DNA of 64,000 nucleotides, taken from contig NZ_QRHA01000001.1 of assembly GCF_003367475.1 (NCBI RefSeq), forward strand, positions 1 to 64,000, given 5' to 3'. The notes under the pieces are model-generated. The model ran no database searches. It was not told the origin of the DNA and saw only the letters and a list, made by a program, of their open reading frames with translations. Below are positions 1 through 64,000 of the stretch, one piece after another. Both the position numbers and the translations under genes were made by a program. Source of the stretch: Alteromonas aestuariivivens (GTDB lineage Bacteria; Pseudomonadota; Gammaproteobacteria; Enterobacterales; Alteromonadaceae). The stretch's first letter is position 1. Each line of letters starts with the position of its first letter.

Positions 1-4
1 TTTA

Positions 5-122
5 TGTCTGGCGGCCATAGCGATACGGCACCACCTGATCCCATTCCGAACTCAGAAGTGAAACGTATTAGCGGCGATGGTAGTGTGGGGTCTCCCCATG
101 TGAGAGTAGCACACCGCCAGAC
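5..122 (+). rRNA. rrf: 5S ribosomal RNA
   Basis: The sequence is a canonical gammaproteobacterial 5S rRNA. The internal CCGAACTCAGAAGTGAAAC and GATGGTAGTGTGGGG blocks are intact, and the ends (positions 6-14 with 114-122) pair to form helix I. It is the last gene of an rrn operon whose 16S and 23S genes lie before the window. A strong terminator follows 20 bases later. The exact ends are inferred from the pairing. Confidence 0.95.
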
Positions 123-140
123 TCCCAATTATACGAAGAA

Positions 141-166
141 GCCCACTCAAACGAGTGGGCTTTTTT
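141..166 (+). terminator. Rho-independent terminator of the rrn operon
   Basis: An 8-bp perfect stem (GCCCACTC / GAGTGGGC) with a 4-nt AAAC loop is followed directly by six T residues. It sits about 20 bp after the 5S rRNA and should end rrn transcription. Confidence 0.93.
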
Positions 167-376
167 CGTTTTCGGTTGATAAACATGTCTTGAGTGGAGC
201 GTCCATGCGGGGGCTTCCAGCCGCGCCATCCTTGGCGTGTCGTTCTTCACTCGAGGTGTGCCACTGGCACCCCTCGTTCGCTGCGCTCACCGCTCTTCAC
301 CCGTCCCTGGTGCTATGTCCAGTCACGCCCAGCAAGCTGGTCCAGCCCCTCGCAGAGCTCGGGTCGTTCACACAGC

Positions 377-404
377 GCGAATGAAATTGTTCATTCGCTT
401 TATT
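377..404 (+). terminator. Second hairpin, possible backup terminator between rrn and the SLOG operon
   Basis: A 9-bp perfect stem (GCGAATGAA / TTCATTCGC, loop ATTG) is followed on the plus strand by CTTTATTCC. It lies between the rrn operon and the stop codon of the convergent SLOG gene. The T-rich tail favours plus-strand termination, but it is weak. The rest of 167-414 holds no gene that I can support. Confidence 0.45.
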
Positions 405-414
405 CCGTGTTCAA

Positions 415-2259
415 CTAACCTGCTGATGGGGGCTCATGTTCCCGGTGAAAGCGGTGGATGATCCAGATGTAGTTCTCTGTCATAGCACGTTCAGCAAGTT
501 CGGTTATCACAGAGCACTGTTGCTCGTTTGTGGTGGCTGACTCAATGTGTTGAATAGCTTCGTCAAACAACTGTGCTTGGTTTCTGTATTGCCAGAACAA
601 TTCCTTAACGGCCATCTTGGTTTGATAGATTTCCCATATACCGAGTAGAAAGGGAAGTAGCCCCATCAGCAATATGGCTACATTTTTCAGAGAGATCGTG
701 GGATAAATTTCGATGGACATTAGTTGATATTTGAATAGGACCAATATGGCCGCCAGGCCTGCTGACGTTACGAAAAGGATCTGTTTGATGCGCTCGAGTT
801 TGTGGTGACGCTCAGACAAATTTTTGCTTTTGCGGGTAAAGTACTCAGCTTGTTCCTGCACCCAGTTTTTAACCACAAAATCCAGGTTATATTTCAGATG
901 CGTATCTTTTTTCTCGTGTTGCAAATGCATGGGAACCTTGGAAAGGATGATCTGCTTAATCCAATTGACGCCCCTGAATTGGCTCACGCCACAGTAATTC
1001 ATAATTTTTGGTGGGTGACGGTGATTGTTCTGACGTATCAGGGTCAGATAAAACTGGGTTCGCAGGGTTTCTGCCAGCGCTCTGGATGAAAGGTGGTGAG
1101 TGAAACTGTGCCTTTGCTGAATTTTCTTGTAGTAAATAAGCCCAATAATCAAAAGTAGCAGGTAACCAATTAACAACAAACTATCGGCAACAATTTTGGC
1201 GTACAGCAGGAATAACAGGCCCATACTGGCGGCAATGATACTGAATAGCGCAAACTGACTGTCAGAATGTTTTTGGTTTGCTACGGCTACGGCATCTGCT
1301 TTGAGAAACTCTTCATCAAGACTTTCCAGTAATGCGAAAGGAATCGGAGATTTATCCTTGTTGTATCCCCTGAGCAAGCTGTAATCTCTTTGTATTTCTC
1401 CCTGCTCAAGCAATTCAGCCACTTTTGCATTGTATTCATCAAGGCTTTTCAAATCATCCATCAGGCTGGATGGAATGGCGGGAAAACATTCCAGTTCATT
1501 ATTGCCTAACTCACCCGACAGATAACAGTCACTTCTGCGCAATTGTTTTCTGGTAAATTGTTTGTAAGTCCCGGAGGTTTTCTTTACCGGCAGCCAATAA
1601 GCGATACGCCCCTTGAGCTGGGACGCATCGTCCATGTACACGTAGCTGACAGGGGTTGTCTTTCTGCTTTGTGGCTTATGAGCAGGGCCTGGAAGGATAT
1701 TGAGGTAATCCAGCAAAACGTCCGAGGTGCCGCCGACCAAGCCTGTGTTTTCACCATCCCACATCGCGATCAGCAGGTTGGACGCACTGATAAGATGTTG
1801 CCCGAGTACCCAGTATTGTTGGTCACGGGCCAAACCCGTTGGTGGGTGGTCCTGTTTATCGTATAGCTGCTCCACAACCTGCACAGACACCCTGTCATTG
1901 GCGATGATTTGCTGAAACTCATGCCATGAGCTTTCGTTAAAGTCTTTTTGGTATTCCTGTAAAGGCAGAGGCAGGTGAACATGGACCCTGACATTGCATG
2001 CCAACGCAGCCTTGGCCAGAACTCTGTCTGCACCATCAGCCATACCGGTTATCGCAATAAGAGGAGTATGTTTAAGCCGCGCCTGCAGCCGCTCAATGAG
2101 TTCGGTAATTTTGGTTATGCCGTAATCGGTTGCACTTTCATCCAGATTGCGGTGACCGGTAATCCCAATGACAAAAGGCGTCTGGCTGGAGCTGTCGGTA
2201 AATTTATGATCATTGATCAGGCCATGGTTTAGAGGCAGATGGGTTATAGAATCGTCCAT
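415..2259 (-). CDS. SLOG-domain protein with four C-terminal membrane segments (SLATT-like effector)
   Basis: This 614-residue protein begins with a Rossmann-like SLOG module. Visible marks are VIGITGHRNLD at about residues 30-40 and the GMADGADRVLA glycine/acidic loop at 72-82, with the fold running to about residue 210. Two pairs of hydrophobic helices follow (about 336-354, 357-376, 494-511 and 525-546), separated by a basic, coiled region, as in SLATT-type two-helix membrane effectors. SLOG domains are known to bind or make nucleotide-derived ligands, and SLATT modules are predicted pore formers in bacterial conflict systems. The role here is inferred from that. It starts 8 nt after the TIR gene stop and is the last gene of a minus-strand operon. 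It shares the string ELECFP (255-260) with the upstream TIR protein. The ligand is unknown. Confidence 0.72.
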   Translation of the reverse strand: MDDSITHLPLNHGLINDHKFTDSSSQTPFVIGITGHRNLDESATDYGITKITELIERLQARLKHTPLIAITGMADGADRVLAKAALACNVRVHVHLPLPLQEYQKDFNESSWHEFQQIIANDRVSVQVVEQLYDKQDHPPTGLARDQQYWVLGQHLISASNLLIAMWDGENTGLVGGTSDVLLDYLNILPGPAHKPQSRKTTPVSYVYMDDASQLKGRIAYWLPVKKTSGTYKQFTRKQLRRSDCYLSGELGNNELECFPAIPSSLMDDLKSLDEYNAKVAELLEQGEIQRDYSLLRGYNKDKSPIPFALLESLDEEFLKADAVAVANQKHSDSQFALFSIIAASMGLLFLLYAKIVADSLLLIGYLLLLIIGLIYYKKIQQRHSFTHHLSSRALAETLRTQFYLTLIRQNNHRHPPKIMNYCGVSQFRGVNWIKQIILSKVPMHLQHEKKDTHLKYNLDFVVKNWVQEQAEYFTRKSKNLSERHHKLERIKQILFVTSAGLAAILVLFKYQLMSIEIYPTISLKNVAILLMGLLPFLLGIWEIYQTKMAVKELFWQYRNQAQLFDEAIQHIESATTNEQQCSVITELAERAMTENYIWIIHRFHREHEPPSAG

Positions 2260-2267
2260 GTATTTTG

Positions 2268-4505
2268 TTATCCGGGCTCTGCACTAAGGTTGGTGAGCAA
2301 CTGCTGGTACTTGGCTTTCTCGGATTGCTGACCAGTCTGGCTGTACAGCAGAATCAGACGGTTTAAGGCCTTTTCTATGTATACATTTGGTACGGCAGGG
2401 CTGCGTTGAAGGTGATCGTAACTTTTCAGAAGCAACGCTTCTGCATCATGGGTATTATTTTCACCCAACAGAGTATTTGCCAATGCCAATTGTGCAGCTG
2501 CGACATACCAGTGCTCTTCCCCTACTGACTCTATCAGGGAGTTGAGTGAATCCGTCGCCAATGCACTGGCTTCCTTGTATTCACCTATCCCGGCAAGTGC
2601 CTCTGCAAGATCCAGTTGACTGGTTGCAATATCGGTATGGCCTGGCGGCAGTGTTTCCAGCTTAATTTCAAGGGCGCGCCTTTGAAGTGGGACAGCTTCG
2701 GAATATTCACCGGCTTCAGCTAGCCAGCGTGCCTGGGTAGAAAGATATCGGGCCAGGTCGGTATGGTTATCGCCAAGTTCCTTTTGAGCCATACTGACGG
2801 TTTGCCCTATTATGGCTAATGCTTGCTCTTGCTCGCCGATGTCATGGTATAAGTAGGCGTAATTGTTCATGATTTTTGCAATCTTGGGGTGGGAAGGGCC
2901 ATATACCTGCCTGAGAGTTTCGATAGTCTGCTGGTACATGGTTTTGGCCTCGGAATATTTACCAAAATCGTTGTACAGAAAAGCCAGGTTTGCATAGGCA
3001 CCTGCGACGGTTGGATGTGCATCCCCAAGTAAAGTGCGATACATTTCCAGCGCCTGGATATATTGTGCCTCAGCTTCATCAAACTGCATGTTTACATGGT
3101 TAAGAAAAGCCAGATTGCCAATGTTCTCAGCCAGCGTTGGGTGGGGTTCGCTTCCGACTAAACCTTTCACCATTTCAAGAGACTGGAGTAAATGGGATTC
3201 TGCCTGTTGCATGTCGCCACGGTCGTAATAATTCAGACCCAACTGCTGAATGCTGTCAGCAACTTCAAGCGATGGGGAACCGAAAGTTTGTGTGCGTAGT
3301 GTAACCACCTCCTGCAATAAGGGGCCTGCGTCTTCATAGCGACCCATGCGGAAAAATACCTCTGCCAGCCCGGCCAGCAAGTCCCCCTGTAATTGCTGAT
3401 TCTCTGCGTTGCTTTGGTTTAATAAATCTATGGCGTGTTGATACAGAGTTACCGCATTGTCAAAGTCTGCCAGTTCAGTATTTACCTTCGCTAATGCCCC
3501 CTGGCTGTCTGCCAGTTCTTCACCGGTTACTTTTGTCTGGTGAAAAAGTGACTGCCGCTGTGACACGGTTTGGCTAAGCAAATCCTGAGCTCTGTTGTAT
3601 AGTCCCAGCGCCGTGTACACCTCACCAATTGTGTGCATCAAGGTGGTTTGGACTATCGGTTGCTCGGTTAGCTCGGTTTCAATTCGCTTTGCACCCTGAT
3701 CGAGAATTTCCCGTGCGGTGATGGTGTTGCCGCGTGCTTCACTGGGATCAGAAACTGCAAACAGACTAACCATGAAATTGGCGGTTCGATTGGCTGTTTC
3801 TGCCTCTACTTCCGCTCGAATGCGCTGTTTGTTGGCTTCATTTCTCGCCAGGTAAGCATTAATCGCCAACCCCAAGGCAACGACCATTCCGGTCATGGCT
3901 GAGGCGGTTAGCCATGCCAGGCGCCGGTGACGGCGCTGCAATTCCCGCTGCTTGAGTACATCAAAGCCTACACCCAGCATGCCTGCTATGATTTTTATTA
4001 ATGCGTTATTTTTGCCGTCTTTTCCTTTTCGTACATCTGCTGCAATCGGTTCGGCTGGCTTGTCTGAGAGGTTGCCGTTGTTATCTAGCTGATACCGTAA
4101 TGCCGGGGGGAAGCACTCCAGTTCAGGTGTTTTGGTCGCTGATGCATACGGCTCTCCAGCCACAATCAGGCTGAAAATTCGCGCTTCCCGTCCCAGACGT
4201 TTGAAGGTAAGGATCTCCTCATTGACCCAGTGAGAATTTGCAGATGTCGGCGAACAAATGACGATTTGGCACCAGGAATGTTCCAGGCTTTGTGTGAGCA
4301 TCGCTCCCAGGTCGGTGGCACTGGCGAGTTCAGCCCGGTCAAGAAATACTGGGGAAAGCTTATCCGGAATGACACCAGCTTCGGTTTTTTCACCAATAAG
4401 GTGTTTGTGGATTTTGTAGCTTTCTAACGCGTTGTGCAGCCAATGCGCCCATTTTGCATTTTTATGGCTGTAACTGATAAATGCCTTGTACTGAAGGCTC
4501 TCCAC
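2268..4505 (-). CDS. TIR domain - transmembrane - TPR repeat protein
   Basis: About 745 residues. A TIR domain occupies residues 6-115: the first strand is YKAFISYSH and a SHWVNEE segment at about 91-97 carries the acidic residues where TIR NADases have their catalytic Glu. A single membrane helix lies at 196-219. A long run of tetratricopeptide repeats from about 280 to the end has the A-N-LA-LY pattern of the TPR part of some receptor kinases. TIR domains can cleave NAD+ or make cyclic ADP-ribose isomers, and TPRs bind partners; here the TIR part should be cytoplasmic. I chose the GTG at 4505 because AAGGA lies 10 nt upstream and it falls just before the TIR fold. A TTG at 4568 would overlap the preceding gene. 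It is the middle gene of a three-gene operon. Catalytic activity is inferred. Confidence 0.78.
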   Translation of the reverse strand: MESLQYKAFISYSHKNAKWAHWLHNALESYKIHKHLIGEKTEAGVIPDKLSPVFLDRAELASATDLGAMLTQSLEHSWCQIVICSPTSANSHWVNEEILTFKRLGREARIFSLIVAGEPYASATKTPELECFPPALRYQLDNNGNLSDKPAEPIAADVRKGKDGKNNALIKIIAGMLGVGFDVLKQRELQRRHRRLAWLTASAMTGMVVALGLAINAYLARNEANKQRIRAEVEAETANRTANFMVSLFAVSDPSEARGNTITAREILDQGAKRIETELTEQPIVQTTLMHTIGEVYTALGLYNRAQDLLSQTVSQRQSLFHQTKVTGEELADSQGALAKVNTELADFDNAVTLYQHAIDLLNQSNAENQQLQGDLLAGLAEVFFRMGRYEDAGPLLQEVVTLRTQTFGSPSLEVADSIQQLGLNYYDRGDMQQAESHLLQSLEMVKGLVGSEPHPTLAENIGNLAFLNHVNMQFDEAEAQYIQALEMYRTLLGDAHPTVAGAYANLAFLYNDFGKYSEAKTMYQQTIETLRQVYGPSHPKIAKIMNNYAYLYHDIGEQEQALAIIGQTVSMAQKELGDNHTDLARYLSTQARWLAEAGEYSEAVPLQRRALEIKLETLPPGHTDIATSQLDLAEALAGIGEYKEASALATDSLNSLIESVGEEHWYVAAAQLALANTLLGENNTHDAEALLLKSYDHLQRSPAVPNVYIEKALNRLILLYSQTGQQSEKAKYQQLLTNLSAEPG

Positions 4506-4548
4506 CTTTGTCGTGTCCTTGTAGATATGTTGTTTTATTTTGTTGTTT

Positions 4549-6705
4549 TCATTGCAGGCAAAGCTCAATCAGGTTTTCTTCATTGCACCCTTCAACCCAT
4601 GTTTGACCCAGAAGTTTGGTGGCGGTAGAAAAGTACAGATGAGTTATACGAGACTTAACGTCCCCTTGATAATTCAATGGGCAACCTAACCCTTTGGGGG
4701 AGATCATCAACTCGTTGTTACGCAAAACTTCAAACAAAGCCATCGTGTCACTTTGCAGCGTACGTGTCCGTCCTCTCTCAATGTCGGACTGAATATCACT
4801 AATCGAGGTGTAGACCTCTTCCAGGGTGGGGGTGCTGACAATACAGCCGGATGTCAGGTTTGCTTCCTCCAAAGTCCGTTGTAATCCGTCGTACTCTGCA
4901 ATTAATATCGGCCCAAATGACGTGAAATTCTGTTTACCGGGCTTACCTTTTCCTTTTGTTGCAGACGCAACAGGGCGAACCCTCAGATTGGGGATAAAAT
5001 AAGACATGGTTCGGGTTCTGAGGCGCAAACTGCCGCAACCTGTGATGACGTCGATCATGGTTTGACCTTCAACAATAGGAGGGTCGTTCGTTTCCGGGAT
5101 CGGTGCCCAACCTACGGCGGGAAACTGACTCGCATCACCGGACGTGCAATCAAGATCGGCAACTCCATCTTCATCGAGATCGGTGTCATAGGCGCGGTGT
5201 TTGATATCTGTCAGAGTTGGATCGATGTTGGAGATAGTGCGAATTAACAAAATGTGCGGATCGTTGGCTGGAGATCCACAATATTGAGATGGAATCATGA
5301 CACTGGTTGACACAGGATCGGTGGGTGTGACCGGGTCCGGATCATAGGTGTAAAGTTGATTATTCCAGATATACAGAGGTTGAGGCGCTGCTGTACTGTT
5401 CAGGCCTTGGCAGGCTGGACGCTCATCTTTAAACACTTCGACGGTTTCACCAATGTAGCCGCTGATAGGTTCCCCGGTTTGAGCAGAAACGTCAAAGCTG
5501 TGTTCAATTACCGTTGAAATATCTACTAAAATCTCATCCGGACAGTTTTCTGTACAGCCAAAAATGCGAATAAAGTCCTCGGATGTTGTGGCAAGCCCTC
5601 GAGGGTGTTCTATTCCCTGGTTTACGGTCAAAACAGGATCGGAACTGAGTTCCAGATTTCCTTCCACCATTTCCAAGCCGATCTGAACAACACTACCGTT
5701 ATTGCGTCCAGCAACATAGAGGTTGGCAGCAAAGGTAATTACCCGACTGTTTTGTTCGATATCAATGTCCACTTTTCGGGCGGTTTTTATTTTGAATTTA
5801 CCCTGGCCTAGGCCTGAGATCAGCGCTGGGTTATCAAGTACGGCCTGGCCGCTGGACAGATTATATACTGCAACGTCGCCAGAGCGGGTGCTCACCAAAA
5901 GAATGTCCTGATGGGGGCTCGGCAGGAGTGCAATACCCGCAGGATCTGCCGCCAGAGGGACAGAGCCGGAACCGCCGATGAGCTCCTGCCAATCGGCAGT
6001 GCCACAGGGGCTGGCCCCGGGGGCAAGGCATTTGCTGTCTATTTTAATGATCGCTGCGGGTGATGTAGTGGCAACAAGTAAGTCGCTGTGAAGCGCGGTA
6101 CTCGCCATATTTTGGGGTAAGACGAGGGATTCATTGAGTTCACCGAAGGGGAGCGCAGCGATCACTAATTCAGGTAACAAGGATTGTGGGGCGGTTACCG
6201 GAGATTGCTGCAAGTCAAAACGCCAGATAGAACTCTCGGTTCCGCCATTTGCAGAACTCAGTGTTACGAGTTGTTGTTCTGGTGCAACCACCAAACCATT
6301 CGGCGCAGTAGGGCCGGTGCCATCATTTTTGCTGTAAAGCTGCACCGTAGGTTCGATAACAATAGTCGAACAGTCTTTCTGGGGTTCTTCACCGACGGTG
6401 AACTCTTCCCCCCATAAGAACCTTCTGATCTGCCCGCTTTCATCGGCAACAAATAGCTGGAGCTGGTCTTTGCCCAGCTCATTACTGTTGCCGGTAAAAA
6501 AAGTGAGGGAGGCGGGTTTTGTCCCTCCGTCAGCGCTCGTGGTTGAACGAATCGCAGTACCGGTGTCCTGATCAAAACATAGAGCATACACCTGCCCGTT
6601 GGAGTAATTGGCACCTGCAACATAATTGTCGCTGAAAGCAAGCGGGCTGACCAACACCAACAAGCTTGCCCATACAACCCAAATGGTGGAACGCAGAGCA
6701 AACAT
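4549..6705 (-). CDS. Secreted hypothetical protein, probable beta-propeller
   Basis: I do not recognise a named family. The 718-residue product starts with a Sec-type signal peptide (hydrophobic residues about 7-23, cleavage near AFS-DN). The first 380 or so residues contain repeated strand-rich blocks ending in patterns such as IWRFDL, IIKID, VAVYNL and VVQIGL, which suggests an NHL/SMP-30-like beta-propeller. The C-terminal half is Cys-rich and has no obvious membrane anchor. An AAGGA ribosome site lies 6 nt before the ATG. It is the first gene of the operon that continues with the TIR-TPR and SLOG genes, which makes a cell-surface or periplasmic sensing role possible. That role is inference from context. 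Confidence 0.6.
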   Translation of the reverse strand: MFALRSTIWVVWASLLVLVSPLAFSDNYVAGANYSNGQVYALCFDQDTGTAIRSTTSADGGTKPASLTFFTGNSNELGKDQLQLFVADESGQIRRFLWGEEFTVGEEPQKDCSTIVIEPTVQLYSKNDGTGPTAPNGLVVAPEQQLVTLSSANGGTESSIWRFDLQQSPVTAPQSLLPELVIAALPFGELNESLVLPQNMASTALHSDLLVATTSPAAIIKIDSKCLAPGASPCGTADWQELIGGSGSVPLAADPAGIALLPSPHQDILLVSTRSGDVAVYNLSSGQAVLDNPALISGLGQGKFKIKTARKVDIDIEQNSRVITFAANLYVAGRNNGSVVQIGLEMVEGNLELSSDPVLTVNQGIEHPRGLATTSEDFIRIFGCTENCPDEILVDISTVIEHSFDVSAQTGEPISGYIGETVEVFKDERPACQGLNSTAAPQPLYIWNNQLYTYDPDPVTPTDPVSTSVMIPSQYCGSPANDPHILLIRTISNIDPTLTDIKHRAYDTDLDEDGVADLDCTSGDASQFPAVGWAPIPETNDPPIVEGQTMIDVITGCGSLRLRTRTMSYFIPNLRVRPVASATKGKGKPGKQNFTSFGPILIAEYDGLQRTLEEANLTSGCIVSTPTLEEVYTSISDIQSDIERGRTRTLQSDTMALFEVLRNNELMISPKGLGCPLNYQGDVKSRITHLYFSTATKLLGQTWVEGCNEENLIELCLQ

Positions 6706-7081
6706 ACATCATCCTTGGCACTAACTATAAGTGTTTTATTTTTAAAGTAATTCAGCTTAGTTCATAAAATTTAATTGGTCAAAAATTGAGCTATTGTGGT
6801 GTGGCGATAGCTGTAAAGTGCTTATTCCATATGGGATGCTGGACTGTTTGGAGAGTGCTCTTTTTGTGGTTTCCAGTGCTGCATGATAGCCATCGTGAAG
6901 CCAGTCAATCCGACCAATCTACAAAAACACGAGTTCACTGAACTGAGATAAACAACGTATTTTGGAGCAGTGAATTGGTTCGGGTAACTTACCTCGTTCA
7001 GAGGTCACTTATCGGATTTCTGCCCTGGTATTTTTTTGTCCGGCTTATAGTGAAACATCTGCACTTGCGCTGGACACACCC
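6706..7081. other. Divergent intergenic region
   Basis: This 376-bp gap separates the minus-strand propeller/TIR/SLOG operon from the plus-strand RND pump. It must hold both promoters. It is AT-rich near 6720-6790, but I see no convincing -35/-10 pair, palindrome or small gene. Confidence 0.4.
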
Positions 7082-10000
7082 ATGGATATAACCCGTTCTG
7101 CCATAAGAAATGTATCTGCAGTGACCATTGTCGTGGCGCTTGTTGCGGCACTTGGTCTGCACAGCCTGTTTAAGTTGCCCGTACAGCTTTTCCCCGATAT
7201 TGAGCGCCCAACCATCTCTATCCAGACTTTCTGGCGGGCCGCATCTCCACTGGAAATCGAATCTGAAATACTCGAACCGCAGGAGGAAGTGTTACAGGGC
7301 TTGCCCGGCCTACGCAGCATGAATGCCTGGGCTAACCAGGGAAACGCCTGGATTAACCTCGAGTTCGGGTTGGAAACCGACATGCAAAAGACACTGATTG
7401 AGGTAATTAGTCGCATGAATCGGGTTCCACCGTTACCCCGTGATGCGCTTTCACCCAGCATTATGATGGGCGGATGGGGAGGGGGGGCTCCAGCGCTAAC
7501 GTATTTCTTTCTCCAGCGTTTGCCAGGTAATCCCAACGAGATAAACAGTTATGTGACTTACTTCGAAGATGTCGTGCGCCCGCAGTTGGAGTCAATTCCC
7601 GGGGTGGCAAGGGTTAGAATGGAGAGTGGAGTAGGAGGGGACGAGGAGTTTCAGATTGTGTTCGACCCTTTCAGAGCCGCAGAACTGGGTATTGACCTCA
7701 ACAATACGGCAAGTTTGCTGGGAGGTTCAAATGATGTCTCTGGAGGATTTGTCGATGTTGGTCGCCGTCGTTACACCCTGCGGTTTGAAGGGCGCTACGC
7801 GCCCGAACAAATGGGCGAGATGATACTCGAATGGCGTAATGGTAGCCCGGTCAAGTTGCAGGATATTGCGGAAATTCGCATCCGGCGGGCAGACGGTTCA
7901 AATTACAGTGTGCAGAATGGCAATCCGGCCATATCTGTTCGGGTGGACCGGGAAAACAGTGCCAATGTGTTGTCGACTCTGGAAGCGGTAAAAGCCCGGG
8001 TAGCGTCATTAAATGAAACGGAGCTTGCTCACCAACAACTTACCATGGTGCAGTCTTTTGACGCATCGGTATTCATTTACCGGGCAATCAATCTGGTGAC
8101 CAGTAATTTGTTTATGGGCATTTTACTGGCTGTTGGCATTCTGTGGCTGTTTATGCGGCAGATGCGTGCCACGCTTATCGTGGCACTTGCTATTCCTATC
8201 TCCCTGCTGAGTACTTTCGTGGTACTGAAAATCACTGGCCGCTCACTCAATATTATTTCGCTTGCCGGATTGGCCTTTGCAGTGGGTATGGTACTGGATG
8301 CAGCGATAGTGGTGCTGGAAAACATTGTGAGAAAGCAAAAAACTATCCCTAATCGTGAAGAAGCTTCCTACGAAGCGACCAAGGAAGTCTTCGGAGCCTT
8401 AGTGGCCTCCACAGCGACTACGGTAGCCATTTTTATCCCGGTAATGTTTCTCAACGATGTGGAAGGCCAACTTTTTGCTGATCTTGCTCTTACCATTGCT
8501 ATTGCGGTGAGCATTTCTCTGGTTGTTGCAGTAACGGTTTTACCGGTTGTAGCCAGCCGCTGGTTGCATCATAAAGTACCGGATGATCGTTTGTCGGCCC
8601 GGTGGGCTTCATGGAGCAACGCTGTAATGAGGCTGACTTCAGGTCGGGGGAGCCGAACCGCGATCATTCTTCTGTTAATGGGTCTTCCGGTTGGTGCCAG
8701 TTTCCTGTTGATTCCAAAACTGGACTATTTGCCACCGGTCAAGCGGGATGCCGTCGATGCTTTTTTTAACCTGCCTGCCGGAGCCAGTGATGGATTTGTT
8801 CAGGCCGAAGTTATGGATTTGGTGGTTGAGCGGCTCAAACCCTATATGGCCGGTGAAAAGCAGCCGGCGTTAAAGAATTATTACATCATCACCTGGCCCA
8901 ATGGCGGCACACTGGGAGTCCGGGCCCGTGATCAGAGCCAGGTTAAAACACTGGAGGCATTGGTAAGGGACGAAATACTGAAAGAACTGCCCGATACCTC
9001 AGCCTTTGCAATGCAGGGGAATCTGTTTGGGGGCTTCGGCAACGGGCGCTCTATTGACGTGCGCCTGCAATCCACGGATCAGGAGGGCCTGGCTGCCGCA
9101 GCGCAGACTGGTCTGGATTTGCTCAGAGCCACTTTCCCTGGAGCCAATGTTCGTGCCAATCCTTCGCTTGAACAAGCAGAGCCAGAACTTCAGTTTACGC
9201 CAAATGACAGCCGGATGATGGAAGTGGGTTACACCCGTCAGCAGCTTGCAAACCTGGTCAGGATCATGGGCGATGGTCTTTATGTCGGAGAGTATTTTGA
9301 CGGAATTAAGCGGATGAACATCATCTTTCGTTCCGAGGACTGGGCTAGCCCGGAGCAACTGGCCACCACACCCATAATGACTCCCGGCGGTGAGATGGTT
9401 CAGCTTGGTGAGCTGGTAGCAATTGAGCGGGCCGTGGGCCCAAGCCAGATTCAGCGGGTGGATCGGCGCAGAACTTTGACTCTGAATTTCAATCCTCCGG
9501 AAGGTATGACTCTGGAGGAAGCCATGAATACCATCGAGGAGCAGGTTGAACCTGAAATTGCAGCACTGATGCCCAGCGATGGAGTCATCAACTATGCCGG
9601 CAGTGCTGACAGCCTGAAAGGGGCCATCAGCACAATGAGTCAGAATTTTTTGATGGCCATGGGTTTGCTTGTAATGTTGATGGCAGGCCTGTTTCGTTCA
9701 CTCAAAGACAGCCTGCTGGTGGTTGTTTCCATTCCACTGGCTACCGTGGGGGGAATTCTGGCCATACGGATCCTGAATGTATTCACTTTTCAGCCCATGG
9801 ATCTGCTCACCATGATTGGTTTTGTCATCCTGCTTGGGCTGGTGGTTAATAACGCCATTTTGCTGGTGCACCAGACCCGTAATGGAGAGCGCCAGGGGCT
9901 GGAGCGCCGGGAAGCCGTGCACCAGGCCATTCTGTTACGAATGCGGCCGATTTTTATGAGTACGCTGACATCCATATTTGGAATGCTACCGCTGATGCTG

Positions 10001-10216
10001 ATGCCGGGGGCCGGCAGTGTGATTTATCGGGGCCTGGCTGCGGTTATTGTTGGAGGCATGACCATTAGCACCGTCTTTACCCTGATCCTGCTGCCAACCC
10101 TTTTGCAACTTCAGCTTCCCAAGTGGAGCACGCGCTCACAGGATGCTCAGGCAGGCACCTTTTCCGGCGGGCACCTTGGGCAGGCGAAACAGCAAAAATT
10201 TAATGATATCAATTGA
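7082..10216 (+). CDS. RND efflux transporter permease (HAE1/AcrB-like)
   Basis: An inner-membrane, proton-driven multidrug pump subunit of 1044 residues, the usual AcrB-family length. An N-terminal membrane helix follows the start, two large periplasmic loops are present, and two membrane bundles follow. Helix 4 carries GMVLDAAIVVLEN, so only one of the two AcrB aspartates is kept. The helix-10 segment is GLVVNNAILLV, with Asn where AcrB has Lys. It differs in proton-relay residues from textbook AcrB. The adaptor gene follows 12 nt downstream with a strong ribosome site, so the order pump-adaptor is reversed from acrAB. No outer-membrane channel gene is nearby; it probably shares a TolC homologue. 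The ATG at 7082 has no clear ribosome site. Substrate unknown. Confidence 0.9.
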   Translation: MDITRSAIRNVSAVTIVVALVAALGLHSLFKLPVQLFPDIERPTISIQTFWRAASPLEIESEILEPQEEVLQGLPGLRSMNAWANQGNAWINLEFGLETDMQKTLIEVISRMNRVPPLPRDALSPSIMMGGWGGGAPALTYFFLQRLPGNPNEINSYVTYFEDVVRPQLESIPGVARVRMESGVGGDEEFQIVFDPFRAAELGIDLNNTASLLGGSNDVSGGFVDVGRRRYTLRFEGRYAPEQMGEMILEWRNGSPVKLQDIAEIRIRRADGSNYSVQNGNPAISVRVDRENSANVLSTLEAVKARVASLNETELAHQQLTMVQSFDASVFIYRAINLVTSNLFMGILLAVGILWLFMRQMRATLIVALAIPISLLSTFVVLKITGRSLNIISLAGLAFAVGMVLDAAIVVLENIVRKQKTIPNREEASYEATKEVFGALVASTATTVAIFIPVMFLNDVEGQLFADLALTIAIAVSISLVVAVTVLPVVASRWLHHKVPDDRLSARWASWSNAVMRLTSGRGSRTAIILLLMGLPVGASFLLIPKLDYLPPVKRDAVDAFFNLPAGASDGFVQAEVMDLVVERLKPYMAGEKQPALKNYYIITWPNGGTLGVRARDQSQVKTLEALVRDEILKELPDTSAFAMQGNLFGGFGNGRSIDVRLQSTDQEGLAAAAQTGLDLLRATFPGANVRANPSLEQAEPELQFTPNDSRMMEVGYTRQQLANLVRIMGDGLYVGEYFDGIKRMNIIFRSEDWASPEQLATTPIMTPGGEMVQLGELVAIERAVGPSQIQRVDRRRTLTLNFNPPEGMTLEEAMNTIEEQVEPEIAALMPSDGVINYAGSADSLKGAISTMSQNFLMAMGLLVMLMAGLFRSLKDSLLVVVSIPLATVGGILAIRILNVFTFQPMDLLTMIGFVILLGLVVNNAILLVHQTRNGERQGLERREAVHQAILLRMRPIFMSTLTSIFGMLPLMLMPGAGSVIYRGLAAVIVGGMTISTVFTLILLPTLLQLQLPKWSTRSQDAQAGTFSGGHLGQAKQQKFNDIN

Positions 10217-10228
10217 AGGAGGGGGATT

Positions 10229-11317
10229 ATGGGACAGCTAGTTCAAAGTTCATTAATGCTGATAGCACTGTTGGGTGCCTCAGCCCATCAGACATCGCAG
10301 GCACAGCAACCCCCGGAGCAGCCCCCGTTGCTGGTTGAAATTGGTGATGTTCGCTTGGAACACATTGCAGAACAAATATGGGTGCCGGGGTCCGTCGTAA
10401 GCCGCACTGATTCTGATATTGCTTCGGAAGTTGCCGGGCGGGTTATCTGGATGGCGGAAGTTGGGGATGAGGTGGAAGCTGGCGACGTGCTGGTAAAACT
10501 GGATGACCAGCGCTTGCAGATTGAACTTAGCCAGGATCGTGCAGATATCAGAAAGTGGCAGACTCGGGTGGAAATGCTGGACCGCAAGTTGTCCCGTTTC
10601 ACCAGTATGGCGGCAAGCCAGAACGTCTCAAAAGATGAACTGGATGAAGCGGAGGCAGATTTGCATGTTGCTCACCAGGAGTTGGAGCAGGCGCGCTTGA
10701 ACCTGGCTCTGACGGAATATCAAATCGCTCAAAGTGAGGTCAGGGCACCCTTTGCATCATTGGTTGTGGCCCGCTTGCAGTCACCGGGCGAATATACCGC
10801 CGTTGGGCAAAATCTGATGCGTATCGTCGACCCTACCCAGGTTGAAGCGACAGTCCGAGCCCCCTTGAGTGTCATTCCCTACATAGAGCGGGGAATGGAG
10901 GTTGTAGTCAGAAATCGACATCATCAGGCCAGTCTGCCCGTCAGAGCGCTGGTTCCGGTGGGTAATGCAGAATCAAGGATGATGGAGTTAAGGGTTACCT
11001 TGGCGCCGGATGATTTTGCTATTGGCAGTGCTGTGCGCGTGGCATTGCCTAACAGTGCCTATCACAAGGGGATGACGGTGCCCAGGGATGCCTTGGTGCT
11101 GCGAAGGGCCGGTGCTTTTATTTACCAGATTGACACGGAAAATCAGGCCAGCCAGGTAGCGGTTAAAACCGGAATTGGGGTGGGAGACCGAATTGAAGTT
11201 TTTGGAAATGTCACCCAAAGTGCGCCCGTCGTTGTTCGCGGAGCGGAAGTCCTGAGGCCGGGGCAAAAGGTACGTTTTTTAAAGGGGGCCGAGGAAGAGT
11301 TGGCTGCGCTTAATTAG
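10229..11317 (+). CDS. RND efflux periplasmic adaptor subunit (HlyD/AcrA family)
   Basis: This 362-residue adaptor links the pump encoded just upstream to an outer-membrane channel. Residues 1-26 form a signal peptide. The lipoyl-like half-motifs (GRVIWMAEVGDEVEAGDVL and later VRAPFASLVV) bracket a helical hairpin at about 95-165 rich in Glu/Gln, as expected for the family. The C-terminal beta-barrel and membrane-proximal domains follow. The start is secure: GAAGGAGGGGG lies 5-15 nt before the ATG. It is co-transcribed with the RND gene (12-nt gap). No regulator is adjacent. Confidence 0.9.
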   Translation: MGQLVQSSLMLIALLGASAHQTSQAQQPPEQPPLLVEIGDVRLEHIAEQIWVPGSVVSRTDSDIASEVAGRVIWMAEVGDEVEAGDVLVKLDDQRLQIELSQDRADIRKWQTRVEMLDRKLSRFTSMAASQNVSKDELDEAEADLHVAHQELEQARLNLALTEYQIAQSEVRAPFASLVVARLQSPGEYTAVGQNLMRIVDPTQVEATVRAPLSVIPYIERGMEVVVRNRHHQASLPVRALVPVGNAESRMMELRVTLAPDDFAIGSAVRVALPNSAYHKGMTVPRDALVLRRAGAFIYQIDTENQASQVAVKTGIGVGDRIEVFGNVTQSAPVVVRGAEVLRPGQKVRFLKGAEEELAALN

Positions 11318-11340
11318 CCTGTTGATGTGTGTTTGATAGC

Positions 11341-11541
11341 TCAGCGGGTGGATGAACCTTTACCTGGGTCGAGCCATTGTCTGATGATTAGCATTAGCTC
11401 CAATGAGGCAAAAGAAAGCAGGGTGACAGCAAAAACCTGGTTACTCTGAATAAATGAAGCGGCGAAAAACAGCAAACTTGCAGCAGCTGAGAACAATAAC
11501 AGCCCGAAATGACCGAGTATGGACATTCTTGCCTGCGACAT
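11341..11541 (-). CDS. Small two-helix membrane protein, unknown function
   Basis: A 66-residue protein with two hydrophobic stretches (about residues 9-29 and 33-52) and a short polar tail. I do not recognise the family. The ATG at 11541 is preferred over an upstream in-frame start because AGAGGA lies 6 nt before it and the upstream codons encode an unstructured basic stretch. It is convergent with the RND adaptor gene, with stop codons about 20 bp apart, and has no clear operon partner. Confidence 0.55.
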   Translation of the reverse strand: MSQARMSILGHFGLLLFSAAASLLFFAASFIQSNQVFAVTLLSFASLELMLIIRQWLDPGKGSSTR

Positions 11542-11775
11542 GGTTTTTCCTCTGGTGTTTCTCGTGTTGAACTGCGCATTGTGCTTTCGTCTATGTTCAG
11601 CACAGGTCACGGTTTTATGCGAATGAATACCCGCAGGCAGCTCGCATATGACAAGGCTCTATACGTAAAGCGAGGGCTCCGGGGATAAAGTGGTAAGCGA
11701 GCTACAGCTCCCTTGTTACAGATTAGCAGGATTATTTTTGGACTGCGCACATCTTTTTCTTTCTTTTTCATCAAA

Positions 11776-12279
11776 TCAGGGAAGCTGCACCGAATGAAGG
11801 GTGACGGTGGTGGTGCCAGCATCAAGGGTGATTTCAAACAAAGTACCATAATCCTCTTCTTTGATTGAAAACACCGGCCCGCCGAGCAATCGAATCAGTT
11901 CCGGGGTGGTGTTACTGTGGCCTACCACTAAAGCGTTAATTTGATTTTTTCGCAGTGCTGAGGCGAGTTCAACCAATTCCGTTGGCTGATAATAATTGAG
12001 GGTCAGACCCTTTAACCGTGCCAGAGGGGTGGCCGTTTGCACGCATCTCAGGTACTCGGTGGAATAGATTGCGGCAATATCCGTGCTCTGCAAAACTTTT
12101 TCAAGTTGTTGTGCTCTGGCCTGCCCTTTTGGGCTGAGCGGCGGGTTCGATGGCAGACTTTCTTTTTCGTAATGGCGGGTAAGGTAAAGGGTGGTTGCAG
12201 CGCAACAGGTCAATGAGTAGGTGAACAGTACTACGAAAAGTACCGCTGTGCTGCAGAGGCTGATACAGGAATTGAACAT
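11776..12279 (-). CDS. Exported histidine phosphatase superfamily protein (SixA-like)
   Basis: A 167-residue protein of the phosphoglycerate-mutase-like histidine phosphatase fold. An N-terminal hydrophobic segment (about residues 5-28) looks like a signal peptide or anchor, so the enzyme likely acts outside the cytoplasm. The catalytic histidine lies in TRHYEKE just after it, where most relatives have RHG or RHAEK. The second histidine is in VVGHSNTTPE. The family removes phosphate from small molecules or phosphohistidine proteins; the substrate here is unknown. It lies 28 nt downstream of polB on the same strand and may be co-transcribed. The ribosome site is poor (GGAG 12 nt upstream). Confidence 0.78.
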   Translation of the reverse strand: MFNSCISLCSTAVLFVVLFTYSLTCCAATTLYLTRHYEKESLPSNPPLSPKGQARAQQLEKVLQSTDIAAIYSTEYLRCVQTATPLARLKGLTLNYYQPTELVELASALRKNQINALVVGHSNTTPELIRLLGGPVFSIKEEDYGTLFEITLDAGTTTVTLHSVQLP

Positions 12280-12307
12280 TGCGGCCGGGCGCTCCGGTGG
12301 GGCGGCA

Positions 12308-14659
12308 TTAGAATAACCCTAGCTGTTCATTGGCCAGGGCGTCAAAGCTTAAATCTATAAATGGCAGGATGCTGTCGGCAATCGGACGTATCTGTTTCTC
12401 AATGTAGTGTTCATAATCCAGCGGGTGGGTCTGGCATTCAGTGGTCTGCGGCCCCTGAGTGGTGATTACATACTTAACTACTGTGCGGTTTTGGTAGCGG
12501 GCTGTGCCAGACTGCTGCTGCGCAAGGCGTGCGGCCCTCACATGAGGGGGGACTGACTTGGTATAGTGTTGTAATGGCTTGCGCAGCCGTTTGCTGTAAA
12601 CCAGGCGGTTGTCGAGTTGGCCACTGCGAATGCTCAATACGGTATCGCGTACACACTCTTCCACTTTCTCACCAAGAAAGACTTTGCGATAGAGGGTTTT
12701 CTGGAAATCCTTGGCAACATCGGTCCAGTCGGAGCGAACGTTTTCAAGCCCTTTGAATATCAGTTCATCCTGACCATTTTTACTGATTAACCCAGCATAA
12801 CGCTTCTTACTGCCTTGTTCCGAGCCGCGTATGGTAGGCATAAAAAACTGTTTGAAATGGGTTTCAAATTCTATTTCCAGAAAGCAATCGAGCGCCAGTT
12901 CTTCCTTTAGCTTTGCACGCCACCTCTGGTTTATCGCGGATTCAAGCTGCTTGCCAATTTCAATGGCATGCCCGTCCTCGCTTACGCCTTCAAGGTGAAC
13001 AAAAGTAGAATCCGTGTCGCCGTAAATAACCCGGTAACCAAGCTCTGTAATCCACTGGGCGGTAGTCTGCATGATTTGGTGCCCCCGTAGGGTAATTGAG
13101 CTCGCCAGACGGGGGTCGTAAAACGGGCAGCCACCACTACCCAAAACGCCATAAAAGGAGTTCATCAGGATCTTGATAGCATGTGAACGTGGGGCATCCT
13201 GCTGGCGTTTGGCTTCATCCCGCTGTGCCCATAAATTCGCGATTATGTCGGGCAGAAAATGCTTGTTGCGTGAGAAGAAAGCACCTTTGAATCCAGGGAT
13301 GGCAGACTCGGGTTGCAGCAACCCTTCTGCCAGCCCCATGGGGTCAATTTTAAAGGTACGAATGATAGAGGGGTACAGACTTTTGAAATCCAGCACCAGC
13401 ACATGTCGGTACAGGCCGGGGACAGAGTTCATCACGTAACCACCGGGGCTGGCCAGGCCACCGTCCTGCGGGCGCAAGCCACTCACATAGCCCGCCCGGT
13501 GGAGTTTTGGCAGATAAACATTGAGAAATGCGGCCACTGAACCACCCGGCCGGCTCATGTCCAAACCGGTAAGTGTGCTGCGCAGCACGAGGAAATCGAT
13601 CATTCGGGTGGCGGCGGCGATTTCATTCACCAGCACGCAATCCTGAAAGTTGTAATCTGCCAGCTCGTCGGGTGACTCCTGATAGAATGTTTTTATCGTG
13701 CCCAGTTTGTCCTCATCGACGATGAGCTTGTTCTTTCCGAGTAACTGAGAAGCGACATTGTCCAGTGAGAAAGACTCGAAATGGTAGGTCATGGTTTTGA
13801 GCGCTTCAATGCCGTCAATCACACAACGGCCCGGCACCTCGACAATGGTTTGCCCGTTTTCCCACTCCCGTACACTCAGCGGGGAGTGTTCGCGCCCTAT
13901 ATTCAGAGGCATACCGAGGCGTTTTGCAGCCCGCTCCAGAACCGCCAGATCAAATTGTTTTACGTTCCAGCCCAAGAGTATGTCGGGGTCTGCTTGGGTA
14001 AGCGTTTGCTGAAATTCTTCCAGCAGCTGCTTTTCGGTGGTTACCCGAATTCTTTCATAATCAGGCCGGAGGCCATCGGATAAAAAGGGTTGCCCAATAT
14101 CCACAATCATTACCCGATTGCAATTCGGACCGGCAACGGCAATGGAAAACAGCCGCTCATGTTCATCACATTCGATATCAAAGCTCAGGGCTCGCAACTG
14201 AGGCAAGAAAGTGTTTCCTTTGACCTTCGCATTCAGCCGGGTGCCAGATGCATCCGGAATTTCCGCCTGGTAGGACAGACTTCCATAGGCAAATCGCTCC
14301 ATCAAAAAGCGGTCCTGCAATTTGACGTCGGCTTCATAGAGGCTTAAGCCATGTTCGTCGGCCAGCCTGCGAAGCCGGAACTGCTCTGACTCGTTGCGGG
14401 CCCGCAACATGACTAATGGAATTTGTTCAAGCGTTTTGAGGCTGGTGTCCTCAAGTGAAACAGACAACCTGTGTTGACTGATTAATTGTCTGACTTTCTG
14501 ATGCTGGTGGGTTGGGGAAAAACATACCGGGTTTTGAGCTGCAGACATTAACTTTACTGGCCCGCGTATGGTAGCAACCCACAACTCAACGTGATCCCGG
14601 TTGCCCAGTCGCAGCGTTCGCCTTGTCAGTAAAAAGCCATCTCCGTTTTCAACCTGCAT
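12308..14659 (-). CDS. polB: DNA polymerase II (family B)
   Basis: The 783-residue product is a family B replicative-repair polymerase with proofreading, full length against E. coli Pol II. The 3'-5' exonuclease motif I is FDIECDE (D161, E163), motif II is WNVKQFD (about 231-237) and motif III contains YNFQDCV. Polymerase motif A is DFKSLYPSI (D424), motif B has KILMNSFYG (about 496-504) and motif C is YGDTDST (546-552); KKRY follows. The enzyme does translesion and replication-restart synthesis. GAGG lies 7 nt before the ATG. In E. coli polB belongs to the SOS regulon, but I see no clear LexA box in the 195 bp upstream. The histidine phosphatase gene follows after 28 nt. Confidence 0.96.
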   Translation of the reverse strand: MQVENGDGFLLTRRTLRLGNRDHVELWVATIRGPVKLMSAAQNPVCFSPTHQHQKVRQLISQHRLSVSLEDTSLKTLEQIPLVMLRARNESEQFRLRRLADEHGLSLYEADVKLQDRFLMERFAYGSLSYQAEIPDASGTRLNAKVKGNTFLPQLRALSFDIECDEHERLFSIAVAGPNCNRVMIVDIGQPFLSDGLRPDYERIRVTTEKQLLEEFQQTLTQADPDILLGWNVKQFDLAVLERAAKRLGMPLNIGREHSPLSVREWENGQTIVEVPGRCVIDGIEALKTMTYHFESFSLDNVASQLLGKNKLIVDEDKLGTIKTFYQESPDELADYNFQDCVLVNEIAAATRMIDFLVLRSTLTGLDMSRPGGSVAAFLNVYLPKLHRAGYVSGLRPQDGGLASPGGYVMNSVPGLYRHVLVLDFKSLYPSIIRTFKIDPMGLAEGLLQPESAIPGFKGAFFSRNKHFLPDIIANLWAQRDEAKRQQDAPRSHAIKILMNSFYGVLGSGGCPFYDPRLASSITLRGHQIMQTTAQWITELGYRVIYGDTDSTFVHLEGVSEDGHAIEIGKQLESAINQRWRAKLKEELALDCFLEIEFETHFKQFFMPTIRGSEQGSKKRYAGLISKNGQDELIFKGLENVRSDWTDVAKDFQKTLYRKVFLGEKVEECVRDTVLSIRSGQLDNRLVYSKRLRKPLQHYTKSVPPHVRAARLAQQQSGTARYQNRTVVKYVITTQGPQTTECQTHPLDYEHYIEKQIRPIADSILPFIDLSFDALANEQLGLF

Positions 14660-14854
14660 GAAAGTACCTCGTGAATGCCAGGCTAGTTTACCTTAAAGTT
14701 GGTGCCGCAGGGTGGGTGACTTTGCTACAAAACCCGTGAAACACAGGGCAGTAATGGAGTGTTCGGTTGAATTATCGGGTTCCATTCTTAATGCCGTCTT
14801 GTTTTTAGGTTGGCTTGAACGTAGAACATAGCCATAAATAAAGAGATTTATTAA

Positions 14855-15925
14855 ATGATTTATCTGGATTTTCCGTTGCCCCAACTTCAGCAGACCGTTG
14901 AAATTATGCCCGGCGTGCTGTGGTTAAGAATGCCATTGCCATTCGAACTGGACCACATAAACCTGTATCTGCTTGAGAGTCAGGAAGGGTGGTATCTGGT
15001 GGATACGGGGTTAAATACCTCCCTAACCCGTGAGTGTTGGCTGGCTGTACTTGATGATCTGGACAAACCCCTGGCAGGGGTTCTGGTAACCCACATGCAC
15101 CCGGACCACCTTGGCCTGGCCGGTTGGTTGTGCGACAGGTTTCGGGTTCCTCTGTGGATGACCGAGCGGGAATATTTCGCTGCCCGGGCCCTTTTACCCG
15201 GGCCTAATGATGCGGCCCGGTGGACCGATGAAGCTTATTTTATTCAGGCAGGATTGCCGCCTGATATGGTGAAAGAAAGGGTGGCTGGTCAGCAGGGGTT
15301 CGGGGCGGTGGTCAGTGCTGTCCCACTGGCCTATCGCAGACTGGTAGATGGTCAGGTGCTGGATATTGGAGGTAACAGCTGGCAGGTGATGGTTGGTCGA
15401 GGGCATTCCCCTGAACACGCTTGCCTCTATTGTGCCGACAAGCGGGTATTGCTGGCCGGGGATCATATACTGCCTTCCATCTCTCCGAATATTGGCTGTT
15501 ATGCCACCGAACCGGAAGCGGACAGCCTGCGGGATTATTTTGAATCCCTCATGCCGTTCAGCGCACTGCCGGACGACGTCATAGTATTGCCTGCACACAA
15601 TCGGCCGTTTCGGCGGGTGGCAGACCGGGTTATTTCGCTGGTGCAACACCATTATACCCATCTCAATGCGCTGCTCGATTTTTGTTATCAACCCCGAACT
15701 CTGTATGAATGCCTGCCCACTCTTTTTAACCGCAAGTTGACAGGATACAACCTCTATTTTGCGGTTGCCGAATGTCTCGCACACCTGAATTTTTTGCTGT
15801 CAGAGCGAAGGATGGGCCGACGCATGAACAATGCGGGCGTTTACGAATACCATTCGGTATCCATGCAGAGATATCCAGCAGGCCCTGCTGAGCTGAAGGG
15901 AGGAATGGGAATTTTTCCGGTCTAA
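14855..15925 (+). CDS. Metallo-beta-lactamase-fold hydrolase
   Basis: A 356-residue cytoplasmic protein with no signal peptide. The binuclear metal site is complete: THMHPDH at about residues 79-85, GRGHSPEHA for the third histidine region, AGDHILP for the bridging aspartate, and PAHNRPF for the last histidine. The C-terminal 100 residues are helical, as in LACTB2-like hydrolases. The family includes thioesterases, glyoxalase II and nucleases; I cannot assign the substrate. It faces the aminotransferase gene convergently, with a shared hairpin terminator between them. It is probably monocistronic. Confidence 0.85.
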   Translation: MIYLDFPLPQLQQTVEIMPGVLWLRMPLPFELDHINLYLLESQEGWYLVDTGLNTSLTRECWLAVLDDLDKPLAGVLVTHMHPDHLGLAGWLCDRFRVPLWMTEREYFAARALLPGPNDAARWTDEAYFIQAGLPPDMVKERVAGQQGFGAVVSAVPLAYRRLVDGQVLDIGGNSWQVMVGRGHSPEHACLYCADKRVLLAGDHILPSISPNIGCYATEPEADSLRDYFESLMPFSALPDDVIVLPAHNRPFRRVADRVISLVQHHYTHLNALLDFCYQPRTLYECLPTLFNRKLTGYNLYFAVAECLAHLNFLLSERRMGRRMNNAGVYEYHSVSMQRYPAGPAELKGGMGIFPV

Positions 15926-15949
15926 CAAAAAGGCGCCAGAAGGCGCCTT
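15925..15949 (-). terminator. Hairpin terminator for the aminotransferase operon
   Basis: AGGCGCC (15931-15937) pairs with GGCGCCT (15942-15948) around an AGAA loop. On the minus strand the stem is followed by five T residues, so it fits as the terminator of the TonB receptor-TauE-aminotransferase operon. It also lies directly after the plus-strand hydrolase gene and may work both ways. Confidence 0.75.
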
Positions 15950-15966
15950 AGAGTGTTGATGAAATA

Positions 15967-17139
15967 TCAGCTCTTCATGGCTTTGTACATGCCTTCCAGT
16001 GCTTTGGGCATAGCATCTACGTACATTTTCACATCTTCGATTTTACCCATACTCACGCGCGACCAAGGGGTATAGGTGCGATATTTGCCACGGATCAGCA
16101 CGTTGTGTTTTTCCATCTCAGCGCGGAAGAGGTCTGCGTCACCGTCGCCCAGGTTTACATAGATAAAGTTGGTGCTGGATGGCAAAGCGGTCAGGCCGTT
16201 TGCTTTTACCGCCGTCATTACCATGTCCCTGGCTTCGAGGATTTTGTCTTTGGCAAAAGTCAAAAACGCATCATCGTTGTAGGTTGCGATTGCTGCCGCC
16301 AGGCCCGCCTGGTTAAGCGTGTATCCGCCCATTCCGTACTGGTTTATCCACTGGGTATTTTCCGGCGAGGCAATCATATAGCCTACCCGTAACCCAGCAA
16401 GGCCATAAATCTTTGAAAACGTTCGTGCCACGATAACGTTATGGCCCGCCTTTACCAGAGGGATCATGGAGTGCTTCGGTGGGTCATCCGTCAACTCGTT
16501 GTAGGCTTCATCAACCAGTACCAGGGTTTTCTTCGAAGCTTTAATACAAAATTCACGCAGTTTTACCGGGTCTACGATGGTCCCGGTAGGGTTGTTGGGG
16601 TTGGTAATGTGTACCATGCCTACCGAATCGTCGATGGCGTCATACATGGCGTCCAGATCAATACCCAGTTCAGCGGTATTGGCAACCCGGCGGATTTCCG
16701 GCGCGCCCTGCTTTTGAGGAGCCTTGGAAGTGGTGTCCCAGAACAGGTCCGGCCCTAGAATAACTCCCTTTTTGGACGCGGCGAGTGCAGCGTAAGAGAG
16801 TACCGGGCTTGAACCTGAGCTCATTGAGATGTTTTCACGTGCCAGACCATGCCTTTCCGCAATCATGTCAATCAGCGTCATAGCTGCAGTGTAAGCGTAG
16901 TAAGCCCCGCCGCTGGTGGACGCTTCCATAATGGCTTTCAATGCATCCGGGCTTGGGCCGTAGGGGTTTTCATTGGCATTCAGTTTGGCAATGCCTGGGG
17001 TAGGCCCGTATTGTACTTTGGGCAGAACAGTTTCGGGGGCAGCGGCCAGCCCGGCGGACGTCAGAATGCCCGATGCACCCAATGCTGTGGTAGCCAGACT
17101 GCCACCTAAAAAAATTCTTCTTGAAGGATTATAAGTCAT
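15967..17139 (-). CDS. Tat-exported class I/II PLP aminotransferase (HisC-like)
   Basis: 390 residues. The N-terminus carries a twin-arginine signal (SRRIFLGG at 6-13, then an Ala/Gly-rich hydrophobic stretch to about 34), so the folded, cofactor-loaded enzyme should be exported to the periplasm. The PLP fold is complete: NANENPYGPSP (54-64), NPNNPTG (180-186), the D210-x-x-Y pair and the Schiff-base lysine K243 in TFSKIYGLAG. The sequence is nearest to histidinol-phosphate/aromatic aminotransferases, but a periplasmic location argues against histidine biosynthesis. GAGGA lies 7 nt before the ATG. It is the last gene of an operon with a TonB receptor and a TauE/SafE permease, so it may act on an imported amine or amino acid derivative (inference). 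Confidence 0.85.
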   Translation of the reverse strand: MTYNPSRRIFLGGSLATTALGASGILTSAGLAAAPETVLPKVQYGPTPGIAKLNANENPYGPSPDALKAIMEASTSGGAYYAYTAAMTLIDMIAERHGLARENISMSSGSSPVLSYAALAASKKGVILGPDLFWDTTSKAPQKQGAPEIRRVANTAELGIDLDAMYDAIDDSVGMVHITNPNNPTGTIVDPVKLREFCIKASKKTLVLVDEAYNELTDDPPKHSMIPLVKAGHNVIVARTFSKIYGLAGLRVGYMIASPENTQWINQYGMGGYTLNQAGLAAAIATYNDDAFLTFAKDKILEARDMVMTAVKANGLTALPSSTNFIYVNLGDGDADLFRAEMEKHNVLIRGKYRTYTPWSRVSMGKIEDVKMYVDAMPKALEGMYKAMKS

Positions 17140-17168
17140 TACAAATTCCTCTTTTTATTTGAACTGCA

Positions 17169-18137
17169 TCAGAATGCTTTGATGAACATTGCAGCAGATA
17201 CAATTACCAAATAGATGCCGAACAAGCGCTTAAGCATCAGTTCGCTGAAACTGTGTGCCATCGATGCTCCAATTGGCGCTGTCATGATAGAGCCAATGCT
17301 GATGGCGATAAGGGCCGGTATATTGATGTAACCAATGGTGCCAACGGGCAAGCTGGCTGTTTCCGGGTGTTTCATAAACAGGAACCCGATTGCACCGGGA
17401 AGGCCAATCAAAAAACCAACTCCAGCTGCGGTGGCCACGGCCTGTTGCATGGTTCTGCGGCACATCACCATGGTGATAACCGTTGGTGTGCCACCACCAA
17501 TGCCCAGCAGTGCGGAAAAGCCGCCTAATACAAAGGCCAGTACAGCTTTGCCGATGCCGGTTGGCATGGAGAAGTACATCCCTGGGCGAACCACATAATT
17601 TGGGAACAGGAAGTACACTGAGTACAACAACACTCCTGCCGCGAAGACTACGGTCAGGCCTGCACTGCTGGTTACGTTGGCAATGAGAACACCGCCGACA
17701 ACACCCAGAACTAACCAGATTGCCCAGGATTTTAATACTTCAAAATCCACAGCGCCTCGGGCTTTGTGCGCGATAACCGAGCGTGCACTGGAAACCACGA
17801 TGGAAGCCAGAGACGTTCCAATCGCCACTTTCACAAGTTCGTCGGATTCGGGGGTGAAAAACGGAAATACGATAGACAATGCCGGAACCACCACAAAGCC
17901 ACCACCGTTGCCAAACAGGCCTGAGGTTATGCCAGCAATAGCTCCTGCGGTGCAAAGCGTAAGGACAAACCAGACCAGTTCCAGTTCCATAACTTCGCTA
18001 CTCCAGAGATCAGAAGGGCTAAAATAGAAAATAAGACCGAAAAAAAGCGCAGGCAGAAGCATGCGCTTTAACGAAGACAGGAGTAAGTCGGCCCGAAGGG
18101 CCGACTTACTGATTGCTTTAAATACTGCTAAAGCCAT
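17169..18137 (-). CDS. TauE/SafE family sulfite/organic-anion permease
   Basis: An integral membrane protein of up to 322 residues with about eight helices and the two glycine-rich repeats typical of the family (SGLFGNGGGFVVVPA and LLGIGGGTPT). Members export or import sulfite, sulfoacetate, taurine-derived anions and other organic acids. The first ATG lies 2 nt after the TonB receptor stop, but a 13-bp hairpin covers codons 10-19. An alternative ATG at 17990, with GGAG 10 nt upstream and just before the first canonical helix, gives a typical 273-residue protein. I keep the longest form because of operon spacing. The aminotransferase gene follows 29 nt downstream. Substrate unknown. Confidence 0.82.
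   Translation of the reverse strand: MALAVFKAISKSALRADLLLSSLKRMLLPALFFGLIFYFSPSDLWSSEVMELELVWFVLTLCTAGAIAGITSGLFGNGGGFVVVPALSIVFPFFTPESDELVKVAIGTSLASIVVSSARSVIAHKARGAVDFEVLKSWAIWLVLGVVGGVLIANVTSSAGLTVVFAAGVLLYSVYFLFPNYVVRPGMYFSMPTGIGKAVLAFVLGGFSALLGIGGGTPTVITMVMCRRTMQQAVATAAGVGFLIGLPGAIGFLFMKHPETASLPVGTIGYINIPALIAISIGSIMTAPIGASMAHSFSELMLKRLFGIYLVIVSAAMFIKAF
18082..18110 (-). other. Long perfect hairpin near the receptor-permease junction
   Basis: Thirteen perfectly paired bases (18082-18094 with 18098-18110) around a 3-nt loop form a very stable GC-rich stem with GTCGGCCC/GGGCCGAC at its tip. No T-run follows, so it is not a clear terminator. It may stabilise or cap the receptor mRNA, or lower read-through into the permease gene. 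If so, the permease probably starts downstream of it. Confidence 0.65.
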
Positions 18138-18139
18138 GA

Positions 18140-20803
18140 TTAGAACTTAGCAGCCAGTTTGGTGTAGTAGTAGCCACCCTGCCAGTCTACGATGGAGTCT
18201 GAACGGTAGATACGTCCACAGCAGGCTTCGCCAATGGTGTCAGCTTGTGGGTAGTTATCAAACAGGTTACGAACCCCTACTGACAGCGACAGCATTTCGC
18301 TGATGTGGTAAGTGCCTTCAACATCAAACATGTATTCAGGGTCGAACTTCTGGATGCTTCGCACGCTGATAGGTGTACCGGTTTCCTCGTCAGTAATAAT
18401 ACCATCCGAGTTTTCGTAGGAACCGTAGTAGCTTAAGCGAGCCAGCACACTGAAGTCGTCCATGGAGTGCTTGACCGAGAATACGCCACGAGTGCTGGGA
18501 ATGCCATTCTCGAAGTCAAATCTGTCTTCCAGATTAAACTGCGAACCCGGGTCACCGTCGAACTCGTTGGTACCGTAGTTAAACGAGGCGGTAAACACGG
18601 TATCACCAAAGTCAGATTCCATGCTGTAGGTACCAACAACGTCCAAGCCTTCGGTAACCGTATCGAACGCATTCTGGAAGTAGAACACACCGCCAATGGT
18701 ATTGGCACCTTGTACTCCTGCAGCTTCCAGTGCAAGGAAATTTTCGTAGGCCTCGCCTGAATCCGGGTCAGTTGAAACTGTTTTGGTTGAAATTGCATTA
18801 ACACGGTCTTCCAGCAAAATGTGGTAATAGTCCACAGTCAGAGTGAAGTCGCCGTAATCCGCAGTCATACCCAATGTGAAGTTGGTTGAGGTTTCAGGTT
18901 TCAACGCTTCTGCGCCAAGAACCTGGGCCACCGGGCTGCTAGCCGGGAACAAACCTGTCGCAACCGGGAAGCCGTTTGGCAAGCGGGTTGATACGTTGGT
19001 GGTACCTTGCTGCCCTGGAGTCGGCGCACGGAAACCTGTGCCGAAGGACGAACGTATTGCGATCTCATCAGTTAATTTGTAGATACCGGCGATTTTGTAA
19101 ACCAGTTCTGAACCGAAGTCAGAATAGTCTTCGTAACGAATTGCTGCCTGGGCAAACAGGGAATCAGTCAGATCGCCCGAGATATCACCGTATACTGCAT
19201 AGGAGTCACGCTCGTAAGTACCAATGTAATCAGCAGAGTAGCCAGGGAAACCGTTGGAGCCTACGCCCACAGCCTGATAAACCGGATCAATGCCAGGGAT
19301 GCCGTCATCTTCAACACCATCGTCGTTAGAATCTTTTGTGGTGTTGTTAGCACAATCCAGTCCGTTAGCAATAGCGGCTGCCACCTGTTCATCGGTAGCC
19401 AGTCCGAAACCAATGTCCTCGCGAGAACACAGACCGTATGGATCAGGAAGTGAGTGTGGGCCTACGAGATACGATGGTTCGTCACCTTGTGAAATCTCAT
19501 AGGATTCTTCCATGTAGCTCAAACCAAATGCCAGAACGTATTCCGCCAAATCATAGGTGAAGTCGGCCTGGAACTGCAATTCGTCGTTGCTCAGGTCTCC
19601 GGGGTGGAACTTGGTGGGAGATGCACTGCCCATTGATGGGTTGATGGTGTTGGCCAAGGTATAAGAGATTTCGTTGTAACCATAACGACCACTGATGTCA
19701 TAACCTAAGTCGCCAGCCATACCTTTCAGGCCTGCAGCAAATGAGTAGTCAGTAATATCGCCGAAGAATCGCGGCGTGAAACCACCCGGGAATTTTTCCA
19801 GCGGTGAGTAAATGGTACCGTCGATTTCACGCAGGTCCTGGATGGTGCCGTTGTTAGGATAACGGTAGAAGAAAGAGCCATCGCCCTCACTTTCGGAGTA
19901 GTTGGCAAAGCTGTAAAGCTCCATATCTGCAGACAGTGCATAGCCGGCGTTCAGGAACACTTTTGCACCGCTATAGTTGGGTTGTCCCCAAGGCTGCACT
20001 ACACCGTCTGTACCATGCGCGGAACGGCCCATTTCCTCTGCAGCTGCAATGTACTCATCCGATTGGTCATCCACACAGAACCAGCTTTCACAATACTGTT
20101 CGCCACGGAGGGTGGCTTCAGAGTCGGTTATTTCACCTGAAATACTCAGGAAACCATCAGCCCCCAGTGAAAAACCTTTGTTACCACTTACGGTGTACTG
20201 CTGTCCGTCGCCTTCATAATACTGACCGACATCCAGAGTGACTGAGCCGCCTTCCGCGTTGGTTTTGAGCTGGAAGTTAATTACCCCGGCAATCGCGTCA
20301 GAACCATATTGTGCTGCGGCTCCGTCACGCAATACTTCCACACTGCCCAAAGCGGCAGAAGGGATAGTGGCAAGGTCGGGGCCCTGTGTCCCTGAACCAC
20401 CGATTTGTACTAATGCAGCACGGTGACGACGCTTGCCGTTAACGAGCACCAGGGTTTTATCGGTTGGCAGGCCGCGCAATTGAGCTGGGCGAATGAATGT
20501 ACCACCATCAGAGATAGGCTGACGGGAAAGTGTATAGGAAGGAACCAGGGTCATCATGATGTCGTTCATATCTGATGAAGCAACAGCGCCAATGTCTTCA
20601 GCACTCAGGACGTCAACCGGTACCGGTGAGCTCGTGACCGAACGTGGTGCACCCCTTGCACCAACAACGGCAATCTTTTCAATTGCTTCTGGCTCCGCGT
20701 CTGGAGTTTCGGTTTCCTGTGCATAGGTGTTGGTGGTGGCGAGGGACAATGATGCACCTGCTAAACCAGCCAGTATCGCTGCATTGAGTTTTTTTAGTTT
20801 CAT
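18140..20803 (-). CDS. TonB-dependent outer-membrane receptor
   Basis: 887 residues, full length for the family. A signal peptide (about 1-28, cleavage after TYA) is followed by a TonB-box-like segment (EKIAVVGARG), a plug domain with LRGLPTDKTLVLVNGKRR and VEVLRDGAAAQYGSDA, and a 22-stranded barrel ending in an aromatic residue (AAKF). It imports a bulky or scarce ligand with TonB energy. The plug sequence resembles receptors for organic molecules in Alteromonadales rather than siderophore receptors, but the ligand is unknown. It heads an operon with a TauE/SafE permease (2-nt gap) and a Tat-exported aminotransferase. A LysR gene is divergent across 478 bp and is the probable regulator. Confidence 0.93.
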   Translation of the reverse strand: MKLKKLNAAILAGLAGASLSLATTNTYAQETETPDAEPEAIEKIAVVGARGAPRSVTSSPVPVDVLSAEDIGAVASSDMNDIMMTLVPSYTLSRQPISDGGTFIRPAQLRGLPTDKTLVLVNGKRRHRAALVQIGGSGTQGPDLATIPSAALGSVEVLRDGAAAQYGSDAIAGVINFQLKTNAEGGSVTLDVGQYYEGDGQQYTVSGNKGFSLGADGFLSISGEITDSEATLRGEQYCESWFCVDDQSDEYIAAAEEMGRSAHGTDGVVQPWGQPNYSGAKVFLNAGYALSADMELYSFANYSESEGDGSFFYRYPNNGTIQDLREIDGTIYSPLEKFPGGFTPRFFGDITDYSFAAGLKGMAGDLGYDISGRYGYNEISYTLANTINPSMGSASPTKFHPGDLSNDELQFQADFTYDLAEYVLAFGLSYMEESYEISQGDEPSYLVGPHSLPDPYGLCSREDIGFGLATDEQVAAAIANGLDCANNTTKDSNDDGVEDDGIPGIDPVYQAVGVGSNGFPGYSADYIGTYERDSYAVYGDISGDLTDSLFAQAAIRYEDYSDFGSELVYKIAGIYKLTDEIAIRSSFGTGFRAPTPGQQGTTNVSTRLPNGFPVATGLFPASSPVAQVLGAEALKPETSTNFTLGMTADYGDFTLTVDYYHILLEDRVNAISTKTVSTDPDSGEAYENFLALEAAGVQGANTIGGVFYFQNAFDTVTEGLDVVGTYSMESDFGDTVFTASFNYGTNEFDGDPGSQFNLEDRFDFENGIPSTRGVFSVKHSMDDFSVLARLSYYGSYENSDGIITDEETGTPISVRSIQKFDPEYMFDVEGTYHISEMLSLSVGVRNLFDNYPQADTIGEACCGRIYRSDSIVDWQGGYYYTKLAAKF

Positions 20804-21281
20804 TGAGTGTTCCCTAAATGTTGCTTGATTGTGTGTAGTTCTTGTTGGCGGTTCAGGAAGTTGTGTACTACCAAAAATTCGCCCAAATTTGGCTCATGCC
20901 AGCACCAGTTCAATGCAGTTATTGTTTTTAGAATCATGAACAGGGGCTTTTTGTGACGGATACAGACTAAGAAACAAACGACTGGGAGCGGAAGAAAAAA
21001 GAATATTGAGGGGTATAAGGAAAATATTGAATGAGGATTGCAGCCCTTGTAATTCAACAAGGCCCGCATCTGATTTTGCAGCAAAAAAGTTTTTTCGGTT
21101 TAGGTGCCTTACATTAATTTTACAGATCTGTAATTGGCTAAAATTGCTCCGTGGCATACAACTTGCTGAATTCAGGCTGATTAGCCGGATCAAGTGGCCC
21201 GGAAATTACAATAACCAAATATCAACATTTAGTGATATTCGAGGGTTGAGAAAAGAACCGTATGGTAAATGGGCAGGTCCA
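20804..21281. other. Divergent regulatory region, TonB receptor / LysR
   Basis: 478 bp separates the receptor operon from the LysR regulator. It is AT-rich with poly-A/T stretches around 20990-21110. LysR targets have a T-N11-A core; several fit and I cannot choose one. In-frame codons upstream of the LysR ATG are open, but they encode no recognisable domain. Confidence 0.45.
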
Positions 21282-22283
21282 ATGAACTCCAAACAGTTGC
21301 AGTATTTTCTTATTACAGTTCAGAAAGGCAGTATTGCTGGTGCAGCCAGAGAGCTGGATATTGCCCAGCCTGCCATCAGTCAGCAACTTGCCAATCTGGA
21401 GCGGGAGATGGGGGCAACCCTGCTTGAACGCAGTTTCAGAGGCATTAGCCTGACGGCGGCCGGGGAGCTGTTCGCGGCCCATGCCAGAAAGCTGATGTCG
21501 GAAATCAACAGTGCCAAGCGTGAACTCCAGCAACTGGTGGCCAATCAGGAAGGAACCGTGCGGGTTGGCATGCTGCCGTCGGTGGGTAATGTGCTGTCGA
21601 TGTCGCTCATCTCTTCAGTCAATCAGTTGTTTCCAAAGCTGAAGCTGGAGATCAGCACCGGGCCTTCTTACTCAGTGCGGGAATGGCTGGAGAAAGGCCA
21701 GGTTGATATTGCCATCACCTACGAGCAGGACGTAGTTGCCTCGGTGATGGATTGTGAACCTTTGATAGAAGAAAATATGTATCTGGTGCTGGGGGTAAGC
21801 GAACAGTCGCAAATTTACCGTTCCTTGCAGCACAGACAGAGCATCAATTTCTGGGAACTGAGTGAGTATGAGTTGTTAACTCCGGGCCCCAAAGACGCCT
21901 TGGGTAAACTTATTGCCAGTTACGAACAGTCTACCGGTGTTGCTTTGAAGCATGACAAAGCCTATTCCGGGCAACTGATGACCGGATTACGACAGGTCAT
22001 GCAAGGCGAAGGGCTGATGATTTTGCCTTCATCCGCTACTTTCCATCTTGAGGAAAGCCAGTTGCTCAAGGCCATTAAGATAGTCAGCCCGGAAATGAAG
22101 CGCACAGTACTGCTGGCAACCAACAGAAATGTGCCGATTAATGATGCCAGCCTGAAAATGATCAGTGTGATAAAACGGGTTGTGGCCCAGGTTCAGCAAC
22201 TAGATCAATGGCGCGGCGTGCTTGCCCCTGACGTTGAATCGGCGCAGGCACTGCCCGTGGAGAGGCTCACAGTATTTAATTAA
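21282..22283 (+). CDS. LysR-family transcriptional regulator
   Basis: 333 residues. The N-terminal winged helix-turn-helix covers residues 1-60, with AARELDIAQPAISQQLANLE as the helix-turn-helix. A periplasmic-binding-protein-like effector domain fills about 90-300. The start at 21282 matches the family's usual beginning (MNSKQLQYFL); the reading frame is open 92 codons further upstream but without homology. AGGT lies just before the ATG. It is divergent from the TonB receptor-TauE-aminotransferase operon and most likely controls it in response to a substrate. The C-terminal 30 residues exceed the typical LysR length. Confidence 0.9.
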   Translation: MNSKQLQYFLITVQKGSIAGAARELDIAQPAISQQLANLEREMGATLLERSFRGISLTAAGELFAAHARKLMSEINSAKRELQQLVANQEGTVRVGMLPSVGNVLSMSLISSVNQLFPKLKLEISTGPSYSVREWLEKGQVDIAITYEQDVVASVMDCEPLIEENMYLVLGVSEQSQIYRSLQHRQSINFWELSEYELLTPGPKDALGKLIASYEQSTGVALKHDKAYSGQLMTGLRQVMQGEGLMILPSSATFHLEESQLLKAIKIVSPEMKRTVLLATNRNVPINDASLKMISVIKRVVAQVQQLDQWRGVLAPDVESAQALPVERLTVFN

Positions 22284-22345
22284 TCCCGCAGCGGCTTTTT
22301 GGTCTACAGTTAGGGTTCATCACTCATGGCTGGGAGCAAATACCA

Positions 22346-22750
22346 ATGCGAGGATTCATTCTTCTTGTAAGCATATTTATAATGGCCTGCAGTTCTTCTC
22401 CAACAGAGGAAACTTCTCAAGACTGGTCTGGTATTGATGAGAAACAAGTGGCGTCCTGGCAACACGCCGGTTTTGCTCCCCAGCAGGCGCGCGAATGGCA
22501 GCAGGCAGGGTTTGACGTTCAGGCCGCTACCGGTTGGGAAACCGCTGGTATTTCGCCCGAACGGGCCCAGCAGTGGATGCAACGGGATTTTGATGTTGTG
22601 TCAGCCGCAGACTGGACCGCACTTGGATTGAGCCTGGAACAGGCCATGCAGTGGCGGGACAACAATTTTTCACCCGAGCAGGCCAGTGAGTGGATTCAGC
22701 AGGGCGTGGATGTCACGTCAGCGGTAATGCAGCAGGGTGAGAACCAGTAA
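22346..22750 (+). CDS. Small lipoprotein made of 13-residue tandem repeats
   Basis: 134 residues. A short signal peptide ends in a lipobox (FIMAC, Cys15), so the mature protein is lipid-anchored. From about residue 37 the chain is seven tandem 13-residue units with the pattern W-x3-G-[FIL]-x-[PV]-x2-A-x2, each starting with Trp: WQHAGF, WQQAGF, WETAGI, WMQRDF, WTALGL, WRDNNF, WIQQGV. Such units form short helix-turn repeats in other bacterial proteins. Units alternate between a Pro-containing and a DV-containing form for much of the array. GGGAG lies 9 nt before the ATG. I do not know a function; a peptidoglycan or envelope partner is a guess. It lies 62 bp downstream of the LysR gene. Confidence 0.75.
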   Translation: MRGFILLVSIFIMACSSSPTEETSQDWSGIDEKQVASWQHAGFAPQQAREWQQAGFDVQAATGWETAGISPERAQQWMQRDFDVVSAADWTALGLSLEQAMQWRDNNFSPEQASEWIQQGVDVTSAVMQQGENQ

Positions 22751-22801
22751 TGCTATGATGACTCCGCCCCTGTAAAATGAAGCAGCTTTTTAACACCCGC
22801 G

Positions 22802-23113
22802 TTACCAGCGAAGTTTTCCCGTCAATACGTCCTTTAGCATCACCCAATCACCCATCAGGCTGTAGATTGGGTGTTTGAAGGTGGCGGGTTTGTTGTGTTC
22901 GAAAAAGAAATGTCCCACCCAGGCGAAGCCATAGCCCACAACGGGGATAAACCACAACAGTGGCCAGTTCCCGAATACCACAGCGTACAGAAGTATGGTT
23001 AGTACCAGCAGGCTACCAACTACATGCAGGCGTCGGCAGGTTCGGTTTTTATGCTCTTGCAGGTAGTAAGGGTAGAACGCCTGAAAGCTCGAAAATGAAT
23101 CGGGTTTGTTCAT
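22802..23113 (-). CDS. DUF962 / Mpo1-like membrane protein
   Basis: A 103-residue membrane protein with the DUF962 signature: YYLQEHKNRTCRRLHVVG near the N-terminus and WVGHFFFEHNKPATF toward the C-terminus, with conserved histidines facing the membrane. Two or three hydrophobic helices lie between. The yeast relative Mpo1 is an Fe(II)-dependent dioxygenase that alpha-oxidises 2-hydroxy fatty acids; the conserved HxxxH-like histidines are visible here, but activity is inferred. It is monocistronic, 141 bp downstream of the MscS gene on the same strand. Confidence 0.88.
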   Translation of the reverse strand: MNKPDSFSSFQAFYPYYLQEHKNRTCRRLHVVGSLLVLTILLYAVVFGNWPLLWFIPVVGYGFAWVGHFFFEHNKPATFKHPIYSLMGDWVMLKDVLTGKLRW

Positions 23114-23254
23114 ATTTCTTTTTGATAAAATGGCAATGTTTCAACAATAAAGCTGATTGGCCCCAGATGCCAGATCGGGACAAAGCCCGGATGCGGGCGC
23201 TGTCATCCGGCCTTGACACAGTGAGCCACACACCCCAAAGCAGTAAGGGCTGAG

Positions 23255-24580
23255 TCAGGGCGACGTCTGACGCAGGGAGATTGGTTCTTCGTTGAGTACC
23301 CTGACTTCCCGCTGAGGGAAGGGGATTTCGATGTTGTGCTTGCGCAGGGTTTCAAACACGATCAGCAGCAAATCACCACCAACCCGGTTTTTACCGTCAT
23401 CAACACCGTCCATCCAGAATTCAACGAACATGTTTACGCCGGAATCCCCGAAACTGTCGATTTCGCAGTCCGGGCGTTCCTCAAACGGCACATCGTCGCC
23501 GCTTATCACCTGCGGATGCTCTGAAACGGCCTCCTTGATGATTTCCACCATGGCCCGAATGTCGGTCTTGTAGGCCACCGAGAAGTCGATGCGATAGCGC
23601 TGTTTGGGATCTTTGTGGGTCCAGTTGATGAGAAGTGAGCTGATGAACTTTTCGTTGGGAACCAGGATGTCCTTGCCGTCGTAGGTTTCCAGTACCGCGT
23701 AGCGCATTTTAAATTCTCTGACGAACCCCTTGCTGCCATCTTCCAGTTCTACGTAATCTCCGACGGTAAGTGAACGGTCGAGCAATATGATTATGCCGGA
23801 GATAAAGTTGGAGGCAATGGTTTGTAAACCCAGTCCAAGACCTACACCCAGAGCTCCGCCAAAGACTGCAAGGGCGGTGAGGTTAACGCCCATAATATTG
23901 AGCAGCAACAGAAACGCCAGACAGTAGAGGGCCACTTCGAACAGCTTGGCAAATACTTCACGGGTGGTGATGTCTAGGGCTTTATGATTGCGGATCAAAT
24001 CCTGGCCGATGGTGTTGGACGCTCTTCCCAGCCAGAACAGCAAAGCGCCAAAAATGAGTACCCGGGTGAGGCCGTAGGCCGAAACCTGCACATTGCCCAG
24101 TGAAATGGATATGGACTCCAGAGCTTCTATCACAAACGGAAGCACGCCAACAAGGTGCATAAAAATGATTGGTAAGCCTACCCAGCGCAGGAATATGGCA
24201 ACGGTGTTACTCTTGATGAATGCCTTGATGCAGGAATTCAGGAATATCATTACCGCGACAACCAGCGCAACATTCAGCAACCACGCATCAAACTGATATT
24301 TGTTGCTGAGTACGGTAGAAAGTTTCAGCAGCAAAATGGTGAGAATGGGGAATAAAGCGCCTTTGAGGTTAAAACCGAACGAACGTAAAACATGAGCGCC
24401 ATCGGCAGGCGGGTTGTTTAAAAAACTGATGCGTTTTTTGAGTTGTGCCGCCAGTAAATAGCCCAGAAGGTAGATCAGTAAGATCACCCCTACCTGTATG
24501 GCAAAGTCAACGCTGACAATAGCGTTGCGTACGAGTTTCAAATTCTCTTCCATGAGAATAATCAAATCATCAAATTCCAT
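23255..24580 (-). CDS. MscS-type mechanosensitive channel
   Basis: 441 residues. Several N-terminal membrane helices precede the MscS core. The pore helix is visible as ALAVFGGALGVGLGLGLQTI with the usual Gly/Ala packing, followed by ASNFISGIIILLDRSLTVGDYVEL, the hallmark beta-domain entry. The C-terminal cytoplasmic cage follows to RVLNEEPISLR. It opens under membrane tension to protect from osmotic downshock. The ATG at 24580 is preferred over the in-frame GTG two codons earlier. It stands alone, with over 100 bp on each side. Confidence 0.92.
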   Translation of the reverse strand: MEFDDLIILMEENLKLVRNAIVSVDFAIQVGVILLIYLLGYLLAAQLKKRISFLNNPPADGAHVLRSFGFNLKGALFPILTILLLKLSTVLSNKYQFDAWLLNVALVVAVMIFLNSCIKAFIKSNTVAIFLRWVGLPIIFMHLVGVLPFVIEALESISISLGNVQVSAYGLTRVLIFGALLFWLGRASNTIGQDLIRNHKALDITTREVFAKLFEVALYCLAFLLLLNIMGVNLTALAVFGGALGVGLGLGLQTIASNFISGIIILLDRSLTVGDYVELEDGSKGFVREFKMRYAVLETYDGKDILVPNEKFISSLLINWTHKDPKQRYRIDFSVAYKTDIRAMVEIIKEAVSEHPQVISGDDVPFEERPDCEIDSFGDSGVNMFVEFWMDGVDDGKNRVGGDLLLIVFETLRKHNIEIPFPQREVRVLNEEPISLRQTSP

Positions 24581-24749
24581 AGGCACTCAAAGTACAGTTT
24601 CGGTTGCCTGTCAAAAAACGCAATTTCGATAAATTGTGTGCTAGCGGGCAACTTTAGTTTTATACAGATTAAGTGCTAATTGGTAAAACTGCCAAAGCTT
24701 TTACCCGGGAACTCCCTCAATCTATTTTCCGGCCCCAGTGACTGGATAT

Positions 24750-25001
24750 TCAGCGTCCGTTGTCCAGAGCTTCCAGTTTCTGCAGTACTGACTGCTCGGT
24801 TTCAGGGTGAGTCGGGTCTGGCTCGATGCAATCAATCGGGCAGCAGGCGACACACTGGGGCTCATCGTAATGGCCAATGCACTCGGTACAGCGGCTGGCA
24901 TCAATCTCATACACTGAATCCCCCATTGCAATCGCAGTGTTGGGGCACTCAGGCTCGCACATGTCGCAATTGATGCAGGTTTGCAAAATTTTCAGCGCCA
25001 T
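24750..25001 (-). CDS. yfhL: YfhL-family 2[4Fe-4S] ferredoxin
   Basis: 83 residues with two cluster-binding motifs: CINCDMCEPECP (C-x2-C-x2-C-x3-CP) near the N-terminus, and CTEC followed by CVACCPIDC, with the longer spacer typical of Alvin-type/YfhL ferredoxins. It carries electrons or supports Fe-S dependent enzymes. It starts 2 nt after the stop of the U32 protein TrhP and is clearly translated with it. I recall that in E. coli YfhL is needed with TrhP for tRNA uridine-34 hydroxylation, so this pairing fits a functional unit (established link by memory, not shown by sequence). Confidence 0.93.
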   Translation of the reverse strand: MALKILQTCINCDMCEPECPNTAIAMGDSVYEIDASRCTECIGHYDEPQCVACCPIDCIEPDPTHPETEQSVLQKLEALDNGR

Positions 25002-25003
25002 AC

Positions 25004-26392
25004 TCAGCGCACCTCGGTGGCCAGTTCGATTTCAGGCACAAAGCCACTGCGGGTGGTTTGTTGATGGGGCAGATGACGTACCAGGATTACATATAGGGGT
25101 TCCACGTCTACCGGTAATTTCACCCATACCTTGTGGCCAGAACCTTTGGCATCGCTGATTTTACAACCCTGAAGATCGCGCATATCCGTGAGTGAAAACG
25201 TGTGGTTTCCACCTGGGGTAATGCATTCCAGCCTGTCGCCGAGTACAAATTTATTTTTTACCTCTACCAGGTAGTTGCCGTTGGCATCCTTTTCCAGAAC
25301 TTCACCCACCAGTTGCTGGGTGGCGCTGACAGAACTGGCGTAATCGTAGTTCTGCAGTTCACTGTGATGTTTGTGGCGTTTGAGAAAGCCTTCGGTGTAG
25401 CCGCGGTTAGCCAGGTGTTCAAGCTGGGTATTTAACTGCGGGTTGAACGGGCGGCCGGCCAGGGCATCGTCCATTGCCTGACGATAAATCTGGGCAGTAC
25501 GGGCGCAGTAGTAAAAGGATTTGGTGCGGCCTTCGATTTTCAGTGAGTCCACGCCGATATCCAGCAATCGTTGTACGTGCTCCACGGCTCTGAGATCCCG
25601 CGAGTTAAAAATATAAGTGCCGTGCTCGTCCTCATAGGCTGGCATCAGTTCACCGGGGCGGCCGCCTTCCTGCAACATAAACAAAGGGGAGCTGAGCTGA
25701 GCATCGCAATTACCGGGCATGCTGTCCTCATGCACCAGCTGACCCAATTCCACATTGCCTATGGCATCTTCCCGGGCCTCATTGATTTGATACTTCCAGC
25801 GACAGGCGTTGGTGCAGGTGCCCTGGTTAGGGTCTCGTTTGTTGATGTAACCCGACAGCAAACAGCGCCCGGAATAGGCCATACACAATGCACCGTGAAC
25901 AAACACTTCCAGCTCCATATCCGGGCATTGCTGGCGAATTTCTTCAATTTCTTCCAGTGACAGTTCACGGGACAGAATGACGCGGGAAATACCTTGCCGC
26001 TGCCAGAATTTTACCGCTGCCCAGTTAACTGCGTTGGCCTGGACCGAAAGATGAATGTTCAGCTCCGGATGAGCGTCCTTTGCCATCATAATCAGGCCAG
26101 GGTCTGACATGATCATGGCGTCGGGTGCCAGTTCCACCACAGGGGCGAGATCCTTGAGGAAAGTTTTCAGCTTGCCATTGTGTGGAGCTATGTTATTTAC
26201 CACATAAAACTGTTTTCCAAGCTGGTGGGCTTCATTGATGGCAACTGCCAGGTTATCGAGATTGAATTCGTTATTGCGCACCCTCAGGGAATAACGTGGC
26301 TGGCCGGCATACACTGCGTCTGCACCATAGGCAAAAGCATAGCGCATGTTTTTTAACGATCCGGCGGGGGAGAGAAGTTCAGGCTTTTTCAC
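25004..26392 (-). CDS. trhP: tRNA uridine-34 hydroxylation protein (peptidase U32 family, YegQ/TrhP)
   Basis: 462 residues, close to E. coli YegQ. The N-terminal KKPELLSPAGSLKNMRYA and ADAVYAGQPRYSLR blocks are family signatures. A cysteine cluster (HGALCMAYSGRC, then GTCTNACRW) binds a probable Fe-S centre. The protein makes 5-hydroxyuridine at the wobble position of tRNAs, using prephenate in the known E. coli pathway. I chose the GTG at 26392, which matches the known N-terminus; a TTG eight codons upstream adds a non-conserved leader. The ferredoxin gene yfhL follows after 2 nt, giving a two-gene tRNA-modification operon. Confidence 0.93.
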   Translation of the reverse strand: MKKPELLSPAGSLKNMRYAFAYGADAVYAGQPRYSLRVRNNEFNLDNLAVAINEAHQLGKQFYVVNNIAPHNGKLKTFLKDLAPVVELAPDAMIMSDPGLIMMAKDAHPELNIHLSVQANAVNWAAVKFWQRQGISRVILSRELSLEEIEEIRQQCPDMELEVFVHGALCMAYSGRCLLSGYINKRDPNQGTCTNACRWKYQINEAREDAIGNVELGQLVHEDSMPGNCDAQLSSPLFMLQEGGRPGELMPAYEDEHGTYIFNSRDLRAVEHVQRLLDIGVDSLKIEGRTKSFYYCARTAQIYRQAMDDALAGRPFNPQLNTQLEHLANRGYTEGFLKRHKHHSELQNYDYASSVSATQQLVGEVLEKDANGNYLVEVKNKFVLGDRLECITPGGNHTFSLTDMRDLQGCKISDAKGSGHKVWVKLPVDVEPLYVILVRHLPHQQTTRSGFVPEIELATEVR

Positions 26393-26497
26393 GATGGTAC
26401 AAACTGGTCTGGACAAAAAACGGCGCGAGGGTACCAGAACCGGATGTCGCTTTATTTGATCTGGATTAATAAATGACGCTTTTCGCGTAATCGGTCG

Positions 26498-27472
26498 TCA
26501 GTTAATTGGGGCTTTTTCAGGGGCCCAGTTCAGCATTGTGCCGTCCAGCAAAGCGGTTATTTGAATAACGGTAGTCACTGCGGTCTGATAGAACTCGGCA
26601 TTGATGTGCTGGAAATCATCACTGGGCTGATGGTAGTGCTGATGCACACTGGTACCAAAATAGAGATAGGGGATGTCGGCGCGATCAAAACTGTAGTGGT
26701 CACTGGACTTGCGCCAGTTGATTTTCGGGCCTGCCGGTGTCACGCCACTAACCTGGCGGCTGCGGCCTTTTTTAAGCCGCAATTCTTCAGCGCAATGGCC
26801 TTGAATATAGTTGGTAAGCCAGTCAGAGAGTGATTGATGGCTGTGTCTTGAGGTGAACGCAAACAGCTCGCCCCGGCGCCCGCCATTACCCAGCATATCC
26901 AGATTGATGTTGAGCAAAATGCTGTCGACAGGCACTGGCGGCTCAGCCAGAAAGGCCTGCGAGCCTTTGAGTCCGGCTTCTTCGGCGTCGGTCGCCACAA
27001 ACACCAGAGAATGTTCGGGTGTATGGGTGGTAAAATACGCTGCCAGCGCCAACAATGCAGAAACGCCCGAAGCGTTATCGTCGGCACCGTTGAATATGCG
27101 AGTGCCGCGCCCGCCGATATGATCGTAATGGGCTGTAATAACAATGTAATCTTGCTCGTTAGTTTGGCCCGGTATCCAGCCTACCACGTTGTAGGCGTCA
27201 GTCTGGCTGAACCCTCTGGATAATGAAAAACGTTGCAGGTAGCCCGGCTTAAACGGCTCGAGTGAAAGCTGCTTGTAACGTGCCAACAGATAGTTTCGTG
27301 CCCGTTCATGCCCTTCAGTTCCGGGTTTTCGTCCGCCCATGACATCAGCAGAAAGGTTGCGCAAATCGGTTATTGCTGAGGCCGTTAGCAGGCTGTAATC
27401 CGGCAAACAGCCTGCTGATGCTGAAAAAGACAGCGCGGGAGCGAAAATCAGTAAGGCGGCCAGCTTCAGCAT
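26498..27472 (-). CDS. Secreted M28 family zinc aminopeptidase
   Basis: 324 residues. A signal peptide (1-20, cleavage ASA-GC) may instead be a lipobox-like site because Cys22 follows. The two-zinc site is complete: TAHYDH, NGADDNASG, the catalytic/ligand pair DAEEAG, NLDMLG and a late His in HQHYHQPSDD. The enzyme cleaves N-terminal amino acids from peptides in the envelope or medium. The ATG at 27472 lies one base after the stop of the Kelch gene, so the two are translationally coupled. An in-frame upstream extension exists but runs antiparallel through the Kelch coding sequence in another frame and has no homology. Confidence 0.9.
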   Translation of the reverse strand: MLKLAALLIFAPALSFSASAGCLPDYSLLTASAITDLRNLSADVMGGRKPGTEGHERARNYLLARYKQLSLEPFKPGYLQRFSLSRGFSQTDAYNVVGWIPGQTNEQDYIVITAHYDHIGGRGTRIFNGADDNASGVSALLALAAYFTTHTPEHSLVFVATDAEEAGLKGSQAFLAEPPVPVDSILLNINLDMLGNGGRRGELFAFTSRHSHQSLSDWLTNYIQGHCAEELRLKKGRSRQVSGVTPAGPKINWRKSSDHYSFDRADIPYLYFGTSVHQHYHQPSDDFQHINAEFYQTAVTTVIQITALLDGTMLNWAPEKAPIN

Positions 27473-27473
27473 G

Positions 27474-28541
27474 TTAGTGCGCGTCGGTGAGTTGTACGAT
27501 GCGGCTGGATGAAAGCACGGTCTGGTTCGGGCCCATTCCTCCGAGGGTAAGCCACTCATCGCCAACCCTGAGCAACCCGCGGTGATCCATGCTGGCCTGC
27601 TGGGTGCGTCCAACCTGCCAGGTTTGAGTGGCAACATCAAACGTCCAGATGGCGTGACTGGGCTGTGACGGGCTGCCATTGTAACCAATGCCATCGTAGT
27701 TATACGGGTTGGTGGCGCCGCCAACAAACACAATTTCCTGTTCATCTGGGTCGGCCGCAGCGGCCATGCGGTAGCCACTTTGGCCGGTGGGGTGGGCCAG
27801 CATTGTCCAGTTTATTTTGTATGGGTCTGCCGAATCGATAACGCCCTTAAAGCAGGCGGTTTCCGCTTCAAAGCCGCGCCGGGCATTGAATTTGGGTACC
27901 ACCGCAACCCCATCACACACCACCATGGTTTGCCCGCTCAGTGCACCGGCGTGTCCAAATACCGGCTTGCCCAGGTACGGTGACGCCTGCTGCCAACGGT
28001 CGGTTTGGGTGTCATACACCTGCACAAGATTGACGTTGCCGTCGTTATGCCAGCCTGAAATCAGGTAGACAAAGCGGTTCTGATAAACCAGGGCGACGGC
28101 ATCATCCACCGGTACTGGCATCGGTGCCAAGGACTCATACTGTTTTGACAGTGGATTATAGCGGTATACATCCGGGGTACTCACTTCGGTGTGATCCGCC
28201 GAAACCGTGTAGCCTCCAAACAGGTATACGTAATTCCCCGCGCCAACCGCAACGGACGCCAGGCGCCCACTGAGTGACTGGCTGGAGGGTACTGAAGGGA
28301 TTGCCTGCCAGCCCTGGGTGTTTCCCTGCGGGTCGATGATAAGTTGCCATGCCCGGTTGTGAATGTCTTTGTGGGTCTTACCCGCGCCCAGCCCCATAAA
28401 ACTGAACAGATACTGGTGCTGGTTCAGCCGAAGGCTGGCAACTGCGTTATTGGTAACCGGCTCAGGCAGAGCGGGAAGTGTGGCTGCTTTTGCGTGGCAA
28501 GTAAGTATGCTGCCGAACAGAAAGGCAAACAGCTTATTCAT
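27474..28541 (-). CDS. Secreted Kelch-repeat beta-propeller protein (mutarotase-like)
   Basis: 355 residues with a signal peptide (1-20). Six Kelch-like blades are visible through repeated GG/W motifs: YVYLFGGY, YNPLSKQYESLAPM, FVYLISGWH, VYDTQTDRW, IVFVGGATN and WLTLGGMG. The layout resembles the cyclically permuted sialic-acid mutarotase family (NanM), though I see no sialic acid genes nearby. GGAG lies 7 nt before the ATG. It is followed after one base by the M28 peptidase gene, so the two exported proteins are probably made in fixed ratio. A carbohydrate- or peptide-related function is inference. Confidence 0.82.
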   Translation of the reverse strand: MNKLFAFLFGSILTCHAKAATLPALPEPVTNNAVASLRLNQHQYLFSFMGLGAGKTHKDIHNRAWQLIIDPQGNTQGWQAIPSVPSSQSLSGRLASVAVGAGNYVYLFGGYTVSADHTEVSTPDVYRYNPLSKQYESLAPMPVPVDDAVALVYQNRFVYLISGWHNDGNVNLVQVYDTQTDRWQQASPYLGKPVFGHAGALSGQTMVVCDGVAVVPKFNARRGFEAETACFKGVIDSADPYKINWTMLAHPTGQSGYRMAAAADPDEQEIVFVGGATNPYNYDGIGYNGSPSQPSHAIWTFDVATQTWQVGRTQQASMDHRGLLRVGDEWLTLGGMGPNQTVLSSSRIVQLTDAH

Positions 28542-28654
28542 GGTGGGGCTCCGGGCAGCAAGTGAGCTGAAGATGGCGCACTTGCGTGAGACAAATACAG
28601 TAGTTTTCTACCTATTATCGCTGATAAAGGTGCTTTTTTGCCAGATTGCTGCGT

Positions 28655-29350
28655 TTAGCTCTGAGCTGAGAGGTTGTGTAAATCCCGAGCAACCTGACGT
28701 AAATGACCACGCTTGAACCAGATACAGGCACCCTGAGGGCCGGCGTGGGCTGAAAGTGTGGAATTGACGGGAATGCGCAGCCAGTCGTGTTGTTGCAGGC
28801 AGTCTGACTGTTGGTACCATTGTCCGCTGAGCACCAGCACTTCGGCCCCACCCGGTACGCTAAACTGCGCCTTACAACCTGGGTTCCAGTACTGAATACA
28901 GACCGATTCAAATTCATCTTCATGCAACAGTAATTGCCGGATACCTGCTGCTTCAGGGGAATCTGCCGGGGTTTCATTTAGGTAATTTACCCGCACCTGG
29001 GTTCGGTCGCTGAGATCAAACTGCCACAACTTAACCAGGATCACGCATCCGGGGGCGGAACCGGGAGTATGGCGGGACTGGGGCGGATTGCGCAGGTAAC
29101 TGCCAACCGGATAATCACCGTGTTCATCCTGAAATACGCCATCGAGTACCAGAATCTCCTCTCCACCAGTATGCACATGGGGTGAAAAGCGGCTGCCGGG
29201 AGCGTACTTCACTATCGATGTGGCGCGCGCCACCTCGCCTCCGACCCTGTCCAGTATGCGCCGCTCAACCCCTGGCATGGGAGACGCCTGCCAGGGTTGG
29301 ATTTGGGTTCGAATCAGAACCCGCTTATCAAAGTTAGCGTTCATACTCAT
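28655..29350 (-). CDS. ChrR-type cupin domain protein
   Basis: 231 residues with two cupin-like halves. The first holds the metal site FSPHVHTGGEEILVLDGVF (two His and a Glu) with a later His in SRHTPGSAPG, as in the ChrR anti-sigma cupin. The second half keeps the fold (EVLVLSGQW) but has lost most ligands. No sigma factor is adjacent, so an anti-sigma role is doubtful; enzymes such as acetylacetone-dioxygenase-like cupins share this layout. GGAG lies 6 nt before the ATG. It follows the nitroreductase gene by 14 nt on the same strand, so the two form an operon. Confidence 0.8.
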   Translation of the reverse strand: MSMNANFDKRVLIRTQIQPWQASPMPGVERRILDRVGGEVARATSIVKYAPGSRFSPHVHTGGEEILVLDGVFQDEHGDYPVGSYLRNPPQSRHTPGSAPGCVILVKLWQFDLSDRTQVRVNYLNETPADSPEAAGIRQLLLHEDEFESVCIQYWNPGCKAQFSVPGGAEVLVLSGQWYQQSDCLQQHDWLRIPVNSTLSAHAGPQGACIWFKRGHLRQVARDLHNLSAQS

Positions 29351-29364
29351 GCTCGGCTCCGGTG

Positions 29365-30039
29365 TTACAAAAAGCTGGCGATTTCGTCCAGCGACTTCTT
29401 ATTCAACGCATGGCAGGGAAGCGTTGCATCGTCGGCCGGGTAGCCAGTGACTATCAGCATGTAAGCCCGTTCGTTGTCGGGCCGTTTACAGACTTCGGTC
29501 AGAAAGTGCATCGGTTTGGGCGTGTGGGTGAGAGTGGCGAGCCCGGCATTGTGTAAGGCGGTCAGTAACATACCGGTGGCAATGCCAACGGATTCGTGTA
29601 CGTAATAATTCTGCTTTTGCTCAGAGCTGTCCGGCCCGCCGGTTTTCTGGCTGAAAACCGCAATCAGCCAGGGCGCAATTTCCAGATACGGCTTGTGCGC
29701 ATCGGTGCCCAAAGGTTTGAGAGCATCCAGCCATTCTTCATTGGCTCCGCCGGAATAGAATTTCTGCTCGTGAGCCTCGGCCTGCTGGCGGATTTGCTGT
29801 TTAACCCCCTGAGAATGAATGGCGGCAAAATGCCAAGGCTGGTGGTTGGCGCCGCTGGGCGCAGTGCCGGCCGCTTTAATGCAGTTTTCAATGACCTCAC
29901 GGGCAACCGGGCGGTCGCTGAATCGGCGAATGCTGTGGCGCCGCTTCATTTGCTGATAGAACGCCTCGGAGCGTGCAAGCATGATGTCTCCGGGGTATTC
30001 AATATAGTCCTCCAGTGGAACGGCATCGTGTGGGTGCAT
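29365..30039 (-). CDS. Nitroreductase family FMN oxidoreductase
   Basis: 224 residues. The FMN-binding signature RRHSIRRFSDRPV lies near residue 28, followed by GTAPSGANHQPW, and the C-terminal half contains ESVGIATGMLLTALHNAGL. Members reduce nitroaromatics, quinones or iodotyrosine-like substrates with NAD(P)H; the PSGAN-QPW form and long insert resemble the iodotyrosine deiodinase/BluB-related branch. The ATG at 30039 has GGAGA 6 nt upstream; a longer frame exists but is not conserved. It is the first gene of a two-gene operon with the cupin protein. Confidence 0.9.
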   Translation of the reverse strand: MHPHDAVPLEDYIEYPGDIMLARSEAFYQQMKRRHSIRRFSDRPVAREVIENCIKAAGTAPSGANHQPWHFAAIHSQGVKQQIRQQAEAHEQKFYSGGANEEWLDALKPLGTDAHKPYLEIAPWLIAVFSQKTGGPDSSEQKQNYYVHESVGIATGMLLTALHNAGLATLTHTPKPMHFLTEVCKRPDNERAYMLIVTGYPADDATLPCHALNKKSLDEIASFL

Positions 30040-30297
30040 GGGGCTTCTCCGGGTTTTTACCAATTGTGGGTAACTGTAAGGGCGAGACACAAAGAAATCC
30101 AGCTCAGAGCAGCGGAACTCGTCCTCTCCCTGAGGGAATTTTCTCACTGGATTAAGGCGATTCTGCGAGATTCGCCTATGCTCAAAATAACGGGATGCAC
30201 CTGTGCAATCCCTCTTACTACCTGCCTTCGGTTGCTGTCATCACCCTGAATTCTCTACGAGAAAAGGCTTACGTCTCCATAAACGCGAGCGCAAATT

Positions 30298-31425
30298 ATG
30301 TATACAAAGACATTGGTGGTATTGCTATTTTGCTGTGTTCTTCAGTTAAGTGGCTGTTCTGATCCGCCCGCAACGTCTGCGCCTTCCAGTCGTCCGGTAA
30401 AGATTTTTACCGTTGAAGGCTTGGGAAATCAGGCGGTACGAAATTTTCCTGGTCGGGTGCAGGCATCCCGGCGGGCTAACCTTTCTTTTCGCTTACCCGG
30501 AGTGGTGGAGGAAATCCTGGTACGCGAGGGTGAGTTTGTGCAGCAGGGGCAGGTGCTTGCACGTCTTGACGACACTGACTACCGGATAGCCATGGAAGAT
30601 CGTCAGGCAACATTTGACAGTGCGCAAAATAATTATCAGCGGGCCAAAGAACTGATTAACGACGGTGCCATTTCCAGAATGGATTATGACCGGCTCGAGG
30701 CCGAGTTTCGCACTGCCCAAGCCGCATTGAATCAGGCCAAAGCAGACCTGGACCATACCGAGCTTAGGGCGCCTTTTGACGGCAACATTGGCAACCGTGA
30801 AGTGGAAAACTTTGAAGAGGTTCAGGCTAAACAGACCATCTTTCAGTTTCAGAATCTGAGTCAGCTGGATATTCAGATTGACGTTCCGGAATCTCTGGTT
30901 CGCCGAGTCAGGCCGGATGCCAGAGAACGTATGGAAGCAGCCCGAGCGGCGGGTGAAGAACCCAAGGTGGTTGCCATATTCGACGGCCACCCGGATGAGG
31001 CATTCCCTCTGCTGTTAAAAGAACTGGCTACCCGGGCTGATCCGCAAACCCAGACATTCAAAACCACCCTTACCATGCCCAAGCCGGAGACATTTCAGGT
31101 TTTACCTGGAATGACAGTAAATGTGCGGGTGGATTTGTCGGCACTTTTGCCATCCGATTCCACTAAATGGGTGCCCGTTCGGGCGGTTCAGGCAGACAGT
31201 GGCCTTAATCCCCGGGTCTGGAAGCTGGACCCGGATTCGATGACAGTGCAGAGCCTGGCGGTAAAAACCGGCCGTATGAGCGGAGGGCTGGTGGAAATAA
31301 CCGAAGGCTTACAGGGCGGTGAAGAAATTGTCAGCGTGGGGGCGTCTTATCTTTCCGAGGGCATGCAGGTTACCCGCATGCACCAGAGTGAACAGGCCAT
31401 TCCCAGAGAGGATGAGCCACTATGA
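30298..31425 (+). CDS. RND efflux periplasmic adaptor lipoprotein
   Basis: 375 residues. A lipobox (LQLSGC, Cys20) predicts inner-membrane lipid anchoring like AcrA. The lipoyl halves (RLPGVVEEILVREGEFVQQG and TELRAPFDGNIGN) flank a helical hairpin at about 90-150. The C-terminal barrel and membrane-proximal domains follow. Its stop overlaps the pump start by 4 nt (ATGA), so the genes are translationally coupled. The ribosome site is weak. No local regulator is seen, and the outer-membrane channel must come from elsewhere. Confidence 0.92.
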   Translation: MYTKTLVVLLFCCVLQLSGCSDPPATSAPSSRPVKIFTVEGLGNQAVRNFPGRVQASRRANLSFRLPGVVEEILVREGEFVQQGQVLARLDDTDYRIAMEDRQATFDSAQNNYQRAKELINDGAISRMDYDRLEAEFRTAQAALNQAKADLDHTELRAPFDGNIGNREVENFEEVQAKQTIFQFQNLSQLDIQIDVPESLVRRVRPDARERMEAARAAGEEPKVVAIFDGHPDEAFPLLLKELATRADPQTQTFKTTLTMPKPETFQVLPGMTVNVRVDLSALLPSDSTKWVPVRAVQADSGLNPRVWKLDPDSMTVQSLAVKTGRMSGGLVEITEGLQGGEEIVSVGASYLSEGMQVTRMHQSEQAIPREDEPL

Positions 31426-34400
31426 ACATTGGCGAGTACTCGGTACGCAGCCCGGTTAACGCCTGGCTGATTGTGGTGATCATGGTGGGCGGTGGGCTGT
31501 TGGCGTTTGACAAAATGGGCAAACTCGAAGACCCGCCCTTCACCATCAAACAGGCCAAGGTGATCACCGCCTACCCGGGGGCGACCGCCAGGGAAGTGCA
31601 GGATGAAATTACCTATGTACTGGAAGATGCGGTACAAAAGCTGGAGCAGGTCAAACGCATCAGAATGACGGTTTCCCGCCCAGGGAGGTCAGACATTCTG
31701 ATTGAATTTAAAGACCGCTATCGTTCAGAGGACCTGCCCAACATATTTGATGAACTCAGGCGCAAGATTCAGGATGCCAGGCCTAACCTGCCGCCCGGTG
31801 CTTCGGCTCCGATGGTGTTTGATGATTTTGGTGACGTATATGGTATTTACGCCACACTGACTGGCGACGGCTACAGCTGGCGGGATTTGTACGACACCGC
31901 CGATGCCATCAAGAAGCAACTGGTGCTGGTGCCTGGCGTACGTAAGGTGGTGATTGACGGCGATCAGGAAGAAGTGGTGTACATTGATCTTTCCCGCTCG
32001 GTGATGGCGGAACTCGGAATAGGCCTGGACGACGTGAGCGGCTTACTGGCCACCCAGAATATCGTTATCAACTCCGGCCAGGTCAGTGTGGGTGAAGATT
32101 ATCTGCGCATCCAGCCCACCGGCGAATTCCGTTCGGTCCAGGAAATGGGCGACATCATGCTGCCCACAGGCGACCAGACTCTGGTCCGGCTGCGTGACAT
32201 CGCCACCATCACTCGGGCGTACCGTGAAGTGCCCGCCAAGCTGTATTACGCCAACGGTAAGCCGGGGCTCAGTATTGGCATTTCCATGCTGGGCGGCGAA
32301 AACGTGGTGGATGTGGGGCAGCGGCTGGAGCAAAAAATTCAAACTCTGTTGCCGATCATTCCGGTTGGCATGGAGGCGCTAATGACTTACAACCAGCCGG
32401 TGGAAGTGTCCAGGTCGGTGGGGGGCTTCATTACCAGTGTCGGCCAAGCGGTTGCCATTGTGATTGTGGTGTTACTGCTGTTTATGGGCATTCGGGTTGG
32501 CATCATCATCGGAACCGTATTGCTGATTACGGTGGCCGGAACCCTGTTCATAATGAGTATTTATGGCATTGAACTGCAGCGGATATCGCTGGGTGCGCTG
32601 GTCATAGCGCTGGGGATGCTGGTGGATAACGCCATTGTAGTGGCTGAAGGGATGATGGTGCGTATGAATGCCGGCATGTCCGCCGCGAAGGCGGCCGGAG
32701 AAACGGTCGGTAAAACAATCTGGGCACTGTTGGGCGGTACCCTGATTGGCATTCTGGCCTTCTCTGCGATTGGCATGTCGCCGGACAATACCGGTGAGTT
32801 TGCCGGGTCGCTGTTTTACGTGATCATGATATCCCTGAGTCTGAGCTGGCTGACAGCGGTGAGCACCACCCCCGCATTGTGTCGGTTGTTACTCAAGTCT
32901 TCGTCTGGGGAATCGTCCGGGCAAGCTTACGACGCCAAGGCCTTCCGGATTTATCGCAGCCTGCTGATCGGGGCGGTGCGGGTACGCTGGGTAACCATAA
33001 GCACGGTAGTAGGCTTGTGGGTACTGGCCATCATCGGGTTTGGTTATACCAAGTCCGGCTTTTTCCCCGATGCCAATACGCCGATGTTTTTTGTCGATCT
33101 CTATACCCCGGAAGGGGCGGATTTACGCAGCACACGCGAAAAAGCGCTGCAAGTCAGCGAATTCCTTCGTGAGCAGCCGGGTGTGGTGCAGACCTCTACG
33201 GTTATTGGCGGCCCCCATCTGCGTTTTACCCTGGTGTACGATTCCAAAGAGATGTCGGCGTCCTACGCTCAGGTGATAGTTAAAACCGAGGATAAATCGC
33301 AAATACCAGAGGTTCAGGCGGCGGTATCCGCCTTTATGGCGCAGCAGTTACCTGAACTTAACCCCATTATCAAAAACCTTCGTATCGGCCCCGGGCGGGA
33401 TGCCAAAATCGAAGCCCGCTTTTCCGGCCCGGATACCGAAATCCTGCGCCAGCTGGCTGAGCAGGCCAAGGCCATTCTGCGCGCGGATGCAGATTCGCAG
33501 GATGTACGTGATGACTGGCGTAACCCGGTCAAGGTGGTTACGCCAGTGTTCAATGAGCAGGTTGGGCGGCAGTTGGGGGTAACCCGTGAAGATCTCAGTG
33601 ATGCACTGCGTTATGCCTTCGAAGGGCGACCAGTGGGAACCTATCGTGACGGCATCAACCTGCTGCCCATCCTGATGCGGGCGCCGCCGGAAGAGCGAAT
33701 TGATATTGACCGCCTGCAGGATGCCCAAGTGTGGAGCCCGGTATTGAATCGCGCGGTTCCGGCCGCACAGCTTATTTCGGCCTACGACACCGGATGGGAA
33801 AATGCCGTGTTGCGCAGCCGCGACCGGCAGCTGACCATTATCGCCTCCGCCAATCCGGTTAACGGCTCAGCGGACGGGTTACTGTCACGGGTTCGCCCAC
33901 TGATTGAATCCATACCCTTACCTGCGGGTTACCAACTGGCCTGGGGCGGTGAATACGAAGATTCGGTGAACGCCCAGGCCGGTCTGGCCAGTTCGCTGCC
34001 AATGGGTTTTGTATTGATGATCCTGACCAGCATTTTTCTGTTTGGAGCTTTGCGACAGCCGGCCATTATCTGGCTGACGGTGCCGCTGGCGGCAATCGGG
34101 GTTACTGCTGGTTTGCTTTTGGTGGGCGGAGCGTTTGATTTTATGTCCTTGCTGGGTGCATTGTCGCTGGTTGGGCTGCTGATTAAAAATGCCATTGTGC
34201 TGATAGAGGAGATTGACCAGCAAATTGCTTCGGGCCAGCCGCGGTTTGATGCGCTGGTGGAAGCATCGGTGAGCCGAATGCGGCCAGTCGTGCTGGCGGC
34301 GGCGACCACTATATTAGGGCTTATCCCGCTGTTGTCTGATGTGTTTTTTGTCAACATGGCGGTAACTATGATGGGCGGGCTGGGGTTTGCAACGGTACTC

Positions 34401-34511
34401 ACATTAATTGTTGTGCCAACCCTGTACGCGATTTTCTTTGGTATTAAAATGTCTGAAAGTAATAAAAATGCTGGCTTGCAGACCGTTGGACATACCCCTG
34501 GGGCTTTATAA
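31422..34511 (+). CDS. RND efflux transporter permease (HAE1 family)
   Basis: 1029 residues with the 12-helix, two-loop RND layout. The N-terminal FDKMGKLEDPPFTIKQAKV block is typical of a multidrug subgroup distinct from AcrB. Helix 4 carries GMLVDNAIVVAEG (one Asp) and helix 10 GLLIKNAIVLIEE (Lys kept), unlike the first pump in this window, which lacks that Lys. It exports drugs or metabolites with the adaptor encoded just upstream. The coding sequence ends in a Gly-rich tail. A 7-bp GC hairpin (34495-34519) overlaps the stop but lacks a T-run. Confidence 0.93.
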   Translation: MNIGEYSVRSPVNAWLIVVIMVGGGLLAFDKMGKLEDPPFTIKQAKVITAYPGATAREVQDEITYVLEDAVQKLEQVKRIRMTVSRPGRSDILIEFKDRYRSEDLPNIFDELRRKIQDARPNLPPGASAPMVFDDFGDVYGIYATLTGDGYSWRDLYDTADAIKKQLVLVPGVRKVVIDGDQEEVVYIDLSRSVMAELGIGLDDVSGLLATQNIVINSGQVSVGEDYLRIQPTGEFRSVQEMGDIMLPTGDQTLVRLRDIATITRAYREVPAKLYYANGKPGLSIGISMLGGENVVDVGQRLEQKIQTLLPIIPVGMEALMTYNQPVEVSRSVGGFITSVGQAVAIVIVVLLLFMGIRVGIIIGTVLLITVAGTLFIMSIYGIELQRISLGALVIALGMLVDNAIVVAEGMMVRMNAGMSAAKAAGETVGKTIWALLGGTLIGILAFSAIGMSPDNTGEFAGSLFYVIMISLSLSWLTAVSTTPALCRLLLKSSSGESSGQAYDAKAFRIYRSLLIGAVRVRWVTISTVVGLWVLAIIGFGYTKSGFFPDANTPMFFVDLYTPEGADLRSTREKALQVSEFLREQPGVVQTSTVIGGPHLRFTLVYDSKEMSASYAQVIVKTEDKSQIPEVQAAVSAFMAQQLPELNPIIKNLRIGPGRDAKIEARFSGPDTEILRQLAEQAKAILRADADSQDVRDDWRNPVKVVTPVFNEQVGRQLGVTREDLSDALRYAFEGRPVGTYRDGINLLPILMRAPPEERIDIDRLQDAQVWSPVLNRAVPAAQLISAYDTGWENAVLRSRDRQLTIIASANPVNGSADGLLSRVRPLIESIPLPAGYQLAWGGEYEDSVNAQAGLASSLPMGFVLMILTSIFLFGALRQPAIIWLTVPLAAIGVTAGLLLVGGAFDFMSLLGALSLVGLLIKNAIVLIEEIDQQIASGQPRFDALVEASVSRMRPVVLAAATTILGLIPLLSDVFFVNMAVTMMGGLGFATVLTLIVVPTLYAIFFGIKMSESNKNAGLQTVGHTPGAL

Positions 34512-34812
34512 ACCAGGGGGAAGCCTATTACCGATTGAGTTCAGTCAACCCTGAATTCCGCTGTCTGATGAAAATAGATTGAAAAATAACCTGGCAGACA
34601 CCAGGAAAGGGTGTTACCATAGCTCTGCCTTTGGAAGGTTCTATTGTAATTTGATCACTGCTTCTTCTTCCGTTCGTCCATTGTTAGTCCCCTCGCGCGA
34701 TTCACAGTAAGACCGTTACCGATTATTAAGCCTGCTACAAACCAGATAGCCCTTCAGTGCAAAACCAGGTTGCTTGGCAACCATAATTATTTTATTTCTT
34801 AAGGATTTATCC
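34512..34812 (+). other. Long leader region of the cold-shock gene
   Basis: The 301 bp before the cold-shock gene contain no ORF of note. Cold-shock genes of the cspA type usually have a 150-200 nt structured 5' leader that controls translation with temperature. This region could serve that way, but I cannot identify a definite cold box. AAGGA lies 7 nt before the start codon (34801-34805). Confidence 0.45.
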
Positions 34813-35019
34813 ATGTCTACAACAGGTACCGTAAAGTGGTTCGATGAAACTAAAGGTTTCGGTTTTATCTCTCCAGCTGATGGAAGCAAAGACGTTTTTG
34901 TTCATTTTCGCGCGATCAAATCAGAAGGCTTCCGCACTCTGAACGAAGGTCAAAGCGTACAATTCGTTGTCGAGCAAGGCAACAAAGGCCCACAAGCGGC
35001 CGACGTGGTAGTACTGTAA
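34813..35019 (+). CDS. Cold-shock protein (CspA family RNA chaperone)
   Basis: 68 residues, the standard single cold-shock domain. RNP1 (KGFGFISP) and RNP2 (VFVHF) are intact, with the usual [14 protein letters not shown] start. It melts RNA secondary structure and can act as a transcription anti-terminator. The ATG at 34813 has AAGGA upstream; the open frame before it is leader. A hairpin follows the stop, then the RhlE helicase gene, so both RNA-remodelling genes may respond together to cold. Confidence 0.96.
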
Positions 35020-35037
35020 ACTGCCACATTATCTTAG

Positions 35038-35062
35038 GCAGGCGCGCACTGCGCCTGCTCTT
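35038..35062 (+). terminator. Hairpin after the cold-shock gene
   Basis: An 8-bp perfect stem (GCAGGCGC / GCGCCTGC) with a GCACT loop is followed by TCTTAAATC. The tail is not a strong T-run, so read-through into the RhlE gene is likely; it could act as an attenuator. Confidence 0.6.
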
Positions 35063-35113
35063 AAATCAAAAATTCTTCCACTGTCCGAATCTTTCCCGCC
35101 AATTGAGGTGTCC

Positions 35114-36451
35114 ATGTCGTTTTCTCAGTTGGGGCTTTCCGCTCCAATACTAAAAGCCATTGCAGCGCAAGGTTATCAAACTCCGTCCCCGATTCAGCAG
35201 CAGGCAATTCCTGCCATCATGACGGGCAAAGACGTACTGGCTGCCGCCCAAACTGGCACGGGAAAAACTGCTGGCTTTTCGTTGCCGTTATTGCAGCGTC
35301 TGTCAGAGGGGCCTAAAACTTCTGCCAACTGTATACGGGCATTGATATTAACTCCAACCCGCGAGCTTGCTGCACAGGTTGAACAGAATGTCCGCGAGTT
35401 CTGTGAGTTTCTACCACTGAAAAGCGCAGTAGTGTTCGGCGGTGTGGGCATCAACCCACAAATGAAACGGTTGCGTAGCGGTGTGGATGTATTGATAGCT
35501 ACACCAGGCCGTTTGCTGGACTTATATCAGCAAAACGCCGTTAAATTTCACCAGCTTGAAGTGCTGGTTCTGGATGAAGCAGACCGCATGCTTGACATGG
35601 GCTTTATTCATGACATTAAGCGAATTCTAAAACTGTTGCCTAGTTCGCGACAGTCGTTACTGTTTTCCGCCACATTTACCCCTAAGGTCACTGCGCTGGC
35701 GGAATCTCTGACCAAGGACCCGATTAAGCTGTCTACTGCTCCGGCCAATACCACGGTGGATAAAATTGATCAGCGTCTGGTGGCACTGGATCGCAATCGT
35801 AAAATTCCGGCTCTGATAGCGCTCATTAAGCAGCACAACTGGAAGCAGGCACTGGTATTCAGTCGTACCAAGCACGGGGCTAATCGAATTGCCAGTAAAC
35901 TCGAAGCGGCAGGTATTCCCAGTGCCGCGATTCACGGCAACAAAAGCCAGGGTGCGCGCACCAAAGCGCTGGCCGAATTCAAGAGCGGTGACATCAACGT
36001 GCTGGTAGCAACCGATATTGCTGCCCGCGGCATTGATATCAGTGAGCTGCCGGTAGTGGTGAATCTGGATTTGCCAAACACTGCTGCGGATTACGTACAC
36101 CGAATTGGCCGTACCGGTCGCGCAGGTGCCAGTGGGCAGGCCTGGTCACTGGTCAGCGCTGATGAACTACAGCAACTGAAAGACATTGAAACGCTGATCC
36201 AGCAGTTGTTGCCGAGGGAGACCTTGTCTGGGTTTGAGCCACAGTTGTCGCTGGCCGAGACAACACTGTCGGCGCCGAAAAAACCGAAAAAACCGAAGAA
36301 GCCTAAAATGAGTGCAGGTGCTTCTGACAATGTTCGTGCCGGAAAACCGGGCGAGGGCGGCAATCATCGTCGCAAACCCTCCAACCGGGCACCCCGTGCG
36401 AATACCCAGCGTCGCAGCCATTCGGGCAACAGAAGCGCTGTACCTGCGTAA
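35114..36451 (+). CDS. rhlE: DEAD-box RNA helicase, RhlE type
   Basis: 445 residues. All helicase motifs are present: the Q motif ([14 protein letters not shown]), AQTGTGKT (I), PTRELA (Ia), TPGR (Ib), DEAD (II), SAT (III), RGIDI (V) and [10 protein letters not shown] (VI). A basic C-terminal tail of KKPK repeats and Arg/Asn-rich sequence follows, as in RhlE. It remodels RNA during ribosome assembly and cold adaptation. GAGG lies 5 nt before the ATG at 35114; an in-frame GTG two codons upstream overlaps the ribosome site. It lies about 95 bp downstream of the cold-shock gene and converges on the acyl-CoA ligase gene. Confidence 0.95.
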
Positions 36452-36461
36452 AGATTAAGGC

Positions 36462-36489
36462 CGGGAACTGTTTACTTACGCAGTTCCCG
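36462..36489. other. Inverted repeat between convergent genes
   Basis: A 9-bp perfect stem (CGGGAACTG / CAGTTCCCG, 10-nt loop) sits between the rhlE stop and the last codons of the convergent ligase, whose stop codon lies in the loop. There is no T-run. It may be a weak bidirectional terminator or a 3'-end protecting hairpin. Confidence 0.5.
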
Positions 36490-38031
36490 CCGTAGGATTT
36501 TGCCCACGCTGGACTTGGGCAGTTCCTCTACAATGCGCACTGTTTTCGGAACTTTATAGCCGGTCAGCTGTTGACGGCAAAACTCGATGAGCGTTGCTTC
36601 GTTTGCTTCGCCACGGGGCGTAACGTAGGCAATCACTTTTTCTCCGCTGCGTTCGTCAGCCTCTCCAATCACCGCAGCTTCCAGCACTGTGGGGTGTTTT
36701 ACCAGCACTTCTTCCACTTCATTCGGGTACACGTTGAATCCTGAAACAATGATCATGTCTTTAAGACGATCAATTATTTTGATCCGGCCATCGGGTAACC
36801 GCAAGCCAACGTCACCGGTTTTAAAGTAACCCTCTGCTGTCAGGGCTTTGGCCGTTTCTTCTGGCATCTGCCAGTAACCTTTCATTACCTGCGGGCCTTT
36901 GGCCACCAGTTGCCCGGCCTGCCCATCGGCGACAGGCTGGTCGTTGTCGTCCCAGAATTGTATGTCGGTGTTTTCCACCGCTCGGCCCACCGAGCCAATC
37001 TGTTGATCGCCGGGTTGGTTGAGTGCCAGTACCGGTGAAGTTTCAGACAAGCCGTAACCTTCGCAGACCATGCAGCCGGTGATGCTTTGCCACAATTCCG
37101 CCGCGGTTGAGGTCAGCGCGGTACCGCCGGAAATGGTCAGCCTAAACTGGCTGAAATCCAGCTGTTTAAACTCCGGGCTGCTGCACAGGCCCACAAACAG
37201 AGTATTCAGGCCGGCAAAGCCGGTAATGCGGTGAGGGCGAAGGGCCTCGATAGATCCGCTTATGTCTCTGGGATTGGGGATCAGAATGCTGTGATTGCCC
37301 CTTGATGCGAAGATAACTGTCGACACCAGAAAGGCATAGATGTGGTAAAGCGGCAGAGGGCAGACAAACACCTCCTTGGCCTCCCGGCAACAATCCCCGA
37401 GAACATCGGCAGTTTGAATGGCGTTGGCAATCAGGTTTCTATGGGTGAGCTGAGCGCCTTTGGAGACACCGGTTGTGCCGCCGGTGTATTGCAGCGCTGC
37501 AAGGTCATCGAGCTGGCTTTCCGCTGGTGTCAGCGGTACAGCCCCTCCTAGGGCTAGGGCCTGATTGAACGCCACGCCCAGCCCAGGGCTGGCAGACGTA
37601 TCGGCGAAGAGCAAATCCGTGGCCCGGGTCACAACAATATGTTCAATACCGGTTTGCGGCAGTATGCCTTCAAGTTTCTCAACCAGGTCTTCGAGAATCA
37701 CAATGGCCTTGGCACCGGAATCATTAAACTGATGCAGCATCTCCCGTGGAGTGTAAAGTGGGTTGGTGTTGACGATGATAAGGCCCGCCCGCAGTGCCGC
37801 GTAAACAGCGATGGGATACTGGATCAGGTTGGGCAGCTGAATGGCTATGCGGTCGCCCGGCTGCAGCCCCAGAGACTGGAAATAGGCAGCCAGGTCAGAG
37901 GCTTTCTGATCGATTTGGCCGAATGTCAAGGTTTGGCCCAAACAGCTAAAGGCGGGGCGCTGGGAGTGACGCTCAAAAGCCCGGTTTAGAAAATGGTTCA
38001 AGTTCTGATACTGAGAGAGCTCTGCCAGCAT
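36472..38031 (-). CDS. Acyl-CoA synthetase (long-chain fatty acid-CoA ligase, FadD-like)
   Basis: 519 residues of the ANL adenylating fold. The P-loop YTGGTTGVSKGA (near residue 195), the EGYGLSETSP adenine motif, the YFKTGDVG aspartate, DRLKDMIIVSGFNVYPNEVEE, and the catalytic Lys in PKSSVGKILRRELRK are all present. It activates a carboxylic acid to its CoA thioester; FadD itself is about 560 residues, so the acid may be shorter or aromatic. GAGG lies 6 nt before the ATG. It follows the cupin dioxygenase-like gene (65-nt gap) and the alcohol dehydrogenase, forming an apparent catabolic operon under a divergent AraC regulator. Confidence 0.9.
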   Translation of the reverse strand: MLAELSQYQNLNHFLNRAFERHSQRPAFSCLGQTLTFGQIDQKASDLAAYFQSLGLQPGDRIAIQLPNLIQYPIAVYAALRAGLIIVNTNPLYTPREMLHQFNDSGAKAIVILEDLVEKLEGILPQTGIEHIVVTRATDLLFADTSASPGLGVAFNQALALGGAVPLTPAESQLDDLAALQYTGGTTGVSKGAQLTHRNLIANAIQTADVLGDCCREAKEVFVCPLPLYHIYAFLVSTVIFASRGNHSILIPNPRDISGSIEALRPHRITGFAGLNTLFVGLCSSPEFKQLDFSQFRLTISGGTALTSTAAELWQSITGCMVCEGYGLSETSPVLALNQPGDQQIGSVGRAVENTDIQFWDDNDQPVADGQAGQLVAKGPQVMKGYWQMPEETAKALTAEGYFKTGDVGLRLPDGRIKIIDRLKDMIIVSGFNVYPNEVEEVLVKHPTVLEAAVIGEADERSGEKVIAYVTPRGEANEATLIEFCRQQLTGYKVPKTVRIVEELPKSSVGKILRRELRK

Positions 38032-38096
38032 AGGTACCTCGTTATTTTGATTAACAGCGAAATTTCTGAATCTTTACTCAGATGAGTCGCGGGCGA

Positions 38097-38603
38097 CTAT
38101 CCGCCCGAGAAGTCGTAGTGAGCTTTGGGCTTGATGTAATGAGGAGTAATGTCCTGCGCTTCGGCAGCCGCCAGCATCACCTGTTCTATCCAGCCGGCAT
38201 CCATAATGTTGACGAAGTTGCCGTTCTCATCAAAGTTGATGTTGGCACCGTTGACCACCATAAAGGTGTCGGTCAGGCCCTCATTACTCTGTGGTGTGTG
38301 AAATGTGTGAATAGATCCGCCGGGTTCGAAAAGATAACTGCCTGCAACCTGCTTGTCTTCAGGGTACTCGATGTAGTGCCAGCACCCGCTCAGGGTATAA
38401 AGGTGAACGATGCCGGTATGAAAATGCTTTGGTAGTGTGACTCCGGGCTCAAATTGTACCCGTAATACCCACAAGCCATTTTCGGTATCCAGTACCAGCG
38501 GGTACAAATGCACACCTGGAAGTACGTTTTGAATCAGTTTTTCTTGTTCTGTATGCACGCAAAGCAGGTGTTCCAGATGATTCACCATGTCTGGTAAAGG
38601 CAT
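38097..38603 (-). CDS. Cupin protein of the 2,4'-dihydroxyacetophenone dioxygenase-like family
   Basis: 168 residues with a single cupin domain. The metal site is visible as LPKHFHTGIVHLYTLSG (two His and a further His) and a later His in PGGSIHTFHTP. The sequence resembles 2,4'-dihydroxyacetophenone dioxygenase, which cleaves a C-C bond between a ketone and a primary alcohol with O2, but substrate use is not proven by sequence. The ATG at 38603 has AAGGGGA 6 nt upstream; an earlier in-frame TTG is not convincing. Its position between an alcohol dehydrogenase and an acyl-CoA ligase fits an alcohol to ketone to acid route. Confidence 0.78.
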   Translation of the reverse strand: MPLPDMVNHLEHLLCVHTEQEKLIQNVLPGVHLYPLVLDTENGLWVLRVQFEPGVTLPKHFHTGIVHLYTLSGCWHYIEYPEDKQVAGSYLFEPGGSIHTFHTPQSNEGLTDTFMVVNGANINFDENGNFVNIMDAGWIEQVMLAAAEAQDITPHYIKPKAHYDFSGG

Positions 38604-38705
38604 AATTGTTCCCCTTAAATCCAATTGATATTCAGTTGCTAAATGGTCTGTTCCGGTTTACCTGCCGGCGTTTGCTACCTACAGACACCGGCTTATATCG
38701 CAAAT

Positions 38706-39764
38706 TTAAAACGGTTCCAGTTCGCCGCTGCGCCAGGGTTCGATGATGACTTTAATGTGGTCGTTGGGCTTCATCAGAGTGTCAAACGCGGCACTGACGC
38801 CATCGATGCCGACTTTTCCGGTACACATTGCCTGCCAGTCAATTTTTCCTTCAACAATATTCTCAAGCGACTCGGCAAATTCTTCCGGTGAGTAGTAATA
38901 GGAGAACCGAATGTCCATTTCCTTGACCGTGGCATAACCAAAATTCACCTTGCTTTCCGCGGTATGAATACCGGTAATGATCAAGGTGGAATGGGCAGGT
39001 GCGCGCTCGATAAAGCCATTGATGAGTTGGTGAATACCTACGCATTCAAAGATGACCACGCGGTTACCCGCGGCAAGTTCGCTGGCTATCCTGACCTCGT
39101 CATCCTGGGTGGGATCAACACAGTGCGTGGCGCCAAATTCCATGGCGCTGTCGCGCTTTGATGCCTGCGGATCCGACGCCACAATGTGTTTTACGCCCTG
39201 AAGTTTCAGAGCCGCAATGGCAGCCAGCCCAATTGGACCGCAACCTGCTACCAGCGCCACTTCGTTGTGGTGCATGGTGGCGCGATTGACCGCGTGCAGG
39301 CCCACTGCCAACGGTTCTGTAATGGCCGCAGCTGCGGCGGGTAAATCATCGGGAACTGGCAGTAACAGAGCTTCATCCACAATAAAGTATTCAGAGTAAG
39401 CCCCATGCAAACCGGGAGTTACGCCTACACCCGCACCGCCCATGGTGGCCAGAACAGGTACGCAGGTTACACGGCTGCCAATCGCAAACTTGCCTTCGGT
39501 TTGTGGGCCGTAATGGTCCACTTCGGCACAAAATTCATGGCCCAGCCTGACCTCCGGCTGGTCATCGGCGTCCTGTGGCATGATTCCCATCTTTTTGTAT
39601 ATGCCAAATACTTCACTGCTGTGACGGGTGATATGCAAATCTGAACCGCAGATGCCGCAAGCCAGGCTTTTTACTCGCACCTGACCAGGGCCTGGTGTGG
39701 GTAAGTCGATGTCAGACTCGTAGATTTTTCCACCTTGCATGGCAATGGATTTCATAGAAGTCAT
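38706..39764 (-). CDS. Medium-chain zinc-type alcohol dehydrogenase
   Basis: 352 residues. The catalytic zinc ligands are in CGICGSDLH (near 36-44) and LGHEFCAE, and the dinucleotide site is AGCGPIGLAA. The four-cysteine structural zinc lobe of classical alcohol dehydrogenases is missing; the region reads CVPVLATMGGAGVGV with only one Cys. It probably oxidises a secondary or aromatic alcohol with NAD(P). It is the first gene of an operon with the cupin and the acyl-CoA ligase. The AraC regulator is divergent across 164 bp. The ribosome site before the ATG is weak. Confidence 0.87.
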   Translation of the reverse strand: MTSMKSIAMQGGKIYESDIDLPTPGPGQVRVKSLACGICGSDLHITRHSSEVFGIYKKMGIMPQDADDQPEVRLGHEFCAEVDHYGPQTEGKFAIGSRVTCVPVLATMGGAGVGVTPGLHGAYSEYFIVDEALLLPVPDDLPAAAAAITEPLAVGLHAVNRATMHHNEVALVAGCGPIGLAAIAALKLQGVKHIVASDPQASKRDSAMEFGATHCVDPTQDDEVRIASELAAGNRVVIFECVGIHQLINGFIERAPAHSTLIITGIHTAESKVNFGYATVKEMDIRFSYYYSPEEFAESLENIVEGKIDWQAMCTGKVGIDGVSAAFDTLMKPNDHIKVIIEPWRSGELEPF

Positions 39765-39928
39765 ATTTGTAGTCCCGAAGTGTGTTGCGGCAGATTCGTC
39801 GTTTGTCCAGGTACTGAGCCATTCGCAACGTTCAGTTAGTTATGGCTTAACATCATAGTTACAAAACAGGTTGTTCACATGGCATAATGCGACACATTAA
39901 TGTTTGAATGCGACATTGAGGGTGAATT

Positions 39929-40939
39929 GTGCAGTACTTTGTGCGAATGGGGGCGTTGGATGGGTTTACGGATTTGCTCGATCAGATGGGAGTAGACCCC
40001 TTTGCCCTGATGGCTCGGGTGGACCTTTTACCCGCGCAGAGTAAAGACCCCGACCTGATGATCCCTTACCTCAAGGTAGCCAATTTACTTGAATTTACCG
40101 CTCAGGAGCTGAATCAGCCCTGCATAGGGGCCAGGATCAGCCGTTTCCAGGGGCTCTCTTCGGTGGGGTTGCTGGGTGCCTTCATGGCGCAGCAGCCTAC
40201 AATTGGGCTTGCGCTTAGTTGTGCCGGAAGGTTTGCCGCCATGCACGCGCAGGGGGTTGAGCTGAAGCTTAACCGCCTGACTCCTGAGGAATGCGAGCTA
40301 ACAACGCAACTGAAAATCAACGCGCATCAGCAGTATCCCCAATTGGCGTTTTTGAGCTTGGGGTTACTGGAACGGATCGTTGCTGAAATGGCGGGCAACC
40401 TGTGGCGACCGCACAGAGTCTGTTTGCGGCAAAGGCTAAAACCGCTGGCTTGTCAGGCGTTGGAAGAGATCCTTGGTTGTAAGGTGGAGTCAGGCTGTCA
40501 TAGTGACAGCCTGGTGTTTGCCAGTTCGCTGTTGGAGACGAAGCCGCACCAGCCGGCTGACCTGCTCGAGCGCATCATAAAAAAGCAGTTTCAGCAAAGC
40601 CAGATGAGCCAGACTGATCCCAGGCGTTTGATTCGTCACGCCATTAACGTGCTGTTACCGACAGGAGACTGCAGTAAGGAAAGCATCGCTGCCAGCCTGG
40701 ACATGCACCCGAAGAAACTCGAACGCCTGCTGGCGAAGCAGGGCTCCACTTACCGTCAGTTGCTGGATGAGACCCGTAAAGGCATTGCCCTGCGCACCCT
40801 GGAAAGCAGCACCATGCCGATGCTCACCTTGGCTCTGAATTTGGGATATGCCGATTTCTCTGCTTTCAGTCGCAGTTTCAAGCGCTGGACCGGATTACCG
40901 CCCAGCGCCTATCTGAAAATAAGGCAGGCGCCAGGGTAA
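39929..40939 (+). CDS. AraC-family transcriptional regulator (OruR/arabinose-binding-domain type)
   Basis: 336 residues. The N-terminal effector domain (about 1-190) is of the ligand-binding type found in OruR/ArgR-like AraC proteins. Two helix-turn-helix motifs fill the C-terminus (about 235-330), with SIAASLDMHPKKLERLL in the first and LALNLGYADFSAFSRSFKRW in the second. A GTG start at 39929 has GAGGGTG 4-5 nt upstream. It is divergent from the alcohol dehydrogenase-cupin-ligase operon and likely activates it on sensing a substrate. Confidence 0.9.
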   Translation: MQYFVRMGALDGFTDLLDQMGVDPFALMARVDLLPAQSKDPDLMIPYLKVANLLEFTAQELNQPCIGARISRFQGLSSVGLLGAFMAQQPTIGLALSCAGRFAAMHAQGVELKLNRLTPEECELTTQLKINAHQQYPQLAFLSLGLLERIVAEMAGNLWRPHRVCLRQRLKPLACQALEEILGCKVESGCHSDSLVFASSLLETKPHQPADLLERIIKKQFQQSQMSQTDPRRLIRHAINVLLPTGDCSKESIAASLDMHPKKLERLLAKQGSTYRQLLDETRKGIALRTLESSTMPMLTLALNLGYADFSAFSRSFKRWTGLPPSAYLKIRQAPG

Positions 40940-40980
40940 AGAGCCATGAGCCCAACGCTTTTGGGAGCAAATGTGCCCGG

Positions 40981-42087
40981 CTAACGGGCATCCGAAGGCG
41001 CGTATCTTTGCAGCCAGTGTGCATAGGAGGCAGGCAATACCGAGGACGGTTCTTCCTTGCCCAGCTTTTGCGCCGCGTAATAGGCCCAGTGTGGGTTAGT
41101 CAGGTGCATACGCCCCACCATCACCACGTCCAACTGGCCGTTTTCTACGGTTTGGTTGGCAAGCTCGGGAGTATCCACTCCCCACGCTGTCGCGACCGGG
41201 ATCTGAGCTTCCTTTTTGACCCGTTCGGCAATGGGGGCCAAAAATGCCGGGCCCCAGGGAATGCTGGCGTCAGGGATGTTAAAGCCCACACTTACGCTGA
41301 CAAAGTCTGCGCCCTGCTGTTTGAAGCGTTTAATGAGCTCGATGGATTCGGACAGGGTCTGCTCGTCATCGCCGTCGTATTCGATCACACCAAAGCGCAC
41401 GGTGAGCGGAAGGTTGTCGGGCCAGACTTCACGCACCGCTGCCAGGGTTTCGAGCAGGAATCGGCTGCGACCTTCAAAGTCACCACCATATTGGTCACTG
41501 CGCTGGTTGGCATGCCTGGAAAAAAAGCTTTGTGCCAGATAGCCATGGGCAAAATGCAGTTCCAGCCATTCATAACCAGCCTTTCGTGCCCGCTGGGCAG
41601 CAGCGACAAAATCCTGTTTCACCCGCTCAATGTCGGCCAGGGCCATTGCCGTGGGCGTGCGGGGCAGGTGTGCGCCAAATGGTACGGCCGACGGACCAAT
41701 GGGTTGCCAGCCTGCGGGGTCGTTTTCTGCAATATGATCGTCGCCGTCCCACGGGCGGTGAGCGCTGGCTTTGCGCCCCGCATGAGCAAGCTGGATACCG
41801 GCCACCGCACCTTGATCCTTAATACGCTGGGCAATATCACTCAGGCCCTCAATGTGTTCATCTTTCCACAGGCCCACGCAATTGGGCGTTATGCGCCCTT
41901 CTGGTGAAACTGCGGTGGCTTCAACGATCACCAGGCCAGCACCGCCACGGGCAAAACCGGCGTAATTGGCTTGGTGCCACTGGTTTACAAAGCCGTCTTC
42001 GGCCTGATACTGGCACATGGGCGGTACCGCAATACGGTTGCGCAGGGTAACGTCTTTGAGGGTAAAGGGTTCAAACAGAGCGGGCAT
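40981..42087 (-). CDS. Old yellow enzyme-type NADPH:flavin oxidoreductase (XenA/YqjM-like)
   Basis: 368 residues of the FMN-binding TIM barrel. The start MPALFEPFTLKDVTLRNRI is typical of the XenA/YqjM subclass. The active-site pair is in LHFAHGYL with the GMPMxxQ-like QLAHAGRKAS loop before it, and VMVGRMHLTNPHW closes the phosphate site. It reduces activated C=C bonds or nitro compounds. The ATG at 42087 has AGGAG about 10 nt upstream. It follows the YqhD-like gene by 93 nt; with the divergent LysR they form an aldehyde/electrophile detoxification unit (inference). Confidence 0.9.
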   Translation of the reverse strand: MPALFEPFTLKDVTLRNRIAVPPMCQYQAEDGFVNQWHQANYAGFARGGAGLVIVEATAVSPEGRITPNCVGLWKDEHIEGLSDIAQRIKDQGAVAGIQLAHAGRKASAHRPWDGDDHIAENDPAGWQPIGPSAVPFGAHLPRTPTAMALADIERVKQDFVAAAQRARKAGYEWLELHFAHGYLAQSFFSRHANQRSDQYGGDFEGRSRFLLETLAAVREVWPDNLPLTVRFGVIEYDGDDEQTLSESIELIKRFKQQGADFVSVSVGFNIPDASIPWGPAFLAPIAERVKKEAQIPVATAWGVDTPELANQTVENGQLDVVMVGRMHLTNPHWAYYAAQKLGKEEPSSVLPASYAHWLQRYAPSDAR

Positions 42088-42180
42088 ACCAATGGTGCTC
42101 CTCGTATATTCAATCATTGAAGAAAAACAAACGCTTCGGGTGGCGTGTTTGCTCACCCGAAACGGTAATTGGATTTATGG

Positions 42181-43335
42181 CTAGGCTGCCAAAGTCAGGA
42201 TCTGGCGGGCTTTATCCAGGTCAATATCGCCGTGTTCACCCAGAGCGGTCATGCCGTTACGCTCGAGGTTGGCCACGATGTTGTCAATGCTGGACTCGGC
42301 AATGCTGTGATCTGACAGGCGGGTTGCAACCTGCATGCTTTCAAAGAAATCCTGCACTGCTTTAATGGTCAAATCGATGCGTTCATCCTCGCTACCGTTA
42401 TCGATTCCAAATACCCGCTCACCCAATTGTAAAATCTTGACCTTTTTCTGGTCGCGCTGAACGTACATTAAGGCGGGCAGCACAATTGCCAGAGTAACGG
42501 CATGGTCCAGGCCGTGCAGAGCCGTCAGCTCGTGGCCAATCATATGGGTAGACCAGTCCTGTGGAACCCCTTTTCCAATCAGGCCATTTAAGGCCATGGT
42601 GGCAGACCACATCACGTTGGCGCGCACGTCATAGTCGGTTGGGTGATCGAGTGCCAGTGGGCCAACCTCAATCAGGGTTTGCAGAATGCCTTCGGCAAAG
42701 CGGTCCTGCAGCGGCGCGTTGACCGGGTAGGTGAGATACTGCTCAATCACATGCACAAAGGCGTCCACAACACCGTTGGAAATCTGGCGGGCTGGCAGCG
42801 AATAGGTAAATTCCGGGTCCAGCACAGCAAATTGAGGTTGCAGGCTTTCTGACGAGAATGGCAGTTTTTGCGCGGTTTCCTTGCGGGTCACCACAGAATT
42901 GCCATTGCTTTCAGAACCGGTGGCCGGCAGAGTCAGTACCGCGCCTACCGGTAATGGGTTTTCAAAGCTCGCACCTTTGGTCAGGATATCCCACGTGTCA
43001 CCGTCAAAATTAACCGCTGCCGCGATGAATTTTGCCCCGTCAATGACGCTGCCACCACCAACGGCAAGGATGAAATTCACTTCAGTTTCCCGTGCAACAC
43101 GCACCGCTTTCATCAGGGTTTCGAATTCCGGGTTGGGCTCAACACCAGCAAATTCGACTACTTCGATGCCTTCGAGTGCAGTAACAACCTGCTCATACAC
43201 ACCGTTTTGCTTGATGGAGCCGCCGCCGTACAGGAACAGGACTTTGGCTTCCTTGGGTAAGCGCGCCGGAACTTCACTCAGCTGGCCTTTACCGAACAGG
43301 ATTTCAGTTTGATTTTTATAGGTGAAATTCAACAT
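42181..43335 (-). CDS. yqhD: Iron-type alcohol/aldehyde dehydrogenase, YqhD-like
   Basis: 384 residues, about the length of E. coli YqhD (387). The NADP loop is AVGGGSVIDGAK, and the metal ligands lie in NGVVDAFVHVIEQYL (Asp, His) and HELTALHGLDHAVTL (His, His). YqhD reduces short-chain and lipid-derived aldehydes with NADPH. The ATG at 43335 matches the family start MLNFTYKNQTEI; upstream in-frame sequence is the divergent LysR promoter. AAGGGA lies 9 nt before it. The regulator here is LysR-type rather than the AraC-type YqhC of E. coli. The old yellow enzyme gene follows. Confidence 0.93.
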   Translation of the reverse strand: MLNFTYKNQTEILFGKGQLSEVPARLPKEAKVLFLYGGGSIKQNGVYEQVVTALEGIEVVEFAGVEPNPEFETLMKAVRVARETEVNFILAVGGGSVIDGAKFIAAAVNFDGDTWDILTKGASFENPLPVGAVLTLPATGSESNGNSVVTRKETAQKLPFSSESLQPQFAVLDPEFTYSLPARQISNGVVDAFVHVIEQYLTYPVNAPLQDRFAEGILQTLIEVGPLALDHPTDYDVRANVMWSATMALNGLIGKGVPQDWSTHMIGHELTALHGLDHAVTLAIVLPALMYVQRDQKKVKILQLGERVFGIDNGSEDERIDLTIKAVQDFFESMQVATRLSDHSIAESSIDNIVANLERNGMTALGEHGDIDLDKARQILTLAA

Positions 43336-43449
43336 GGTTTTTGTTCCCTTGTGAGTTAATTCGATGCCGCGCATTCTAGAGGCTTTGTGAAATGCGCAGA
43401 AGTCAGATAACTTTGGTATAGGTATCAGAAATCTGATGGATGAATTGAA

Positions 43450-44355
43450 ATGTCCTATCTTACCCAGCTTAAAACCTTTGTTGAGGTGTACCGTAGTGGC
43501 AACATTACCCGCGCTGCAACCAACCTCAATATGTCGCAACCGGCGGTAACGTCGCACATACAGACCATGGAAGCCATCGTCGGCAAGCCATTATTTGTGC
43601 GCAAGCCCCGAGGGGTGGAACCGACCCCGGTAGCGGACGACCTGGCTCTGCAGGTGTCTTCGCATATTGACATTCTGGAGCAGAAGGTGGCATCCATCCG
43701 CAGCCGCGCGTCAACCCTGCATGGTGTGCTGCACCTTGCGGGCCCTGCCGAGTATCTGAGTCTGGTGGCGGGCCCGCAACTGGCCAACCTGTTGCAGGCG
43801 GATCAGATCAATCTGGTGGTACACACCGGCAGTAAGCGCCAGATTTATCAGTATCTGGAGCAGGATGTGGCAGAGCTGGCGATCACCGCATCCGTCCCGG
43901 ATGTGCGCATGTACGAATACCAGCACCTGGACAAGGAGCGCTTGTTACTGGTGATGAACCGCATACAGGGGCGGGCGCTGGCTGAACGGCAGATCACCGC
44001 AGAAGTGCTGAATCAGTACAAGGTAGTGGCGTACGATGAGCAGCTACCGCTGGTGCGAACGTATTTTAATGCAGTATTCAGTGCATCCTGTCAGTCACCC
44101 ATTGCCGCCATGTGCCCGGACATTCGTACATTAAGTAGCATTGTGCGGGCCGGAATTGGTTACTCGGTACTGCCGGATTATTTGTGCAAAGAGGGCATTG
44201 AGCGCGGTGAGCTTATTCAGCTCGGGCCAACCGGGCCGCAAAATGACATTTATCTGGTGTGGAAGAAAGGTGCCTTGCGCCACCCCAGAATCGCCTTCGC
44301 CAAAGATGTGATCAGCGCTTTCGCCAACCTTAATGCGCTGTCCTTTCAGCGCTGA
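43450..44355 (+). CDS. LysR-family transcriptional regulator
   Basis: 301 residues. The helix-turn-helix is ITRAATNLNMSQPAVTSHI near residues 19-37, followed by a linker helix and an effector domain. It is divergent from yqhD across 114 bp and is likely its regulator, sensing an aldehyde or redox cue (inference). The ATG at 43450 is the canonical family start. It converges on the ABC exporter operon, whose last gene ends 15 bp away. Confidence 0.9.
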   Translation: MSYLTQLKTFVEVYRSGNITRAATNLNMSQPAVTSHIQTMEAIVGKPLFVRKPRGVEPTPVADDLALQVSSHIDILEQKVASIRSRASTLHGVLHLAGPAEYLSLVAGPQLANLLQADQINLVVHTGSKRQIYQYLEQDVAELAITASVPDVRMYEYQHLDKERLLLVMNRIQGRALAERQITAEVLNQYKVVAYDEQLPLVRTYFNAVFSASCQSPIAAMCPDIRTLSSIVRAGIGYSVLPDYLCKEGIERGELIQLGPTGPQNDIYLVWKKGALRHPRIAFAKDVISAFANLNALSFQR

Positions 44356-44370
44356 CGTTAAGGCCGGAAT

Positions 44371-45567
44371 TTATTCGGCCCGCAATGCCAGCACCGGCGG
44401 CATGCTGGCGGCCCGGTAAGCCGGGTAACCGCCGGCTATCAGTCCAACCAGCACCGACACGCCGATGCCCAGTGCCGCGCTGGCTGGTGTAAATACTGCG
44501 GGCAATGCAGGCAAAGCGAACCAAACAACGACCTGCACGCCAACCACCAGCATCAGCCCAACACCGCCGCCCATCAGCGCCAGCAGTACCGCTTCGCCCA
44601 AAAACAGCCTGACCAGTGAAGAACGAGTGATACCCAGTGCCCGCAATAAACCCACCTCATTGCGCCGCTGTGCCAGAGTAATGGTGAGTATGCTGTAAAT
44701 GCCCACCGAGCCCACCAGCAGCGAAATGGCACCAATACCAATACCCGCCAGGCGAACCACATTCAGGATCGCATCCAAGGTGGCAAGCATTTGGTCCTGG
44801 GTAACAATGGTAAAATCCTCATCACCATGGCGGTGGATGAGGTGGCTGCGGATGCGCTGGGCCATTTGTTCGGAGCGCAAATGCGGCTGGTACACCACAT
44901 CCACTTCCATCAGCGATTCGCGATTGAACAGGCTCATGGCACGGGCAGCCGGGATATACACCATTTCGTCCAGATCCATGCCCAGAAACTGGCCTTTGGG
45001 AGCGAGCACCCCCACCACCAGAAAGCGGCTGCCAGCAACGTGAATGTAGCTTCCCAGAGCCGGAGAACTGCCAAACAGTGCCAGATACAGTTTGTTGCCA
45101 ATCACCGCATAGGCCCGCGGGTGCAGCATGTCGTCTGCAGGCAGAAAACCGCCCTGGGCCATACTGAGTTGCCAGGCTTCAATGGCACTGGCGCTCACGC
45201 CAATGACATCGGTGGCGCGGGTCAGCCCCTGATGGCGAACTTCACCGGTTCCGGCTATCACCGGCACCACGCCTTCCACCCCCGGCAGGAATTGCAGGCT
45301 GGACGCGTCGTCCAGACTAATACCGCGATTGGTGCGAAGAATGCCGCCAACCCCCAGTGTTTGTTCGCTGCCCGGAGAAACTGCCACAATGTGACTGCCA
45401 AACTGGGTAAATTCGGCCAGTACAAACTGTTTGACGCTCTCTCCCATAGCGGCGAGCACGGTAACAGCACTTACCCCCACGGCAAAGCCCAGCATGGTCA
45501 GCAGATTCCGGCTGCGCCCGGCCAGTACCGAGGTTTTGATCCATTTCAGAGCGTCGAGGGCGGTCAT
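44371..45567 (-). CDS. ABC transporter permease, MacB/FtsX type (second copy)
   Basis: 398 residues. One N-terminal helix, a large periplasmic MacB-PCD domain (about 45-250) and three C-terminal helices (VRLAGIGIGAISLLVGSVGI, FLGEAVLLALMGGGVGL, ALGIGVSVLVGLIAGGYPA) define the fold. It ends with PVLALRAE, the family's C-terminal motif. Its start overlaps the preceding permease stop by 4 nt. With the neighbouring ATPase, the other permease and the adaptor it forms a MacAB-type exporter, here with two different permease chains rather than a fused MacB. Substrate unknown. Confidence 0.9.
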   Translation of the reverse strand: MTALDALKWIKTSVLAGRSRNLLTMLGFAVGVSAVTVLAAMGESVKQFVLAEFTQFGSHIVAVSPGSEQTLGVGGILRTNRGISLDDASSLQFLPGVEGVVPVIAGTGEVRHQGLTRATDVIGVSASAIEAWQLSMAQGGFLPADDMLHPRAYAVIGNKLYLALFGSSPALGSYIHVAGSRFLVVGVLAPKGQFLGMDLDEMVYIPAARAMSLFNRESLMEVDVVYQPHLRSEQMAQRIRSHLIHRHGDEDFTIVTQDQMLATLDAILNVVRLAGIGIGAISLLVGSVGIYSILTITLAQRRNEVGLLRALGITRSSLVRLFLGEAVLLALMGGGVGLMLVVGVQVVVWFALPALPAVFTPASAALGIGVSVLVGLIAGGYPAYRAASMPPVLALRAE

Positions 45568-46766
45568 CCTTGTAACACCTCAATGGGGGCTACGTTGGCA
45601 GCCTGGCGGGCGGGCAAATAGCTGAACGTCATGGAAGTCATTACTGCGACCAAAAACGCGGCTCCATGTGCCCACAGTGGGGCATAAATGGGTACCGCGG
45701 GAACCAGAAGGGCCAGAGTCGAGATGAGAAATTGCGCCAGCGCGAGGCCAATCACACTGGCTGCTATGACCAGCATGAGTGATTCTGTGACAAACAGTCG
45801 GGTGATGAGCCTGCGGCTTGCGCCGATGGCCTTGAGCAAACCAATTTCCTGTCGGCGCTGCTGAACCGAAACCAGGCTCAGATTCATGATTAGGATCCCG
45901 GCCACCAGCAGGCTGATGGCAGCCAGCAAACCCACTACCCCAGTAAGGGTATACATAATGTTGTTGAAGGCACTCATAACGGCCTGCTGGGTGATGATGG
46001 TGATGTCTTCCTCACCCTGATGGCGTTTTTTGATCAGGGCGTAAATACGGTCGATGACAGCCTGTTCGTCGGTGACCGAACTGATGTCGATCAGCAGGCG
46101 GAACAGCGCCTGGGTATTGAACACCGCTTCACTGGCTTTTACCGGGATCAGTATGATGTTACTCAGATCCAGCCCCAGTGATTCCCCCTGGTCAGCAAGC
46201 ACCCCGACTACCCGAAAGCGGTATCCGTCCAGTGTAATCATTTCCCCCAATGGGTTCTGGCGGGCAAACAGTTCCTGTGCCAGACGGGCCCCGAGAATGG
46301 CATCCTGACGGTAGACCCGGTCTGCGTCAGCGGGCAAGCCGGTGCCACTGCCAAATTGCAGTTTACGGGCATGCACAAAGTCGTTGGTGGAGCCAATCAC
46401 CATTGCATCACGTGAAAGGCTTTGGCGGCTGGCCCGGGCGCTACCGGCTATAATGGGCGCCACTCGCACCACTTCGGGGAGCTCGGCGATGCGCCTGGCA
46501 TCTTCCAGGGTGAGATCCCGGTTGGTGCTGCCGTAAAAAGGAATCGCCCCTCCGCTGGTTTGCTTTTTGCCCGGCAGCACAATCAGCAGATTGCTGCCCA
46601 GCATGGCAAACTCCTGTTCGACATAACGCCGTGCGCTCTCCCCCAGGCTCACCAGCACCACCACGGCCAGAACGCCCAGAGCAATGCAAAACGTCAGCAC
46701 GCCGGTACGCCAGCGATGACGGGCGAACAACTGGCTGTTGAAGCTAATAAGGTCGCGGATTTTCAT
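45564..46766 (-). CDS. ABC transporter permease, MacB/FtsX type (first copy)
   Basis: 400 residues with the same layout as the downstream permease: an N-terminal helix, a MacB-PCD domain and three C-terminal helices, ending in PIEVLQG. The two are clearly paralogous but diverged, so the transporter is probably a heterodimer. It overlaps the ATPase gene upstream and the permease gene downstream by 4 nt each (ATGA), giving tight translational coupling. It sits in the inner membrane and transmits ATP-driven motion to the periplasmic domain. Confidence 0.9.
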   Translation of the reverse strand: MKIRDLISFNSQLFARHRWRTGVLTFCIALGVLAVVVLVSLGESARRYVEQEFAMLGSNLLIVLPGKKQTSGGAIPFYGSTNRDLTLEDARRIAELPEVVRVAPIIAGSARASRQSLSRDAMVIGSTNDFVHARKLQFGSGTGLPADADRVYRQDAILGARLAQELFARQNPLGEMITLDGYRFRVVGVLADQGESLGLDLSNIILIPVKASEAVFNTQALFRLLIDISSVTDEQAVIDRIYALIKKRHQGEEDITIITQQAVMSAFNNIMYTLTGVVGLLAAISLLVAGILIMNLSLVSVQQRRQEIGLLKAIGASRRLITRLFVTESLMLVIAASVIGLALAQFLISTLALLVPAVPIYAPLWAHGAAFLVAVMTSMTFSYLPARQAANVAPIEVLQG

Positions 46767-47428
46767 AGCTGGCTGATGACTCCGTCCACCATACGGATAC
46801 GGCGCTGAGCCCGCTCGCCAACTGCGTTATCGTGGGTGACCACAATGAGTGTGATGCCTTCTTTGTTCAGGGCTTCAAGCAGGTGCACAATGTCATTGCC
46901 GGACTGCTGATCGAGATTCCCGGTGGGTTCGTCGGCAAGAATCAAAGTGGGTTGCATCACCAGCGCCCTGGCAATCGCCACGCGCTGCAGCTGTCCGCCT
47001 GATAGCTGGGGGGGGCGGTGCTCGGCCCGATGCGCCAGACCCACCTGTTCGAGCAGTCGATTGACCCGCTGCCGCCGCTCACGGGTGGGCACTTCGGCCA
47101 GTATCAGTGGCAGTGCCACATTTTCAAACGCCGTCAGCCTGTCAATGAGTTGGAAGGACTGAAAAATAAAGCCAATGTAGCGAGCCCGCAGTTCCGCTCG
47201 CTGTTCTTCACCCAACGCCCGGGTTGGGTGCCCTTCGAGGGTGTATTCCCCTTCGTCGATGGTATCCAGCAGGCCGAGCATGTTGAGCAAAGTCGATTTG
47301 CCGGAGCCGGATGGCCCCATAATACTCAGGTAGTCTCCTTGCTCTATTGTCAGGTCAATGTCTTTAAGCACATGAAGGCGGCCCGCCCCTGACGGGTAAT
47401 ACTTGTTGACTCTCTGCAGTTTGATCAC
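46763..47428 (-). CDS. ABC transporter ATP-binding protein (LolD/MacB-type)
   Basis: 221 residues. Walker A is GPSGSGKST (38-46), the Q loop is FIFQSF, the signature is LSGGQLQR, Walker B is [12 protein letters not shown], and the H loop is VVTHD. The GNLD extension is typical of the MacB/LolD/FtsE group. It powers the two permeases encoded next. The GTG start at 47428 overlaps the adaptor stop by 4 nt (GTGA). Gene order is adaptor, ATPase, permease, permease. Confidence 0.95.
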
Positions 47429-48564
47429 GGTTTGGCCTGCTGGGATTGGGCGCTCATACCGGGCTCAAGAGTGGCACCATTGGCAGAGATGACAATCTGT
47501 TCCCCGGCTTTCAGCCCTTGCAGCACTTCGGTGATATGCCAGTTGCTCAATCCGGTTTGAAGGCTGCGTTGTTGTAACTGGCTGTCAACAAGTACCCAGA
47601 CTTGGTTATCGTCAAAAATGGCCTGGGTTGGAATGGCCAGAGCCTGATCGCGGGCGGCAATCTCTATAGTCACATCGGCGCTGTAGCCGACCAGCAGCGG
47701 TTCGTTGACTTCGGCAAACTCTACCTCTACCTCAACAGTACGGGCCCGCTTCTCCTGCGCAAATACATAGGGCGCAATGCGCCTTACCAGCCCCTTGAAC
47801 GGGTGATCCCGATAGGCATCAATGTGAATGTCCACCGGTTGCCCCAGTTTGAGTAAACCGGCATCCACTTCATCGATGGGAGCGCTCACGTAGAAGCAGT
47901 GATTGTCAATCAGATCAACATTCGGCAGGGTTGGGATCCCCGGTGGGGAAGGTGTGGCAAATTCGCCAATCTCGCCGTTAATTTCGGCTATAGTGCCGTC
48001 AAATGGGGCAATCAGTCGGGTTTTGCTCAGCTGCGCCTCAAACAGTTCTACCTGCGCTTCGACCTGCCGGGTGTCGGCCTGGCTGATTAGACAGGCAAGA
48101 GCACTGGCCTTGGCACGTGACACGCTGACATCGAGTTGCTCGTCACTGACCAGCTTTCTGCTAAACAGGGTTTTAAGGCGGGTAGCTTCGCGTTGATCCG
48201 TGTCGGCAATAACGCAGGCCCGCTGCTGATTGAGCTTGGCAGACTGCAACGAAGCCTGGGCCTGGCGTAATTGTGCCTGTATGTCATCGTTGAACAGGCT
48301 CAGCAATACGGTGCCTTCGCTGACCGTATCCCCTTCCGACACCGGAATGGTGGCAATTTGGCCGCCGACGGGCACCGACAGTTTGGCCCGGCGGCAGGAT
48401 TGTACCGAGCCGGAGCGGGTATTGGTGACTGCTTGGGCAACCCGTTGAGGCCCGACGGTCTCGGTGGTTACAACCAGCGGTTGCTGGCGAGAGTAAAGCC
48501 AAATTGCCAATGCAATTCCCGCAATTACCAGCACCAAAAATAATTTCTTCATGTCACCATCCAT
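47425..48564 (-). CDS. MacA-like periplasmic adaptor (HlyD family)
   Basis: About 379 residues. One N-terminal membrane anchor (LFLVLVIAGIALAIWLY) is followed by a lipoyl half-motif (SVPVGGQIATIPVSEGDTV), a helical hairpin at about 95-190, the second lipoyl half (TRLIAPFDGTIAEINGE) and a barrel domain. It would bridge the ABC complex to a TolC channel. Three closely spaced starts exist (GTG 48573, ATG 48564, ATG 48552); the ATG at 48564 has AAGGA about 10 nt upstream, but 48552 is also possible. It is the first gene of the four-gene exporter operon. Confidence 0.88.
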   Translation of the reverse strand: MDGDMKKLFLVLVIAGIALAIWLYSRQQPLVVTTETVGPQRVAQAVTNTRSGSVQSCRRAKLSVPVGGQIATIPVSEGDTVSEGTVLLSLFNDDIQAQLRQAQASLQSAKLNQQRACVIADTDQREATRLKTLFSRKLVSDEQLDVSVSRAKASALACLISQADTRQVEAQVELFEAQLSKTRLIAPFDGTIAEINGEIGEFATPSPPGIPTLPNVDLIDNHCFYVSAPIDEVDAGLLKLGQPVDIHIDAYRDHPFKGLVRRIAPYVFAQEKRARTVEVEVEFAEVNEPLLVGYSADVTIEIAARDQALAIPTQAIFDDNQVWVLVDSQLQQRSLQTGLSNWHITEVLQGLKAGEQIVISANGATLEPGMSAQSQQAKP

Positions 48565-48831
48565 TCCGCTCACATCCTTAAATCCCAGTATGGCAAATTT
48601 GCATGGGGATTGGACTGATGCAGCGCAAGGAAACGCCCATTGGTCGAAATTTTTAAAGCTGCCAGAGCTTTATGTTGCTTAGCAGCCTTTCTCGACTATG
48701 TTTAAACCAGCATAGGTCAAGAATTTGTTCTGTACCCGCTTACGTCCCGGTGGGAGTCCGAATGCAGTAACCGGCCACCAACCTTAGAGGAGTACTCTGC
48801 CAACATGGCTTTCATGTGAGGGAACGATTGA

Positions 48832-50277
48832 GTGAAACTACCTTTTTCCAGCTATTTCTCCTTTTATCTCTGTCAGCAAAAATCAGCTAAAACCCGGGTT
48901 TATTTCCATTCAGCCAGGCTAGGCCTGCTTTTACTCACCATAGGAGCATGCATTACCAGTATCCAGGCTCGAAGTGAAGAGACAAGCTGTGAGGTTGGTT
49001 GTGAGGAACAAACCGCAATTGAACGCCCACTGGTCACCAATACGACCATTGAAGCCAGCGTGCTGGATGCGGACTATTTCGCGAATCCGTATCGGGTATC
49101 ACTGTTCAGCCAGGATCATGGTGAAAACGGCGACCGTTTGTGGTCACAGACCAAATCCATGTTCGGGTATGGGCTGGGTGTAATTGCGGTGCTGTATGCC
49201 ATGCCGGAAGATTTTACTAACTGGGACAAAAACGGCGAGGTGCTGGGCAAATGGTCTGAAAACGTTAAGGAAGTAGCGGTTTGGGACCGAGACGTCTGGT
49301 ATATCAATTACATCGGTCACCCCTATTTTGGCGGCGTCTATTATCAGGTGGCGAGAAAATCCGGCTACCGGCAATGGGATTCGTTTGTGTACGCCGCACT
49401 AATGTCGACCTTTTACTGGGAGTATGGTGTTGAGGCGTTTGCCGAGCGCCCCTCGCTACAGGATTTGGTAGCGACACCTGTGGGTGGCTGGCTGTGGGGA
49501 GAATGGATGTACCGAACCGAGATGGACATCCGGGCGAACGGTGGTGAGCTTTGGGGCTCAAAAGGATGGGGCAGCACCGCATTGTTTTTGCTTGATCCGG
49601 TCGACAGCCTGGGCCGGGGAATGAACCGGCTGTTCAACCGCCAGATTGTAAAGGCTGGTACTGGCTACATTAATGTGCGCGAAGTTGCAGTTAACAGTAT
49701 GGGCGATACCGAAAATCAACTTGTGCTGGGCATGTCGTTTTTGCTGGGAGATGGCAGCGCCGACACCGAGGCAGGTTTTACAGTGCCGGATTACACTTCA
49801 CTTACCCATGATCCGGTGGATTACAGCATGATCAGCGTGGGCCTGGGCGTTGGGCATGTGCTTCTGGACGACTTGTGGGGGCTGGATAACGATGTCACAG
49901 GTAGTATGGAAATTGGCCTGCATTTCAGTCGGCGCTTTTCTGCGCACCTGGCCTTTTCCCGGGGGTACCCGGAGGCAACCGGCTCAGACGAGCGTATTCC
50001 GTATGAAAACTACAGCCTCAACGGCCAGTATTACTTCAACACCGAGGGAAATCTGCGGCCGTATCTGGCGTTGGGTTTTGGCCAGCAGCTGCGCGATCAG
50101 GACCGGGATCTGGATGTGTTTGTGGTGCATGCAGGTGTCGGGCTTTATGGCAAAATTACTGACAAGTGGGCCTGGCAGGCGGACTGGCGCGCCTACCACA
50201 GCACGCGTTTCGATTCCACCGACAGCCTGCTCAACCTCATGATGATTTACCGTTTTGGCAAAGGGGAGTGGTATTAG
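48832..50277 (+). CDS. DUF3943 outer-membrane-like protein
   Basis: 481 residues. An N-terminal hydrophobic segment (about 27-46) serves as signal or anchor. The central region carries the DUF3943 pattern: WYINYIGHPYFGGVYYQVAR, then TFYWEYGVEAFAERPS and LVATPVGGWLWGE. The C-terminal third is a series of amphipathic beta strands ending in MMIYRFGKGEWY, like an outer-membrane barrel. The function of DUF3943 is unknown. A GTG start at 48832 has GAGGGA 8 nt upstream. It stands alone between the ABC exporter and a small membrane protein gene. Confidence 0.82.
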   Translation: MKLPFSSYFSFYLCQQKSAKTRVYFHSARLGLLLLTIGACITSIQARSEETSCEVGCEEQTAIERPLVTNTTIEASVLDADYFANPYRVSLFSQDHGENGDRLWSQTKSMFGYGLGVIAVLYAMPEDFTNWDKNGEVLGKWSENVKEVAVWDRDVWYINYIGHPYFGGVYYQVARKSGYRQWDSFVYAALMSTFYWEYGVEAFAERPSLQDLVATPVGGWLWGEWMYRTEMDIRANGGELWGSKGWGSTALFLLDPVDSLGRGMNRLFNRQIVKAGTGYINVREVAVNSMGDTENQLVLGMSFLLGDGSADTEAGFTVPDYTSLTHDPVDYSMISVGLGVGHVLLDDLWGLDNDVTGSMEIGLHFSRRFSAHLAFSRGYPEATGSDERIPYENYSLNGQYYFNTEGNLRPYLALGFGQQLRDQDRDLDVFVVHAGVGLYGKITDKWAWQADWRAYHSTRFDSTDSLLNLMMIYRFGKGEWY

Positions 50278-50351
50278 GGCTGTAGTATGCCTGCACTACC
50301 AGCGAATTGCTGTTGAGGACAACAGACAGCCTTCTGCTGAGTGGGGGCTGG

Positions 50352-50636
50352 TTATTCGCTGTGCTGCCTCTTATTGTCTTCATACATCAGGTAGATCACT
50401 ATTCCAGCCATGGATGCGGTGAAGACAATAGCGATGACGTACAAGGGAAGCAGATTCCCATCGACAAATATGGCATAGGCACAGACCAGAAAAAAGCCCA
50501 GCGAGATGACGACTTTTTTGGCGAATTTCTCGCGCAGAATGGTACCGGCATCCACGAAGTAATGCACCTTGCGATAAACCAAAGCTTCAACAAAACCCAA
50601 TATCAAACCGAATATCAGAAACGTCAGGTATACCAT
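50352..50636 (-). CDS. Small membrane protein, unknown function
   Basis: 94 residues with about three hydrophobic helices (1-19, 41-58 and 62-82) and polar ends. I do not recognise a family. The ATG at 50636 is well supported by AAGGAGGT 6 nt upstream; a longer reading frame has no such site. It converges with the DUF3943 gene and has no partner. Confidence 0.62.
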   Translation of the reverse strand: MVYLTFLIFGLILGFVEALVYRKVHYFVDAGTILREKFAKKVVISLGFFLVCAYAIFVDGNLLPLYVIAIVFTASMAGIVIYLMYEDNKRQHSE

Positions 50637-51034
50637 CACTGTACCTCCTTGATAAGTTTGAATTGTATTGACCTGTTCACTTTTTCCGCTTGAAGCATTC
50701 GGTCGAGAGTAATCTCTTAGCCTGAAGAAGCAGAAAATTTCGATCATATTACGTTATGTTTCAAAGGCTAACCAGTCTGTCAGGGAAGCTGGTTAATGGT
50801 GAGGATGGTTCGAACGCACAAATTTATTCGAAACGAGCCGGACTAAAATAATTAGCATTAGGCGACCCAACTTTGGGTGGGTTGAGTACAATGAACCATG
50901 CGGTGCCATGATTACCGGGTCAAAAGGGGAAACACAAAGCAATGCTTCTACCCTCCTTCGAAGAACCTTCGTGTGCATCAGTTGTGAGTATAGAAAATAT
51001 ACAGCGTTAACCCTATACTGCGCTATTCGCTCGA
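50637..51034. other. Intergenic region, nothing recognised
   Basis: About 400 bp between the small membrane protein and the glycosyltransferase gene. I find no ORF with a ribosome site, tRNA or strong terminator. A GGTTCGAAC string at 50807-50815 resembles a tRNA T-loop, but no tRNA folds around it. Confidence 0.4.
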
Positions 51035-52240
51035 GTGAATGAGCAGACTAAAACGTATAGGTGTTTGTTTTTTATGCGTCATACAGATGGCGGTTATTTG
51101 TGTATTTATTTGCCCTCCGTAACCGGGCACCACCTCACCTATCTGGATAAGGTGATTAGGGCTCTGGAACCCACGGAGTCCCTGCTGGTGCTCACGCCCG
51201 CGGTTAACGAGGAATTCAACCGCATAACTGCCTGCGTAGGCAAGGTCATTCAGTATGAGAGAAAGTTCAGCGCCAATAGCTTTATTCAGAGTTTTCACGA
51301 ATGCCGGGTTCTGCTGAAGTGTACGCAAGGGTATGCAATCAAAAAGGTTATCGCCCCAACCGGGTGCTCGGCTGCGTTTTTGTGGCCGTTGTTTAATGTA
51401 AAGGCGCGTTTTGATTATCATTTTTTGATGTTGAGCCCGGCGTTGATAAACAATAAATCCGTGCTCGAAAATCTGGTCAAGGCTGGCTTGCTCTGTATGC
51501 ACAGAAAAGGCAAATTGAGCACTATCGATAATGCTTCCTATAACAGCAACGGGCTTTTTGGCCGGTTCATCCGAAACAAGTTTTCGCTTATTCCCGATCC
51601 CATCGACACTAATACACCGGCCGAAAAAGCGGATGCCTTAAAACATTTCGGACTTGAGAAGGGCGACTTCAATGTGTTGATGTGCGGAGCATTGAACAGC
51701 CACCCGCGTAAAAACACGCTTACTCTTATCAAGTCTGTGATTCAAATTCCACCAGGGGAGAAAATTCGACTGGTTCTGGCCGGAAGAATTTCACCGGACA
51801 TCCTGGATTACATCGCAACCCTTCCTGCAGAGCAAAGCCGAAAGCTGCTTGTTATCAATCGGTTTCTCAGCGATCAGGAACTGATGGACATCACCCATTG
51901 CTGTAATCTGGTGTGTACACCCTACACCCACCACTATAGCCCGTCGGGCATTGTTCTGAGGGCTATCAAAACCCGAACGCCGGTACTGGTGCCGAATTAT
52001 CACTGGTTCAGGTACATGAAAGACAACTATGGCATCGGATATTCTGTTGAAACCCTGAGCGAAGATAATATTGCTCAGGCCATTGTTGATATCAAAAACA
52101 GGAAAAAGCCGGAGCCGCTGTTTGGTCATCAGCAAGAACTGATTGATTACTTTTCGGCAGAAAATTTCCAGCAACACTGGAAAGCCATCGTATATTCGCG
52201 GAGTCAGTTGATGGGATACGCGGATATTAGACTGCCTTGA
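51035..52240 (+). CDS. Glycosyltransferase, GT-B fold (GT4-like)
   Basis: 401 residues. The C-terminal domain shows the GT4 pattern: FNVLMCGALNSHPRKN, then IRLVLAGRIS, LLVINRFLSDQELMDIT, and the donor-site YSPSGIVLRAIKTRTPVLVPN, where the acidic residue of the usual EGFG...E pattern is replaced by S/G-I. The N-terminal domain is poorly conserved. It probably transfers a sugar from a nucleotide donor in cell-surface synthesis. It is an orphan: no other polysaccharide genes are near. The GTG at 51035 is uncertain, with an in-frame ATG 13 codons later at 51074. Confidence 0.7.
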   Translation: MNEQTKTYRCLFFMRHTDGGYLCIYLPSVTGHHLTYLDKVIRALEPTESLLVLTPAVNEEFNRITACVGKVIQYERKFSANSFIQSFHECRVLLKCTQGYAIKKVIAPTGCSAAFLWPLFNVKARFDYHFLMLSPALINNKSVLENLVKAGLLCMHRKGKLSTIDNASYNSNGLFGRFIRNKFSLIPDPIDTNTPAEKADALKHFGLEKGDFNVLMCGALNSHPRKNTLTLIKSVIQIPPGEKIRLVLAGRISPDILDYIATLPAEQSRKLLVINRFLSDQELMDITHCCNLVCTPYTHHYSPSGIVLRAIKTRTPVLVPNYHWFRYMKDNYGIGYSVETLSEDNIAQAIVDIKNRKKPEPLFGHQQELIDYFSAENFQQHWKAIVYSRSQLMGYADIRLP

Positions 52241-52340
52241 GATGTTTTTCTGCGGGTAAATTTATCGCCACACTCCATCACTGACTGACTTTATCAGGTT
52301 GGGTTTAAATGGTTTCAATCCTATTCACGACCGGGCATAC

Positions 52341-52368
52341 CAGATAAAAAAAGGGCGCTGTCGCGCCC
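52341..52368 (-). terminator. Rho-independent terminator of the sulfosugar-locus TonB receptor
   Basis: GGGCGC (52353-52358) pairs with GCGCCC (52363-52368) around TGTC. On the minus strand a run of seven T residues follows. It sits 28 bp past the stop of the TonB receptor gene. Confidence 0.9.
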
Positions 52369-52396
52369 CTTTCCACCCCCCCTGCTTTTGACAGAG

Positions 52397-54817
52397 TTAG
52401 AACTGTGCCTTGAATGCGACGCCAAAATAGCGATCTGCATCACGAGGGATTTGATAACGGAAGTTATCACCGCTGTACGTAGTGGCATAACTGTCGTCAA
52501 GCAGGTTTTTCGCAATGAGTGAAACGCGGAAGGCATCGTCTTTGAACGACAGACCAACACTGGCATTAAGCATATTGTAAGCCGGCAACAGTGAGGCAGG
52601 GTTAAAGCCGCCTGTATTGCCCGGAAGATCGGAATATTGCTCGTCGGTATAAATGTAAGACGCATTATAGAAGACGTCAAAGCCTGACTGGGTTTCCATC
52701 AGGTATTCAGCCGACAGTGAGAATTTCAGGTCTGGGGAGAAAGGCACATCGAGACCTGAACGATCGGTACAGGAGCCGGCCGCCACTTCTACCGGGCAGT
52801 TAAATTTATCAATCTCAGCTTTAGTGTAGGCGGCACCACCGTAGAGCGTCAGGTTGTCTGTCGCATTCCACATGAGATCAACTTCGACACCTTGGGTGGT
52901 AACATCACCGGCATTGGTCAATCGGGTAATACAGGTACCGTCCGAGCAGTCAAAATTGTTTGCCTGAAAACCTTCGATATCGGTGGTGAATACAGCCAGA
53001 TTTAACAGCAGGTCACGACCTGCATACTTGTAGCCAAGCTCGAATGCATCAGACGTTTCAGCACCGATAGTTCTGCCGTCGTTTGCGGGATTAAAGTTGT
53101 AGTAAACGTTAAAGCCCGGGCCTTTATAGCCTTGAGAATAAGTACCATAAATCATCTGATGGTCGGCGATATCAACCTGGATACCGACGCGGCCGGAGAG
53201 GTTGGTTTCACTTACACTTCCCCGGGCATCGGTGTCTTCCGTTGCAGGGCGCACACCCACACCACGGCGGCCGTATTCATCATTATTGACCCGACGGTGC
53301 GTGTACGAGACCTCGTCGTCGGTGTAACGCAGACCGAAAATCAGACGCATGTCTTCGGTGATGTCATAGGTACCATCACCAAAAACCGCCCAGTTGTTAA
53401 ACTCGGTGCTCATGTATGCAGTGGCTGAGACTATGTCGTTGGCGTTACAGCTTACCCCAAGAGAATCGGCATAAGCGTCGAGGTCCGACAGCGCGGTTGC
53501 TAACGCGTCTCCCGAGAGATTATTTTCGGCATAGAATGTCAGAGCCTGATCCAGCTGCCCAGCGTTGTTCTGACAGCTGGCATCACGAGTAAAGTTACGT
53601 TCTGAATCCATGTTCCAATAAAACACGCCAGCCAGGAAATTGAATGGGCCGGACATGTTGGAAGCTACGCGAAACTCCTGTGAAAACTGGCTCCATTCCT
53701 GAGGACCAACATCGTGAAGGAGAAAGGGGGCACCAAATACAGGTTCATTGCTGTCGCCCGCTATCGAGGTAAAATCACCTTCCCGGTACTCTATGTTTTC
53801 CCAGGAGCGTTGTGCGGTAATTGAAGTATAGGTGAAGTCGCCTATGGTCTTGTCTACCTGCACAGAGAATGCGGAGTGATCATCAATGGTGCGCGATTCA
53901 AAATCGTGATCTATGCGGCGCTGCTCCAGGTCAATATCTGCTACACCGTCAACAATACCATTGCTGTCTGGAGCGGCGCTGGAATCAGGGTTTCTGCCGC
54001 TTGGCAGGCCTTCCAGGTCGGCGCAACAGTCATCATTGGCACGGTAGAATTCACTGATGAACTTGACGGAAAGGTCGTCGGAAGGTTCATACAGTACCAC
54101 GGCCCGCGCCCCTTCACGATCGTAACCGTTCACTTTTTCGTTGTTGTAGACATTGTCGATGTAGCCGTCAAACTTACCCTGGAACACCGTCAGGCTGGCT
54201 GAAAGTTCATCAGTCAACCCGCCACTGACGGTGCCTTTTAAGCGGTATTCGTTGTCCTGGTAGAACTCGGTCGACAGGCTGCCGGTAAGATCCTGGGATG
54301 GGTCTTTGGTGGTGATGTTTACCACACCCGCTGAGGCGTTTTTACCAAAAAGCGTACCCTGCGGCCCACGCAGTACCTCAATGCGGTTAACGTCGTAAAG
54401 ATCGGCAAACGCCTGACCAGAACGCCCCATTACGACACCATCAACCACAGTGGCGACACTGGGTTCGGCCGCAATACTGAATGAAATGGTACCGATACCA
54501 CGCACGGTAAGTGCCGAGTTTCGTGTGGTCGTTCCTTTTCTGAAACTTACTGAGGGGACAAGGGCTTGAAGATTTTCAACGTTGTTGGCGAAGGCCGCAT
54601 CAATCTGATCACCACGAAGAACGGAAACCGCGAGTGGTACATCGCTAATGCTTTGTACGCGCTTTTGAGAAGTAACTATAATTTGCTCAAACGATTTTTC
54701 ATTCTCTTTTGCCTCAACTTGCTCTGCCTCTTGAGCAAAACCGTGTGCGCTTACGAGCAATCCAGATGTCATTGCGAGCGTAACAGCCCGATTAACCATC
54801 GACCTTCTTGTATTCAT
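52397..54817 (-). CDS. TonB-dependent receptor of the sulfosugar locus
   Basis: 806 residues. A signal peptide (about 1-30, cleavage HGFA-QE) leads to a TonB-box/plug segment (IIVTSQKR, SVATVVDGVVMGR, IEVLRGPQGTLFGKNAS) and a 22-strand barrel ending in GVAFKAQF. It should import a ligand over the outer membrane, here probably sulfoquinovosyl glycerol or another SQ glycoside (inference from neighbours and shared operator). The ATG at 54817 has GGAG 6 nt upstream; a TTG four codons earlier overlaps that site. Its promoter and palindromic operator lie about 180-230 bp upstream, matching those of the GH31 and reductase operons. A strong terminator follows, so it is monocistronic. Confidence 0.92.
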   Translation of the reverse strand: MNTRRSMVNRAVTLAMTSGLLVSAHGFAQEAEQVEAKENEKSFEQIIVTSQKRVQSISDVPLAVSVLRGDQIDAAFANNVENLQALVPSVSFRKGTTTRNSALTVRGIGTISFSIAAEPSVATVVDGVVMGRSGQAFADLYDVNRIEVLRGPQGTLFGKNASAGVVNITTKDPSQDLTGSLSTEFYQDNEYRLKGTVSGGLTDELSASLTVFQGKFDGYIDNVYNNEKVNGYDREGARAVVLYEPSDDLSVKFISEFYRANDDCCADLEGLPSGRNPDSSAAPDSNGIVDGVADIDLEQRRIDHDFESRTIDDHSAFSVQVDKTIGDFTYTSITAQRSWENIEYREGDFTSIAGDSNEPVFGAPFLLHDVGPQEWSQFSQEFRVASNMSGPFNFLAGVFYWNMDSERNFTRDASCQNNAGQLDQALTFYAENNLSGDALATALSDLDAYADSLGVSCNANDIVSATAYMSTEFNNWAVFGDGTYDITEDMRLIFGLRYTDDEVSYTHRRVNNDEYGRRGVGVRPATEDTDARGSVSETNLSGRVGIQVDIADHQMIYGTYSQGYKGPGFNVYYNFNPANDGRTIGAETSDAFELGYKYAGRDLLLNLAVFTTDIEGFQANNFDCSDGTCITRLTNAGDVTTQGVEVDLMWNATDNLTLYGGAAYTKAEIDKFNCPVEVAAGSCTDRSGLDVPFSPDLKFSLSAEYLMETQSGFDVFYNASYIYTDEQYSDLPGNTGGFNPASLLPAYNMLNASVGLSFKDDAFRVSLIAKNLLDDSYATTYSGDNFRYQIPRDADRYFGVAFKAQF

Positions 54818-54994
54818 TATGTTCTCCAAGTTTCGCTTTTCACGCTTTTGGCCAACGACACCCAGAAGTAGCTTATTGGCAGATCGTTAACATCAAGCGA
54901 TTGATTTTTATTGTATTGACGTAGGGTTAGGGTACAGAACTACGCAATCAGCAATTTATAAAACAGTCTTAAGTGTAACAAGTGTCTTTTGTCT

Positions 54995-55014
54995 AATGTC
55001 TTATATAAGACATT
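54995..55014. promoter_or_regulatory. GntR operator, copy 1 (TonB receptor)
   Basis: A perfect 20-bp palindrome with core ATGTCTTATATAAGACAT. It lies 3 bp downstream of the -10 of the receptor promoter. An extra half-site-like GTCT/GTGTCTTT cluster lies just downstream (54982-54994). The match to copies 2 and 3 makes it a shared regulator site, most likely for the GntR protein encoded at 59163. Confidence 0.9.
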
Positions 55015-55017
55015 GGC

Positions 55018-55046
55018 AGGTTAACCAATTGTTAATGTTATTGCAA
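55018..55046 (-). promoter_or_regulatory. Sigma-70 promoter of the TonB receptor gene
   Basis: On the minus strand TTGCAA (55041-55046), a 17-bp spacer and TAACCT (55018-55023) form a promoter directly upstream of operator copy 1. The same arrangement precedes the other two units. Confidence 0.7.
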
Positions 55047-55130
55047 ATATGCTGTTAATTTTTTTGTTTGTTTTTGTTTCATAATAACTTGGCAAGCGGA
55101 TAGGGACTTACATCCAGTTGAAAATTCGAT

Positions 55131-56858
55131 TCAGAGTAAGTTCGCAGCAAAGCGCTTTAAACCTCGTTCATATCGTACCCTCCACCATTTTTGGCTGAAG
55201 CCAATGGCGATAAGGCACGTTGCCCAGAGCGCGATGAGGCAAGGGAAAAAGGAACGGCTTAATCCGCCAACGAAACCGATGGGCGAGAACAGGAGGTAAA
55301 GTGAAGTCATAAGACCCATAAGTACGATTGCGCAGGGAATAGCGTAACGCCACGGTGTCATATTCACTTCTGCTTTTGGGGTGAAATGCCATGGCTTTGT
55401 TAGTGGGCGGAAATGGCCAATGGTGAGCATGATGGCCAGTTCGATGGCAAACAAAATGGCGTATATGTGAATGAAGTTGAGTTCGACTTCCCAAATGAAC
55501 TTGAGAAAGCCATAGGCGATAACATGAAAGATAATAGCGACCTTTGCCGCAAATGCGGGTACCCGCTTGGTGAACAGACCAACCAGCACGATGGTAATAA
55601 CGGGGATGTTGTAAAAGCCGGTAAATACCCGGATGATTTGCCACAGGCCTTCCGGAGCAAACATAAGCAGTGGTGCGGTGATAAACGACAACACAGCAAT
55701 AATAAGGCTGGTTATTTTTGCCACTCGTATTAATTTTTCATCACTTACTTTGTTTTTTTTCAGCGGTTTATACACATCCAGGCAGAACAACGTAGCCGCA
55801 CTGTTAAGCAGTGAGTTGAATGAACTGAACACCGCGCCCAACAACACGGCTAAAAAGAACCCCGACATATACTGCGGTAAAACATCGTTAACCAGATGCG
55901 GGTATGCGAGGTCGATGGTTTGGAGATTTTCGTCCTGGTAAAGATGATAGGCAATAACACCAGGAAGCATCATCATGAAAGGGACCAGTACTTTGAAGTA
56001 ACCGGAAATGAGTACGCCTTTTTGGCCTTCTACCAGGTTCTTGGCCCCTAGTGTTCGCTGGATGACATACTGATTGGTTCCCCAGTAAAACAGATTGGCC
56101 AGAATCATGCCGGTAAAAATGGTGCCAAAGGGCACGGGGTCATCGGAACCACCAATAGCGTTGAGCTTCTCCGTTTCGGTGGTTGCAATGGTGGTTAATC
56201 CCTGGCTTAAACTGCCGTCGCCCAATGCAATTAAACCCAGAATGGGCACAAGCAAACCAACAATGAGCAGGCCAAAGCCGTTGATGGTATCTGATACCGC
56301 CACCGCCTTCAGGCCGCCGAAAATGGCGTAAAGGGCACCGACAGTGCCAACCACGACAATGGTTAGCACCAGACTCGCTTCGTAGCTGATATTCAGCAGC
56401 CCAGGCACATCAAAGAGTCGAAGTACCGCGATAGAGCCTGAGTATAGTACTGAGGGAATGGTAACCAGCGAGTAACCCACCATAAAGAGTACTACTGTCA
56501 TGCGGCGCACACTGTCGTCAAACCGATCGCGCAGGAACTCAGGGAGCGTGGAAAACGCCCCTGCAAGGTAACGGGGAAGGAAAACCAGTGCCATAATAAT
56601 GGTGGACACACCCGCAGTGACCTCCCAGGCCATGGCGCTGAGATTGTAGCCAAATGCGGACCCGTTAAGGCCTATCAGCTGTTCAGCAGAGAGATTGGTA
56701 AGGATCATGGAACCGGCAATAAAGGTACCGGTGAGCCCTCGCCCGGCGAGGAAATACCCGTCCTGGGTATTTACTTCGCCCTTCGTTTTCATGTAGGAGA
56801 TAACGGCAACCAGTGCCATAAATGCCACGCATGACAATAGGGTAAGGGTGATATCCAT
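55131..56858 (-). CDS. Sodium:solute symporter (SSS/SGLT family)
   Basis: 575 residues with about 14 membrane helices. The family marks are LAGRGLTGTFIAGSMILTN near residues 38-56, the NLSAEQLIGLNG segment and GGLKAVAVSDTINGFGL. It is closest to sugar-type Na+ symporters (SglT/YidK group). It should carry the released sulfosugar or its glycoside across the inner membrane; sulfoquinovose is the inferred substrate. AAGGAG lies 6 nt before the ATG. It is 18 nt downstream of the GH31 gene, so both share promoter and operator copy 2. Confidence 0.9.
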   Translation of the reverse strand: MDITLTLLSCVAFMALVAVISYMKTKGEVNTQDGYFLAGRGLTGTFIAGSMILTNLSAEQLIGLNGSAFGYNLSAMAWEVTAGVSTIIMALVFLPRYLAGAFSTLPEFLRDRFDDSVRRMTVVLFMVGYSLVTIPSVLYSGSIAVLRLFDVPGLLNISYEASLVLTIVVVGTVGALYAIFGGLKAVAVSDTINGFGLLIVGLLVPILGLIALGDGSLSQGLTTIATTETEKLNAIGGSDDPVPFGTIFTGMILANLFYWGTNQYVIQRTLGAKNLVEGQKGVLISGYFKVLVPFMMMLPGVIAYHLYQDENLQTIDLAYPHLVNDVLPQYMSGFFLAVLLGAVFSSFNSLLNSAATLFCLDVYKPLKKNKVSDEKLIRVAKITSLIIAVLSFITAPLLMFAPEGLWQIIRVFTGFYNIPVITIVLVGLFTKRVPAFAAKVAIIFHVIAYGFLKFIWEVELNFIHIYAILFAIELAIMLTIGHFRPLTKPWHFTPKAEVNMTPWRYAIPCAIVLMGLMTSLYLLFSPIGFVGGLSRSFFPCLIALWATCLIAIGFSQKWWRVRYERGLKRFAANLL

Positions 56859-56876
56859 GTACTGCTCCTTAGAGGC

Positions 56877-58946
56877 TTATTGGGCCGGCCAGTAGGCGAG
56901 GTTAGACATATCCATATCGGTATGCTGTACTTCTGGGCCTAGGGCAATACGGATGTCTTTTCGAATAAATACAGCCATCTCGTCGAGCGCCAGTATTTCT
57001 TCTTTGTACTCACCGCCGCGGTGAATTTCATTGCTGCCAAAGCGAACCCATTCACCTTCCGGCAGGTAATATTTTATTTTTCCTCCCGGCACTACACAGG
57101 GAACAACCAGAAGATCGTCGCCGCACATAAACTGGTGCTCAAATGCATGGGCAAGGGGGTCGTCTGGAAGCGCCAGCGCCATAGCACGTTGTACGGGGAG
57201 ACCGGTGTCAGAAGCCTGTCGCGCAGTGGCTGCTAAATAAGGGATAAGTCGGTATCGCAGTTTTAACGCATCAAAGACTGCGTTCGACGCGGCTTCTCCG
57301 TAGGACCAAGGCTCGCGGGGGCCAATGCCGTGAAGTCGCATATGCGCACTGAATACCGATGCTTGTGCCCACCTGACATACAGTTCCGCATCACGGGTAT
57401 CTTTGTAGAAGCCGCCTATATCAGTGGCAAAGAAGGGGCCGCCGGACATTCCCCACGACAAACTGCCGCGGATGCTTGCAGCCAGGCCATGCCAGTCTGC
57501 CTGGGGGTCTCCCCCCCACTGGGAAGGATAACGCTGGCTTCCTGTCCATGCAGAGCGACTAAATAAAAATGGCCCGGTTTTACAATATCTTTCAGCCGCC
57601 TCATAAACACAGCGGTTATAAAGCATGCTGTACACATTGTGTAATCGATGGCCGGTATCGCCGCTGTATGACAGCATGTTGTCGTCTTCCAACTGCTCGC
57701 CAAAGTCGGCTTTGATCATGTCGACGCCCAGATCGAACAACGGCTTATGAGACTCTCGCCAGAATTCAAACGCTTCAGGGTGGGTAAAATCCAAAATTCC
57801 GGAATCAGGCAGCGGTGTAAGTACCTCACCAAACGGACTTAAGTCCCATTCGTAACGATAGGGCTCACCGGTACGTTTGTCCTTGATAAGCCAGCCTTTG
57901 TCGGCAGCTTTTTGGAACAAGGGGTTTTTCACCGAGATCATGGGGTATTCCCATACGCAAATCTTGAAACCCAGTGTTTTTAATTCATCCATAACCGGTT
58001 TGGGATCTGCATAGCGTTTAGGATCCCACTCAAATGCAAAGCGCGTATCGGTGTCCTGCCAGGCACGCCCGTCAAGAGTAATAACATCGCAAGGCATTTT
58101 CTTCTCGCGCACTTCCCGGGCGACGGCAAGCAGCTCTTCGGCATCTTTGTAATACGCTTTGGATAGAATAACGCCCAGGCTCCAGGTAGGAGGTTCAGGG
58201 GCAAACCCAGTAAGTTGACTGTACGTGAGAATGCCTTTTGCCGGGGTGTCGGCGTGATAAATGAACATATCTAGCAGGTCATCTTCGACCATACACACAT
58301 ACGCACGCTGTGACCAAAGGGCGTAACCTACGCCATGTGTTACAGGGGCTGGCGTGTGTACGAACATATTCCAGCCGTTAGGGCTCCAGGCATAGGGCGT
58401 GTTTTTATAGGATTTTTCCGCGTTGACGCCGAGGGCATCATGATTGTACGAGCGCAAGAGCTGGCCGCGCTTGTCAAGCTTGCCCCATTTTTCACCCAGG
58501 CCATAAATCGCTTCATCATAGCCTAGCTCAAGGCTTACCAGCCAGCCTGCTTCTGTTTTGGCAAACGGAGGTAAGCGGTGTTGACGGACGAAATGCCCGT
58601 CAGTGGCACTTTGTTGTATCAGCACATCATTTTTATATAACTTGAAATGCAGAGGGGAAGAATAAAGCTCTACCCGATATTCACCACCTACCAATGTGCT
58701 GTGGCTTTGGGTTCCAGAGTAATACAAGCTTTCCAGATGAGGTTCGGCAGCTAGCATGCCATAGAGGGATGAGTCACCATTTCCGGATTGAATGCGCAAT
58801 CCAAAGTTGCTGATAGACAGTCGTAAATCACCATACTGGGTAGGGACAATCAGTTCGTTGTAGCTAGTCAGAAAGGGCTCGGAGTTTATTTCAGCCGCTT
58901 TTATGTCATTCCAGTTTGGTTCAATTACACTAAACGCATCACTCAT
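56877..58946 (-). CDS. GH31 glycosidase, probable sulfoquinovosidase with an atypical pocket
   Basis: 689 residues, without a signal peptide, so cytoplasmic. The retaining GH31 site is complete: nucleophile Asp414 in MIKADFGE and acid/base Asp480 in QWGGDPQADW. It is YicI-like overall, but in the loop before EWDP it has TRFAFEWDP: Arg302 falls where I recall Arg301 of the sulfoquinovosidase YihQ, which binds the sulfonate, while YicI xylosidase has Trp. The other two YihQ residues (Trp304, Tyr508) are Phe305 and Phe513 here. I infer an SQ glycosidase, or a related sulfosugar enzyme. It heads a two-gene operon with the symporter. The ATG at 58946 is preferred over a GTG at 58961 that touches the operator; neither has a good ribosome site. 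Confidence 0.82.
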   Translation of the reverse strand: MSDAFSVIEPNWNDIKAAEINSEPFLTSYNELIVPTQYGDLRLSISNFGLRIQSGNGDSSLYGMLAAEPHLESLYYSGTQSHSTLVGGEYRVELYSSPLHFKLYKNDVLIQQSATDGHFVRQHRLPPFAKTEAGWLVSLELGYDEAIYGLGEKWGKLDKRGQLLRSYNHDALGVNAEKSYKNTPYAWSPNGWNMFVHTPAPVTHGVGYALWSQRAYVCMVEDDLLDMFIYHADTPAKGILTYSQLTGFAPEPPTWSLGVILSKAYYKDAEELLAVAREVREKKMPCDVITLDGRAWQDTDTRFAFEWDPKRYADPKPVMDELKTLGFKICVWEYPMISVKNPLFQKAADKGWLIKDKRTGEPYRYEWDLSPFGEVLTPLPDSGILDFTHPEAFEFWRESHKPLFDLGVDMIKADFGEQLEDDNMLSYSGDTGHRLHNVYSMLYNRCVYEAAERYCKTGPFLFSRSAWTGSQRYPSQWGGDPQADWHGLAASIRGSLSWGMSGGPFFATDIGGFYKDTRDAELYVRWAQASVFSAHMRLHGIGPREPWSYGEAASNAVFDALKLRYRLIPYLAATARQASDTGLPVQRAMALALPDDPLAHAFEHQFMCGDDLLVVPCVVPGGKIKYYLPEGEWVRFGSNEIHRGGEYKEEILALDEMAVFIRKDIRIALGPEVQHTDMDMSNLAYWPAQ

Positions 58947-58961
58947 CTGCACATTATCCAC

Positions 58962-58981
58962 TATGTCTTATATAAGACATA
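58962..58981. promoter_or_regulatory. GntR operator, copy 2 (GH31-symporter operon)
   Basis: A perfect 20-bp palindrome, core ATGTCTTATATAAGACAT, abutting the -10 element of the GH31 promoter and lying 16 bp before the GH31 ATG. Bound repressor would cover the transcription start. Confidence 0.92.
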
Positions 58982-59009
58982 AGTTAATTAAATGTAACAA
59001 TGGTGTCAA
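58981..59009 (-). promoter_or_regulatory. Sigma-70 promoter of the GH31-symporter operon
   Basis: On the minus strand TTGACA (59004-59009), a 17-bp spacer and TAACTT (58981-58986) lie immediately upstream of operator copy 2. The boxes are identical to those before the reductase operon. Confidence 0.85.
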
Positions 59010-59162
59010 TCAGCAATTGGTAATTTACGGGTAAGTAGGCGTTTAGTCAAAGCGGATATGATTCAGCTAACAGACTCAAGCCTATGTGATTTAAAACAAA
59101 AATGCGCTATAACTCTTGTGTATGATACAATTTTCTGCCGATTTACACTGGGTTAAGGTTAT

Positions 59163-59912
59163 ATGTCAGCATCTCAATTTGACCACAAGCTTGGCGGTCC
59201 AAGCCTGGCCTTTCAGCCTCTTTATCAACAGGTTGCTGAATATATTAAGCAGTTGATTGTTGAACGCAGATGGCTGCCAGGCGAGATGTTGCCCAGTGAG
59301 TTTAAACTGGCTGACGAGCTCAACGTTAGCCAGGGTACGGTTAGAAAAGCGCTTACGTTACTTTCAGACACTAAAATTGTGGCCCGAAGGCAAGGTGTGG
59401 GTACCTTTGTGTCAGAGCGCACAGCACAAGACGCGCTGTATCGATTTTTCCCGCTTCAGGCCGATGGAAAAGGCGCTGAATTGCCAAAGGCCGAATTGCT
59501 CAGCAAAGAGTTGGTTGAGCCACTTGATGTTGTGCAACAGGCGCTGTCTGTCTCAGCCAAAGACAAGGTGGCCAGGTTGAAGCGGCGACGTATTCTTAAT
59601 AATGAATTTTGCATGGTGGAGACCATCTATCTGCCTGCGAAGCTGTTCGCTGACATTGAAAAACGAGAGGATATCCCGCATACGCTATATCACTTCTATC
59701 AGACCGACTACAACCAAACCGTGTTCAAAACCCGGGATAGTCTAAAAGCGGTATTGGCGTCAAAATCCGATGCCAAAAATTTGGGTGTTGAGAAGGGGGC
59801 GCCTCTGTTGCTGGTGACCCGTGTCACCGAATCCATTGACGGCAAACTCATAGAGTATCGCGAAAGCAAATGCCGTACAGATCACTACCATTATCATGTA
59901 GAACTGGATTAA
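59163..59912 (+). CDS. GntR-family regulator, HutC subfamily (UTRA domain)
   Basis: 249 residues. The winged helix-turn-helix covers about 17-83 (LPGEMLPSEFKLADELNVSQ, then GTVRKAL and RRQGVGTFV), and a UTRA ligand-binding domain fills about 105-245. HutC-type regulators bind palindromes and are released by a small pathway sugar or metabolite. The three identical palindromes at 54995, 58962 and 60097 flank this gene and are its obvious targets. It is transcribed divergently from the GH31 gene across 216 bp; no operator copy precedes its own start in the right orientation, so autoregulation is unclear. AAGG lies a few bases before the ATG. SQ or 6-oxoglucose as inducer is inference. Confidence 0.9.
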   Translation: MSASQFDHKLGGPSLAFQPLYQQVAEYIKQLIVERRWLPGEMLPSEFKLADELNVSQGTVRKALTLLSDTKIVARRQGVGTFVSERTAQDALYRFFPLQADGKGAELPKAELLSKELVEPLDVVQQALSVSAKDKVARLKRRRILNNEFCMVETIYLPAKLFADIEKREDIPHTLYHFYQTDYNQTVFKTRDSLKAVLASKSDAKNLGVEKGAPLLLVTRVTESIDGKLIEYRESKCRTDHYHYHVELD

Positions 59913-60068
59913 CCCTGCAATTCCAGTCTGGTCTTTTTCGTTCTCTCTTTTAGCAAAAAAAACAATTGCTTATCTCAATCACACAGCCAGTCGCTGTGCA
60001 TAGATTCCCGCCCCATTCAATTTAACGGAGGCTATCTGCCCCTAAGTAATAACGTTGTTAACATTCTG

Positions 60069-60097
60069 TTGACATGCTTATTGGTGTGTAATAACTT
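60069..60097 (+). promoter_or_regulatory. Sigma-70 promoter of the reductase-dioxygenase-exporter operon
   Basis: TTGACA (60069-60074), a 17-bp spacer and TAACTT (60092-60097) are followed without a gap by operator copy 3. The predicted start falls within the operator near 60104. Confidence 0.85.
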
Positions 60098-60116
60098 GTG
60101 TCTTATATAAGACATA
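60097..60116. promoter_or_regulatory. GntR operator, copy 3 (reductase operon)
   Basis: The 16-bp core TGTCTTATATAAGACA (60099-60114) is perfectly palindromic and identical to copies 1 and 2; one flanking pair is mismatched. It overlaps the expected transcription start and lies 54 bp before the reductase ATG. Confidence 0.92.
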
Positions 60117-60169
60117 GGTGTGTTATTAACGCCTGCTCTCAATACTCATTTACCAAGGTAAATAACGCG

Positions 60170-61123
60170 ATGGAAAAAATACCAGAAGTAGGTTTTGGCT
60201 TTTGGAAAGTGGACAAAGCACAGTGTGCGGATACCACCTATGAAGCGATTAAAGCCGGATATCGTCATTTGGATTGTGCTGCCGATTACGGTAACGAGAA
60301 GGAAGTTGGCGAAGGCATTAGTCGGGCCATTGCTGACGGGCTTTGTACAAGGGACGAACTATGGGTGACATCGAAACTTTGGAATACCTTTCATGCCCCC
60401 GAACACGCAGAGCTTGCACTTGATAAATCCTTGTCGGATCTGCAGCTGGATTATCTGGATTTATACCTCATCCATTTTCCGATCGCGCAAAAATTCGTAC
60501 CGATTGAAACCCGCTACCCGCCAGAGTGGATTGCCGATCCGGGCGCCACCGAGCCGAAAATGGAATTGGCCGCAGTTCCGCTCTACAAAACGTGGGAAGC
60601 GATGGAGCGGCTGGCGGAAAGTGGCAAGGTCAGAAAAATCGGAGTGTGCAACTACAACTCAGGCTTGCTCAATGACTTGATGAGCTATGCACGGATAAAA
60701 CCGGCTATGCTGCAAATTGAGTCTCACCCTTACCTTACGCAAGAGAGACTAATCCGACTGGCCAAACAGTATGGGCTTGATGTAACCGCGTTTTCTCCGC
60801 TAGGGGCACTGTCTTATCTGGAGCTTGAAATGGCTGACCAGGCAGAGTCGGTACTTGAACAGGATGCAGTTAAAACGGCAGCCCGGGCATACGGTAAAAC
60901 ACCGGCGCAAATTGTGCTGCGTTGGGGTATTCAGCGTGGAAACGCCATTATTCCCAAGACATCAAAAATTGAGCGCATGAAAGAAAATCTTGCGTTGTTT
61001 GATTTTTCCCTTAGTGACAGTGAAATGCAGGCGATTTCAGCTTTAAACGTGAATCGTCGGTTCAATGATCCGGGTCAATTCTGTGAAGCTGCTTTTGGTC
61101 GCTTCCACCCCATTTACGACTAG
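60170..61123 (+). CDS. Aldo-keto reductase, probable 6-oxoglucose reductase
   Basis: 317 residues of the (beta/alpha)8 aldo-keto reductase family. The catalytic tetrad is visible: Asp35 and Tyr40 in LDCAADYGNE, Lys69 in VTSKLW and His102 in LIHFP. The NADPH-binding end carries IPKTSKIERMKENL. In oxygenolytic SQ breakdown such a reductase (SquF/SmoB) turns 6-oxoglucose, made by C-S cleavage, into glucose. That role is inferred from the neighbouring dioxygenase and sulfite genes. The ATG at 60170 matches the family start; the longer frame runs into the operator. It is the first gene of a four-gene operon: the dioxygenase gene follows after 9 nt. Confidence 0.87.
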   Translation: MEKIPEVGFGFWKVDKAQCADTTYEAIKAGYRHLDCAADYGNEKEVGEGISRAIADGLCTRDELWVTSKLWNTFHAPEHAELALDKSLSDLQLDYLDLYLIHFPIAQKFVPIETRYPPEWIADPGATEPKMELAAVPLYKTWEAMERLAESGKVRKIGVCNYNSGLLNDLMSYARIKPAMLQIESHPYLTQERLIRLAKQYGLDVTAFSPLGALSYLELEMADQAESVLEQDAVKTAARAYGKTPAQIVLRWGIQRGNAIIPKTSKIERMKENLALFDFSLSDSEMQAISALNVNRRFNDPGQFCEAAFGRFHPIYD

Positions 61124-61132
61124 GAGTGAGTT

Positions 61133-62140
61133 ATGAATAAAGTCAATGGCAATGCCGGTGTTCAATACGCGAAGGTTGACACTCAGCACACTTATGATGG
61201 TGATGTGTTTCCGCAAATAGTCGTAAACAATGCAAACTGTAAAACGCTAGCGGAAACCGTAGCGTTTGTTCAGGCGAATCAGGCGGAATTGGAGGCGAAA
61301 CTTGCTAAGGCCGGTGCGCTTTTATTTCGAGGTTTCCCTATTGACTCGGCAGAAACCTTTGACGTTTTTTCTGCCGCTTTCGGTTATCCTAACTTCACCT
61401 ACCAGGAATCGCTCTCTAACGCGGTGCGCATTAACTTCACTGAGCGTGTTTTTACCGCGAACGAAGCGCCCAAGGATGTTGAGATTTTCTTACATCACGA
61501 AATGGCACAAACGCCTATTTCACCGAGCAAGCTGTTTTTCTTTTGCCAGTCGGCCGCAGAGGAAGGTGGCGCAACACCATTGTGTCGCTCAGACAAACTG
61601 TTTGCCGCGCTCAGAGTTGAAAGCCCGAAATTGGCCAGCGAATTCAAGGAGAAAGGGGTTAAATACACCACTGTGATGCCAGCAGCTAATGATGCAAATT
61701 CAGGTCAGGGCCGAAGCTGGAAAAGTACGCTGAGCGTAGAAACGGTTGATGATGCGGAAGCTAAGCTGAAAGAGCTGGGTTACAGCTGGCAGTGGCTGGA
61801 GGATGGCTGCCTGAAAGCAGTGACACCTGCACTTCCGGCGGTGATTGATTTGGCCGACGGTTCTGAAGTGTTTTACAACCAGCTTATTGCAGCCTATATG
61901 GGGTGGCATGGTGTGCGGGAAAACCCATCGCCAACCATCACTTTTGGTGATGGCAGCCCCATTCCTAAAGATGGTCTCGAACGTATCGCTGAGCTGGCTG
62001 AAGAATTTACCTTCGATCTGGCATGGCAGGATGGCGATGTGGCCATAGTGGATAACTACCGGGCCATGCACGGTCGCCGCCCCTATTCTGGAGACAGAAA
62101 GCGCGTGGTGCTGGTGGCGTTAGTTGCATCTGAGCGATAA
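61133..62140 (+). CDS. TauD/TfdA-family Fe(II)/2-oxoglutarate dioxygenase, probable SQ desulfonase (SqoD-like)
   Basis: 335 residues. The iron site is the clavaminate-synthase variant H-x-E: His121 and Glu123 in FLHHEMAQTP, with the distal His313 in NYRAMHGRRP; Arg324, eleven residues later, binds 2-oxoglutarate. The fold is that of TauD, which hydroxylates the carbon next to a sulfonate so that sulfite leaves. With a GH31 glycosidase, an aldehyde reductase, an anion exporter and a sulfite oxidase around it, the likely substrate is sulfoquinovose, giving 6-oxoglucose and sulfite. I recall such an enzyme (SqoD) from marine gammaproteobacteria; orthology is not proven here. AGGAG lies 6 nt before the ATG. 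Confidence 0.85.
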   Translation: MNKVNGNAGVQYAKVDTQHTYDGDVFPQIVVNNANCKTLAETVAFVQANQAELEAKLAKAGALLFRGFPIDSAETFDVFSAAFGYPNFTYQESLSNAVRINFTERVFTANEAPKDVEIFLHHEMAQTPISPSKLFFFCQSAAEEGGATPLCRSDKLFAALRVESPKLASEFKEKGVKYTTVMPAANDANSGQGRSWKSTLSVETVDDAEAKLKELGYSWQWLEDGCLKAVTPALPAVIDLADGSEVFYNQLIAAYMGWHGVRENPSPTITFGDGSPIPKDGLERIAELAEEFTFDLAWQDGDVAIVDNYRAMHGRRPYSGDRKRVVLVALVASER

Positions 62141-62145
62141 CTCCG

Positions 62146-63153
62146 ATGCATGACCTTGCGGTAAAATGCAGGAACATCTGGCCGGGCCTTGGTATTACCG
62201 CCATCACGGGAATGGCTGCGTTGTTTCTGAGTGAACACTACCACGCGCCTGCAATGTTGTTCGCATTGTTGCTGGGAATGGCGGTGTCATTCCTTTACCA
62301 GGATGACAAGCCCTGTGCGAGTGGTATTGAGTTTACCGCAAGCACCTTGTTGCGAGCGGGCGTTGTCTTGCTGGGCTTGAGAATAGCACTGGGCGATTTA
62401 GCCGTGCTGGGGTGGAAGACCGCTCTTTGGTTAGCCGGGGCCATATTTTTCACCATTGTACTTGGCATTGTGCTGGCGAAATTTCTTGGGCTTCAAAAGC
62501 GCTTTGGTGCTTTGACGGGCGGGTCTGTCTCCATATGCGGTGCGTCCGCAGCGCTGGCGATTTCGACCATTTTACCCAAGGGAGAAAATCATGAGCGCGA
62601 CACACTGCTAACCGTTATTGGCGTGACGGCGATGTCGACCATCGCCATGGTGGTATACCCCATTGTGGTTGATCAATTGGGGATGAACGACACCGAGGCG
62701 GGTATTTTCCTGGGCGGCACTATTCACGATGTTGCACAGGTTGTGGGGGCGGGTTATTCGGTATCACAGGATGCCGGCGATATGGCCACTTTAACCAAGC
62801 TGGTACGGGTGGCAATGCTCGTGCCGGTGGTCATCATTATGATGATGGTGATAAAGCGATTCTATACCGCAAAAAACCAGGCTGACAGCGCAAACGTTCC
62901 AAAAATGCCGCTGTTTCTGGTGGGCTTTATATTGTTGATGTTACTCAACAGTTTTGTTGCTCTGCCCAGCGTGGTGATTGAAACGGGTACCTCAATCTCG
63001 CGCTTTTTCCTTGTGGTTTCCATTACTGCAATTGGCATGAAGTCAAACCTGGGCAAGCTAGCTGAGGTGGGCGTGCTTCCGATTGTCATCATAGTCACTG
63101 AAACCCTTTGGATAGGGCTGTTTATTCTTGGCTACCTGTACCTGATCAAATAA
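62146..63153 (+). CDS. YeiH-family anion exporter (putative sulfite/sulfate)
   Basis: 335 residues with about ten membrane helices. The family motif GGSVSICGASAALAIS is present, as are LLRAGVVLLGLRIALGDL near the first third and GGTIHDVAQVVGAGYSVS. YeiH proteins are annotated as putative sulfate exporters, and several sit beside sulfonate-degrading enzymes. Here it would remove toxic sulfite from the cytoplasm so that the exported sulfite oxidase can act on it outside (inference). It starts 5 nt after the dioxygenase stop and has no clear ribosome site, suggesting translational coupling. Confidence 0.88.
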   Translation: MHDLAVKCRNIWPGLGITAITGMAALFLSEHYHAPAMLFALLLGMAVSFLYQDDKPCASGIEFTASTLLRAGVVLLGLRIALGDLAVLGWKTALWLAGAIFFTIVLGIVLAKFLGLQKRFGALTGGSVSICGASAALAISTILPKGENHERDTLLTVIGVTAMSTIAMVVYPIVVDQLGMNDTEAGIFLGGTIHDVAQVVGAGYSVSQDAGDMATLTKLVRVAMLVPVVIIMMMVIKRFYTAKNQADSANVPKMPLFLVGFILLMLLNSFVALPSVVIETGTSISRFFLVVSITAIGMKSNLGKLAEVGVLPIVIIVTETLWIGLFILGYLYLIK

Positions 63154-63216
63154 GCGATTCGCGGGCGATTTTCGCTCGCGTTCGCAAGCAGGCTTTCACA
63201 AAACGAGGTGTGAACA

Positions 63217-64000
63217 GTGAAAAGACGCGGCCTTCATGAACTCTACGCAGAAGACCCGGTAAAAGCGGACGAAAGTGTGTTTGGCAGAACCACTAACGGC
63301 GTTACGCGAAGGGGTTTTCTCTCTGGTTTGAAATCAATGTCGCTGCTGCTGGGCGCTGAGATTGTGTACGGACAGTTTATGCCAGCAGGGTTGATCCCTG
63401 CTGCATTTGCACAGTCGGATTCACCCTTTGTAATCGAAGGCAAAGACGGGCTGGTGATACTTAACGATCGGCCAGTCAATGCTGAAACACCTGCTCATTT
63501 ACTTGACGACGACGTTACACCGGCGTCGCGTTTTTTCGTACGCAATAATGGCATCGTTCCACAAAGCCCCGATGCCAACAGCTGGACCCTTACCATTGAA
63601 GGTGAGTCAGCAAAACAATCCAGAACATTCTCCCTCAATGAACTGAAACAACAGTTCAAGCACTATACCTACCAGTTAACGCTCGAATGCGGTGGCAACG
63701 GGCGAGCAGAGTTTTCGCCTGCAGCCACCGGTAACCAGTGGACGACTGGGGCAGTGGGGTGCCCCAGCTGGACGGGTGTGCGCTTGAAAGACGTACTGGA
63801 CGCCGTGGGTATAAAAGACGATGCAGTCTACATTGGCTATTACGGTGATGATCAGCATTTGAGCAGAACGCCAGGCAAAGCGGCGATATCAAGAGGCGTA
63901 CCTGTTGATAAAGCAATGGAGGACGAATCCCTGATAGCCTGGGCAATGAATGGCAAGCCTTTGCCGCTTATGAACGGATTTCCGCTGAGACTGGTTTTCG
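63217..64000 (+). CDS. Tat-exported molybdopterin sulfite oxidase/dehydrogenase (5' part, cut by the window end)
   Basis: The first 261 residues are in the window; the frame stays open to base 64000. A twin-arginine signal (TRRGFLSG at 30-37, hydrophobic to the AFA-QS cleavage near 65) predicts periplasmic export of the folded protein. The molybdenum ligand Cys158 lies in LECGGNGR, as in SorA/SorT-type enzymes, followed by VGCPSWTGVRL. It should oxidise sulfite to sulfate, passing electrons to a cytochrome c. The GTG at 63217 has GAGG 8 nt upstream. It is the fourth gene after the reductase, dioxygenase and exporter (63-nt gap). A cytochrome subunit may follow beyond the window. Confidence 0.88.
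   Translation, partial: MKRRGLHELYAEDPVKADESVFGRTTNGVTRRGFLSGLKSMSLLLGAEIVYGQFMPAGLIPAAFAQSDSPFVIEGKDGLVILNDRPVNAETPAHLLDDDVTPASRFFVRNNGIVPQSPDANSWTLTIEGESAKQSRTFSLNELKQQFKHYTYQLTLECGGNGRAEFSPAATGNQWTTGAVGCPSWTGVRLKDVLDAVGIKDDAVYIGYYGDDQHLSRTPGKAAISRGVPVDKAMEDESLIAWAMNGKPLPLMNGFPLRLVF

Follow-up and report, generated by a model that had tools for sequence, protein, structure and literature searches.

A probable sulfoquinovose regulon of the sulfo-SDO type, with a distinct GH31 glycosidase, in Alteromonas aestuariivivens

The window analysed here is a 64,000-nucleotide stretch of Alteromonas aestuariivivens DNA, and the gene row that begins at position 52397 and runs past its end appears to be a sulfolytic sulfoquinovose (SQ) regulon of the sulfo-SDO type under the control of a GntR/UTRA protein. 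We place the probability of this reading, which is drawn from sequence comparison, at about 0.82. The locus would serve the use of sulfosugars from plants and algae by this marine bacterium. Published work already describes sulfo-SDO in the Alteromonadaceae, but this locus differs from the known ones in its reductase and in the enzyme that would release the sugar.

Gene row, operator sites and flanking functions

The initial annotation named eight adjacent genes in this region, and the open reading frame list together with Pfam and NCBIfam profile searches bore out all of them, with the families assigned. The features are as follows.

52397–54829, minus strand: TonB-dependent outer-membrane receptor, 810 aa (PF00593/PF07715)
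54997–55012: operator palindrome TGTCTTATATAAGACA, copy 1, exact match, before the TonB receptor
55131–56858, minus strand: sodium:solute symporter, YidK-like, inner-membrane uptake (NCBIfam PRK10484, 732 bits, cut-off 401)
56877–58961, minus strand: GH31 glycosidase of a YicI-related clade (GH31c), proposed sulfoquinovosidase (SQase)
58964–58979: operator palindrome, copy 2, between the GH31 and regulator genes
59163–59912, plus strand: GntR/UTRA regulator (PF00392, PF07702)
60099–60114: operator palindrome, copy 3, upstream of the reductase row
60170–61123, plus strand: aldo-keto reductase, xylose/aldose-reductase-like, proposed 6-dehydroglucose reductase (PF00248)
61133–62140, plus strand: TauD-fold Fe(II)/2-oxoglutarate dioxygenase, proposed SQ dioxygenase (SqoD-like)
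62146–63153, plus strand: YeiH-like membrane protein, proposed sulfite/sulfate exporter (PF03601; TIGR00698, 159 bits, below the cut-off of 232.6)
63217–64000, continuing to contig position 64518, plus strand: Tat-type SorA/SorT-like sulfite dehydrogenase
Contig positions 64505–64909, beyond the window end: c-type cytochrome, 134 aa, one CxxCH

In the proposed pathway, the TonB receptor and the sodium symporter would bring SQ glycosides into the cell, and the GH31 enzyme would split these to SQ in the cytoplasm. By analogy with SqoD, the dioxygenase would then use Fe(II), 2-oxoglutarate and O2 to cleave the C–S bond, giving 6-dehydroglucose, which the aldo-keto reductase would convert to glucose, and sulfite, which the YeiH-like protein would export and the Tat-exported molybdenum enzyme and c-type cytochrome would oxidize to sulfate.

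The 16-bp palindrome occurs at three places in the 3.85-Mb genome when up to two mismatches are allowed, all of them in this locus, preceding the TonB receptor (copy 1 lies approximately 170 bp upstream), the GH31 gene and the reductase; the chance expectation in the window at up to three mismatches is 0.18. The locus is therefore read as one regulon. The GntR/UTRA protein, which scores below the curated cut-off of its nearest named family, is presumed to bind the three palindromes. The longest reductase frame (60098–61123) opens with a GTG that copy 3 overlaps; this start is therefore unlikely, and the ATG at 60170 is the probable one. Comparative loci were taken from the best 80 of 162 dioxygenase relatives, so that all counts out of 80 describe the best-matching half. 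Other Alteromonas with the locus include A. portus, A. gracilis and A. hispanica. Among the 39 loci L018–L056, a site with up to three mismatches is kept upstream of the reductase gene in 34, as against none of 39 for the reversed control, and a site at the same threshold precedes the receptor in all 15 loci of this range that have a complete related receptor and upstream stretch.

The receptor is probably an SQ-glycoside importer, and its possession of the locus's operator upholds the earlier suggestion that such an importer is part of the system. It is less constant than the other genes, with a match of at least 54% in 22 of the 80 best-matching loci and none in the examined stretches of L021, L022 and L028–L030; its absence from the stretches of some close relatives counts against the sulfo-SDO reading. 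A sodium:solute symporter is found in 37 of the 80 loci.

The contig holds the whole molybdenum enzyme (433 aa, ending at 64518), in which TRRGFL is found at residue 30 and ECGGN at 157. It has the molybdenum domain, dimerisation domain, cysteine motif, Tat signal and partner cytochrome of SorA-like enzymes. Like the GntR protein, the SorA- and YeiH-like proteins do not reach the curated cut-off of the named family closest to each, which also counts against the sulfo-SDO reading. An added sulfite-oxidation module had been proposed, and its genes do stand in the reductase–dioxygenase row. The searches made agree with the proposed absence of sulfo-EMP genes: in tblastn searches with ten E. coli yih-region proteins, GH31 was the only match in a 20-kb stretch around the locus, and the SQ isomerase YihS was without a match in the whole genome, in a search run without a positive control. 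A sulfo-EMP route in this genome was dropped on the latter result.

Dioxygenase, reductase and their linkage to SQ genes

The dioxygenase residues H121-x-E123 and H313 align with H99-x-D101 and H255 of TauD; TauD proper was rejected as its identity, there being no real alignment (24 bits). The M. aestuarii (Marinobacterium aestuarii) sulfo-SDO pathway, also termed sulfo-ASDO, comprises SqoD and SquF (Ye et al. 2023, as summarized in the review PMC12890257), and one described criterion for sulfo-SDO is the clustering of an SQ dioxygenase homologue with an oxidoreductase (PMC13372026). Both are present here in one cluster, the dioxygenase being 35% identical over 317 aa to the SqoD-like protein of M. 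aestuarii. Alignment with this presumed SqoD, a comparison that the initial annotation advised, established homology but not membership of the same clade. In a tree drawn without the plant At3g21360 protein, SqoD-like proteins from the Balneatrix family, 13 in all, formed their own clade (support 100/100), with the distant homologues L136 and L137 outside this group; the window dioxygenase was also placed outside that clade, among Alteromonas proteins in a clade of 14 rows (support 100/97).

Many TauD-fold enzymes hydroxylate non-sulfonated substrates, and the breadth of the fold might suggest the same here, as might the best fold match, which is plant At3g21360 (9yut is absent among the 50 matches listed). 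In sequence the window dioxygenase scores 210 bits to the plant protein versus 228 bits to the M. aestuarii protein, which is itself nearer the plant protein (269 bits) than the window dioxygenase (222 bits); the closeness of these matches counts against the sulfo-SDO reading. However, the sulfite export and oxidation genes in the same row, the linkage to SQ genes described below and the core residues common to the window dioxygenase and the M. aestuarii clade make a non-sulfonated substrate highly improbable.

SQ as the substrate is well supported by comparison of gene neighbourhoods, because a GH188-type protein is encoded in 32 of the 80 loci, a YihQ-type SQase in one, and YihQ or YihS/YihU lie near the dioxygenase in three genomes. 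The GH188-type proteins are Gfo/Idh/MocA proteins of a single cluster. Three of the 32 were checked against the PDB, the others being assigned by clustering and a residue check; the three match the SQases 8qc2/8qc3 with E values of 6e-60 to 3e-108 (next family 7e-24 or weaker), and match 8zn9, a PDB entry without a functional name, at the same strength. R166, L170 and K172, reported as sulfonate residues of GH188 SQases (PMC11465081), are kept in all 32. The YihQ-type SQase of L090 scores 871 bits, well above the cut-off of 553. In three other genomes from this order, the dioxygenase (57–58%) and reductase (70%) lie within approximately 8 kb of YihQ (54%; L152) or of YihS (70%) and a YihU piece (73%; L153 and L154). 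A GH188 motif protein also accompanies the M. aestuarii homologue and is found at 11 of 12 kin loci; in L126, a member of the 13-protein SqoD group, GH188 was not in the examined stretch. GH188 was rejected for the A. aestuariivivens genome, where the best match is 25% over approximately 100 aa (E 7e-7).

It is rather unlikely that the same chemistry serves another substrate, whether a different 6-sulfo sugar or an unusually linked form of SQ. A GH31 that is not of the YihQ type, the lack of GH188 and a dioxygenase in a clade apart from SqoD would fit this, and varied glycosides are hinted at by a gene cluster, GH42 in the member that was scanned, which recurs in 11 of the 80 best-matching loci; the 32 loci with GH188 and the three genomes with YihQ or YihS/YihU near the dioxygenase–reductase pair speak instead for SQ.

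The reductase gene ends 9 bp before the dioxygenase, and 70 of the 80 loci have it upstream of the dioxygenase in the same orientation (in L094 it was missed by ORF clustering and present by tblastn). Its best PDB matches are 5zci, 5z6t and 1jez; 7bby and 7bbz, which we take to be SmoB (PDB name aryl-alcohol dehydrogenase), are not among its best 60, whereas they are the closest solved aldo-keto reductases to the M. aestuarii reductase. Of the 13 SqoD-group loci, 10 have a recognisable reductase of the M. aestuarii type. In the comparison of reductases that the initial annotation advised, the window enzyme is likewise an aldo-keto reductase but belongs to another subfamily, with 24% identity to the M. 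aestuarii reductase.

The GH31c glycosidase

The GH31 protein has the nucleophile region KADFGE and, by eye, no signal peptide; blastn of its gene against E. coli gave no match. It scores 212.9 bits to the YihQ-type profile PRK10426 (cut-off 553) and 417 bits to the YicI-type PRK10658 (cut-off 606), and its sequence gives 149 bits to YihQ versus 333 to YicI. YicI is its nearest characterised relative in sequence (approximately 33%) and fold, a point against the sulfo-SDO reading. It groups with YicI α-xylosidases and not with SQases in a tree from which three GH31c fragments below 600 aa were left out. That tree is midpoint-rooted, and its non-GH31c rows are few and have very long branches, so it shows grouping only. 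Residues like YihQ Q288, R301 and W304, presumably the positions with the SQase role, were not found in a loop that aligns poorly, and this too counts against the sulfo-SDO reading. SQ release had been proposed on the ground that GH31 contains SQases; the family stands, but this is insufficient by itself for the glycosidase step, since the enzyme lies outside the known SQase clade and below both cut-offs.

These matches to YicI-type enzymes favour an α-xylosidase or α-glucosidase of neighbouring function, in a strain that uses only free SQ. We regard this as unlikely, though less so than the alternatives above, for the GH31 gene has the operator common to the locus and travels with the dioxygenase: both occur with the reductase in the same 17 of 60 genomes (GH31 at least 80%, reductase at least 83%), and among 394 genomes of the order GH31 (at least 61%) is found in seven, all among the ten with the dioxygenase. 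Moreover, C307-F308 and W315 of YicI are replaced by G298-R299-A300 and R307. The motif D297-G-R299-A-W-Q-D-T...T-R307-F is present in all 26 GH31c rows covering the region (two fragments do not extend over that region), whereas neither YicI nor any of four close relatives of YicI has it. The AlphaFold model has a mean pLDDT of 81, falling to 52 in block 301–310 and 66 in 311–320.

Among the 80 best-matching loci, GH31c is found in 27 examined stretches, GH188 in 32 and both in none, an exclusivity that is partly inherited because GH188 and GH31c loci also split by lineage. Neither is found in 21, which counts against the sulfo-SDO reading; of these, L090 has YihQ and several are short contigs. 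Returning to SQ-glycoside cleavage, we consider it reasonably probable, on sequence grounds, that GH31c is a third, independently arisen SQase lineage, one that belongs to the YicI branch and stands apart from the YihQ-type SQases. With similar confidence, the pocket near the sugar C6 of the YicI-type scaffold may have been rebuilt around Arg299 and Arg307 to hold the sulfonate, in an Alteromonadales-type sulfo-SDO variant that would also have acquired a reductase of its own and a closed regulon with three operators.

Implications and comparison with known systems

SQ is produced in very large amounts. SQase genes serve to recognise its use in genomes and metagenomes (PMC10755693), and Alteromonas and relatives have been listed as key degraders of organosulfur compounds in the surroundings of algae (PMC13372026). 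Surveys restricted to YihQ or GH188 would miss SQ-glycoside use in Alteromonas and relatives if GH31c is an SQase, and in that case the locus would also represent convergent sulfonate recognition within GH31 and an exchanged reductase in the same route. The regulon operator is directly testable.

With the GH31 sulfoquinovosidases YihQ (5aed) and 5ohs, the window enzyme has in common the GH31 barrel, the catalytic Asp motifs and the expected role, but these form a separate branch from GH31c and their characteristic residues could not be lined up. The YicI α-xylosidases differ at the DCFW site, which reads DGRAW in GH31c; the substitutions are invariant in that clade. The reductase resembles the SmoB/SquF type in being an aldo-keto reductase beside a C–S cleaving oxygenase, and differs in matching xylose/aldose reductases. 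Like SorA/SorT with cytochrome c, the molybdenum enzyme combines PF00174 and PF03404, a Tat motif, ECGGN and a neighbouring CxxCH protein, although it is a divergent member of that family: its L018 ortholog reaches 240 bits, where the SorA cut-off is 600. The M. aestuarii cluster likewise unites a TauD-fold Fe/2OG dioxygenase, an aldo-keto reductase, a GntR/UTRA regulator (32% identical to that of the window) and a glycosidase; it has GH188 where the window has GH31c, and by eye a TRAP-like transporter in place of the TonB receptor and sodium symporter, and the window adds YeiH, the SorA-like enzyme and the cytochrome. The SqoD-like route named in the initial annotation is retained in outline by the comparative evidence, and the locus departs from it in dioxygenase clade, reductase type and glycosidase clade.

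Gene content and operator of the locus

All the genes named in the initial annotation of 52397–64000 are in place in the window, which belongs to an Alteromonas genome of 3.85 Mb; the named loci nearest to it are likewise from Alteromonas. The molybdenum enzyme extends beyond the window end; in full it has 433 residues, with a Tat-like TRRGFL motif and an ECGGN motif, and its gene is followed by one for a CxxCH protein of 134 residues. Upstream of the locus, at 45564–48573, lies an ordinary-looking efflux-type cluster (a MacB-like permease, an ABC ATPase and a membrane-fusion-type protein, named by eye).

A perfect 16-bp palindrome, TGTCTTATATAAGACA, occurs three times at the locus.

Copies of the palindromic operator in the window
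54997: copy 1, upstream of the TonB receptor gene
58964: copy 2, between the GH31 gene and the regulator gene
60099: copy 3, upstream of the reductase gene

When the whole genome was searched with up to two mismatches, the only sites recovered were these three, and the reversed palindrome gave no site. In the neighbourhoods of dioxygenase relatives L018–L056, sites with up to three mismatches precede the reductase gene in 34 of 39 loci, the GH31 gene in 16 of 23 examinable loci and the TonB receptor gene in all 15 examinable loci; reversed controls again gave none. Among the 41 more distant loci, 2 carry a site when two or fewer mismatches are allowed. The GntR protein is the putative binder of the palindrome, and the window locus forms one regulon. 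Since a longer, GTG-started reading frame begins on the operator, the most likely start of the reductase is the ATG at 60170. Among 16 near-identical reductase genes elsewhere, the alignment begins only at residues 13–23 in 12, and three of the remaining four align at these residues only across stop codons.

An extra gene was seen between GH31 and the regulator in 11 of the 15 loci L018–L032 (for example L018:6052–6804). The one member scanned belongs to TauE/SafE (PF01925), a family of sulfite exporters; in the window, GH31 and the regulator lie too close together for such a gene.

Distribution and links to sulfoquinovose genes

A search of genome contigs turned up 162 dioxygenase relatives, of which the best 80 underlie the locus counts that follow. 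A window-type reductase lies upstream of the dioxygenase on the same strand in 70 of the 80. Among 60 genomes near that of the window, its own included, the dioxygenase, GH31 (at least 80% identity) and reductase (at least 83%) occur in an identical set of 17. Across 394 genomes of the order, the dioxygenase (E ≤1e-90) is found in 10 and GH31 (at least 61%) in seven, all of which fall within the 10; the next GH31 matches listed (E ≤1e-100) are YicI orthologues at 37–38%. Two Singulisphaera loci (Planctomycetes; L072, L074) carry the dioxygenase (55–56%) and reductase (59–61%), with neither GH188 nor a GH31 of the window clade within the stretch examined.

The three other dioxygenase-bearing genomes of the order (loci L152–L154) have dioxygenases at 57–58% and reductases at 70%. 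About 4 kb from its reductase gene, L152 encodes a YihQ sulfoquinovosidase with 54% identity to the E. coli protein. L153 and L154 carry YihS and a YihU piece (70% and 73%) at distances of about 5 and 8 kb, and possibly combine two sulfoquinovose (SQ) routes in one island, the window-type pair and sulfo-EMP genes. L153 additionally encodes a DctP binding protein, a DUF1611 protein and an enolase-superfamily protein. One of the 80 loci, L090, contains a YihQ-type enzyme. A Gfo/Idh/MocA protein of one cluster is present in 32/80 loci, and the three members tested matched 8qc2/8qc3 far above any other named family. These structures are named as GH188 sulfoquinovosidases in PMC10755693, and sulfonate-binding Arg, Leu and Lys residues are described for GH188 in PMC11465081; the three residues are kept in 32/32 of the proteins. 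Thus, YihQ, YihS/YihU and GH188, three kinds of SQ gene, tie the dioxygenase family to SQ.

A further gene cluster, identified as GH42 from the member scanned in L035, recurs in L035 and ten Erythrobacter-type loci (L075, L077–L079, L082, L088, L089, L091, L092 and L097); 10 of these 11 loci also carry GH188. In L075 and L077 it directly precedes GH188.

The GH31 glycosidase

The window GH31 (56877..58961, minus strand) stays below both model cut-offs: it scored 417 bits where the YicI model requires 606, and 213 bits where the YihQ-type model requires 553. YicI comes first in the PDB comparison and also in the fold comparison, in which entries with sulfoquinovosidase in their title appear at ranks 44 and 48, and in a small tree its clade, termed GH31c, shares a branch with YicI, with YihQ apart. 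GH31c is present in 27 of the 80 loci and GH188 in 32, and none has both. A second GH31 in the same genome (27% to the window enzyme, 26% to YihQ, 23% to YicI) has a very long branch.

DGRAWQDT and TRF are found in all 26 GH31c rows covering the region, whereas YicI has D306-C307-F308 and W315 at these positions. The aligner placed R299 of the window enzyme as an extra residue between C307 and F308 of YicI, which we take to shape the pocket at sugar C6. Because the added Arg is invariant in every GH31c read, and the cluster is one for a C6-sulfonated sugar with no other recognised sulfoquinovosidase, this spot could, judging from the alignment, be a candidate sulfonate pocket. GH31c is predicted to be a third sulfoquinovosidase lineage.

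Comparison with the presumed SqoD cluster of Marinobacterium aestuarii

SqoD, the dioxygenase of the oxygenolytic SQ route (sulfo-SDO), comes from M. aestuarii according to the review PMC12890257. The genome assigned to this species (Balneatrix family) yielded one dioxygenase homologue, L123:9564–10544, which is identical to PDB 9yut across 326 residues and is taken to be SqoD. Its neighbours are a GH188-type protein, a GntR/UTRA-like regulator, an aldo-keto reductase and, by eye, a gene resembling a TRAP small subunit. The best PDB match of this reductase is 7bby/7bbz (E 1e-96), presumably SmoB.

The initial annotation had asked for an alignment of the window dioxygenase and reductase with SqoD and SquF. 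For the dioxygenase, alignment gave 35% identity over 317 residues, and the window protein falls outside the SqoD clade. For the reductase, the window and M. aestuarii proteins share 24% (40.8 bits), and the best matches of the former are xylose and aldose reductases. In L086, L087 and L090, from Hellea and Pontixanthobacter, the dioxygenase is of the window kind and the window-type reductase is missing; L086 and L090 were confirmed to have an aldo-keto reductase from a different cluster. On these sequence comparisons, pathway variants seem to have swapped reductases.

By fold, the dioxygenase comes closest to plant At3g21360 (PDB 1y0z; 34–35%, TM 0.87–0.89); plants make sulfolipid and might have an SQ dioxygenase of their own. 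The comparison with SqoD calls for caution, since At3g21360, which the dioxygenase tree does not include, is also close to both dioxygenases (210 bits to that of the window, 269 bits to that of M. aestuarii).

GH188 is reported in sulfo-SDO clusters in PMC10755693, and the route in this family has already been described in print and is not new; the published description would fit L153 and L154 if these are Vibrio loci. For the GH31c lineage, the exchanged reductase and the operator, no description was found in the literature passages searched. The original reading as an SQ-degradation locus was right in kind. Overall, the genes read as a new form of sulfo-SDO regulon, and the predicted third sulfoquinovosidase lineage is its most interesting part.
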